Positions 1-36,353 of a DNA stretch of 36,353 bases are shown here, in pieces. The notes under the pieces are model-generated. The model had not been told where the DNA came from and ran no database searches. It was given only the letters and a program-made list of their open reading frames with translations. The stretch covers positions 1-36,353 of the forward strand of contig CAJQPL010000044.1 of assembly GCA_905480215.1 (NCBI GenBank). The letters are read 5' to 3'. Numbering within the stretch: position 1 is the stretch's first letter; the number at the start of each line of letters is the position of its first letter. The position numbers were made by a program, and so were the translations under genes. Source of the DNA: an uncultured Woeseiaceae bacterium. Its GTDB lineage: Bacteria; Pseudomonadota; Gammaproteobacteria; Steroidobacterales; Woeseiaceae.

Positions 1-102
1 AAGGACAAAGAGAAAACAGCCTAGCTCTCAATGTCGAATATCATGATTGCGCTAGTCGATGTATTATCGTCGCCCCCATAATTGAATTTGAACAAGACCG
101 AT

Positions 103-732
103 ATGGCAAATGACCTGACAGAAAATTACAAGAAAGCCTACGACAACCAAATTGGCTTCGGAAAAAAACCAGCCCTTGTTTTGGTGGATTTTGTGCAAGC
201 TTATTTTGACGACGAATGTGAATTATTCGCCGATGTTCAGAGTGAACTCGAATCTGCATTGAGAATTGTTGACGCCGCGCGCGAAGCGGGCATCCTGATT
301 ATCTACACGAATGTCGTTTATCACCCGAGTGGCATCAATGGCGGTACCTTTTTCAAAAAGGCGAAGCCACTCAGAAATATGGTGCAAGGGCATCGTATGG
401 GCGAATGGCCAGCGGGCATTTCCCCGGCCGACGATGAATTAGTCATCAGTAAGCAGTACCCAAGCGCGTTTTTTGGTACCTCTCTCTCCTCGACTTTAAC
501 TGCATCAGGCGTTGATTCACTAATAATTACCGGCGTGACGACCAGTGGCTGCATTCGGGCAACCTGTATTGACACCTGCTCTTACGGCTTTATTCCAATC
601 ATTGTTGCGGATGCATGTGGCGACCGCCACGAAGATCCACACCAGGCAAATTTGTTCGACATGAATGCGAAGTATGGTGACGTTGTTACGGAATTAGCGA
701 CGCTCGAGTACTTAGCAACATTGCGCCAATAA
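103..732 (+). CDS. Isochorismatase-family amidohydrolase (N-carbamoylsarcosine amidase/maleamate amidase-like)
   Basis: A 209-aa cysteine hydrolase of the isochorismatase superfamily. The catalytic triad is visible: Asp29 in ALVLVDF, Lys117 in VISKQYPSAFFGT and Cys150 in TTSGCIRAT, the nucleophile motif of amide-cleaving members such as N-carbamoylsarcosine amidase and the maleamate amidase NicF. Length is normal for the family and the protein should be cytoplasmic. An in-frame TTG at 82 would add seven residues; neither start has a good Shine-Dalgarno, and I prefer the ATG at 103. The C-C lyase gene starts 9 bases after the stop, so the two probably form an operon in which a C-N bond is hydrolysed before a C-C bond is cleaved. 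The family call is firm; the substrate is unknown. Confidence 0.9.
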   Translation: MANDLTENYKKAYDNQIGFGKKPALVLVDFVQAYFDDECELFADVQSELESALRIVDAAREAGILIIYTNVVYHPSGINGGTFFKKAKPLRNMVQGHRMGEWPAGISPADDELVISKQYPSAFFGTSLSSTLTASGVDSLIITGVTTSGCIRATCIDTCSYGFIPIIVADACGDRHEDPHQANLFDMNAKYGDVVTELATLEYLATLRQ

Positions 733-741
733 GGAATATCG

Positions 742-1638
742 ATGGCAGACGCCGCACTACGGAAAAAACTAGACAGCGGCCAGTTCTTCGTCGCCCCAGG
801 CGTGTACGACATGATGTCGGTACTAATGACAAACCGTGTTGGCTTCGATTGCGTTTATGCATCGGGCTATTGGATGACGGCATCCTACCTTGGCTTGCCG
901 GACGTCGGCTTGGCGACCTATACCGATATGTTGAACCGCGTGAGCCGGGTTGTTGAACTTAGCACTGCACCGGTCATCGCCGATGCGGACACCGGCTTCG
1001 GTGGTCTTTTGAATATTCAGCATACGGTTCGCGGTTACGAACGCGCCGGCGTCTCAGGCATCCAGATAGAGGATCAGGAATTTCCCAAAAAGTGCGGGCA
1101 CACTCCAAACAAACGCGTTATAGCGACTGAAGAAATGGTCGCCAAGGTCGAAGTTGCCGTGGAATCCCGCAGCGATGAAAACATGCTCGTTATTGGTAGA
1201 ACGGATTCACGCGGAGCGAATGGCCTCAAAGACGCGATTAATCGAGCGCAGGCTTACGCCGAGGCAGGTGCTGATATTGTATTTGTCGAGTCGCTGGAGT
1301 CCAACGAGGAAATGCGCACAGCTTGCCAGGAGATCGACACCCCGATGATCGCCAACATGGCAGACGGCGGACAGACACCGATGCTTTCTGCGGCCGAACT
1401 CGAGGACATCGGTTTTTCCTGTGCCATATTTCCTGCGCTGGCATCACTTGCCGCGAATGCCGCTGTTGAACAGGCGCTGCGCCACCTGAAGACGAGTGGC
1501 AGCAGCGGTGGCGATACAGCGATGTTTGATTTTCAAGAATTTTGCAAGATGATCGGTTTTCAGGAAATTTGGGATTTCGAAGAAAAGTGGTCGGATGTTT
1601 TGAATAAGCAAAATGATGGCGACGAAACCACAAAGTAG
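742..1638 (+). CDS. Isocitrate lyase/PEP mutase-family C-C lyase (2,3-dimethylmalate or methylisocitrate lyase-like)
   Basis: A 298-aa TIM-barrel enzyme of the isocitrate lyase/phosphoenolpyruvate mutase superfamily. Family signatures are YASGYW at 39-44, the metal-site segment DADTGFGG at 81-88, and IEDQEF followed by KKCGH at 116-120, whose Cys is the catalytic residue of true lyases rather than of phosphonomutases. It should therefore split a substituted malate-type acid into a 2-oxoacid and a second acid, as methylisocitrate and 2,3-dimethylmalate lyases do. An AAGGA ribosome site at 731-735 sits 6 bases before the ATG, and the gene follows the amidohydrolase by 9 bases. It ends converging on the M24 gene. 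Oxaloacetate decarboxylase-like activity is an alternative within the family. Confidence 0.9.
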   Translation: MADAALRKKLDSGQFFVAPGVYDMMSVLMTNRVGFDCVYASGYWMTASYLGLPDVGLATYTDMLNRVSRVVELSTAPVIADADTGFGGLLNIQHTVRGYERAGVSGIQIEDQEFPKKCGHTPNKRVIATEEMVAKVEVAVESRSDENMLVIGRTDSRGANGLKDAINRAQAYAEAGADIVFVESLESNEEMRTACQEIDTPMIANMADGGQTPMLSAAELEDIGFSCAIFPALASLAANAAVEQALRHLKTSGSSGGDTAMFDFQEFCKMIGFQEIWDFEEKWSDVLNKQNDGDETTK

Positions 1639-1654
1639 ACGAACTCAAATCGTC
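1638..1654. terminator. Weak hairpin between convergent genes
   Basis: GACGA at 1638-1642 pairs with TCGTC at 1650-1654 around a 7-base loop, exactly between the stops of the lyase (+) and the M24 protein (-). The stem is only 5 bp and has no U-tract, so a termination role is possible but poorly supported. Confidence 0.2.
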
Positions 1655-3035
1655 AAATGATGATTACCTGATCACCGACATCATTTATTGGCTCGCTGCC
1701 ATTTTCAGTAATCAACATTAGATCTTCCAAGTGTGCGGATCCGCCCATCCCCGATTCAAGCAAGGGACAATCGACACTCAAAATCATGCCCTTTTCCAAC
1801 ACGTGATCTTCGCGAAACGCTGCGGCTCCAGCATTACCAACATGGTCAGTGTGATACAAACCGACACTGTGCGGGCCGAACGGCACAATGTAGTTGCCAC
1901 CCAACTTCTTAAGTGTCTGCTGCCCCAGTGCACCGATTTCGGAAAAACGCATACCCGGTTTTAGCGCGTGCCGTATTTCGTCCCAAGCGGTACCGATCGC
2001 TGCTACCGCCTGCGCCATCGGACGCGTCGGCTCGCCAAGAAAAATCGTTCGACCGTAGTCACCATGGTAGCCACCAAACTCACTGACTGCGTCGATCAAG
2101 AACGCTTGCCCATCACGAAACGGCGCATCGTATTGTTCCGCACTAACGCGATCGACAACCATGAAAACACCTTTGTTGCCACGTCGCGCAGCCTCTGCAT
2201 AAAAGAGATTGCGTAGATCACGATAGCTTGCACCAGCCCTTACTGCATACGCAGCAGCTAAAGCAGCCTCTGCATTGTTCGTGGCAGCACGGCGCATCAA
2301 TGCAATTTCGTGATCCGATTTGATAGGCCGAATGCGTCGTAACGCATCATCTGCGTCCACCAAAGTTGCGCCCGGCGCGGATTCTGTAACCAGCGCATGC
2401 ACGTTTTGATGATCAACCGCGATCCGTGCCTTTGTCAGCCCAAGGTCCTTGAGCGCCTTCGCTAGTGCGAGTTTCGCATCTGCACTCAGCCCCACTCCTT
2501 TCTCTGCAAATGCAGTAAGACTGCCTCTGCGAGATTCAACCGAATCGAGCGGAATAGCCTTGCGATCGGGGAATAGAGCAAAAGGCGCCGCCAGCGGTGC
2601 GCCGTCGGGACCTTCTTCGTCAGCCGGCGATGTGTATACGTAGGCTGGGAAGTCATCGCTACGATGGATGTCGGCAAGCAGGTAATAGTAAGTAAAAGAA
2701 GGTAACACCAGCGACAGTGGCTGCGATTTGCGGCGCGTAACAATCGCGAACGTATTGGGCGAGTGTCCCATGCGCGAGGTCAGTGGCCAGAAGCCCGACG
2801 CATGATAGACGTTGATACCTTGCCCGAGAACCAGGGCATCAAGACCCTCGCGTTCCAAAATCTCCTCGGCACGCGTCCTGTTCATGGGTATGCCAACTGT
2901 CGCTGCGCCACTGGCTGCTGTCAATTTGCCACTGCCGACGGCATCGCCTGCGTCCGTCGTCGCCTCGCTCGGCAGGCCTGCTGCCGTTGCGGTTACAGCC
3001 GCCATGCCAGTAAGAGCCGTTCGTCTGCTAATCAT
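1653..3035 (-). CDS. Tat-exported M24-family (aminopeptidase P/creatinase-like) protein
   Basis: A 460-aa protein beginning with a twin-arginine signal (SRRTALTGMA, then a small-residue hydrophobic stretch to about residue 26), so it should be folded in the cytoplasm and exported. An N-terminal creatinase/prolidase domain is followed by an M24 pita-bread domain (about 245-455). Metal ligands align as Asp315 (FLIDAV), Asp326 (GYHGDYGRT), His389, Asp422 (ILSVDCP) and Glu437 (HLEDLM). The fourth ligand is normally Glu and is Asp here. Known members cleave Xaa-Pro bonds or C-N bonds; a periplasmic role releasing or processing the substrate of this cluster is inference. The promoter region upstream holds a 73-bp element shared with 13403-13475. 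Confidence 0.85.
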   Translation of the reverse strand: MISRRTALTGMAAVTATAAGLPSEATTDAGDAVGSGKLTAASGAATVGIPMNRTRAEEILEREGLDALVLGQGINVYHASGFWPLTSRMGHSPNTFAIVTRRKSQPLSLVLPSFTYYYLLADIHRSDDFPAYVYTSPADEEGPDGAPLAAPFALFPDRKAIPLDSVESRRGSLTAFAEKGVGLSADAKLALAKALKDLGLTKARIAVDHQNVHALVTESAPGATLVDADDALRRIRPIKSDHEIALMRRAATNNAEAALAAAYAVRAGASYRDLRNLFYAEAARRGNKGVFMVVDRVSAEQYDAPFRDGQAFLIDAVSEFGGYHGDYGRTIFLGEPTRPMAQAVAAIGTAWDEIRHALKPGMRFSEIGALGQQTLKKLGGNYIVPFGPHSVGLYHTDHVGNAGAAAFREDHVLEKGMILSVDCPLLESGMGGSAHLEDLMLITENGSEPINDVGDQVIII

Positions 3036-3156
3036 TCTCTTAGTACCACTCTGCTGTCGTTTATTAGCCGCCCAGGGTCCGATTACAGACCGTATTACGG
3101 GTCATTGTATACGTCATACATCTGCTGCGATCATCAAACTGCGTCTGCCAGCCATT

Positions 3157-3229
3157 CAATTAGTTGATGGTAGCATTCTCAAAATTGAATCAGACAATAG
3201 CTGGCTGGGCGATAGAATTCCTCAGATAA
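3157..3229 (+). promoter_or_regulatory. Copy A of a 73-bp shared intergenic element
   Basis: Lies in the divergent region between the M24 gene (leftward from 3035) and the PAP-like gene (rightward from 3319). Aligned without gaps to 13403-13475 it matches at 55 of 73 bases by my count. The best-kept blocks are CAATTAG, GATGGTAG, CAAAATTGAATCAG and GGCGATAGA, with the distance from TTGAAT to GATAGA fixed at 20 bases. The imperfect dyad TTC-N8-GAA lies inside. Such conservation outside genes suggests a shared operator or activator site; the LysR protein encoded at 9319-10221 is the only regulator in the window. Confidence 0.6.
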
Positions 3230-3318
3230 CTTTTTGCTGAAGAGAATCATGCAGCAGCAATTGTGAGATAGTTGCTCTGTTACAGCGCTTAGATGTTTAT
3301 TAACAGGAATGAGAGCCC

Positions 3319-3990
3319 ATGACGCGTAAGAAAGAATCAATAAAAGAAGAGCTTCTGGCACTGGTAGACGAGATAGGCGAAACGGTGCTTTGTAGCGAGA
3401 GCGAAAAAGACCGCATTCGAGCGCTGTGCGACGAACTGCTGCCGCATACCGCGGAACCACGCCCTATTGAGAATCAACAGGCTGCTGAAGGTGTGTGGCG
3501 TACGCGCTTCGCGAGCTTCGGCGCAAAACATTCGGACAATCAGCCGATGCAACACATGTCATCGCTCATGTTGCAAAGTTTCGGCAATCTGCCAAAAGTT
3601 CCTTCTCAGGTCCGGCGCCTGAACCAGGAAATAGAGCAGACGAGCCGCGCGTACAACAACGTCGTTTATGTCAGCAATGAGCAAGGCACAGCGAATGGAA
3701 TTATCGTCATGGCAGGCCAGTATTCAGCTGATGAAGAAAATCCGCAGCGATACTCTGTCGCATTCCAAAGCGTTTCTTTCAACCCGGGCGATGGGCAGTC
3801 GGAACAACAACTTCGTGAAGATTTCGGAATGGACGCCGACGTGCCTCTAGCAAAGGAATTTCGACCACCAAAGCTGCATTCCGATATCGTGTTTCTCGAT
3901 GATGATCTCCGCATCAACTACGGTAGTCTCGGCGGTTTCTACGTCTTGGAGCGGATATCAGAGCCCGGTTATTCTGTGCAGCTGAATTGA
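3319..3990 (+). CDS. PAP/fibrillin-like protein (plastid lipid-associated family)
   Basis: A 223-aa protein with no signal peptide. Residues 1-45 look helical and charged. From residue 57 the segment EGVWRTRFASFG matches the opening strand typical of PAP/fibrillin (lipid-associated lipocalin-like) domains. It is followed by NNVVYVSN at 113-120, a middle strand region, and a closing LRINYGSLGGFYVLERI motif typical of the family's C-terminus. In plants and cyanobacteria these proteins bind lipids or hydrophobic quinones and pigments; a bacterial member beside methyltransferases and a symporter suggests binding of a hydrophobic small molecule, which is inference. The MFS gene starts 4 bases after its stop, so the two are probably co-transcribed. 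Confidence 0.6.
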   Translation: MTRKKESIKEELLALVDEIGETVLCSESEKDRIRALCDELLPHTAEPRPIENQQAAEGVWRTRFASFGAKHSDNQPMQHMSSLMLQSFGNLPKVPSQVRRLNQEIEQTSRAYNNVVYVSNEQGTANGIIVMAGQYSADEENPQRYSVAFQSVSFNPGDGQSEQQLREDFGMDADVPLAKEFRPPKLHSDIVFLDDDLRINYGSLGGFYVLERISEPGYSVQLN

Positions 3991-3994
3991 ACAC

Positions 3995-5353
3995 GTGATT
4001 ATTAGAGGTCAGGAGATAGCGTGGGCGAGTGGATCGCTGGCCACGGGCGCCGTATTCAACGTTATGGCGTTGTTCGGACTCTTTTACCTGAGCACTATTC
4101 TTGGTATTGAGGCTGGTGTTGCCGGCTTGCTGCTATTCGTCGTACGTATTTACGACGCAATCACCGACCCACTGATGGGTACGATCAGCGATCGAACGCA
4201 TCATCGATGGGGCGCACGACGACCCTACCTATTGCTAGGTTCACTAACCCTCGGTGTAGCGTTTGCACTCTTTTTCAACTTGCCGACACTTAACGGTGCG
4301 GCAATGATCGCTGTAGTTCTGGCGACATTAATACTGTATTCGACCAGCTACACAATATTCGCCGTGCCCTATCTTGCGATGTCACCTGATATAGCACCCG
4401 ACTATGATTCGCGTACGCGTTTGATGTCGATGCGAGTATTTTTTCTGATTGTCGGCGTATTGCTGGGATCAACCGGCGGTCCAATGTTAGTACAAGCTGC
4501 CGGAGACGGGCGCCGCGGCTACGCAGTACTCGGATTTGCTATTGGTGCACTGGTCATTGTTGGCGGCCTCGTGGCGTTCTTCGGTACACGCGGTGTTAAG
4601 GAGAGGAATACAGCAACGCAACTCACCGAGCGCCGAGCGCTGCTCGTGGAAGCCAAGGCGCTATATTTTCAGGTTCAGTCTGTCTTTAGATTCGCTCCGT
4701 TCCGCCTGCTAACCGTCGTGAAACTTCTGCAGCTGGCGGTTTTGGCGCTGGCGCTGGCCTGCACACCCTACTTTTTCCGCTTTGTACTGGAACGCTCCAC
4801 CGGTGATATCACCTACTACTTTGCGACATTCAGTTTTTGTGGGCTCGCTTCACTCGTGGCTTGGCGCTGGATCATCGGACGCTGGGGAAAACGCGACGTC
4901 TACATTTACTCGATTGCACTTTACGCGATCGGTATGGCCAGCTGGTTCCTCTGGCATCCCGAAGAAGCTGAGATCTTTTTCTATTTGCGTGCCGCCTTTA
5001 TTGGGGTTATTGCTAACGGCACACTCGTTTGCGCGCTTTCTCTACTACCTGACACTATGGAATACGACCGTCTGGCATCCGGCGCCGATCGTCAGGGCGT
5101 AATGAGCGGAGTGTTTACTACTGTCGAAAAAATCGCCGGCGCACTAGGACCCCTGATCATTGGCGTCATGCTGCAAACGATGGGACTTGACTCCACAGCA
5201 GCTCCAGCGGAGCAACCCGCTTCCGCGCTGTTCGCTGTGAAATTAGGGATATCGGTGATACCAGCTTTGTTCTGTCTCGCAGCAATACCTTTCTTAATAG
5301 CCTACAAACTGGGGCCAAAAGAACTTCAGCAAGCGCGTCAGGACGCACAGTAG
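3995..5353 (+). CDS. MFS transporter, GPH (glycoside-pentoside-hexuronide):cation symporter-like
   Basis: A 452-aa membrane protein with about 12 hydrophobic segments. The signature of the MelB/GPH group is clear near residues 50-75: RIYDAITDPLMGTISDR and then RWGARRPYLLLG. A second family motif, LPDTMEYD, occurs near 350 in the loop after transmembrane segment 10. The start is GTG at 3995, just after the PAP-like gene. GPH proteins import sugars and other small polar solutes with Na+ or H+. The neighbouring methyltransferase and hydrolase genes suggest a modified or conjugated solute, but the substrate cannot be read from sequence. The 105-base gap before the next gene suggests a separate promoter there. 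Confidence 0.88.
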   Translation: MIIRGQEIAWASGSLATGAVFNVMALFGLFYLSTILGIEAGVAGLLLFVVRIYDAITDPLMGTISDRTHHRWGARRPYLLLGSLTLGVAFALFFNLPTLNGAAMIAVVLATLILYSTSYTIFAVPYLAMSPDIAPDYDSRTRLMSMRVFFLIVGVLLGSTGGPMLVQAAGDGRRGYAVLGFAIGALVIVGGLVAFFGTRGVKERNTATQLTERRALLVEAKALYFQVQSVFRFAPFRLLTVVKLLQLAVLALALACTPYFFRFVLERSTGDITYYFATFSFCGLASLVAWRWIIGRWGKRDVYIYSIALYAIGMASWFLWHPEEAEIFFYLRAAFIGVIANGTLVCALSLLPDTMEYDRLASGADRQGVMSGVFTTVEKIAGALGPLIIGVMLQTMGLDSTAAPAEQPASALFAVKLGISVIPALFCLAAIPFLIAYKLGPKELQQARQDAQ

Positions 5354-5418
5354 TTAATCGTAAAATTCGTAACAATACCGTTGTGAGCATTGTAAGATTA
5401 GCGATACTTTTTTAGGGC

Positions 5419-5435
5419 ATCGCGAAATTGGTCAG
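5419..5435 (+). promoter_or_regulatory. Possible degenerate third copy of the shared element core
   Basis: ATCGCGAAATTGGTCAG upstream of the first methyltransferase aligns with TTCGCAAAATTGAATCAG of the element at 13403, with one gap and 14 of 18 positions alike. It is short enough to be chance. If real, it would place the methyltransferase under the same regulator. Confidence 0.25.
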
Positions 5436-5458
5436 AGCGATCAAATCATTGGGTAATT

Positions 5459-6487
5459 ATGATGGACATCAATCTCAAGCAACGCGGCCGGTCTAGCATA
5501 GACTTTGCCGCCGATTTGACAGGTTCCGCCGGGAGTCTCGCTAAGTCGGTAAATACGCGACTATCCAGGCTTTCACTGGTAGACGACATTGATGCGCGCG
5601 ATAAACAAGTTAAAGAGTTTCTCGGCGACAGTAATCCAAATTGGTTCTCACGACAGATAAGCAAATGGTGTTCTGTTACGCATGGCGTTATTACGGGCGA
5701 TGCTTTCGCCGAAATACAGCCCGAGTTGGAATCACAATTTAATGAACTTCGTAAGGGGCCAACGCAAATAGAAGCGAACCCGAACTGCGAGTATCCAGAC
5801 TACTGGACAGGCGTCGATTTTCATCGCACCACCGGCGGCTGGGTTCGAGAAAATCAGGGCTTCATACACGGAGAGCTCATTCATCCTCTGTATGTGGGAA
5901 AAAATTATCCTGGAAATATTTTCCAACAACGCCGGGACGTGCTTGGCGAACTCGGCGGTCGCAAGTTCGAGCGCATACTCGAGATGGGCACATCGTCCGG
6001 CCACTATACTTTGCAATTGGCCGCGGAGTATCCACAAGCGGCAATCACTGGAATCGAGCTGGGTCTTCCTATGCTGGAACAAGCACAGCGCTTTGCCAAC
6101 GAGCGCGGCCTGTCATGGCGCCTGATACAGGCACCGGCTGAGAAAACCGGGTTGCCCGATGCATCATTCGATCTGGTGACATCTTACATTCTGCTGCATG
6201 AATTGCCCGCCAGTGCGAACAAAGCCGTATTCGAAGAAGCCTATCGTCTGCTCGAACCCGGTGGCGCAATCCTTATGGCAGACGTAAGACCGTTCCGTGA
6301 CATGACACGCCTTGAGGAATGGCAGGCCATCGACATGACAAAACGTGGCGGCGAGCCTTATTGGGTGGAAGCGGCTAGTCTCGACCTGGCGAAGTTGGCC
6401 AGTAACATTGGCTTCGTCAACGCAAAAAGCTATGGCCTGGGCGAGCGTGGATATCCATGGGTAACGATCGCCTATAAACCGGAATAG
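5459..6487 (+). CDS. Class I SAM-dependent methyltransferase with N-terminal extension (copy 1)
   Basis: A 342-aa cytoplasmic methyltransferase. The Rossmann-type SAM site begins with ILEMGTSSGHY at 173-183, then IELG at 199-202, FDLV near 237 and LLEPGG near 264-269. About 170 residues precede it, carrying DFHRTTGGW at 120-128, a segment matched by EIHRQPGGY in the second methyltransferase (10372-11499). The C-terminal GGEPYW (297-302) is matched by NGEPFW there, so the two are paralogues. Two ATG codons (5459, 5462) can start it. The gene for a small acidic protein starts 6 bases after the stop. The acceptor is unknown; placement in a catabolic cluster fits O- or N-methylation of a small molecule. 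Confidence 0.85.
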   Translation: MMDINLKQRGRSSIDFAADLTGSAGSLAKSVNTRLSRLSLVDDIDARDKQVKEFLGDSNPNWFSRQISKWCSVTHGVITGDAFAEIQPELESQFNELRKGPTQIEANPNCEYPDYWTGVDFHRTTGGWVRENQGFIHGELIHPLYVGKNYPGNIFQQRRDVLGELGGRKFERILEMGTSSGHYTLQLAAEYPQAAITGIELGLPMLEQAQRFANERGLSWRLIQAPAEKTGLPDASFDLVTSYILLHELPASANKAVFEEAYRLLEPGGAILMADVRPFRDMTRLEEWQAIDMTKRGGEPYWVEAASLDLAKLASNIGFVNAKSYGLGERGYPWVTIAYKPE

Positions 6488-6493
6488 TCACTC

Positions 6494-6745
6494 ATGACAG
6501 ATAAACCAAATAACGAATCCAGCGAACCCGTCGACGCTATATTTCAAATGCTATTGCACACGCTGCGTGAACTTTGGGTTATTAAAGATCGCCAGCTAAT
6601 TCTGGAACGTGTCCTCGACGAAGCCGGCATCAACGTCTCTGAAGCTGTTCAGAACTATCAACCGGACGCCGAGTTTGTCGCCAAACTAGACAAAGAACGA
6701 CGCGATATGCTGGACAAGTGTATGCAACCAGCCGCCGACGACTAG
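6494..6745 (+). CDS. Small helical protein partner of methyltransferase copy 1
   Basis: An 83-aa, probably all-helical, acidic protein of no family I recognise. It is clearly related to the 91-aa product of 11502-11777: a gapless stretch of 64 residues (from DAIFQMLL here, DQMVAVIL there) has 16 identities and many conservative pairs, with shared blocks AG, EA, Q-DAE and ER. Both genes start a few bases after a paralogous methyltransferase, so the pair was duplicated as a unit. A subunit or regulator of the methyltransferase is the natural inference. Confidence 0.75.
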   Translation: MTDKPNNESSEPVDAIFQMLLHTLRELWVIKDRQLILERVLDEAGINVSEAVQNYQPDAEFVAKLDKERRDMLDKCMQPAADD

Positions 6746-6764
6746 CTATGGCTAGTTAGGCGGC
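6731..6764. terminator. Bidirectional two-step hairpin between convergent genes
   Basis: ACTAGC (6741-6746) and GCTAGT (6751-6756) form an inner stem with a TATG loop. GCCGCC (6731-6736) and GGCGGC (6759-6764) form an outer GC-rich stem. The structure spans both stop codons of the small protein gene (+) and the serine hydrolase gene (-), where a bidirectional terminator is expected. There is no clear U-run. Confidence 0.5.
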
Positions 6765-9184
6765 ATCGGCTGCGGATCCAATTCTGCCCCAGTGTTCTTA
6801 GCCAGCGCCCGTAGAACCGTATTCGGCAAAAACGTGTTGTCCCAAGTAAAGTCCTTGGGCGGTGCGTCGCCTAGCCGCGTGATAATCAGGTTGTGCTTGG
6901 GAATGTGATAGCTAACCTGACTGCCATTGCCGTCGAACAAATACAGGTCTTTATCAAGATACGGTTCGGAATGATAATTCTTGCCGAACTCAACATCAGG
7001 ATTCGCCGCGCCACGTCTTTCAATGTAGTCACCGGCCACGTACACGCCCATCGCAGCGTGCGGATTTTGCGGGGTCGCGGTCGTCATCGCCTGCACATAA
7101 CCCTCGGGTAGCAAGCGCTCCTGCTGCCAAACGCCATCATTCATTAGCAACATAGACAAGCGCAGCCATGACTCGGCTGGCAAGAACCCGCAACATCCTG
7201 AATGCGCTGTTCCTCCCAAGCGGTCAACCCAAATCGAGCCGCCAAGCGAACCGAGCGGCTTGAGCACCGCCTCGCTGAGCCACGATTCGTAGTCTCGACC
7301 AGTAGCGCGTTGCAAAATTGGCGCAATGATCTCCCCGTTGGCATTCGAATAGTCATAACGGCTACCGGGCTCAGCGACCAACGGGTACTCGTTAATAATG
7401 ATCTCAGTATGATACGGATGCAGATAAGCCCTATTCATGATGTCATCGGCTTCAAACGTCATTGCCTGTGGTGCGAAACCCGAGCGCATTTGTAACAGCT
7501 GACGCAAGGTTATTTCAGCGCGATCCGTACCGCGCCATTCATGCAGGAAGTCCGACGCCGGCTGATCGAGACCCTCAACATAGCCGAGCTCAATCGCCCG
7601 TCCGACGGCAACAACAGATAGCGGTTTCGAAAGTGATCTTGACACCAAGGGAGTGCTCGATTCGGCGTCGCCAAAATAGTTAGCCATTACTAACGCATCA
7701 TCGTGCCAAACCAAGAGTGCGACTGTGTTAGATGCCTTAGCGTAATCCGTCAATGTACGTCTTGTTGCCTCGTCAAGCCACGCGGCTTTGTCCGCCTGGA
7801 CTTCGATGAATTGGTGTTCCAGAGAGCCTTTAAGTTCGACCAAAGGATCGTAGCCGGCGAGACCACCACCGTTCTTTGACTCGTCTAACAAACGCTGAAA
7901 TCGTTGCGCATATAATTCGTTACTTGCCTCCGTCTTGTAAGCAACAGAAGCCGCATCGGCCTCGGCTGTAATTAGTCCGCGAAGAAGATTATTGACGATC
8001 ACCGAGTCATCATAGGTAAAACTGACTTCGCCAACGCGAGCGACCACCAACTGTCGCGAGGGAACCACATAGACACGCTGCCCGCCAAAACCGTCAAAGA
8101 AAATGATGTCCGGCGCCAGATAAGGCTTCTCATGCGACACCGCGTAAGTATTAGTCGGACCATAAAAACGTTTGCTTTGCCACGCATCACCACGCCAGAC
8201 GTGCAGGCCATACGCAGGATTTAGTTGGCTCGCCGACGTCAACTCGGCCACAGACTCCTCGCTCAGAATTTGATGATCGCCTGCTTTGCCGCCGTTAGCG
8301 AGCATCGTCCCAATTGCCAGCCAATCGCCTAGTCCCGCCTCAAGTCCAGCGTAAAAGCGTGGACTCCCACCCTCTTTTTCGACCCAGAGATTGGCGCTAC
8401 TGTTCCCAAGTGGCGTCCAGATTTTTTCGCTGAGAAATTCGGAATAACGCATGCCGTTGCGCGCCAGCACATCTTCAAGTGCCAATCCGGCGATCTGGCT
8501 GTTTATGTTAGTGTATTCGAACTGCGTTCCCGGCTGCATGGCCTGTTGGTAGCTCAATGCGGTTTCGCGTATTCGTGAAGAATATGTAAGCGCAGCTGAT
8601 TTTTGCTCCGACATTGCGATATATTCCAGGCCGCTGCTGTGATTGAGTAGTTGACGCAGAGTAATCTTGCCGCGCGGATCATTTGCCCAGGCCAGAAGGT
8701 GATTGCCAACTGGATCATCAAGGGAATCAATCAGCCCCTCTTCCACTGCAATGAGAATCGCAATAGCGAGTACCGACTTGTGCATTGAGTAAGTTGCTGT
8801 CGGTGTTTCGGCGTCAATACCCTCGGCAAAATCGGCGGCCACAATGGCGCCGTCGTACCAAACCATCAAACCGCGGCCCTGCTCCGAGCGTGAGTACTCG
8901 ATTGCTGCCGCTATCGCGTCAGGTGCCGGGAATCGATCGGCGTCAATATGCAACGGCTGCCGATTAACGCCGCTGACTGCTTCCTTCGGGATGCGCCAAT
9001 TGACGTTGGCGATCGGCGGCCGCGTTGCCATCAACTCAAGATTGCGCAGCAAAGTTTCGTCCACCGCATCAGCGTCAGCAGCCGGCGGCGCAGACCCGTC
9101 ATCGGCGCAGGCACCCAGTAGTATGGCCAATATTCCAATTTTTGTTATAACAAGGCTTCGACGCAATCCAATCATCACATTCAT
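6752..9184 (-). CDS. Lipoprotein with two tandem serine beta-lactamase/esterase domains
   Basis: An 810-aa lipoprotein: hydrophobic segment then lipobox LLGAC with Cys26. Two class C beta-lactamase-like (PBP fold) domains follow. Domain 1 (about 85-405) has Ser133-x-x-Lys136 in TYSMHKS and Tyr224-Thr-Asn. Domain 2 (about 455-795) has Ser517-x-x-Lys520 in RSLSKP and Tyr612-Ser-Asn. Both nucleophile and general-base motifs are intact, so both domains should be active as esterases, amidases or peptidases. Single-domain members are about 350-450 aa, so this is an internal duplication. It should sit on a membrane facing the periplasm. Hydrolysis of ester or amide forms of the cluster's substrate is inference; beta-lactam resistance is not implied. 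Confidence 0.88.
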   Translation of the reverse strand: MNVMIGLRRSLVITKIGILAILLGACADDGSAPPAADADAVDETLLRNLELMATRPPIANVNWRIPKEAVSGVNRQPLHIDADRFPAPDAIAAAIEYSRSEQGRGLMVWYDGAIVAADFAEGIDAETPTATYSMHKSVLAIAILIAVEEGLIDSLDDPVGNHLLAWANDPRGKITLRQLLNHSSGLEYIAMSEQKSAALTYSSRIRETALSYQQAMQPGTQFEYTNINSQIAGLALEDVLARNGMRYSEFLSEKIWTPLGNSSANLWVEKEGGSPRFYAGLEAGLGDWLAIGTMLANGGKAGDHQILSEESVAELTSASQLNPAYGLHVWRGDAWQSKRFYGPTNTYAVSHEKPYLAPDIIFFDGFGGQRVYVVPSRQLVVARVGEVSFTYDDSVIVNNLLRGLITAEADAASVAYKTEASNELYAQRFQRLLDESKNGGGLAGYDPLVELKGSLEHQFIEVQADKAAWLDEATRRTLTDYAKASNTVALLVWHDDALVMANYFGDAESSTPLVSRSLSKPLSVVAVGRAIELGYVEGLDQPASDFLHEWRGTDRAEITLRQLLQMRSGFAPQAMTFEADDIMNRAYLHPYHTEIIINEYPLVAEPGSRYDYSNANGEIIAPILQRATGRDYESWLSEAVLKPLGSLGGSIWVDRLGGTAHSGCCGFLPAESWLRLSMLLMNDGVWQQERLLPEGYVQAMTTATPQNPHAAMGVYVAGDYIERRGAANPDVEFGKNYHSEPYLDKDLYLFDGNGSQVSYHIPKHNLIITRLGDAPPKDFTWDNTFLPNTVLRALAKNTGAELDPQPMPPN

Positions 9185-9318
9185 CCTGTCTGCTCAATCA
9201 ATAGTTCAATTTCAACCCAGTAGAAACGGAACCGCAAAACTTATCCAATCAATTTTTAGATGGGCGCGTTCGCCGAATTCGACTGCGACGGGTGCATGCC
9301 GACCGGATTGGTTTTTGA

Positions 9319-10221
9319 TTATCGGCCGCTTCGATCAAATAATGTCGAAGCGATATTTCGAATCCCTGCAGCGGTCGCTCGGGCAGCTCTGCTGTGTTCT
9401 GCCACTTTAGAGAATACCAGGTAGACGTCGAATGCCATCGCATCGCTGGCAATGACGCGCGTTTCAACCTGACCTAATTCGACATCACGTCGCACCGATG
9501 ACCTTGCAAGAATAGAAACACCCGCTCCTGCACGGACGAGGTCTTTTATCGCCACAAGCGCATCTATCTCATAGGCAACTTCAAATTCCACCCCGGCGTC
9601 TGCGAACGCTGCCGCCATCCGATTACGGATACCTTTGTTATTAAACGGCGCGATCAGATCCAATTTCGACATTTCTTCAATACTGATCGGGTTCGGACAC
9701 TTGTGGCCACGTGGAACAACGAGGCACAGCTCCTCTTTACCTATCACCTCCATTACGAGGCTCGAGTTTGCCGGAGGCTCGAAGACGATCGCCATATCCA
9801 GACGATCGGCCATCAGCCACTCCACCAACGTCGCACTGAGTCCTTCGCTCATTCGTACGGTAATATTCTCGTGCGCAATTTTCATTTGCTCAAGCAGCGT
9901 CGCTGCGACGCCAAGCGTTGCCGTTGGTGGCATTCCAACTCGCACCAGTCCCGCCGGATTGTCATACCAGGACACAAGATTGCGGCGAGTATCCTCAATT
10001 TGCTCCAACATCGAAGCCGCCCGCTCGCTGAGAAAAACCCCCTGTTCAGTTAACGTGATACCGCGCCCGGTCCGAATCAACAATTTAACGCCAAGTTCTT
10101 CTTCGAGCAGGCGCATTTGTCGACTCAACGCTGATTGAGCCAAGGGAATATGAGCAGCTGCCTTCGTAAAACTTCCCAGTTCTGCGACGACGAGAAAATA
10201 GCGGAGTTGGCGTAGATCCAC
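9319..10221 (-). CDS. LysR-type transcriptional regulator
   Basis: A 300-aa LysR-family regulator. The N-terminal winged helix-turn-helix is typical: MDLRQLRYFLVVAELGSF, then KAAAHIPLAQSALSRQMRLL (HTH about 18-37). A linker helix leads into the periplasmic-binding-protein-like effector domain (about 92-295). The start is GTG at 10221. It is transcribed away from the second methyltransferase gene, the classic arrangement for a LysR gene and its target. It is the only DNA-binding regulator in the window, so it may also act at the shared elements at 3157 and 13403. The N-terminus resembles the Cbl/Nac-like branch; the effector is unknown. Confidence 0.93.
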   Translation of the reverse strand: MDLRQLRYFLVVAELGSFTKAAAHIPLAQSALSRQMRLLEEELGVKLLIRTGRGITLTEQGVFLSERAASMLEQIEDTRRNLVSWYDNPAGLVRVGMPPTATLGVAATLLEQMKIAHENITVRMSEGLSATLVEWLMADRLDMAIVFEPPANSSLVMEVIGKEELCLVVPRGHKCPNPISIEEMSKLDLIAPFNNKGIRNRMAAAFADAGVEFEVAYEIDALVAIKDLVRAGAGVSILARSSVRRDVELGQVETRVIASDAMAFDVYLVFSKVAEHSRAARATAAGIRNIASTLFDRSGR

Positions 10222-10240
10222 GGAGCGTTAATCGCCTCTT

Positions 10241-10255
10241 GATATGACAGATATC
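10241..10255. promoter_or_regulatory. Inverted repeat in the LysR/methyltransferase divergent region
   Basis: GATAT-GACAG-ATATC is a perfect 5-bp inverted repeat lying 20 bases upstream of the LysR start. Its place and symmetry suit a LysR autoregulatory site, but it lacks an exact T-N11-A core, so the assignment is tentative. Confidence 0.35.
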
Positions 10256-10371
10256 GAAATAATACTTCATCTCGGTGCCTGACCAAGTATATATTAGCTG
10301 ATACCCGAGCATCGGCTGTCACGAGCACTGCCTAATGGCTAATTTTTTGGTCATTTATCGAGGACTTAATA

Positions 10372-11499
10372 TTGAGTAAGAACACAACATTTTCAAAGAC
10401 GTACAAGCCGACTCACGACGAGGCAGCAAGGCAAGGTTTCGTTGGTTCCTTGAAGGGCTATCTGAATGGACGCCTGGAGGTGGACCTTGACGAACGCTAT
10501 GAGTCGCACCTAAAGCCGCAATTTGTTGCCGCGAACGGCCGCGCGCCAGAAACACGTGACGAAGGCACCGAGGCTTTCTCTCACGACCACGCCTACCAAT
10601 TATGGGGAGCAGCGGTATTCACCTCACAAGATCTGATGTGGGAAACCGTCGACGATACCTGTCAGCGGCTGTTGCCAGACCTCGCCGCACGGCACCGTGC
10701 ATTGCAAGACAGTGACGCTTTTGGTCGGCTCGAACTTGATGCGGATATAGAACTACCGGAGCCGATTCGAAACGTTGAGATTCATCGTCAACCAGGAGGT
10801 TACTTCAACGACGATGAAGAAAATGGTTTGCTTACCGGTTTGCGCTATTTCGGAACCGTTGAACTTTACCGTGCCGCAAAGGGTCTTGCCGCCACTGATC
10901 AGACCGGCGCGCCGGGGATGGGGCAGTTCATTCTTGCTGCCTTGAAGCGCCGTTTTCCAGAACTTGCGCCAACGTCGATACTCGATCTTGGATGTGGAAC
11001 AGGCACAGAAACAGTCGCCTATGCGCAATCATTTCCCGAAGCAGAGGTCTGGGGTGTCGACCTGTCAGAACCACTGCTACGGTTCGCACACACTTGGGCT
11101 GGCGATGGTGGACATTCGATAAACTTTCGGCAGGCTGATGCTCGGCATACCGGTTTCTCCGATGAGTCCTTCGACCTGATCGTATCGAACATACTGTTTC
11201 ACGAAACCTGGTTTGATATCCTCCCCGACATAATGCGTGAGGCGCTGCGGCTTTTGCGTCCAGGCGGAGTTTTTCTGAACGTCGACATCCCGTATCAGCC
11301 GCATCGCCTTTCTATTCCAAAACAAGTAACCAACCACTGGCAGGTCGTCAACAATGGCGAACCCTTCTGGACCGGATTTGCGGATATGGATATGAGAGAA
11401 CAATTAGTAGCCGCGGGCTTTGAGCAAGAGCACGTGTTCGCAGACTACGACGCAATTGGTAGCGGCGAATTTCATGTTTTCGGCGGACGCAAGGTCTAA
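10372..11499 (+). CDS. Class I SAM-dependent methyltransferase with N-terminal extension (copy 2)
   Basis: A 375-aa paralogue of the methyltransferase at 5459. The SAM-binding motif is canonical here: ILDLGCGTGTE at 203-213, then VDLSE at 229-233, FDLI near 267 and LLRPGG near 294-299. The long N-terminal region shares the IHRQPGGY segment (137-144), and the C-terminal part the NGEPFW segment (328-333), with copy 1. The start is TTG at 10372, supported by GAGGA at 10360-10364 seven bases upstream. The small partner gene begins 2 bases after the stop. Divergent transcription from the LysR gene suggests direct control by it. The substrate is unknown. Confidence 0.87.
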   Translation: MSKNTTFSKTYKPTHDEAARQGFVGSLKGYLNGRLEVDLDERYESHLKPQFVAANGRAPETRDEGTEAFSHDHAYQLWGAAVFTSQDLMWETVDDTCQRLLPDLAARHRALQDSDAFGRLELDADIELPEPIRNVEIHRQPGGYFNDDEENGLLTGLRYFGTVELYRAAKGLAATDQTGAPGMGQFILAALKRRFPELAPTSILDLGCGTGTETVAYAQSFPEAEVWGVDLSEPLLRFAHTWAGDGGHSINFRQADARHTGFSDESFDLIVSNILFHETWFDILPDIMREALRLLRPGGVFLNVDIPYQPHRLSIPKQVTNHWQVVNNGEPFWTGFADMDMREQLVAAGFEQEHVFADYDAIGSGEFHVFGGRKV

Positions 11500-11501
11500 T
11501 T

Positions 11502-11777
11502 ATGAAGGACAAGACACAGCCGGATCCTATTCCTCTTGAGCGACCCCAACAAATCGAATCGCTGGCTCCCGATCAGATGGTCGCGGTCATATTGCGTCTG
11601 ACAATGGAAATCAGCACGCTGCGCGAACGCCTTGCCACTCATGAACAATTGCTGCAACAAGCGGGAGTCTTTTCTGACGAAGCAATTGACGATTTTCAAG
11701 TCGATGCTGAGGACAAATCACGCAGACAAGCTGAACGCCAGAGACTCATTGAGGGAGTAGTTAGCGATCTTCGCTAG
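11502..11777 (+). CDS. Small helical protein partner of methyltransferase copy 2
   Basis: A 91-aa acidic, probably coiled-coil or helical-bundle protein, paralogous to the 83-aa product at 6494 (16 identities over 64 gapless residues). The shared blocks are around LLQQAG, EAIDDFQVDAE and ER. It starts 2 bases after the methyltransferase stop, which suggests translational coupling. Its last codon overlaps the convergent aldehyde dehydrogenase stop: the palindrome CTAG at 11774-11777 supplies TAG to both strands. I recognise no named family. Confidence 0.75.
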   Translation: MKDKTQPDPIPLERPQQIESLAPDQMVAVILRLTMEISTLRERLATHEQLLQQAGVFSDEAIDDFQVDAEDKSRRQAERQRLIEGVVSDLR

Positions 11778-13306
11778 CGCTTACTGCCAAGCGACGGAAG
11801 CTTCAGCGGTGCGTTCGGCAGCATCATCGTTTTTTCTTCTGTTAGCAGATCTACAGACGCGTGCAAGCCATCGCGGCCAACGCCGGACATCTTGTAGCCG
11901 CCGAAAGGCGCGCGCAGGTCGCGTGTTAAAGGCGTATTCACCCACACAGTTCCTGCCTTAACACGCTGCGCAACCGACATAACACTCGGCAAATCGTCCG
12001 ACCAAATGTAGCTAACGAGTCCGAAACTCGACTCGTTTGCGATTTGAACAGCTTCATCGGCGTCGCGAATTCGTTGTATTGTCACGAAAGGACCGAATAT
12101 TTCTTCCTGGCAAACTCGCGATTGATTTGAGGTCACTAATGCTGCTGTAGGCTCTACGAAATAGCCTTTCGCAAACGAATCTGCAGCGCGGCCACCACAA
12201 AGAATCTCCGCACCTTCTGCTTCTGCAATTTTCGCGTACGCCAATACCTTGTCGCGGTGTGCCGCAAACGCTAGTGGACCAATTTCACTGTCCGCGTCAA
12301 ATGGATCGCCTACAACAACATTTTTCATACGTGCTACAAAAGACTCAATAAATTCATCGGCTACTTCATCCTCAACCAAAATTCGGGAACCGGCCAGGCA
12401 TTGTTCACCGTTACCTGAAAGAATTGCGAGCAGCGAGCCGTCAATGGCCGATGGCAGGTTTGCGGAGCTCAGCACAATATTTGCCGACTTGCCGCCAAGT
12501 TCCAAACCAACCTTCTTAATGCCGCCGGCCGCCGATTGCATAATAGCTTTGCCTGTCTCAGTGCCACCAACGAAACCAATGACATCCACTCCGGGATGTT
12601 CAGTTAAAGCCTTTCCAGTAACGTGACCGCGGCCGTTTACCAGGTTTATCAGGCCCGGCGGCAAATCGGCTTCATGCATAATTTCGACGAAACGGAATAG
12701 TGAATAGGGAGAGTACTCGGAAGCCTTGATAACGCAGGTATTTCCAAGTGCAAGAGCTGCCGCAAGCTTCATCGAAGACAAAACCAAGGGCGCATTCCAC
12801 GGTGACAACAGTGCAACTACGCCAACCGCCTCGCGCGTGACGATCGATGTATATTGACCCGTTTGAGTATATGTGTGACCGCCAAGTGTTCCTGCTGCCT
12901 CAATAAAGAACTCGAAGTTTTCAATCGTCCTTGGGATATGCATCGCATTCACACCTGCCAGAGGCATGCCAACCTCAAGCGACTGAATCGCGGCCAGCTC
13001 TTCCTTATTCGCGTCAATGACATCAATAAGTCGCCGTAACAGCTGTTTGCGTTCTTTGTGTGCCATTCGCGCCCAACCAGTATTATCAAACGCGTCGCGG
13101 GCGGCGGCTACCGCCGCATCAACATCGGCTGGTGAACATTCGTTGACACCGTAAAGCAACTCCTCGGTAGCAGGACACAGATGCTGGATCGGCGCCACCG
13201 ACGAATCCTGCGCAAGCTGCTTTCCGCCTACGAAGCCCGACACTGAATCTGGCAAATTAAGTTTGAATCGCGTTGCGACTTCTTCAACACTCGCTACATT
13301 TTTCAC
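11774..13306 (-). CDS. NAD(P)-dependent aldehyde dehydrogenase
   Basis: A 510-aa aldehyde dehydrogenase from the GTG at 13306, preceded by GAGGTG nine bases upstream. A longer reading from a TTG at 13405 would add 33 poorly conserved residues and run into the shared regulatory element, so I reject it. Catalytic residues are Glu269 in GLELGGKSAN and Cys303 in NGEQCLAGSR, with the cofactor-site segment SPWNAPLVLS and the C-terminal PFGGYKMSGVGR. It most resembles aromatic-catabolic semialdehyde or hydroxymuconic-semialdehyde dehydrogenases. It diverges from the FAD monooxygenase, consistent with oxidation of an aldehyde made in the same pathway. The exact substrate is unknown. Confidence 0.92.
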   Translation of the reverse strand: MKNVASVEEVATRFKLNLPDSVSGFVGGKQLAQDSSVAPIQHLCPATEELLYGVNECSPADVDAAVAAARDAFDNTGWARMAHKERKQLLRRLIDVIDANKEELAAIQSLEVGMPLAGVNAMHIPRTIENFEFFIEAAGTLGGHTYTQTGQYTSIVTREAVGVVALLSPWNAPLVLSSMKLAAALALGNTCVIKASEYSPYSLFRFVEIMHEADLPPGLINLVNGRGHVTGKALTEHPGVDVIGFVGGTETGKAIMQSAAGGIKKVGLELGGKSANIVLSSANLPSAIDGSLLAILSGNGEQCLAGSRILVEDEVADEFIESFVARMKNVVVGDPFDADSEIGPLAFAAHRDKVLAYAKIAEAEGAEILCGGRAADSFAKGYFVEPTAALVTSNQSRVCQEEIFGPFVTIQRIRDADEAVQIANESSFGLVSYIWSDDLPSVMSVAQRVKAGTVWVNTPLTRDLRAPFGGYKMSGVGRDGLHASVDLLTEEKTMMLPNAPLKLPSLGSKR

Positions 13307-13402
13307 GGGCTCTAGCACCTCAGTTTCCAGGGATTGGGCAGCGCAGCCGCCCGCTAGGCCAATGATGTCACAAATGATCGCAATTGAGGAACTCCGCCCA
13401 TA

Positions 13403-13475
13403 CAATTAGCGGATGGTAGTGTTCGCAAAATTGAATCAGTCGGATGCTGCTTAGGCGATAGACTTACTTAAGTAA
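13403..13475 (+). promoter_or_regulatory. Copy B of a 73-bp shared intergenic element
   Basis: Lies between the aldehyde dehydrogenase (leftward from 13306) and the FAD monooxygenase (rightward from 13484/13496). It matches 3157-3229 at 55 of 73 positions without gaps, including the uninterrupted CAAAATTGAATCAG and GGCGATAGA. Both copies have the same orientation relative to a leftward and a rightward gene, as expected of an operator serving a divergent promoter. Confidence 0.6.
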
Positions 13476-13495
13476 TATTCCTGGTGAGTAAAATT

Positions 13496-14689
13496 ATGTT
13501 ATCAGCTGACGTATTGGTTGTTGGTGCGGGTCCGGTTGGTACGGTCGCAGCGCTGGCATTGGCGCAACAAGGGTTAAGTGTAATTATTTGCGAGGCCGGT
13601 GCCGACTGTGCACAGGACTTGCGTGCCTCGACGTTCCATCCGCCGACGTTGGAGATGCTCGATGAGTTGGGGGTCGCCGATGACATTATTGACTACGGCC
13701 TGAAAGCGCCAACCTACCATTTTCGAGAACGCCAGAGCCAACAGGTCATCGAATTTGATCTCACCGATATCAGCGACGCAACGCGCTTTCCATTTCGCAT
13801 CCAATGCGAACAGCATGTAATGGCCGGAATGTTGGCCAAGCGCCTGGAAGAACACCCCAATGCAACGGTCTTGTTTAGTCACCGTGCAAACTCGTTCGAG
13901 CAAGACGAACTCGGCGTTACGGTGGCCGTTGAAACGCCCTTAAGTATTGAAAAGATTCGCACCCAATATGTCATCGCCGCTGACGGTGGTAATTCCATTA
14001 TTCGTAAATGGCTGGGTGCCGAATTTAGTGGCTTCACGTATCCAGAGAAATTCTTGTGTGTCTCCACCAAGTTGGAATTAAAGGACTACATCGACAATCT
14101 ATGCTTCGTCAACTACATTGCCGACCCGGAAGAATGGCTGGTGTTGCTGCGAGTACCCAGCGTCTGGCGTATTCTGGTGCCAGCCGCTGAAACAGAGAGC
14201 GATGAAAAATTACTCTCCGACGAGACTCGAGATGGCATATTTTCGCGACTGATCGGCAAAAGCGATGTTGAAACCTATCATCGCACCATCTACCGCGTGC
14301 ATCAGCGGGTCGCACAGAAGTTTAATCACGGCCGTGTCTTCCTGGCTGGCGATTCGGCACACTTGAACAACCCCCTCGGTGGCTTCGGCATGAACAGCGG
14401 CATTCACGACGTCTGGAACTTGCAGCAAAAAATAGCCCAGTCCGTGGGAGATGGTCACGACGAGCGTCTTTTTGACCTCTATGATCGGCAGCGCCGCACC
14501 GTGACACATGACTTTATCCAACGACAAACCATTCAGAACAAAGAGCTTCTGGAACACGGGGCCGATGAAGGCCACGCACGACGATTTGCCAATATGCAGG
14601 CAATCGCAGCCGATGACGGTCAACGACGAAGTTTCTTGCTGCGACAATCTATGCTCGAAAGCCTGAGTGACGCAGCAGCAATAGAATAG
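13496..14689 (+). CDS. FAD-dependent aromatic-type monooxygenase (PHBH fold, class A)
   Basis: A flavoprotein hydroxylase of about 397 aa (401 aa if the GTG at 13484 is used; the ATG at 13496 has GGTGAG seven bases upstream). In the 401-aa numbering: dinucleotide-binding GAGPVG at 14-19, the DG motif AADGGNS at 166-171 contacting FAD and NAD(P)H, and the GD motif FLAGDSAHLNNPLGGFGMNSG at 287-306. These three define class A monooxygenases such as MhpA and 6-hydroxynicotinate 3-monooxygenase. It should hydroxylate an aromatic or heteroaromatic ring using NAD(P)H and O2. It heads an operon with a maleate-isomerase-fold protein and a NodB-fold protein, and faces the aldehyde dehydrogenase. The substrate is not determined. 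Confidence 0.9.
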   Translation: MLSADVLVVGAGPVGTVAALALAQQGLSVIICEAGADCAQDLRASTFHPPTLEMLDELGVADDIIDYGLKAPTYHFRERQSQQVIEFDLTDISDATRFPFRIQCEQHVMAGMLAKRLEEHPNATVLFSHRANSFEQDELGVTVAVETPLSIEKIRTQYVIAADGGNSIIRKWLGAEFSGFTYPEKFLCVSTKLELKDYIDNLCFVNYIADPEEWLVLLRVPSVWRILVPAAETESDEKLLSDETRDGIFSRLIGKSDVETYHRTIYRVHQRVAQKFNHGRVFLAGDSAHLNNPLGGFGMNSGIHDVWNLQQKIAQSVGDGHDERLFDLYDRQRRTVTHDFIQRQTIQNKELLEHGADEGHARRFANMQAIAADDGQRRSFLLRQSMLESLSDAAAIE

Positions 14690-14702
14690 AGGAAAATTAC
14701 AC

Positions 14703-15446
14703 ATGACTGACGTACGTGGATGGCGCAAAAAGTTTGGTGTCCTTGGGCCATCAACCAACACTATTGTTCAACCGGATTTTGACGATTTACGCCCTGCAGG
14801 CGTAACCAATCATTACAGCCGCATTGTCGTACAAGATGCGAATGCAGTCTCTAATGATTCGTTCTATGCCGGCACCATGGAAATCTCCGATAATACTGTC
14901 GATGCTGTGCGTGGCGTTCTCACATGTAAACCGGACTATTTAGTCATGGGCATGTCGGCGGTCACATTCTATGGTGGTGCCGAAGGCGGACAACGGTGGA
15001 AAGAGAATATAGAAGAGGTTGCGGGGCTCAAACTCTCTATCGGATCAGAGTCTTTGGCCAATGCGCTGCAAGCGCATGGCGCAAAACGAATTGCGTTTGT
15101 ATCACCCTACTTTCCTGTCGCTAATACCGCGGTTCGCGAATATCTATCTGACTATGGCATTGAAACTCGACGCGACGTCTGCCTGCAGTGCCCAACGTGG
15201 ACCGCAATTGCGGAAGTCACTGAAGCTACCTTAATCGACGTTTTGGCCGAGCTAGATGGCGACGATGTGGATGCTCTCGTTCAAGTCGGTACAAACCTTT
15301 CCATGATTAAATTGGCGGCGGAAACCGAGCAACGTATCGGTAAACCAGTGTTAGCGATCAATACCGCAACGTATTGGCATGCACTCCGAAACAACGATAT
15401 CGAAGACAAAATCTCAGGCTTCGGCCGACTGCTTGAGGAGTTTTAG
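14703..15446 (+). CDS. Maleate isomerase/Asp-Glu racemase-fold protein lacking both catalytic cysteines
   Basis: A 247-aa protein of the maleate isomerase/arylmalonate decarboxylase group: GVLGPSTNT at 12-20 (Asn19 is the conserved substrate-binding Asn), AKRIAFVSPYFP at 127-138 and GKPVLAINTATYW at 213-225. The two catalytic cysteines are missing. At the first site VMGMSAVTFYGG has Ser85, and at the second ALVQVGTNLS has Gly196, where active maleate isomerases and racemases have Cys. Either it uses different chemistry or it is a binding protein. It lies 13 bases after the monooxygenase and 2 bases before the NodB-fold gene, so it is surely in their operon. The fold is firm; the reaction is unknown. 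Confidence 0.8.
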   Translation: MTDVRGWRKKFGVLGPSTNTIVQPDFDDLRPAGVTNHYSRIVVQDANAVSNDSFYAGTMEISDNTVDAVRGVLTCKPDYLVMGMSAVTFYGGAEGGQRWKENIEEVAGLKLSIGSESLANALQAHGAKRIAFVSPYFPVANTAVREYLSDYGIETRRDVCLQCPTWTAIAEVTEATLIDVLAELDGDDVDALVQVGTNLSMIKLAAETEQRIGKPVLAINTATYWHALRNNDIEDKISGFGRLLEEF

Positions 15447-15448
15447 AA

Positions 15449-16357
15449 ATGCATTACGACTATAGCCCGATCGCTGCACGAGGCCCGCTACGATTCCCGA
15501 ACGACGCAAAGGTGGCTCTCATTCTCACCTTTAACCTGGAAACCTGGGAGCTAACGAAAGACACCGAAGAAGCCTATTACGCGGGCGGCCCTGCAATATT
15601 GCCGGACGTATTAGCAGGCAATGTGCCTGACTATCCGAACTACACCTGGCGTGAATACGGGCAGCGAGTCGGCATCTGGCGTCTATTCGAATTGTTCGAT
15701 CAACTCGGCGTGCAAGCCAGCTGTACGATCAATGCCTTAACCTTTGAACGCCGCAACGCAATGGCTCAGGCATGCCTTGACCGCGGCTGGGAATTGCTCG
15801 CCCACAACTTCGAGCAAGGCGAGCTGTTGACGGATTTTTCCGGTAACCCTGAGAAAGAACGCGATATCATTTCCAGAGCCATAGAAATGTATACGAAGTA
15901 TGTCGGTCGAAAACCACTCGGTTGGCTGTCCTCATCGCTTCGCGGCACTTTGGCTACGGCCGAAATACTGCGCGAAAACGGCTTTCTTTTTTACTGCGAC
16001 ATCATGAATGACGACCAGCCTTATCTGATCGATACTGCCGCGGGTAGTATCGTTTCGGTTCCGTATTCCAATGAGATCAACGATTTCACAATCATCACTC
16101 GCCGTGGCCACACGACCAGTGAATACCGCGACATTCTCATCGAAGAACTAGATGTACTCTACGAAGAAGGTGCGAGCAGCGGACGCATTATGAACGTCGG
16201 CATCCACCCGCATGTTTCCGGCCGTGCATATCGAATTCGAGCGCTGCGCGAATTTATACAACATGCCAAGTCCTTACCCGGCGTTTGGTGGCCGACTCGC
16301 GAAGAGCTCGCGAAATGGTATCTAGACAATAATCAGGGACACATACCGACAAGTTGA
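15449..16357 (+). CDS. NodB-fold (polysaccharide deacetylase-like) hydrolase, PuuE/cyclic-amidase type
   Basis: A 302-aa NodB-fold protein. The segment TWREYGQRVGIWRLFELFDQLGVQ (about 66-89) is typical of the PuuE allantoinase-like branch acting on small cyclic or linear amides, not on polysaccharides. The metal triad of true NodB deacetylases is not evident: LTFNLETWE replaces the usual Asp motif, and LAHNFEQGE stands where the His pair would be. A metal-independent ring-opening or C-N hydrolysis role is therefore likelier. It starts 2 bases after the maleate-isomerase-like stop, third in the monooxygenase operon. Together with the amidohydrolase at 103 it suggests a nitrogen-containing substrate, which remains inference. 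Confidence 0.82.
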   Translation: MHYDYSPIAARGPLRFPNDAKVALILTFNLETWELTKDTEEAYYAGGPAILPDVLAGNVPDYPNYTWREYGQRVGIWRLFELFDQLGVQASCTINALTFERRNAMAQACLDRGWELLAHNFEQGELLTDFSGNPEKERDIISRAIEMYTKYVGRKPLGWLSSSLRGTLATAEILRENGFLFYCDIMNDDQPYLIDTAAGSIVSVPYSNEINDFTIITRRGHTTSEYRDILIEELDVLYEEGASSGRIMNVGIHPHVSGRAYRIRALREFIQHAKSLPGVWWPTREELAKWYLDNNQGHIPTS

Positions 16358-16415
16358 GAAGGCGGTCTCTGATCGGTTGTCTCGATCTGTGTTGAAATCC
16401 ATGTGGAACGGCAAT

Positions 16416-16503
16416 TTACGCAGCCTCTGCCGCGTTGCAAGCTAGATTGTGGATCGACATCAACGCTTACGCGCTTGCCATGCAATGTAAATTCAATGCT
16501 CAT
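16416..16503 (-). pseudogene. Remnant of a molybdenum hydroxylase 2Fe-2S subunit (CoxS/IorA-like)
   Basis: Reading leftward from the ATG at 16503, the first 22 residues, MSIEFTLHGKRVSVDVDPQS then SL, match the N-terminus of xanthine-dehydrogenase-family iron-sulfur subunits. CAGG lies nine bases before the start as a possible ribosome site. The expected cysteine motifs never follow. One frame over, the next codons read NAAEAA and stop at 16416-16418, like the Ala-rich C-terminus of such subunits, so an internal deletion that fused start to end is plausible. It is the only thing recognisable in the 315-base gap 16358-16672 besides the palindrome at 16618. Confidence 0.5.
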
Positions 16504-16617
16504 CGGCTGTGCCTGGAATAATCCCAAGTAGTTCTGCTGCCGTGCGCCTAATGTTGCCTGTTGCTGTACGGCGGTGATTTCCAGTGGCTTTTCCTAGTTC
16601 CGTCCAAGAGTGAATTG

Positions 16618-16631
16618 TGCAAACGTTTGCA
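16618..16631. promoter_or_regulatory. Perfect LacI/PurR-type palindromic operator
   Basis: TGCAAACGTTTGCA is a perfect 14-bp palindrome. Its core GCAAACGTTTGC equals the PurR-type consensus of LacI-family operators (central CG). It lies 41 bases before the TauE/SafE start, between a possible -35 (TTGTGC, 16615-16620) and -10 (TATAGA, 16639-16644, 18-bp spacer). No LacI-family gene is in the window. A near copy is at 36280-36293. Confidence 0.55.
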
Positions 16632-16672
16632 GTACGATTATAGACGCATTCACGAACAACAAGGTTCACAAA

Positions 16673-17425
16673 ATGGAGTGGGCAGCGGCCAATATTTGGT
16701 TCATTGTTACTGTCTTGACCTTCATTTCGCTGGGCTCGTGGATCAAGGGCCTGACTGGAATGGGTCTGCCGCTGTTCGCTATCCCCGCAATCGCCACTAT
16801 GACCTCTGTGGAAGAGGCGGTCACACTGCTAATTATTCCGGCGCTGGGGTCGAATATTTGGCTGGTCGTTAGCCACCGCCAGTATCGACGGCAAGTGCTT
16901 GCCCACATAGCCTTTTTGATTGCGGGATTCGCCGGTGGGATCGTCGGCACACTGCTGTTGTTGGAGATCAATGATCGCTGGCTAAAACTCGCGCTCGCGG
17001 TTTGGCTCGCGCTGTACTTGTTGCAGCGAGTCTTTGGGAACCGTTTTCAAATGGTATTTCAAGCACGCGGTGCAGCAGCCGCTGCGATCGGCGCCTCCGC
17101 AGGTGTCATTCAGGGTGCTACAGGAATCTCCTCACACATTGTCGCTCCTTACTTTAATAAAGGTGACATCAAACCGGGTGCCTATGCCTTCTTGATGGCC
17201 ACATCCTTCTTAAGCTTTTCGGTCGCACAACTTCTAACGGCATCGACTAACGGCCTTTTCACACCTGATCGCATTGTTATCGGACTGATCGCACTAGTAC
17301 CGACTTTGATATTTACACAAGTTGGAATAGCGTATTCGGCGAGAATTTCAAATGTCACATTTCAAAAAATACTCTTCATAGTATTCCTGTTGATGGAGAT
17401 CAAGTTGCTCTGGGATGTGTTCTGA
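16673..17425 (+). CDS. TauE/SafE-family membrane exporter
   Basis: A 250-aa membrane protein with about 7-8 hydrophobic segments. The start is taken as the ATG at 16673 (MEWAAANIW), which has AAGG eight bases upstream; a frame open from 16610 would only add a polar stretch before the first membrane helix. The duplicated TauE/SafE motif is visible as LGSWIKGLTGMGLPLFAIP near the N-terminus and GASAGVIQGATGISSHIVAPYF near the middle. Family members move sulfite, sulfonates, sulfoacetate or other organic anions. It follows the monooxygenase operon by a 315-base gap with its own operator-like palindrome, so it is probably regulated separately. The substrate is unknown. Confidence 0.88.
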   Translation: MEWAAANIWFIVTVLTFISLGSWIKGLTGMGLPLFAIPAIATMTSVEEAVTLLIIPALGSNIWLVVSHRQYRRQVLAHIAFLIAGFAGGIVGTLLLLEINDRWLKLALAVWLALYLLQRVFGNRFQMVFQARGAAAAAIGASAGVIQGATGISSHIVAPYFNKGDIKPGAYAFLMATSFLSFSVAQLLTASTNGLFTPDRIVIGLIALVPTLIFTQVGIAYSARISNVTFQKILFIVFLLMEIKLLWDVF

Positions 17426-17516
17426 CAAAAAAAATCCATCCAGGGTCGCGAAGGGTCGAATGCAGCCTTGATGATTACCCGGAAATTTAATACATGTGCG
17501 TGGGCGAATTAGAGGA

Positions 17517-18422
17517 CTAGTTTTTGTTGGCAATTGCCAGCAAATGCTGACGCATCCGGACTCGGGTCGCATCGTCGGGTAAACGGCCCACCCCAGCGCC
17601 CAAATTATCCAGCGCGTGTTTCGGATTAGCTGTTTCGGTAAGCACACAATTGACGCCCGGGTGCGCAACAATATATTTGAGCGAGAATTGTGCCCAGCTC
17701 TCACAATCAAACTCCGCTGCCCATTCCGGTAGTTCGTGGCCCTTGACGATATTGAAGTAGTTACCGTTAATGAACGGTCGATTGATGACGACGGCAATAC
17801 CATTGTCCATTGCCATTGGTAGTATCCGATCGGCCGCTTCCGGCTCCATCATTGAATAATTGACCTGAATAAAATCGATAACCTTATTCTCGATCAATTT
17901 CATCATGCCAGGGTAAAAGCGTTGATGCGGCCGGCCAATCCCGACGTACCTAACTAGCCCGTCCGTCTTGAGTGCTCGAAACTCATCGGCGCGCCGCGCA
18001 AGGCCGTCAACACTTCTAAGCATTGCCAAATCAAGAGGACCGTCGCCTTGAACGCGTTGCAGCCCGGCAATTTCGGTGCGAAGTTCGCCTTCATCCTGCC
18101 CGGAAAGATAATTCCCCAACAGTATCTGTTGCTGTGCATTGCGGTCGCTGACAATTTTGCCGACGGTTGTACGGCTTGAACCCGAGACGTCAACATACGT
18201 TCCACCATGTTCGAGAAAGATTTCGAGCAACTGTGTCGATACCGCAATATCATTGTCTAGAAATGCTCTGGAGTTACCCAGACCAATGATCGCCATTGGC
18301 TCCGTCGTGCCAGGGATCAATCGAGTATCGAGCTTTGCTGACATCGCCGTGGCAACTGCGGGGATGTTCGTTAATAGTGCTTGGGCACCGGCATACTGAA
18401 TAAACTTACGACGATCAATCAT
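17517..18422 (-). CDS. Tat-targeted aldo/keto reductase-fold protein with degraded catalytic tetrad
   Basis: A 301-aa protein from the ATG at 18422, preceded by GTGGAA about seven bases upstream. It begins MIDRRKFIQYAGAQALL, a twin-arginine signal, so it should be exported folded. The barrel resembles aldo/keto reductases (GTYVDVSGSS, DGLVRYVGIG, IDFIQVNYSMMEPEA, then the C-terminal NPKHALDNLGA). Of the catalytic tetrad only Asp78 remains: Tyr is Ser83, Lys is Asn104 (ILLGNYL) and His is Arg136 (LAMLRSVDG). Normal oxidoreductase activity is therefore doubtful. It is last in a three-gene leftward operon after the FmdB-like gene (13-base gap). Confidence 0.78.
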   Translation of the reverse strand: MIDRRKFIQYAGAQALLTNIPAVATAMSAKLDTRLIPGTTEPMAIIGLGNSRAFLDNDIAVSTQLLEIFLEHGGTYVDVSGSSRTTVGKIVSDRNAQQQILLGNYLSGQDEGELRTEIAGLQRVQGDGPLDLAMLRSVDGLARRADEFRALKTDGLVRYVGIGRPHQRFYPGMMKLIENKVIDFIQVNYSMMEPEAADRILPMAMDNGIAVVINRPFINGNYFNIVKGHELPEWAAEFDCESWAQFSLKYIVAHPGVNCVLTETANPKHALDNLGAGVGRLPDDATRVRMRQHLLAIANKN

Positions 18423-18435
18423 CTGATTTCCACGA

Positions 18436-18723
18436 TCAATGCTTGTGGCCGCAACTGTGTCCTGTTTTTTTGCGGCGAGATTGATGCGGCTTTCCTGTCG
18501 CGCAGCCGCACGCGGTTGCCGCTGCGCTACGCTTATTAACAACTGTGCTTCGCTTCAGCACTTTTCGTTTAATACCCTGGCCGCCGGAAATTATCCGTCG
18601 AACCGGGTCGCCCGTTTGCGGATCAGTTTGTAGCCGCTCGTCCGTCATTCGTTGAAACAAGTCGAAACGGCGCGGTTCGGTTGCAGAATCGGCCGGAATC
18701 GTTTCATAAGTGTATGTTGGCAT
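18436..18723 (-). CDS. FmdB-like small protein with relocated Cys/His cluster
   Basis: A 95-aa protein. The frame MPTYTYETIP...RFDLFQRMTDE and DPVRRIISGGQGI is that of FmdB/zinc-ribbon regulatory proteins. The two CxxC knuckles normally at residues 8-11 and about 30-33 are absent. Instead the C-terminal 25 residues carry CGCATGKPH and HSCGHKH, which could bind a metal. It sits between the hydroxyacid dehydrogenase and the aldo/keto reductase-fold gene, 18 and 13 bases from each, so it is in their operon. FmdB relatives often accompany amide or C1 catabolic operons; its job here is unknown. Confidence 0.7.
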   Translation of the reverse strand: MPTYTYETIPADSATEPRRFDLFQRMTDERLQTDPQTGDPVRRIISGGQGIKRKVLKRSTVVNKRSAAATACGCATGKPHQSRRKKTGHSCGHKH

Positions 18724-18741
18724 GCGCTACTCCCAAGTCGA

Positions 18742-19683
18742 TTACAAACCGTTATCGACATCCCGATTTTCCGACTCCAGCTTTTCAATGCCTGAACATT
18801 TTGCCACGTAGTCGAGCACAATACTGAAGTCAATATCGCCACGATTGCCTTGCCCCATCGATTGCTGGATCACGTCGCGCGTCATATTGGCGACCGGCAT
18901 TGGCACCTCGTACTCACGCGCCAGGCCAAGTCCCAGATCCATATCTTTGCGCAGCAGTTCTGGCGTAAACGTAGTCGTATAATCCTGATTAACCCAGCCA
19001 GGCGTTTTATACTTCGAAAAAATGGATCCCATCACACTATTGTTCATGAATTCCAGGAACGCATGACGTGGCACACCGGCCTTTTGGGCGAGAATAGTAA
19101 GCTCGGCAAGAGACTGAGTAACGACGCCAAGAAACACGTTGTGACAGATTTTGATTGTACGCGCGAGTTCTCCCTCACCAACGTAGGTCACGCCAAGTCC
19201 GGCGATAATTTCCTGGTAGGGACGAATCGTTTCGAACAAATCAGCGGGGCCCGATGTTACAAGCGCGAGTTTGCCGGCCTTCACACATTTGCCATTACCG
19301 CTGACAGGTGATGCAATGTATTCGGCGCCGCGAGCTTCCAGCTCTTGTCTTATCTCCGCCGATGCCTCGACAGATATACTGGAGCATTCCACAAAAATCT
19401 TGGGCGTCGCCCCACCGGAAAGAACGCCACTCTCGCCGAATAGCACCTCTTTTACGTCCGCTGATGTCGAAACCATCGAGAAGACAATGTCTCTATTGCC
19501 AAGATCACTCAGATTATCAACGATCTTCGCGCCATACTCGGACAATGGTTCAGCCTTCGATTTGGTCCGATTCCACACTTCCAGATCGCAACCGGCTTTG
19601 GCTAGTCGTTCGGCCATTGGATATCCCATGCGGCCAATACCTACCCAACCAATGCTGTATTTCGAAAGATCTTTGCTGCTCAT
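18742..19683 (-). CDS. NAD(P)-dependent beta-hydroxyacid dehydrogenase (3-hydroxyisobutyrate dehydrogenase family)
   Basis: A 313-aa dehydrogenase. The nucleotide-binding motif GWVGIGRMG is at 12-20, the substrate-site ASPVSGN at 124-130 and the catalytic Lys178 in KICHN (Lys-x3-Asn182), all in the order of the 3-hydroxyisobutyrate/tartronate semialdehyde reductase family. Length is typical. It should interconvert a 3-hydroxyacid and a semialdehyde in the cytoplasm. It is first in the leftward operon of the divergent unit whose rightward arm includes a semialdehyde-type aldehyde dehydrogenase, so the two enzymes could be consecutive steps. It is less likely to be 6-phosphogluconate dehydrogenase, given its length. 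Confidence 0.9.
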   Translation of the reverse strand: MSSKDLSKYSIGWVGIGRMGYPMAERLAKAGCDLEVWNRTKSKAEPLSEYGAKIVDNLSDLGNRDIVFSMVSTSADVKEVLFGESGVLSGGATPKIFVECSSISVEASAEIRQELEARGAEYIASPVSGNGKCVKAGKLALVTSGPADLFETIRPYQEIIAGLGVTYVGEGELARTIKICHNVFLGVVTQSLAELTILAQKAGVPRHAFLEFMNNSVMGSIFSKYKTPGWVNQDYTTTFTPELLRKDMDLGLGLAREYEVPMPVANMTRDVIQQSMGQGNRGDIDFSIVLDYVAKCSGIEKLESENRDVDNGL

Positions 19684-19759
19684 GTACGGGCTCTCCTACC
19701 AAGCAAAATCGTCTGCCAATGGAACGGACTCTTAGGGTATTAAAAGGATAAGAAAAATG

Positions 19760-19811
19760 GCACCAATGGTGCGCACGTGTGCACTTTATCAATTGGCACC
19801 TGAGGTTGCAA
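19760..19811 (-). promoter_or_regulatory. Leftward promoter with palindromic operator sites
   Basis: On the minus strand TTGCAA (19811-19806) and TAAAGT (19788-19783) are 17 bases apart, a plausible -35/-10 pair for the hydroxyacid dehydrogenase operon. GTGTGCAC (19777-19784) overlaps the -10, and the 13-base dyad GCACCAATGGTGC (19760-19772) lies just downstream. Similar TGTGCACA sites lie at the rightward promoter, so one repressor could hold both. Confidence 0.45.
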
Positions 19812-19867
19812 GGTCTAGCCTACTGTTTCAGCTATAGCTGGATTCGATTACGAGCTAAACGTCAGTC

Positions 19868-19903
19868 TTGCCCTGTGTGCACAGCAACGTTATAGTGTGC
19901 ACA
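19868..19903 (+). promoter_or_regulatory. Rightward promoter with two TGTGCACA operators
   Basis: TTGCCC (19868-19873), a 17-base spacer and TATAGT (19891-19896) make a good sigma-70-like promoter. The 8-bp palindrome TGTGCACA occurs twice, at 19876-19883 inside the spacer and at 19896-19903 overlapping the -10 end; the starts are exactly 20 bases apart, close to two helical turns. This is the layout of a cooperative repressor site. It lies about 90 bases before the M24 start. Confidence 0.55.
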
Positions 19904-19977
19904 CGTCTGCAATTCAATGCGAAACGCACCTGTGGGTAAGCGAACAGACGTTGATTTCGAGTTTAGGCGAAGCCTTC

Positions 19978-19983
19978 AAAAGG
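19978..19983 (+). promoter_or_regulatory. Ribosome binding site deciding the M24 start
   Basis: AAAGGA eight bases before the ATG at 19992. The upstream in-frame ATG at 19917 has no such site and lies very near the predicted transcription start, so the shorter 432-aa protein is preferred. Confidence 0.6.
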
Positions 19984-19991
19984 ACAATCGT

Positions 19992-21290
19992 ATGTCAAAC
20001 CCTAGTAAGTCAGATAGCATCGTTACGGCGGACCTTGATCCGCGTTGGAACTGGGACAGGCCCATCGCGGCACCCGGTCGCGCCAACGTTGACTTCGAAG
20101 AACGCGTTGATTTTCGGCGCTTGCACCGGTACCGGATTGCGCGTGCGCAGCAGGCACTATCGAACTCCAAGCTCGGCGCGGTCTTGTGTTTTGACAACAA
20201 CAATATTCGCTATCTGACCAGTAGCGTTATTGGCGAATGGAGTCGTGACAAAATCTGTCGCTATACGTTGTTCACTGGCAGTGCAGACCCGTATTTGTGG
20301 GACTTTGGATCCGCGGCCGCACATCATCGATTGTACGCACCGTGGCTGAAGACGGATCGTTGCCGCGCTGGAATGCTTGGACTGCGTGGCTCCGTATCAG
20401 AGGAGGCGCAGCTGTTCAAAAACGCCGCAAAGGAAATTGCTGACCTGTTGCGTTTCGAAGGTATCGCCGATATGCCACTCGGTGTTGATATCGTTGAACC
20501 GCCCATGCTGTTCGCACTTCAGCAAGAAGGCCTTGACGTCAGGGATGCGCAACAAGTCTTGCTGGACGCACGCCAAATAAAGAGCATGGACGAAATCGTC
20601 TTACTCAATCAATCCGCTGCGATGGTTGATGGCGCTTATCACTTGCTTGCCGAAGAACTAAAACCAGGTGTTCGTGAGAACGAAATGGTTGCTATTGCCA
20701 ACAAGTTTCTCTACGACAATGGATCAGACGATGTTGAAGCGATCAACGCGGTGTCAGGCGAACGTTGTGCGCCCCATCCACACAACTTCACGGATCGCAT
20801 GTATCGACCGGGTGATCAGGCATTTTTCGACATCATCCAGTCGTATATGGGATATCGCACATGCTATTACCGCACGCTTAACGTGGGTCTCGCGACACCC
20901 GGCCAAATCGACGCTTACAAGCAGGCCAGGGAATGGATTGACGTGGCTATCAATGCGGTCAAACCGGGCACCACGACGGACACAATCGCCGCAATGTGGC
21001 CAGCAGCGACAGAGTTCGGTTTCGACAACGAAATGGAAGCGTTCGGACTGCAATTCGGACATGGGCTCGGGCTTGCTCTCCACGAGCGGCCAATCATCAG
21101 CCGGCTCACCTCTTTCGACCAACCGTTCGAACTGGAAGAGGGCATGGTGTTCGCCCTGGAAACGTATTGCCCTGCCGCAGACGGTAGTGGTGCTGCTCGC
21201 ATCGAAGAAGAAGTCGTCGTCACCAGTGACGGCTGCCGGATAATTACGCTTTTCCCGGCACAAGAACTGTTTGTTGCGAACGCTTACTAA
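19992..21290 (+). CDS. DddP/creatinase-like M24-family protein with altered metal site
   Basis: A 432-aa cytoplasmic M24-fold protein. The N-terminal domain (RYRIARAQQAL, LGAVLCFDNNNIRYLTSS, LWDFGS) resembles DddP-type proteins. The pita-bread domain keeps metal ligands Asp280 (FFDII), His357 (FGHGLG), Glu390 (ALETY) and Glu405 (RIEEEV). The second bridging Asp is Cys291 in GYRTCYYRT, and the extra Asp of DddP's F-D-T-D motif is Ile282. The position matching DddP's catalytic Asp377 is Leu363, so DMSP cleavage is unlikely. It leads an eight-gene operon with dehydrogenases, an E1/E2 complex and a TRAP transporter. It is probably a C-N, C-S or peptide-bond hydrolase or lyase with unusual metal use. 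Confidence 0.82.
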   Translation: MSNPSKSDSIVTADLDPRWNWDRPIAAPGRANVDFEERVDFRRLHRYRIARAQQALSNSKLGAVLCFDNNNIRYLTSSVIGEWSRDKICRYTLFTGSADPYLWDFGSAAAHHRLYAPWLKTDRCRAGMLGLRGSVSEEAQLFKNAAKEIADLLRFEGIADMPLGVDIVEPPMLFALQQEGLDVRDAQQVLLDARQIKSMDEIVLLNQSAAMVDGAYHLLAEELKPGVRENEMVAIANKFLYDNGSDDVEAINAVSGERCAPHPHNFTDRMYRPGDQAFFDIIQSYMGYRTCYYRTLNVGLATPGQIDAYKQAREWIDVAINAVKPGTTTDTIAAMWPAATEFGFDNEMEAFGLQFGHGLGLALHERPIISRLTSFDQPFELEEGMVFALETYCPAADGSGAARIEEEVVVTSDGCRIITLFPAQELFVANAY

Positions 21291-21299
21291 ACGGACGCG

Positions 21300-22757
21300 A
21301 TGAATATGATTGATGAACTAATAAAGGGCATACGAAAAGACTTGTACATCGGTGGTGAATGGCGAGAGGCCAGTGACCACGGCCGATTTGACGTGCGCGA
21401 CCCTGCCACAGAAGAGGTGATCGCATCGGTCGCCAGTGCCACCGCAGAAGATGCAACAGCAGCGGTCACGGCAGCATATGATGCGGGCCCGGAATGGGCC
21501 GCGCGAGCACCGATTGAGCGTGCCGACATACTGCGCAAATCCTATGACCTGATGCTGGCTCGATGTGACGACTATGCATCGATCATTTCCCGTGAAGAGG
21601 GAAAAACGCTTGCGGAGGCACGTGGTGAAGTGAATTACGCAGCAAGCTTCATGCGCTGGTTCGCCGAGGAGGCAGTGCGTTTCAGCGGCCGATTCGGGCG
21701 GGCACCTGCCGGCGGTAACAATATCCTCGTACAACACAAACCAGTTGGCGTATCGCTGTTGATTACACCGTGGAACTTTCCTGCAGCAATGGCAACGCGG
21801 AAAATTGCACCGGCTCTTGCCGCAGGTTGCACGACGATTCTCAAGCCAGCGTCGGAAACGCCATTGACCGCGTTAATGCTGGCCTCTTTGTATGAGGAAG
21901 CGGGAGTGCCACCGGGCGTCGTCAATGTGTTGCCATCACGTAGTTCTTCGGTCATTTCAAATACAATAATGAGTGATGACAGAACGCGAAAACTCTCATT
22001 TACAGGCTCGACTGAGGTCGGGCGAATCCTGCTCACGAAAGCCGCCGAGAAGATTATCAATTGCTCAATGGAACTTGGCGGCAATGCCCCGTTTATCGTT
22101 TTGGATGACGCCGATCTCGATGTCAGCTCGGAGGCAGCACTCGTTGCCAAAATTCGAAACGCTGGTGAATCCTGTATCGGTGCAAATCGGTTCTATGTGC
22201 ACTCCTCTATTTTCAATGAATTCTCGAAACGGCTTAGCGCCAAGATGAGTCAGTTAAAAGTTGGCCCCGGAATGGACGCTGGCATCGACGTCGGCCCACT
22301 CGTAAATGCGGATACCTGCGACAAAGTTGAGTCACTCGTCAAGCAGGCCGTTGAATTAGGCGCCACAGTACTGACAGGTGGTCGACGCCCCGATGGTCCC
22401 GGCCACTTTTACGAACCAACCGTCATGGTCGACATCCCAACAGAGGCAGAAATTCTGCACACCGAAATCTTTGGACCTGTTGCGACCATTGTGCCGTTTG
22501 AAGACGATGATCAGGCGGTCGAGATGGCCAATAACACGATCTTTGGTTTGGCGGCTTATGTATGTGGCAAAGACATTGGCCGGGCGCTTAGCGTCGCCGA
22601 TAGAATCGACGCGGGCGTTATGGGTATCAACCGCGGATTTATTTCTGACACATCCGCACCGTTCGGTGGCTTCAAACAAAGCGGTATCGGACGCGAGGGC
22701 TCGCAAGACGGGCTACACGAATTTCTCGAAACCAAATATGTCGCAGTTGACTGGTAA
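21300..22757 (+). CDS. Aldehyde dehydrogenase, succinate-semialdehyde dehydrogenase-like
   Basis: A 485-aa aldehyde dehydrogenase of the GabD-like group. Catalytic Glu258 lies in MELGGNAPF and Cys292 in NAGESCIGANRFYV, a segment typical of succinate/glutarate semialdehyde dehydrogenases. The cofactor segment ITPWNFPAAMATRK is at 155-168 and SAPFGGFKQSGIGREGS is near the C-terminus. It starts 9 bases after the M24 gene. With the divergently encoded hydroxyacid dehydrogenase it fits oxidation of a hydroxyacid by way of a semialdehyde. It is probably NAD(P)+-linked and cytoplasmic. Confidence 0.92.
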   Translation: MNMIDELIKGIRKDLYIGGEWREASDHGRFDVRDPATEEVIASVASATAEDATAAVTAAYDAGPEWAARAPIERADILRKSYDLMLARCDDYASIISREEGKTLAEARGEVNYAASFMRWFAEEAVRFSGRFGRAPAGGNNILVQHKPVGVSLLITPWNFPAAMATRKIAPALAAGCTTILKPASETPLTALMLASLYEEAGVPPGVVNVLPSRSSSVISNTIMSDDRTRKLSFTGSTEVGRILLTKAAEKIINCSMELGGNAPFIVLDDADLDVSSEAALVAKIRNAGESCIGANRFYVHSSIFNEFSKRLSAKMSQLKVGPGMDAGIDVGPLVNADTCDKVESLVKQAVELGATVLTGGRRPDGPGHFYEPTVMVDIPTEAEILHTEIFGPVATIVPFEDDDQAVEMANNTIFGLAAYVCGKDIGRALSVADRIDAGVMGINRGFISDTSAPFGGFKQSGIGREGSQDGLHEFLETKYVAVDW

Positions 22758-22801
22758 CGAGACAAAATACGTACGCGATATGCTCGAGGGTAGTTCTTAA
22801 A

Positions 22802-24997
22802 ATGACGGAAAAGAAACAGCTCCAGTTGACGGCGGAATGGGTTGAGTTCAGCGCAACTGCCGACGACTGGGACGCACTCGGTGCAACTGAGCTGCGGAAG
22901 ATGCTCAATCATATGCACATAATTCGAGCGTTCGAAGAGGAAATGCTGGAACTGGATCGCCAGGGTCTGGCACATGGCCCTGTGCACGTCAGCGTTGGAC
23001 AAGAAGGCGCGATGGTCGCCGCCATGTCAAGCCTGCGCACGTCAGACCTCGTCAACGGTTCGCACCGTGGACACCATGTTTTTCTTGGTAAATGCCTGAA
23101 CCATGTACAACCGGATGGCTACGACCCTGGCTCCGACCCAATTCCGGATGCGTTCGACAACCTGGTTTACCGAACGATGGCCGAAATCATGGGCCTCAGC
23201 CCCGGCTACTGTGAAGGTCGTGGTGGCTCAATGCATTTGCGCTGGGACGAAGCCGGCGTTATTGGAACGAACGCGATTGTGGGGGGCGGCGTACCGTTGG
23301 CCAATGGTGCAGCCTGGTCTTTGCAAAGAGATGGCGAGGGCGATGTCGCGGTCACCTGTTTTGGCGACGGCTCCTGTCATATCGGAAATGTTCTCGAATC
23401 ACTCAACCTTGCTGCTCTCTACGACCTGCCGATTTGTTTTTTGATTGAAAACAATCATTACGCAGTTTCGACAACGCTCGAAGAGGAAGCTCGTGAAACC
23501 CGCATGTCATCGCGTGGCCTGGCATTTGGCATTCCATCGTTTCGTGTCGACGGCATGGATTCAGTCGCCGTGCGCATGGCCATGGAACACGTCGTCAAGC
23601 TGTTACGTGAGGGTAAAGGACCGGCCGTTCTTGAACTCGACGTCTATCGCTTTTATCACCACAGTGGCGGGCTTCCCGGCAGCGCATTCGGTTACAGAAG
23701 CAAACAGGAAGAACAGGAAGCCCGTGACCGCGATGCCATACTACGTCTTGAAAACGGTTTGCTTGAACGCGACTGGCTAACGGATAATCAGCTGCAGTCG
23801 ATTAAAGACAATGCGACCGCTTGCGTACGAAAGGCCTCCGCTCTTCTCACCGAGGAGGTGGGTGGAAAGCGAAAAATCATCGACTCCCTGTGGCCCGATG
23901 TTAGCTTCCGAGACAGTGGCTTGCGTGGCGACCTGTCCGAATTCGCGAATATCGACTTTGTAGAACAGGAAACCTACGACGGCACTATTCAGAACGTGAA
24001 GTTCATAGAAACCATGGCAAAAGGCATGGTGCGCCGCTTCGAAACGGACGATCGCTATTTCGTCATGGGCGAGGATGTACACAAGCTGCGCGGCGGCACA
24101 AACGGCGCGACGAAGGGAATTCCCGAGCGCTGGCCGGATCGTTGTGTACCAACGCCAATCGCTGAACACGGATTCGTTGGATTAACCGGCGGGGTCGCAA
24201 TGGTCGGCAAGTATCGTCCTATCGTTGAGTTGATGTATCCAGACTTTGGATTGGTTGCCGCTGATCAGCTGTTCAATCAGATTGCGAAGGCGCGCCATAT
24301 GTTTGGCGGCCACTCTTCCGTGCCGCTCGTACTTCGAACCAAGATCGCGCTTGGCAGTGGCTACGGCTCGCAACACTCAATGGATCCAGCGGGCTTGTTT
24401 GCGATGTGGCCCGGTTGGCGGATCGTTGCGCCATCGACACCGTTCGACTACGTCGGGCTAATGAATTCGGCACTGCTCTGCGAGGACCCTGTCATGGTCA
24501 TCGAGCATGTCGAGTTATACAACACCAAGGGACCCGGTACCGAAGGTGACTACGACTATTACATTCCGCTCGGCAAAGCCAAAGTCGTGCGACCGGGCAA
24601 GGCCATGACGATCCTGACCTACCTCACAATGGTCGACAAAGCCGTTCGAGCCGCAGACCAGTTGGGCATTGACGCAGAAGTTATTGATCTGCGTTCGCTG
24701 GATCGCGGCAGTCTCGACTGGGAGACGATTGGCGAAAGTGTGCGCAAAACCAACCATGTCGTCATGCTTGAACAGGGTCCATTAACAACCTCATACGGTG
24801 CGATGCTGACAGACGAGCTGCAACGCCGCTTCTTCGACTATCTCGATCATCCGGTGCAGCGGATTCACGGTGGCGAAGCATCGCCCAGCGTATCGAAAGT
24901 CCTTGAAAGGGCGGCTTTTGTCGGCGACGAGGAGATTGTCGCTGGATTGCAGCGCATGCTCGCCGACCAGGGTCAGCAGCCAGCTGCAGCCGACTGA
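22802..24997 (+). CDS. Fused E1 alpha-beta subunit of a thiamine-diphosphate 2-oxoacid (or acetoin) dehydrogenase
   Basis: A 731-aa fusion. The alpha half (about 30-340) has HVSVGQEGAM, GRGGSMH and the thiamine-diphosphate motif starting GDG at 188-190 and ending in NN at 217-218. The beta half (about 395-715) begins NVKFIETMAKGMVRRFE and continues with MGEDV, PIAEHGFVGLTGGVAM and HMFGG, as in PDHB/BCKDHB/AcoB proteins. Most relatives are two separate genes. It decarboxylates a 2-oxoacid (or cleaves an acetoin-like ketol) and passes the acyl group to the lipoyl E2 encoded two genes on. No E3 is present in the window. The exact substrate is uncertain. Confidence 0.93.
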   Translation: MTEKKQLQLTAEWVEFSATADDWDALGATELRKMLNHMHIIRAFEEEMLELDRQGLAHGPVHVSVGQEGAMVAAMSSLRTSDLVNGSHRGHHVFLGKCLNHVQPDGYDPGSDPIPDAFDNLVYRTMAEIMGLSPGYCEGRGGSMHLRWDEAGVIGTNAIVGGGVPLANGAAWSLQRDGEGDVAVTCFGDGSCHIGNVLESLNLAALYDLPICFLIENNHYAVSTTLEEEARETRMSSRGLAFGIPSFRVDGMDSVAVRMAMEHVVKLLREGKGPAVLELDVYRFYHHSGGLPGSAFGYRSKQEEQEARDRDAILRLENGLLERDWLTDNQLQSIKDNATACVRKASALLTEEVGGKRKIIDSLWPDVSFRDSGLRGDLSEFANIDFVEQETYDGTIQNVKFIETMAKGMVRRFETDDRYFVMGEDVHKLRGGTNGATKGIPERWPDRCVPTPIAEHGFVGLTGGVAMVGKYRPIVELMYPDFGLVAADQLFNQIAKARHMFGGHSSVPLVLRTKIALGSGYGSQHSMDPAGLFAMWPGWRIVAPSTPFDYVGLMNSALLCEDPVMVIEHVELYNTKGPGTEGDYDYYIPLGKAKVVRPGKAMTILTYLTMVDKAVRAADQLGIDAEVIDLRSLDRGSLDWETIGESVRKTNHVVMLEQGPLTTSYGAMLTDELQRRFFDYLDHPVQRIHGGEASPSVSKVLERAAFVGDEEIVAGLQRMLADQGQQPAAAD

Positions 24998-25021
24998 TAA
25001 TTGCACGGAGAACTAACAGTA

Positions 25022-25564
25022 ATGAATTCTAAAACCAATGGTCTGCCTGGGCTCCGCGGAACCGATCATATTGGCTTCACAGTCCCGGACGTTGACGAAG
25101 CGACAAACTTCTTCGTTGATGTAATTGGGTGTGAGCCGTTTTATCGGGACGGCCCGCTGCAGTCGGATACCGACTGGATGGCCGTACATCTGAACGTGCA
25201 CCCGGATGCCGTCATACGAAAGATTAGCTGGTTACGGTGCGCCAATGGGCCGAACTTTGAAATCTTTGAGTACGAAGCGCCTGATCAGGTTACGACCGAA
25301 GCAAAAAACAGCGATATAGGCGGTCACCATCTGGCCTTCTATGTCGATGATTTTGATGCGGCCCTCGAGCACCTGAAACAACATGACGTCCACATCCTTG
25401 GAGAACCGACCGTGCGTGTGGCCGGGCCAAATGCCGGACAGACCTGGATTTACTTTCTAACGCCCTGGGGCATGCAGCTCGAACTTGTCAGCTACCCGAA
25501 TGGTAAGGGCTACGAAAAGGACTACGAAAACAAACTTTGGCATCCGGCAAAACCGGCTGCCTGA
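25022..25564 (+). CDS. VOC (glyoxalase/dioxygenase superfamily) protein
   Basis: A 180-aa vicinal-oxygen-chelate protein from the ATG at 25022, with GGAGAA nine bases upstream; a TTG at 25001 would add seven residues. Two beta-alpha-beta-beta-beta halves are visible: GTDHIGFTVPDVDEATNFF, then NFEIFEYEAP, GHHLAFYVDDFDAALEHL and GMQLELVSYP. Probable metal ligands are His16, Glu80 (or Glu83), His102 and Glu154. It sits between E1 and E2 of the 2-oxoacid dehydrogenase, so it may prepare the oxoacid (isomerase, epimerase or glyoxalase-like step). The family is clear; the reaction is unknown. Confidence 0.85.
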   Translation: MNSKTNGLPGLRGTDHIGFTVPDVDEATNFFVDVIGCEPFYRDGPLQSDTDWMAVHLNVHPDAVIRKISWLRCANGPNFEIFEYEAPDQVTTEAKNSDIGGHHLAFYVDDFDAALEHLKQHDVHILGEPTVRVAGPNAGQTWIYFLTPWGMQLELVSYPNGKGYEKDYENKLWHPAKPAA

Positions 25565-25587
25565 TCAGACTACAGGGGAACAAAAAG

Positions 25588-26850
25588 GTGGCAATTGAGA
25601 TTCGACTTCCGGCAATCGACGCAGACTTTGAAGCCGGTGCGATTGCGTCATGGCACAAGGCCGTTGGCGATAGCATCGAGAAAGGTGAAGTCATTGTCGA
25701 TGTCGAGACCGACAAAGCCGTTGTCGAAGTTGAGGCAAGTGATTCCGGAATTCTCGGCAGCATTGTCGTGCCGGCTGGCACTGAAGACGTTGCCGTCAAC
25801 ACCGTCATCGGCGTATTACTTGAGGCGGGCGAAACCATCGGCGACATCGATGGCGCGGAACCGGCACTTAAGCAAGATACGCCGCTCGCTGCGGTCGAGG
25901 ACGTAAGTCAGGCCATCAGTAATGGAGCAGCCGCAATCGACGTTACTGCGTCTGTGATAACTGCAACGGCGACGGACGGTCACCTGTTTGCAAGCCCCCT
26001 GGCGCGGCGAATCGCGGAGCAACACGAAATAGATCTGGCAACGATCAAGGGACGCGGCCCAAATGGGCGCATCCTCAAAGCCGATGTTGAACAGGCGCTG
26101 CAGGATGGCAAGTCACCGCAGGCAGCTGCTGCTGCCGCAGAAGCACCGCGAGGCACATTTACCACAATACCGAACAGCAAAGTCCGTAAAGTCATTGCTC
26201 GTCGACTAACCGAGGCCAAACAACAGATACCGCACTTTTACCTGACTGTAGATTGCGAACTCGATGCGCTTCTCGGTAGCCGACAGCAGATCAATGAACG
26301 ACACAGCACGAACGGCTCCAATATCAAAGTATCGGTGAATGACTTTATCGTGAAAGCGGCCGCACTGGCGTTACTCGATGTTCCGGCAGCGAATGCCAGT
26401 TGGGCCGAGGACGCGATTCGACGTTACGACGACATCGACGTTGCTGTAGCCGTTGCGACCGCAAATGGCCTGATCACACCGGTGGTACGCCAGGCTGATA
26501 GAAAATCGCTCGATGACATTTCCATTGAAGTAAAAAATCTGGCGAGCCGTGCCAACAACGGCCAACTTCAACCCGACGAGTACAAAGGCGGCGGCTTTAC
26601 GATTTCCAACCTTGGGATGTACGGCATCAAGGAATTCAGCGCAATCATCAATCCGCCACAGTCCTGCATTCTTGCAATTGGTGCCGGAGAAAAACGGCCA
26701 ATAGTCCGCGACGAGTCATTGGCAATCGCAACCATGATGAGCTGTACATTGTCGGTTGATCACCGCTCGGTTGACGGCGCGGTTGGCGCCGAGTTCCTGC
26801 AAGCATTTAAGCAATATATCGAAGCACCCTCCCTGCTCCTTCATGGATGA
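25588..26850 (+). CDS. Dihydrolipoamide acyltransferase E2 subunit
   Basis: A 420-aa E2 starting at GTG 25588, eight bases after AGGGGA; the upstream ATG at 25537 lies inside the VOC gene. Domains in order: one lipoyl domain (1-75, lipoyl-lysine Lys43 in VETDKAV), a linker, a peripheral-subunit-binding domain (ASPLARRIAEQHEIDL...GRGPNGRILKADVE, about 131-170), an Ala-rich linker and the catalytic domain, with His392 and Asp396 in DHRSVDG. It accepts the acyl group from the fused E1 and transfers it to CoA. The E3 dihydrolipoamide dehydrogenase needed for turnover is not in the window. Confidence 0.95.
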   Translation: MAIEIRLPAIDADFEAGAIASWHKAVGDSIEKGEVIVDVETDKAVVEVEASDSGILGSIVVPAGTEDVAVNTVIGVLLEAGETIGDIDGAEPALKQDTPLAAVEDVSQAISNGAAAIDVTASVITATATDGHLFASPLARRIAEQHEIDLATIKGRGPNGRILKADVEQALQDGKSPQAAAAAAEAPRGTFTTIPNSKVRKVIARRLTEAKQQIPHFYLTVDCELDALLGSRQQINERHSTNGSNIKVSVNDFIVKAAALALLDVPAANASWAEDAIRRYDDIDVAVAVATANGLITPVVRQADRKSLDDISIEVKNLASRANNGQLQPDEYKGGGFTISNLGMYGIKEFSAIINPPQSCILAIGAGEKRPIVRDESLAIATMMSCTLSVDHRSVDGAVGAEFLQAFKQYIEAPSLLLHG

Positions 26851-26891
26851 AGGGAATGCCCTCGAGATTCACTTTTAAGGAGTACAAACAC

Positions 26892-27929
26892 ATGAGCACG
26901 ACTTCACTACAACAAGCACGCAGTTCGTCAGTTTGTCGTTTCGGCTGTTGGGCACTGTTGATCTGCTCGCTGGCCTTGACCGCTTGTGGGGATGGCACCA
27001 ACAAAGCAGAAGAAAAAATACTGATCAAGTTTCCTCATGTAACGGCGCCGGGCACGCCAAAGGGAAAAGCTGCTGATCGATTCCGCGACCTTGTGCATGA
27101 ACGACTTGGCGACCGCGTCACCGTCGAAGTGTACCCGTCCGGCCAGCTGATGAACGATGATGACTCGATCGATGCGCTTGCGTTCGGCGAAGTGCAAATG
27201 ATTGCCGTTTCGTTGTCTAAGTTCGATCGTCTTACCAAGAAATATCAGCTCTTCGATCTGCCGTTCATGTTCAACAATATCGAGGCCGTCGAACGTTTTC
27301 AAAGCAGCCCATCAGGCGCCGCGCTGTTAACCGCGATGAATGATAACGGTCTTACCGGCCTCGGCTTCTGGCACAACGGCATGAAGCAGTTTAGCGGACC
27401 TGAGCCGATGACAACGCCGGCCGCTGCGGAAGGTTTAAAGTTTAGAATTATGGAATCCGACGTGCTGCAAGCGCAGATTCTGCAGGTTGGCGGCAACCCA
27501 CAGAAAATGGCGCTTGGCGAGGTCTACCAAGCGCTGCAGACCGGCGCCGTGGATGCACAGGAGAATACCTGGTCGAACATATACTCAGCGAAGTTTTATG
27601 AAGTTCAGCCGCACATCACGCAGTCAAATCACGGCTACATTGGCTACCTCGTCCTGGTAAACAGCGGCTTCTGGTCATCAATTCCAGACGACATCCGCTC
27701 TGAGCTACAATCGATCATGGACGAAACATCCGCTTGGGCAAATGCACAGTCAACTGCAATCAATCTCGAGGCGCTTGAGAAGATAAAAGCATCCGAGAGA
27801 TCGAATGTTGTAACGCTTACCCCAGAACAGATCGAAGAGTGGCGCGTCGCCATGCGGCCAGTATGGACTCAGTTTGAAGAGGCCATCGGCAGCGACATCA
27901 TCGAAGCGGCGCAACAGTCTTCGCAGTGA
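26892..27929 (+). CDS. dctP: TRAP transporter substrate-binding protein, DctP family, lipoprotein
   Basis: A 345-aa solute receptor from the ATG at 26892, with AAGGAG nine bases upstream; an earlier ATG at 26847 overlaps the E2 stop and lacks support. A hydrophobic signal ends in the lipobox LTAC, so Cys32 should be lipidated. The DctP fold follows (FPHVTAPGTPKGKAADRFRDLV, LFDLPFMFNN, GFWHNGMKQFSG, GLKFRIMES, QKMALGEVYQALQTGAVDAQENT). Family members bind organic acids in the periplasm and deliver them to the QM permease. Placement after the E1/E2 genes says the ligand probably feeds this operon. Confidence 0.94.
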   Translation: MSTTSLQQARSSSVCRFGCWALLICSLALTACGDGTNKAEEKILIKFPHVTAPGTPKGKAADRFRDLVHERLGDRVTVEVYPSGQLMNDDDSIDALAFGEVQMIAVSLSKFDRLTKKYQLFDLPFMFNNIEAVERFQSSPSGAALLTAMNDNGLTGLGFWHNGMKQFSGPEPMTTPAAAEGLKFRIMESDVLQAQILQVGGNPQKMALGEVYQALQTGAVDAQENTWSNIYSAKFYEVQPHITQSNHGYIGYLVLVNSGFWSSIPDDIRSELQSIMDETSAWANAQSTAINLEALEKIKASERSNVVTLTPEQIEEWRVAMRPVWTQFEEAIGSDIIEAAQQSSQ

Positions 27930-28417
27930 TGGCACAGTTCAATTTCAAATCAATACTAGAGCGCTTTGAAGAAATTGCGATGGCGTCGCTGCTCGCGTTC
28001 ATGACGCTACTGACCTTCACGCAAGTGGTATTGCGCTATGTATTCAATAGTGGTTGGGTGTGGTCACTTGAGGCGACCACCTATGCTTTTGCTGCATTGG
28101 TACTTGTCGGTATGTCTTACGGTGTTCGCACTAATAGTCATATCGCGGTCGATCTCATTACCCGGCGCCTGCCACCAGCGATGAGAAAGACCGTCACTCT
28201 TGCTGCAGTAGCAATGTGTCTCTTGTACTGCGGAATGATGCTGTACGGCTCCTCTATTTTCGTTGATAAACTCGCCGCGCTCGGCAACGATGCTCGCGAC
28301 ATTCCAGTCGCGAAGTGGATTTTGACACTCGTGATGCCAATAGGGTTTGCCCTCCTGAGCTTTCGTTTTCTGGTTGTTGGATGGCAGGTCATCAAGGGTA
28401 CAGGCGTTAATCGATGA
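27929..28417 (+). CDS. dctQ: TRAP transporter small permease, DctQ family
   Basis: A 162-aa membrane protein with four hydrophobic segments. The DctQ hallmark VVLRYVFNSGWVWSLEATTYAF lies after the first segment. Its ATG at 27929 overlaps the last base of the DctP stop, so translation is coupled; a GTG one codon earlier is less likely. It forms the QM membrane complex with the next gene product and uses a sodium gradient, as is known for the family. Confidence 0.93.
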   Translation: MAQFNFKSILERFEEIAMASLLAFMTLLTFTQVVLRYVFNSGWVWSLEATTYAFAALVLVGMSYGVRTNSHIAVDLITRRLPPAMRKTVTLAAVAMCLLYCGMMLYGSSIFVDKLAALGNDARDIPVAKWILTLVMPIGFALLSFRFLVVGWQVIKGTGVNR

Positions 28418-29694
28418 TCGCCGTCGCCCTATTGCTCGCACTGTTCGTTTTCCTGTTAGTAGGAATTCCTGTCGCAATTTCTTTGGGCCTTGCCAGTACG
28501 CTGACAATGCTTATGTTCGGCAATCAAAGTCTGTTGTCGATGGCACAAAAATTCTTTCATACGATGCAGGTTTATCCTTTACTGGCCGTGCCATTTTTCA
28601 TACTCGCCGGGACATTCCTGACGACCGGCGGCGTTGCCCGCCGCATGATCAATTTCGCAAATGCGCTCGTTGGACATTTCAGAGGTGGCCTGGCGATGGC
28701 GGCACTTCTTGCCAGCGCGTTTTTCGCAGCGGTTTCCGGCTCTGCGCCGGCCACCGTCGTCGCAGTTGGCAGCGTAATGATCGCCGGTATGATCGCGTCA
28801 GGTTATACAAAACCGTTCGCTGCTGGTGTTATCTGCAACGCAGGAACGCTGGGTATCCTGATACCGCCATCTCTGGTCATGGTCGTCTATGGTGCAATCA
28901 CTGAATCATCCATTGGACGCCTGTTCATTGCCGGCATATTGCCCGGCATAGTCTTGACAATAGCGATGATGGCAACGATTTCTTTTATTGCCAGAAAACA
29001 GGATATGCCGCGACAAGAGCGGGCTGACTTCAAAACAGTACTCAGGACTTTTCGCGAAGCCGCCTGGGGCCTATTGCTCATCGTAATCATATTGGGCGGC
29101 ATTTATGCCGGCGTATTCACGCCAACCGAAGCGGCTGCCGTCTCTGCTGTGTACGCATTCTTCATCGCTGTTTTCGTTTATGGCGACATCACGATGAAAG
29201 ACGTGCCCCGGGTACTCGTTGAGTCCAGCAAGATTACTGTGATGTTGATGTTTATCATCGCTAATGCATTCATGTTTGCCTACTTGCTAACAACGATGCA
29301 GATTCCGCAAACAGCATCCGACTTTATTGGCGGCATGGGACTACCGGCATGGGGCTTCTTGTTAGTCCTGAATTTACTGCTGCTCATGGCGGGCAATTTT
29401 ATGGAACCGACCTCGGTCGTCCTTATTTTGACGCCTATTGTTTTCCCAATCGCGATGAAGCTGGGTATCGACCCGATTCACCTGGGCGTGGTGATGGTTG
29501 TGAACATGCAAATTGGCTTGGTTACGCCGCCAGTAGGTCTTAATCTTTTCGTCACCGCCGGCGTTGCCGAAATGTCCCTTGAGGAAACGATTAAAGCATC
29601 GGCGCCGTGGTTGGCCGTGTTGCTGGTCGTGCTGCTGCTGATCACATTCGTACCCTGGATATCGCTGGTGATTCCAAATTTGATCGGTGCTTAA
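28414..29694 (+). CDS. dctM: TRAP transporter large permease, DctM family
   Basis: A 426-aa permease with about 12 membrane segments, overlapping dctQ by ATGA at 28414-28417. Family motifs are clear: VGIPVAISLG near the start, PFFILAGTFLTTGG, AAVSGSAPATVVAVGSVM, GTLGILIPPSLVMVVYG, GVFTPTEAAAVSAVYA and LVTPPVGLNLFV near the C-terminus. It carries the ion-coupled transport path of the system. Its stop lies only 4 bases from the convergent stop of the next operon and no terminator hairpin is visible there. Confidence 0.95.
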   Translation: MIAVALLLALFVFLLVGIPVAISLGLASTLTMLMFGNQSLLSMAQKFFHTMQVYPLLAVPFFILAGTFLTTGGVARRMINFANALVGHFRGGLAMAALLASAFFAAVSGSAPATVVAVGSVMIAGMIASGYTKPFAAGVICNAGTLGILIPPSLVMVVYGAITESSIGRLFIAGILPGIVLTIAMMATISFIARKQDMPRQERADFKTVLRTFREAAWGLLLIVIILGGIYAGVFTPTEAAAVSAVYAFFIAVFVYGDITMKDVPRVLVESSKITVMLMFIIANAFMFAYLLTTMQIPQTASDFIGGMGLPAWGFLLVLNLLLLMAGNFMEPTSVVLILTPIVFPIAMKLGIDPIHLGVVMVVNMQIGLVTPPVGLNLFVTAGVAEMSLEETIKASAPWLAVLLVVLLLITFVPWISLVIPNLIGA

Positions 29695-29698
29695 GCAG

Positions 29699-30655
29699 TC
29701 ACTCGTTAATGTTGCTTGTCCTGCATTTACTGAGGTCTTCGCGACACTCAACTGCTTCTTGCTGAGTAATCCGCTGGTTTGGCTCGCGGTAACGATAGAG
29801 GTACCCCCACATCGTCACTATGTTGTTGTCCAAATGCAGGTCATGGCCACGATAGTCACTGAACTCTTCCATCTTTATGATCTCGCGCATCTCAGGCAGA
29901 GTCTTGCCATCGACCATTAGCGCCAAAACCTCATCGCGCAAGGCCTTTAAGTACTTGTAACCATCACTAAAACTCTGCTGATCAGATATCGCCCCATGTC
30001 CCGGTAGAACAATCTCGACATCCTCGAGTATCGCCAGTTGCTTCATGACCTTTAGCGTACTGTGAACATCCATGTCCCGGTAGTCGGGAAACAGTGAGCG
30101 GCCTTTTGCCATATCCACAGCAATGAGAACCTTCTCGGCGGGAACGTGAACCTGGATCAAGTTATCGCTGTGAGACGGGCCAAAGTACAGTAGCTTGACG
30201 GCTACACCACCGAGGTCAATTTCCATGCTCGTTTCGAACGTAATTTCAGGAATCATCGAATCCCGTTTCTCACGAACAAGGTGTGGAACGAGATTCGTAT
30301 GACCGACCGCCGTCGCGGTGTCGCTAAACACTTGTGTATTACAGTTGTGGTCCTGATGATCGTGGCTCAGAATCACGTAGCGAACCGGCATGTCGTGCCG
30401 CTTCTCGATTTCTTGCTTTAGCCAATCCATCGTTCCTGAACCGCAATAGTGCCCGTCAACGACCGCTATGCTGCGCGTACCAACGACATATGCACCGTAC
30501 TGATTATCCGAACCCCAACGATACACGCTCTTTGACACCTGCTCGATGCCACGATTGACGCCCCATTGGCGTTCGGCAGAGAATGCCGAAGAAGCGAAGC
30601 TGAGTAAGCCCGCAAATAGAAACGCAGTTATGAAAAGTGTTGGTCTCGTTGTCAT
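29699..30655 (-). CDS. Secreted metallo-beta-lactamase-fold hydrolase
   Basis: A 318-aa protein with a Sec signal (MTTRPTLFITAFLF then ASSAFSA). The metal motif is complete: His98-x-His100-x-Asp102-His103 in SHDHQDH, His162 in GPSHSDN, Asp181 in AVDMAKG and His220 in PGHGA. It resembles SoxH-like and quinoprotein-relay-associated zinc hydrolases, which is the group expected beside periplasmic cytochrome and propeller genes. Two cysteines lie near the C-terminus (VECREDLSKC). It is last in the leftward operon, 15 bases after the Sco-PCu(A)C gene. Its substrate is unknown. Confidence 0.88.
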   Translation of the reverse strand: MTTRPTLFITAFLFAGLLSFASSAFSAERQWGVNRGIEQVSKSVYRWGSDNQYGAYVVGTRSIAVVDGHYCGSGTMDWLKQEIEKRHDMPVRYVILSHDHQDHNCNTQVFSDTATAVGHTNLVPHLVREKRDSMIPEITFETSMEIDLGGVAVKLLYFGPSHSDNLIQVHVPAEKVLIAVDMAKGRSLFPDYRDMDVHSTLKVMKQLAILEDVEIVLPGHGAISDQQSFSDGYKYLKALRDEVLALMVDGKTLPEMREIIKMEEFSDYRGHDLHLDNNIVTMWGYLYRYREPNQRITQQEAVECREDLSKCRTSNINE

Positions 30656-30670
30656 CTTCCGGTTTCCTTT

Positions 30671-31606
30671 TTAATTGATGCTTGATAACGGACGCTGCGG
30701 CAGCACGGCAGTTAGTTTTTCGCCGCTCGCGGTAAGTAAATCCAGTTCGACGTCAGCGCCCGCGCGTATCTTTTCGTCGATACCGAACAACATAAGGTGT
30801 AACTGTTGTGGCTGCAGGCACACGGTGCTGTTCGCTGCAATTTCCACAGCAGCTGCCTGCTTCATTCTCACGATACCCTGCTCATGGTGTATCTCGTGAA
30901 TTTCGATACGCTGTACTGATGAACTGGATGCGCCAACTATGTGAATCGCCGCTGATCGGTCGTTCTGAATACACATGAATCCTGCGATGGTTTTAGACTT
31001 GCTCCCCGTCGGCTCACTGGCCCACGCATCGACGATCTGAATTTCACCAGCGGACAATGGTAAGTACTTGTCCAGCACTTCTACAATGGACTCTGCCTTG
31101 TCCCCGTAGCCGAAAACATCCAGAAAACTACCGTCTCTATTCATCAAGTACAGATATGAGGAATGGTAGATTTCTGTGCTATCGCCAGCAGCGCTGATAT
31201 CAGTGCCGCCGAATGTGACATTGAATGATTTCGCCGCAGCCGCAATCTGTTGCCGACTCCCGGTCAGGCCTACCAAGGACGGGTGAAAGTGCCGCACGTA
31301 GCTTGCAATGTTATCCACGGTGTCGTTAGCAGGATCGATCGTAATGAATAACGGCTGCACCCGATCAGCACGCTCGCCAAGTAGTTTCATAGCGCGGGTA
31401 ACTTCCAACATGGTGGTCGGGCAAATAACCGGGCAACGTGTGAAGCCAAAAAATACCAGTCGATATTTGCCGTCAAAGCTCGTTTCGCTGACTGCCGCAC
31501 CACGGTGATCAATGAGATCAAAGCGGCCAGAAACCGTCTCAACTGAGTGCGCTGTCGCCGCAAACATCAAACACAGAATCGCAATTGAATTTCGTAATAT
31601 CAACAT
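30671..31606 (-). CDS. Fused Sco1/SenC and PCu(A)C copper chaperone
   Basis: A 311-aa periplasmic protein from the ATG at 31606, one base after the upstream gene's stop. A signal peptide (1-20) is followed by a Sco/SenC domain (24-185) with the copper motif Cys58-Pro-Val-Ile-Cys62 and the distal His148. A PCu(A)C domain (about 187-305) follows, with His237, Met248, His270 and Met272: Met-x21-His-x-Met spacing is exact, and His-x10-Met precedes it. Sco and PCu(A)C normally act as separate proteins in CuA assembly of cytochrome oxidase. Here the fusion in an operon with a cytochrome/cupredoxin protein suggests copper delivery to that partner. Confidence 0.88.
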   Translation of the reverse strand: MLILRNSIAILCLMFAATAHSVETVSGRFDLIDHRGAAVSETSFDGKYRLVFFGFTRCPVICPTTMLEVTRAMKLLGERADRVQPLFITIDPANDTVDNIASYVRHFHPSLVGLTGSRQQIAAAAKSFNVTFGGTDISAAGDSTEIYHSSYLYLMNRDGSFLDVFGYGDKAESIVEVLDKYLPLSAGEIQIVDAWASEPTGSKSKTIAGFMCIQNDRSAAIHIVGASSSSVQRIEIHEIHHEQGIVRMKQAAAVEIAANSTVCLQPQQLHLMLFGIDEKIRAGADVELDLLTASGEKLTAVLPQRPLSSIN

Positions 31607-31607
31607 G

Positions 31608-32723
31608 TCAATGACACAGGTTATTCGACACGGCAATCGACGCCTCACCGATGTCCAGCGGTAAGCCTGTGAGCGTTTTACTAAGCGTCTGATTACGCAT
31701 GTCAAAGAACGCAAATTGCCCGCTAGCGGCCAGCGGCACGGCCAGAGTCTTCGAGTCGGACGTCACGATAGCCTCCAGTGGCCGCTGCTGCAGTTGATGT
31801 TGCTGCAGTACTTTGCCGCTGTCCACTTCAATGAATACTACGTTGCCCGACTGCGTCGTGATAGCGGCAACGGTGTCCAACCATCCTGAGTGTATCGACA
31901 ACGGTCGATCGGCGAGGTGCACCGAGTACTGCAATCGCAGATTATCTGTCGCGATCGCCGATACCGTATTGCTAGTGCTACCAGCAACGAACATATAGCG
32001 ACCATCCGCCGTGCCCCAGGGGCGATCAGGGTTCGGTGGTACTTTAATAGTGGCTAGCAAGGTGAAGTCACGCAGGTTAATGACGAAGACCTCATCTGTA
32101 CTGGTGCCACTAACAAATCCGAGCAGCCCATCCGCACTTCTGGATAGCGCAGAAAGCTTCTGTCCGGATTCCGTAAGCTGCAGCTCACCCCGTTTCGACC
32201 AAAGGTCAATGAAGTGCAATGAACCGTTGCTACTGTCCGGCCAATAGAGTTTCGATCCATCCGGGCTGAAGGTGAATGCTGCGCTCGTACTCACATCGTC
32301 AGCGCTCAACAACACCGCACGCCGTTTGACGTTATGAACTTCCAGATGCTTGCTCTGCTTTTCGTAAATTGCGACGGTATCGCCGAGCGGACTCAGGTTG
32401 ATGTCGTCGGGCGTCATCTCCAGTGAATAATCGATCTGCTCTAGATCCGCATCCGCGAGGTTAACCAAGGTCAGCCTTCGCGCCGCTCGGTGCGAGACAA
32501 TCAGGGCATCAAGCCCGTCGGATGCCAAGATCTGATCTGGACGCGCATCTAATTCGATCGAAGCAGCAACGTCCTGCTCTTTCAAGTCGAACGCGTATAC
32601 ACGTTTTTCATCGCCACTTGCTGAAAACGCATAGCGAGATCCGTCATCCAAAGCTGCAGCCGACGATACCGTCGCAAGCGTGTTTAAAACGACAAGCATT
32701 GCGATTTGAGAAGCTCGCTTCAT
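31608..32723 (-). CDS. Secreted YVTN-type beta-propeller protein
   Basis: A 371-aa protein with a Sec signal (MKRASQIAMLVVLNTLATVSSAAA). The rest is built of repeated four-strand blades: RYAFSASGDEKRVYAFDLKEQDVAASI, AFTFSPDGSKLYWPDSSNGSLHFIDLW, VFVINLRDFTLLATIKVPPNPDRPWGTADGRYMFVAGSTSNTVSAI show the YVTN pattern. No catalytic residues or heme sites are visible. It resembles propellers linked with PQQ or quinoprotein dehydrogenase clusters, though no such dehydrogenase is here. It lies between the CcdA-like and Sco genes, 3 bases and 1 base from each, so it is tightly coupled to them. Confidence 0.8.
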   Translation of the reverse strand: MKRASQIAMLVVLNTLATVSSAAALDDGSRYAFSASGDEKRVYAFDLKEQDVAASIELDARPDQILASDGLDALIVSHRAARRLTLVNLADADLEQIDYSLEMTPDDINLSPLGDTVAIYEKQSKHLEVHNVKRRAVLLSADDVSTSAAFTFSPDGSKLYWPDSSNGSLHFIDLWSKRGELQLTESGQKLSALSRSADGLLGFVSGTSTDEVFVINLRDFTLLATIKVPPNPDRPWGTADGRYMFVAGSTSNTVSAIATDNLRLQYSVHLADRPLSIHSGWLDTVAAITTQSGNVVFIEVDSGKVLQQHQLQQRPLEAIVTSDSKTLAVPLAASGQFAFFDMRNQTLSKTLTGLPLDIGEASIAVSNNLCH

Positions 32724-32726
32724 GCG

Positions 32727-34121
32727 CTAGGCAAGACCCAGAAACGGATAAATAAAGTCGCTGACGGTATGAAAATTATCGGTAAGAAGAATTAAGCCGA
32801 ATGCCACCATAATCAGCATGCTAACAAATCCGATCTGGGGCGCAGACTGCTGAATTCTGGCAAGTAACGGCATTGCGCGCGACAAGAACAAGGCTGCGAG
32901 CATAAACGGAATAACGACCCCAAGTGAGAAAGCTAACATCATCGCTGCACCGACCAAAGCGCTGCCAATGGCACCAACATAGACTAACAACGTGGCTATA
33001 ATCGCGCCGCCAAAACACGTCAGGCAACCCAATGAAAAGCCAGCGGCGGTTAACGCCGCGCCATATATTGACTTGGACTCACTAATTCGCGACTGCAACT
33101 CGCTGGGAACAAGCTTACAAATTATTGGCGCTTTCGAGCGTATTCCGACCCACAGTCCCATCGCGATGACGACAATGCCAGCAATAATCGTCAACGTCGG
33201 ACTCCAGATTGAAAAGAACATTTGCGCCTGTTTTCCGGCATGGCCGATTGCCGCACCAGTAAGCGTGAACAATGTCGAAAAGCCGATGACAAAGGCGAAT
33301 GCCGTTCTGATGATTATGCGCCTCGAATTGCTGGCTAGGTTTTGCTCATCACCAACAGCATGATCTGCCGTAAACCCGGCGACAGATGCGACGAACACAA
33401 CGATCAGCTGTAGAAGGCAAGGCGTAAGTACGAAAGACAAAAGACCAGCCGAAATACCTAGAACCATAAGCGGCGTCCACACCGTAGCGTTCTCAATGTG
33501 GTCGGGATATTCGATTGGCAGTTTCCAGGTCGCGGTTCGAGTTCCACCTCCCGGATCCCAGGTGCTAGCAAGTTCAAGTCTTAGCTCGCGCGAAGTATCG
33601 GTAACGATCAGATCGCCCGCCGCATCGAAGCGCGGGAATCGAACGGTCAATACGCGGTGGTGATAAACGAGAAGCGGACCTTCCACATCGTGCGACGCAA
33701 TCTCTCTATCATCAACGAAAAGTCGGGCGTCGGGCAGGATTTCAGGAAGGTCTTCAATGTGTGTCGTTTCCGTCACCAGGAAGACGTGATAGAGGTCCGG
33801 GCGATAATCACGCACCGCGTCCGCCCGATCCGTCACTTCGAAAAAACGTGGCGGCGCATACAGCATATCTACTTGCGCCTCGCCGACACCGAATGTCGTC
33901 CGCGTCAGGAGCTGTCCGACAGTGATCGCGTTGCGCAGTCGTTCTTGCTTAACATCGCCACCAACGGTTTGCAGCAAATTCTGATCTTTCACGAAATACG
34001 GAAAGATCAGCCAGCTACCGGCAATTGCGGTCATAAGCACAAACAGGACGAGCACGGTTCCCGCACGTATAGAGCGAGTCCAAAACGTTGCCCCTGTCAG
34101 GCTGTTGTGTGCTACATCCAT
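32727..34121 (-). CDS. CcdA/DsbD-like membrane thiol-redox protein with N-terminal periplasmic domain
   Basis: A 464-aa membrane protein. One N-terminal anchor (about 20-44) precedes a domain of about 165 residues (45-210), probably periplasmic, that I do not recognise. The C-terminal half (215-460) has six or more membrane segments of the CcdA/DsbD type with cysteines in the expected places: Cys235 in VLTPCLLQL, and Cys366 and Cys369 in LGCLTCFGG. Such proteins pass electrons across the membrane to reduce periplasmic cysteines, for example for heme attachment or copper-site cysteines. That fits the Sco, cytochrome c and CxxC-cupredoxin neighbours. It lies 22 bases after the cytochrome gene. 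Confidence 0.75.
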   Translation of the reverse strand: MDVAHNSLTGATFWTRSIRAGTVLVLFVLMTAIAGSWLIFPYFVKDQNLLQTVGGDVKQERLRNAITVGQLLTRTTFGVGEAQVDMLYAPPRFFEVTDRADAVRDYRPDLYHVFLVTETTHIEDLPEILPDARLFVDDREIASHDVEGPLLVYHHRVLTVRFPRFDAAGDLIVTDTSRELRLELASTWDPGGGTRTATWKLPIEYPDHIENATVWTPLMVLGISAGLLSFVLTPCLLQLIVVFVASVAGFTADHAVGDEQNLASNSRRIIIRTAFAFVIGFSTLFTLTGAAIGHAGKQAQMFFSIWSPTLTIIAGIVVIAMGLWVGIRSKAPIICKLVPSELQSRISESKSIYGAALTAAGFSLGCLTCFGGAIIATLLVYVGAIGSALVGAAMMLAFSLGVVIPFMLAALFLSRAMPLLARIQQSAPQIGFVSMLIMVAFGLILLTDNFHTVSDFIYPFLGLA

Positions 34122-34143
34122 ATTGGTTGGATGGCGCTTCGTC

Positions 34144-36141
34144 CTATGGGTTCAAACTACTTGTAACTACCACTGGCTTAAACGCCTTTGCGCTCGCATC
34201 AACATTAATAGTGAATTGCTCGCCCTCGAGTTTGCAGTCGGCGCAATAGATCGTATACGTGCCTTCTTCAGCGGGCGCTTGCCAATCGACGGTGCCCAGA
34301 CTTCGAGCCGGAATACTCATCGGTTCAAGGCCAAGGTTGTCACTCTTGAATTCGTACTCCGAGAATCCGGCATTGTTGATGATGAGCTGAACATTTGTGC
34401 CTGGACGCACGCTTAACGAGTCGGGCATGAACCGTCCGCGTTTGACGAGTGTGCGCACTACCTGATTCGATCCGAGATACTCAAGATACGCCGATACGGA
34501 TTTTATCTGCTCTTCTGTGATTGCATCACGCACCACGGCCATCTCACCGATTCCGGAAATTGCTGCACGAACCGCACCTTCGCTTGCTCCGCGTGTATAT
34601 GGCCCAACGCCCATATCACCTTCAGCGAAATTTCCGTGGCATCCCGCGCAACCAATTCCGGCAACCGTTCTAAATACCTCTCGACCTTCAGCAACAGCAG
34701 CACTACTGGGCGACATATTCGCCTCAATAATCGAGCCAGACCCCATGGAGCCCATTTTGCCAGCAAGAATATCGCGCTTCGTTTGCAATGCGCTGCCCCA
34801 CAATCCGCTCTGGTCCGATTGCGTCTCACCGTCTTCGTTCCAACCATCGGGGTAATGAACGAATGCGCCGGAGTGGGTGCTGCCACCATTGGGCATAGGT
34901 ATGCGCGCCGTAACCTGCAGCAAGTCAAGGTCAAACACCGCGACTTCAAAGCTCGCGTTACAACTGATCCAAAGTTCATTCGCTTCGGGATCAGGATGCA
35001 GCGTTCCGTGGTCACCGCGAATGCAGGCCGTATAGAATTGGTTCATTGAGCGTGCGCCCGGCACTTGCATCGTCGTAGTGTCGACCATGCCGAGTACCTT
35101 GCCCTTATTATGTGATTCTTCACCCTTGCCAATTGTGTAGATGTAACGATCATCCCAGCCGAAATGATTCCCGTAAGGACCATCAACGCCCGCGCGTTGC
35201 TCGGTGACAAATTCGCCGTGCTCCAAATCAACTTGGATGATGATGCTGTTTCGCGCGCCGGTTATGTAAGCCGTCTTGCTATCTGAAGTGTAATTGACCC
35301 AGACAGGCGCGCTGTCCGGTACGTGTATCCACTTCTTAACCGTCCAGTTTTCGGGATCGATCAACCATACGGGATTGTCTGTCAGGTGCTTACGCATGTC
35401 GAAATCGCGATAACGGCCGGTACCGATAATCTGGTCACCGTTTGGTGAAGCGAAGTACAGGTAACCTTCGCTACCTTGCTCCTGATGCGTGATGCTACCG
35501 ACCACCCTATTGTCGTCATCGGGATCCAAAACAAACATCGGCTGCGACCAACCGTAAAGGATGACGCGTTGTTCCCCATCTGGCGTAATATAAGATTTCG
35601 CGTGATGCGCCTGCCCCTGCAGCTTGATGACTTTGTCGATCTTCAGGGTCTTCGCATTAATAACAAGGAATCGACCGGCGTGCTCGCCGGTGGTCATGAA
35701 CGCCCCTTCGCCGGTCGGCAGGTATATCCATTTTCCGTCTGGCGATGTGCCGAGCCCGTGCGGCTCAAAGACATTCTTCCAGCCCCAGGAAAGCACATCG
35801 TAATTCTGGTTCGCGACCACTTCGCGCGTATCGGCGTCGATGATCGCCAATCCAGGCAATGTGACACCGCTGAGCAAACCGCCGTAGCCAGGCCCCTCCG
35901 TCGTAATGAACACCGTGGAATCTTCTTCAGGCGTCCATGCTGCCGGGCCGCTGGAGTCAAAACTGTACTCAAGGCTAATGCCAACCTGCTCCGACCATTT
36001 TGTCGCCCACGCTGCTTTTTGCTTTTCGGTCGCCGGTTTAGGTGCCGCACTCGCAGCGCCTGCGTGGAGCCACAAAAGCATCATCGCAACAACCGCTGTA
36101 ATGAGTTTGTTGCTCGTAAACTGGCACCTTATAACTGACAT
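34144..36141 (-). CDS. Secreted beta-propeller - cytochrome c - cupredoxin-like protein
   Basis: A 665-aa protein from the ATG at 36141, eight bases after AGGAGA; a longer frame to 36252 lacks support. After a Sec signal (1-32) comes a large propeller (about 60-435) related in appearance to cytochrome cd1/N2O-reductase-type propellers, with many His (128, 154, 179, 180, 326, 344, 378, 382, 423, 429). A cytochrome c domain follows (about 483-560) with heme motif Cys498-Ala-Gly-Cys501-His502 and a probable axial Met534. Last is a cupredoxin-like domain (566-647) whose usual His and Met ligands are missing and which has Cys633-x-x-Cys636. It leads the five-gene leftward operon. A periplasmic redox enzyme or electron relay is likely; the substrate is unknown. 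Confidence 0.85.
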   Translation of the reverse strand: MSVIRCQFTSNKLITAVVAMMLLWLHAGAASAAPKPATEKQKAAWATKWSEQVGISLEYSFDSSGPAAWTPEEDSTVFITTEGPGYGGLLSGVTLPGLAIIDADTREVVANQNYDVLSWGWKNVFEPHGLGTSPDGKWIYLPTGEGAFMTTGEHAGRFLVINAKTLKIDKVIKLQGQAHHAKSYITPDGEQRVILYGWSQPMFVLDPDDDNRVVGSITHQEQGSEGYLYFASPNGDQIIGTGRYRDFDMRKHLTDNPVWLIDPENWTVKKWIHVPDSAPVWVNYTSDSKTAYITGARNSIIIQVDLEHGEFVTEQRAGVDGPYGNHFGWDDRYIYTIGKGEESHNKGKVLGMVDTTTMQVPGARSMNQFYTACIRGDHGTLHPDPEANELWISCNASFEVAVFDLDLLQVTARIPMPNGGSTHSGAFVHYPDGWNEDGETQSDQSGLWGSALQTKRDILAGKMGSMGSGSIIEANMSPSSAAVAEGREVFRTVAGIGCAGCHGNFAEGDMGVGPYTRGASEGAVRAAISGIGEMAVVRDAITEEQIKSVSAYLEYLGSNQVVRTLVKRGRFMPDSLSVRPGTNVQLIINNAGFSEYEFKSDNLGLEPMSIPARSLGTVDWQAPAEEGTYTIYCADCKLEGEQFTINVDASAKAFKPVVVTSSLNP

Positions 36142-36279
36142 CTGAAGCTCTCCTAAGCAATGCTTAATATTGCGAATCCGTCTGATAACTGCAAGCGGAC
36201 ACCCTACCCGTCGCAAATGAATAAGACCCGACCGCTCCATCCCTATCGGCAAAATCCTGTGAGGGTAAATGAACAGTTA

Positions 36280-36327
36280 TGCAAACGTGTGCGTGCTAAT
36301 TATACGCATCCATCGCTAAGACGCAAA
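36280..36327 (-). promoter_or_regulatory. Promoter of the cytochrome operon with LacI/PurR-like site
   Basis: On the minus strand a perfect TATAAT lies at 36304-36299, with a weak -35 (TTTGCG, 36327-36322) 17 bases upstream. TGCAAACGTGTGCG at 36280-36293, near the expected transcription start, differs little from the perfect palindrome TGCAAACGTTTGCA at 16618. The leader to the ATG at 36141 would be about 150 bases. Confidence 0.4.
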
Positions 36328-36353
36328 CTGTCGCTCGATCATTCAATACGCCT

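Follow-up and report, generated by a model that had tools for sequence, protein, structure and literature searches.

The lead gene of a recurring four-gene set in the window (the whole analysed stretch of 36,353 nucleotides from an uncultured Woeseiaceae bacterium) encodes a protein that we read, with a probability of roughly 0.55, as a copper-dependent periplasmic dehydrogenase or oxidoreductase with its own maturation set. Besides the lead gene, the set comprises the genes for a CcdA-like protein, a second propeller and Sco, the last with PCu(A)C or without it. Other genomes show the same gene order, so the arrangement goes beyond chance. As the earlier note had supposed, no named system with this composition was found in the database and literature searches made. 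No known family tested fits the lead system. The features concerned are the following, with the evidence in brackets.

34144..36141, minus strand: lead protein with signal peptide, 7-bladed propeller, cytochrome c (CxxCH) and cupredoxin-fold domain (open reading frame, Pfam, AF2, conservation)
32727..34121, minus strand: CcdA/DsbD-type membrane protein with an extra N-terminal periplasmic domain, 464 aa (Pfam, conservation, hydropathy, co-occurrence)
31608..32723, minus strand: second YVTN-type propeller (PROP2), ending in SNNLCH, 371 aa (weak NCBIfam matches, C-terminal motif)
30671..31606, minus strand: Sco fused to PCu(A)C, 311 aa from ATG (Pfam, PDB sequence matches, motifs)
29699..30655, minus strand: periplasmic metallo-beta-lactamase-fold hydrolase (MBL), 318 aa (Pfam/NCBIfam)
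26847..29694, plus strand: TRAP transporter DctP-DctQ-DctM, convergent with the operon (Pfam/NCBIfam for DctP and DctM)
19917..26850, plus strand: M24 hydrolase/lyase-like protein, aldehyde dehydrogenase, fused 2-oxoacid dehydrogenase E1, glyoxalase-fold protein and E2
16610..17425, plus strand: TauE/SafE-family exporter (Pfam PF01925, E 1.6e-20)

According to the open reading frame list, five reading frames lie on the minus strand within 29699-36141, and the gaps between them, from the lead to the MBL gene, are 22, 3, 1 and 15 bases. The lead protein is 665 aa long, counted from an ATG with a Shine-Dalgarno-like AGGAG. The scan for promoters and terminators gave a signal close to the shuffle level. 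The tight leftward packing described in the earlier note was found, but its five-gene unit was not: among the loci examined, the MBL gene adjoins the set only in the window. A homologue lies 6 kb from the set in locus L041 and another near an A4-type locus in L074 (A4 is described below). The MBL, which the earlier note had called a zinc hydrolase, is a loose neighbour of the set. It matches Lactamase_B (Pfam, E 1e-7) and best resembles TIGR04559 (88 bits, under the 280-bit cut-off). A distant resemblance links it to the SoxH-related 'quinoprotein relay' zinc metallohydrolases (TIGR04558/TIGR04559); no PQQ enzyme was recognised among the window proteins scanned.

Seven blades were counted in the strands of the AF2-predicted propeller of the lead protein. 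The pTM of this model was 0.87, and several His loops had low pLDDT. Eight of the 14 propeller His are invariant in 14/14 sequences and the other six vary; Cys373 and Cys394 are also invariant (14/14). In the predicted structure, seven of the eight invariant His sit at or in the innermost strands, and hub His are lacking in blades 3 and 4. Judged by the predicted strands and general propeller topology, we infer that all eight face the hub from one side. As they would share one hub face, a metal site in the hub is likely on this model. The propeller matches no Pfam propeller family in the Pfam scan. The cupredoxin domain was recognised by Cupredoxin_1 (E 8e-7). Cytochrome_CBB3 stayed under Pfam's cut-off for the whole protein (E 3e-5) and passed it for the C-terminal part alone (1.6e-6). 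The cupredoxin domain carries YC-x-x-CK, which was the same in 10/10 relatives checked; read in frame, L039 has this motif. The earlier note was therefore right about the missing CuA motif.

The CcdA-like protein matches DsbD_TM/DsbD_2 in Pfam (E 2e-9), and eight of its residues are invariant in 14/14 sequences (C235, C335, C366, C369, H121, H154, H155 and H451). The second propeller ends in SNN-x-CH followed by the stop in 14/14 sequences. Its NCBIfam propeller matches were weak and all under the cut-off; we propose that it is a copper or thiol hand-over protein. The Sco-PCu(A)C fusion has Pfam E-values of 5e-44 (SCO1-SenC) and 9e-24 (PCuAC), and Sco as well as PCu(A)C proteins of the PDB match it in sequence. 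The Sco CxxxC and distal His are present (C58, C62 and H148, invariant in 11/11). The PCu(A)C copper chaperone motif is H-x10-M-x21-H-x-M, and it is intact in the window (H237-x10-M248-x21-H270-x-M272). The intact motifs in both domains, the invariant propeller His and the co-occurrence of the partners (see below) all support the earlier proposal, here in the form of a dedicated copper and thiol set that assembles a metal site in the lead protein.

The lead family is rare. Among 60 other genomes from the genus, six had it; none of the 368 other genomes in the class sample did, and a scan of viral contigs gave no relative. A species-wide contig scan gave 13 loci, at nine of which the lead is split into two genes. 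In L040 and L046, the lead is present, and the CcdA gene is not beside it. A distant relative family, A4, consists of an N-terminal cytochrome c and a propeller (hhalign probability to the lead 99.4-99.5%). Five His of the lead are kept in A4, aligned to H128, H179, H180, H378 and H423. The two A4 proteins scanned had no cupredoxin domain. The A4 profile gave 0/369 in the class sample, a set with no positive control. The genes for Sco, CcdA and PROP2 are grouped in A4-bearing genomes too; in L073, they stand directly 3' of the propeller gene.

The CcdA-like protein was found in 11 of 99 genomes, all of them among the 12 that carry the lead or the A4 propeller. Its co-occurrence with a His propeller gave a Fisher p of 9.5e-14, a value calculated over related genomes, which are no independent samples. 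If G074, a cytochrome-only match, is counted as positive, the co-occurrence becomes 11/13. Over the class sample, the CcdA-like profile matched only the window's own genome (64.7% complete) of 369. The gene set is a rare one in marine Woeseia-type bacteria.

The operon does not stand alone either: a larger catabolic locus contains it as its redox part. The TRAP transporter, whose DctQ was named from its position between DctP and DctM, adjoins the operon in relatives as well. In G047, the catabolic genes stand 3' of the lead operon in the same order, and the set and these genes all point in one direction. Of 87 relatives that lack the propeller, 5 nevertheless have the catabolic M24 gene; therefore, the pathway does not require the lead enzyme. 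The best NCBIfam match of the M24-like protein was the DMSP lyase DddP, but with 104 bits against a cut-off of 600, and a Cys is aligned where M24 enzymes have the second metal Asp. For both reasons, the DddP identity is not claimed. GST, TauE and rhodanese genes are neighbours at some loci; a TauE member is also present in L043 and a similar gene in L048. Because of these neighbours, our first guess at the substrate class is organosulfur, a guess we regard as rather doubtful.

The earlier note had drawn a parallel to N2O reductase. NosZ, including clade III L-NosZ (NF052460), has a periplasmic propeller, innermost-strand His and a C-terminal cupredoxin-fold domain, as the lead protein has, and this two-domain layout was the top structural match of the full-length lead. 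In the Foldseek PDB search with the full-length model, N2O reductases filled the first 41 places (E 2e-16 to 4e-14), and the 42nd went to a generic YVTN protein. The TM-scores of these N2O reductase matches were only 0.31-0.39, however, with an rmsd near 25 A. When the propeller was folded alone, the best folds were generic YVTN, NirN, YncE and AADH, and NosZ was not among the 50 matches listed. The hhalign values of the lead propeller were 4.6% for L-NosZ and 12.5% for NosZ; no sequence homology between it and any proven copper propeller was detected. The order of the hub His (H, HH, gap, H, H, H), judged by eye, resembles that of the L-NosZ proteins L057 and L058. Compared with the seven CuZ His, also by eye, six positions are comparable, blade 4 lacks one and two further invariant His are present. 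The cupredoxin domain matches the NosZ model TIGR04246 weakly (E 7e-6), but the scores were far from the cut-offs (25 bits vs 625 for TIGR04246, 12 bits vs 700 for NF052460). The full CuA motif (C-x3-C-x3-H-x2-M) is present in L057 and L058; the lead protein lacks the CuA ligands and the blade-4 His and has a cytochrome c domain inserted. NosD passed the cut-off in 0/12 lead/A4 genomes (weak matches in five; controls also 0; some genomes incomplete), and nos_propeller was found in 1 of 40 genomes searched, which is not a lead/A4 genome. We consider it improbable that the lead protein is a remote N2O reductase-like enzyme, with a CuZ-like cluster at the hub His and heme c replacing CuA as electron entry. 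The NosZ identity was tempting based on the full-length comparison. As the propeller-only fold and hhalign removed this support, NosZ is kept only as an analogy, which holds for the domain layout and, by eye, the His placement, but not for the propeller sequence or the propeller fold alone.

Other enzymes with a His-bearing propeller had to be weighed as well. MtoX is described in PMC5739008 as a periplasmic copper enzyme with an adjoining Sco1/SenC gene, and His89, His90, His140 and His412 are proposed there as copper ligands. The lead protein is alike in its periplasmic location, its HH pair with further His in flanking blades and the Sco gene in the operon. It differs in its sequence family and in the attached heme c and cupredoxin domains. 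A copper-His propeller that had evolved convergently with SBP56/MtoX, with a thiol as its presumed substrate, would also suit the GST, TauE and rhodanese neighbours. SBP56 membership is without sequence support: PF05694 gave no match in Pfam scans (E up to 0.1 and 10) or in hhalign. None of the scanned proteins was the product of a MauG-type gene. Neither the window's own genome nor the nine covered of the 12 lead/A4 genomes yielded SBP56; this says little because SBP56 is rare here anyway (4 of 61 genomes). We consider the methanethiol oxidase-like enzyme unlikely, and to the same degree a copper that serves the cupredoxin domain, with the propeller as a mere substrate-binding or docking scaffold. 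Sco normally serves CuA-type cysteine sites, both Cys of YCxxCK are kept in the window and 10/10 relatives, and nitrosocyanin is among the closest solved cupredoxins by sequence (E 0.017). Yet the CuA and type-1 ligand sets are absent, and the A4 genomes keep the Sco-CcdA-PROP2 set and the five propeller His although a cupredoxin domain is missing from both A4 proteins scanned. Least probable is a cytochrome cd1-like protein, whose propeller would bind heme d1 through a His ligand. The domains of A4 follow each other as in cd1 (cytochrome c, then propeller), L037 matches PF02239 (E 1e-5, 24.5 bits vs a cut-off of 25.5), and NirN and cd1 enzymes ranked high in the propeller Foldseek search. Heme d1 was rejected, as NirJ was over the cut-off in 0/12 lead/A4 genomes (best 63 bits vs 515; weak matches in 12/12; controls also 0), and the copper chaperones would be left unexplained. 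Cytochrome c oxidase copper assembly sets use the same kinds of chaperones (Sco, PCu(A)C, CcdA), and CcdA might reduce Sco according to PMC9145763. No oxidase subunit was found among the window proteins scanned, and, unlike in oxidase assembly sets, the CcdA-like partner co-occurs with His propellers.

For the copper-dependent oxidoreductase, we infer the metal, its position, the direction of electron flow and the roles of the partners as follows. Copper would lie in the propeller hub, where its ligands would be the His with which the innermost strands begin (H128, H179, H180, H326, H378/H382 and H423), and H344 would join them from a loop on the same propeller face. The hub site would oxidise a small substrate. 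Electrons would pass from the hub to the cytochrome c domain, in the same protein or in the partner gene product where the lead is split, and on to the respiratory chain. Copper may be delivered to the lead protein by the Sco and PCu(A)C domains, and the CcdA-like protein may give the reducing power that keeps Sco and the target cysteines reduced. The second propeller, with its C-terminal Cys-His, would serve specifically in assembly or hand-over. The linked TRAP transporter and the cytoplasmic genes would handle either the product or the substrate.

To our knowledge, just two classes of enzyme are known to carry copper in a propeller hub, and the gases they act on are relevant to climate or sulfur. 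It is possible, and we put it forward tentatively, that the lead protein represents a third class, one that evolved separately from N2O reductase and SBP56/MtoX: a periplasmic dehydrogenase of an organosulfur locus with a built-in heme c and its own assembly line. In this joint reading, the assembly line of marine Woeseiaceae and relatives would be made up of Sco/PCu(A)C, a CcdA whose extra periplasmic domain bears His, and a propeller with Cys-His at its C-terminus. If true, a third class with a compact and separable maturation set would show how hub copper sites arise and get loaded. It would also mean a new respiratory entry point for the marine Woeseia group, testable from about four genes.

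The five genes that the earlier note had read as one operon all lie on the minus strand and follow each other nearly without gaps. The linked catabolic and transport genes lie on the plus strand.

34144..36141 (-), lead protein of 665 aa: signal peptide, propeller, cytochrome c domain and cupredoxin-fold domain
32727..34121 (-), CcdA/DsbD-type membrane protein (CcdA-like)
31608..32723 (-), second propeller (PROP2)
30671..31606 (-), Sco-PCu(A)C fusion
29699..30655 (-), metallo-beta-lactamase-fold hydrolase
19917..26850 (+), M24 protein, aldehyde dehydrogenase, E1, glyoxalase-fold protein, E2
26847..29694 (+), TRAP transporter DctP-DctQ-DctM

The genome is incomplete (64.7% complete, 87 contigs, one of which is the window). 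Among the window proteins scanned, none was recognised as an oxidase subunit. The motifs YCxxCK (cupredoxin) and CxxCH (cytochrome) were present in the window and in 10 of 10 relatives. Sco kept C58, C62 and H148 in 11/11 sequences, and the CcdA-like protein kept C235, C335, C366 and C369 as well as H121, H154, H155 and H451 in 14/14. The PCu(A)C motif of the window protein is H237-x10-M248-x21-H270-x-M272. The second propeller ended in SNN-x-CH, directly followed by the stop, in 14/14 sequences spanning the lead-type subfamily and A4, a distant propeller subfamily related to the lead; we know of no described motif like this. In the window, this end is located at 31611-31628.

The lead was rare. 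It was searched in 99 genomes (own genome, 60 of the genus and 38 of the order; G numbers), and 13 matched. Close relatives (67–85% identity over the whole protein, 76–78% over the propeller) came from the own genome and six other members of the genus, of 60 searched (G003, G011, G012, G016, G046, G047). Weak matches (25–30%) were found in G013, G027, G065, G079 and G092; the match in G074 was confined to the cytochrome and was left out of the propeller count. In the class sample (E 1e-30), the own genome alone matched (1/369), and no relative was found in the viral contigs searched. A genome_contigs scan (84,980 species by its description) yielded 13 lead loci (L039–L051) in Woeseiaceae, Porticoccaceae, Arenicellaceae and other proteobacterial MAGs; as it used two short peptide patterns, relatives without both would be missed. 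Six of these loci overlap the genus sample (the six genomes with close relatives).

The CcdA-like gene directly followed the lead in eight of the 13 loci (L039, L041, L042, L043, L044, L047, L048, L049). The contig stopped within or just past the lead in L045, L050 and L051, and other genes came after it in L040 and L046. In all seven loci extending beyond CcdA, both Sco and the second propeller were present. PCu(A)C was fused to Sco in the window and L039 and was a gene of its own in L041 and L043; beside Sco, blastp gave no match for it in L044, L048 and L049 (L047 is truncated). The window, L039, L040 and L042 carry the lead as a single gene, and it was split into propeller and cytochrome-cupredoxin genes at nine loci (L041, L043–L050; L051 is cut). 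The unit of all five genes did not hold up: the hydrolase was not constant and was seen among the 13 loci only in L041 (56%, 6 kb away). The genome of L046 (G011) carried a Sco-PROP2-CcdA set on a different contig from its lead (L076, G011:C6; CcdA 44% identical).

At E 1e-40, the CcdA-like protein was found in 11 of the 99 genomes (G000, the own genome; G003, G011, G012, G013, G027, G046, G047, G065, G079, G092), all within the 12 having a lead or A4 propeller. This corresponds to 11/12 propeller genomes versus 0/87 others (Fisher exact p 9.5e-14, a descriptive value only, since the related genomes are not independent samples), or to 11/13 if G074 is taken as positive. In the twelfth, G016, both the lead (L050) and Sco (L080) sit at contig ends, on different contigs. 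In the class sample, the CcdA-like profile found the own genome alone of 369.

The A4 propellers carry an N-terminal cytochrome c, and no cupredoxin was found in the two proteins scanned with Pfam. Their propeller aligns with that of the lead (hhalign 99.4–99.5%). Sco-CcdA-PROP2 was present in L071, L072 and L073, in the last immediately behind the A4 gene, and CcdA-PROP2 in L074 and L075, where tblastn gave no Sco match. In L034 and L036, E1-alpha-, E1-beta- and E2-like genes preceded the A4 propeller. A4 had no match in the class sample, which holds no positive control. G079 had seven A4-type matches (L008, L018, L021, L023, L025, L026, L027; two adjacent on contig C9), which suggests several substrates.

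The lead propeller (residues 28–451) contains 14 His, eight of which (128, 179, 180, 326, 344, 378, 382, 423) were invariant in 14/14 sequences, as were Cys373 and Cys394. In L051 (56–57% identity), blades 3–4 are much altered, yet all eight His and both Cys are kept. A4 keeps five, aligned to 128, 179, 180, 378 and 423. The predicted model (pLDDT 78.6, pTM 0.87) has seven blades, read from strands. Seven of the eight invariant His lie in the innermost strands of blades 1, 2, 5, 6 and 7 or immediately precede them (these strands are short in blades 1 and 5); His344, which belongs to the B-C loop of blade 5, would be on the same face, judging from general propeller topology. This placement agrees with the metal site on the lead that the earlier note proposed; convergence in the hub we infer from predicted strands, some His loops being of low confidence.

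The likeness to N2O reductase was borne out for the domain layout, by eye for the His placement and, weakly, for the cupredoxin, and not for the sequence of the propeller or for its fold when taken alone. N2O reductases ranked first in Foldseek for the full-length model (TM-scores 0.31–0.39, rmsd near 25 A) but no longer for the propeller alone; hence, the ranking reflected the two-domain layout. The lead cupredoxin weakly resembles that of NosZ but has YCxxCK in place of the CuA ligands, so the CuA motif is indeed absent. Profile comparison did not link the lead propeller to NosZ, L-NosZ (clade III NosZ) or SBP56, with shallow profiles (L-NosZ two sequences, SBP56 four); L-NosZ and NosZ did find each other. 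NosD and NirJ did not exceed the cut-off in the 12 lead/A4 genomes, weak negatives since no control genome exceeded either. MtoX, the methanethiol oxidase, is described in PMC5739008 as a copper enzyme whose operon also contains a Sco gene.

In G047, the lead (two genes), CcdA, PROP2 and Sco are followed in one direction by M24, aldehyde dehydrogenase, E1, glyoxalase-fold, E2, DctP, DctQ, DctM, GST and LacI genes. In the window, these sets form two halves that converge, and a TauE-family gene lies at 16610; GST and LacI were not recognised there. L043 and L048 have additional GST, TauE and LacI genes, and L041 and L043 a rhodanese gene. The M24 orthologue (E below 1e-200) occurred in 10/12 propeller genomes versus 5/87 others (p 1.1e-8), so the catabolic genes also stand in genomes lacking the predicted copper enzyme (L082, L084, L085). 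Weaker M24 relatives occurred in more genomes. The nearest NCBIfam of the M24 protein (19917-21287) was the DMSP lyase DddP (104 bits, cut-off 600), and a Cys occupies the second metal Asp position of other M24 enzymes; by sequence, a new M24 activity is possible. The window encodes another M24-family protein at 1656-3035, with Creatinase_N and M24 domains. FAD monooxygenase, arylmalonate decarboxylase/EutA-like and allantoinase PuuE-like genes form a row at 13484-16354, which is another catabolic set. Two methyltransferases of similar size (5459-6484, 10372-11496) both have a long N-terminal part with no Pfam match at E 1e-5, and an 810-aa protein (6755-9184) has two stretches matching PF00144 (serine beta-lactamase-fold family).

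The accessible part of the literature searched gave nothing specific on this gene composition. The observation of the earlier note stands, and its interpretation stands in part. An organosulfur compound is at most a reasonable first guess for the substrate, made from the sulfur-handling neighbour genes. The system is a rare, recurring and uncharacterised periplasmic one, predicted to be copper/heme-dependent and to have its own maturation set.
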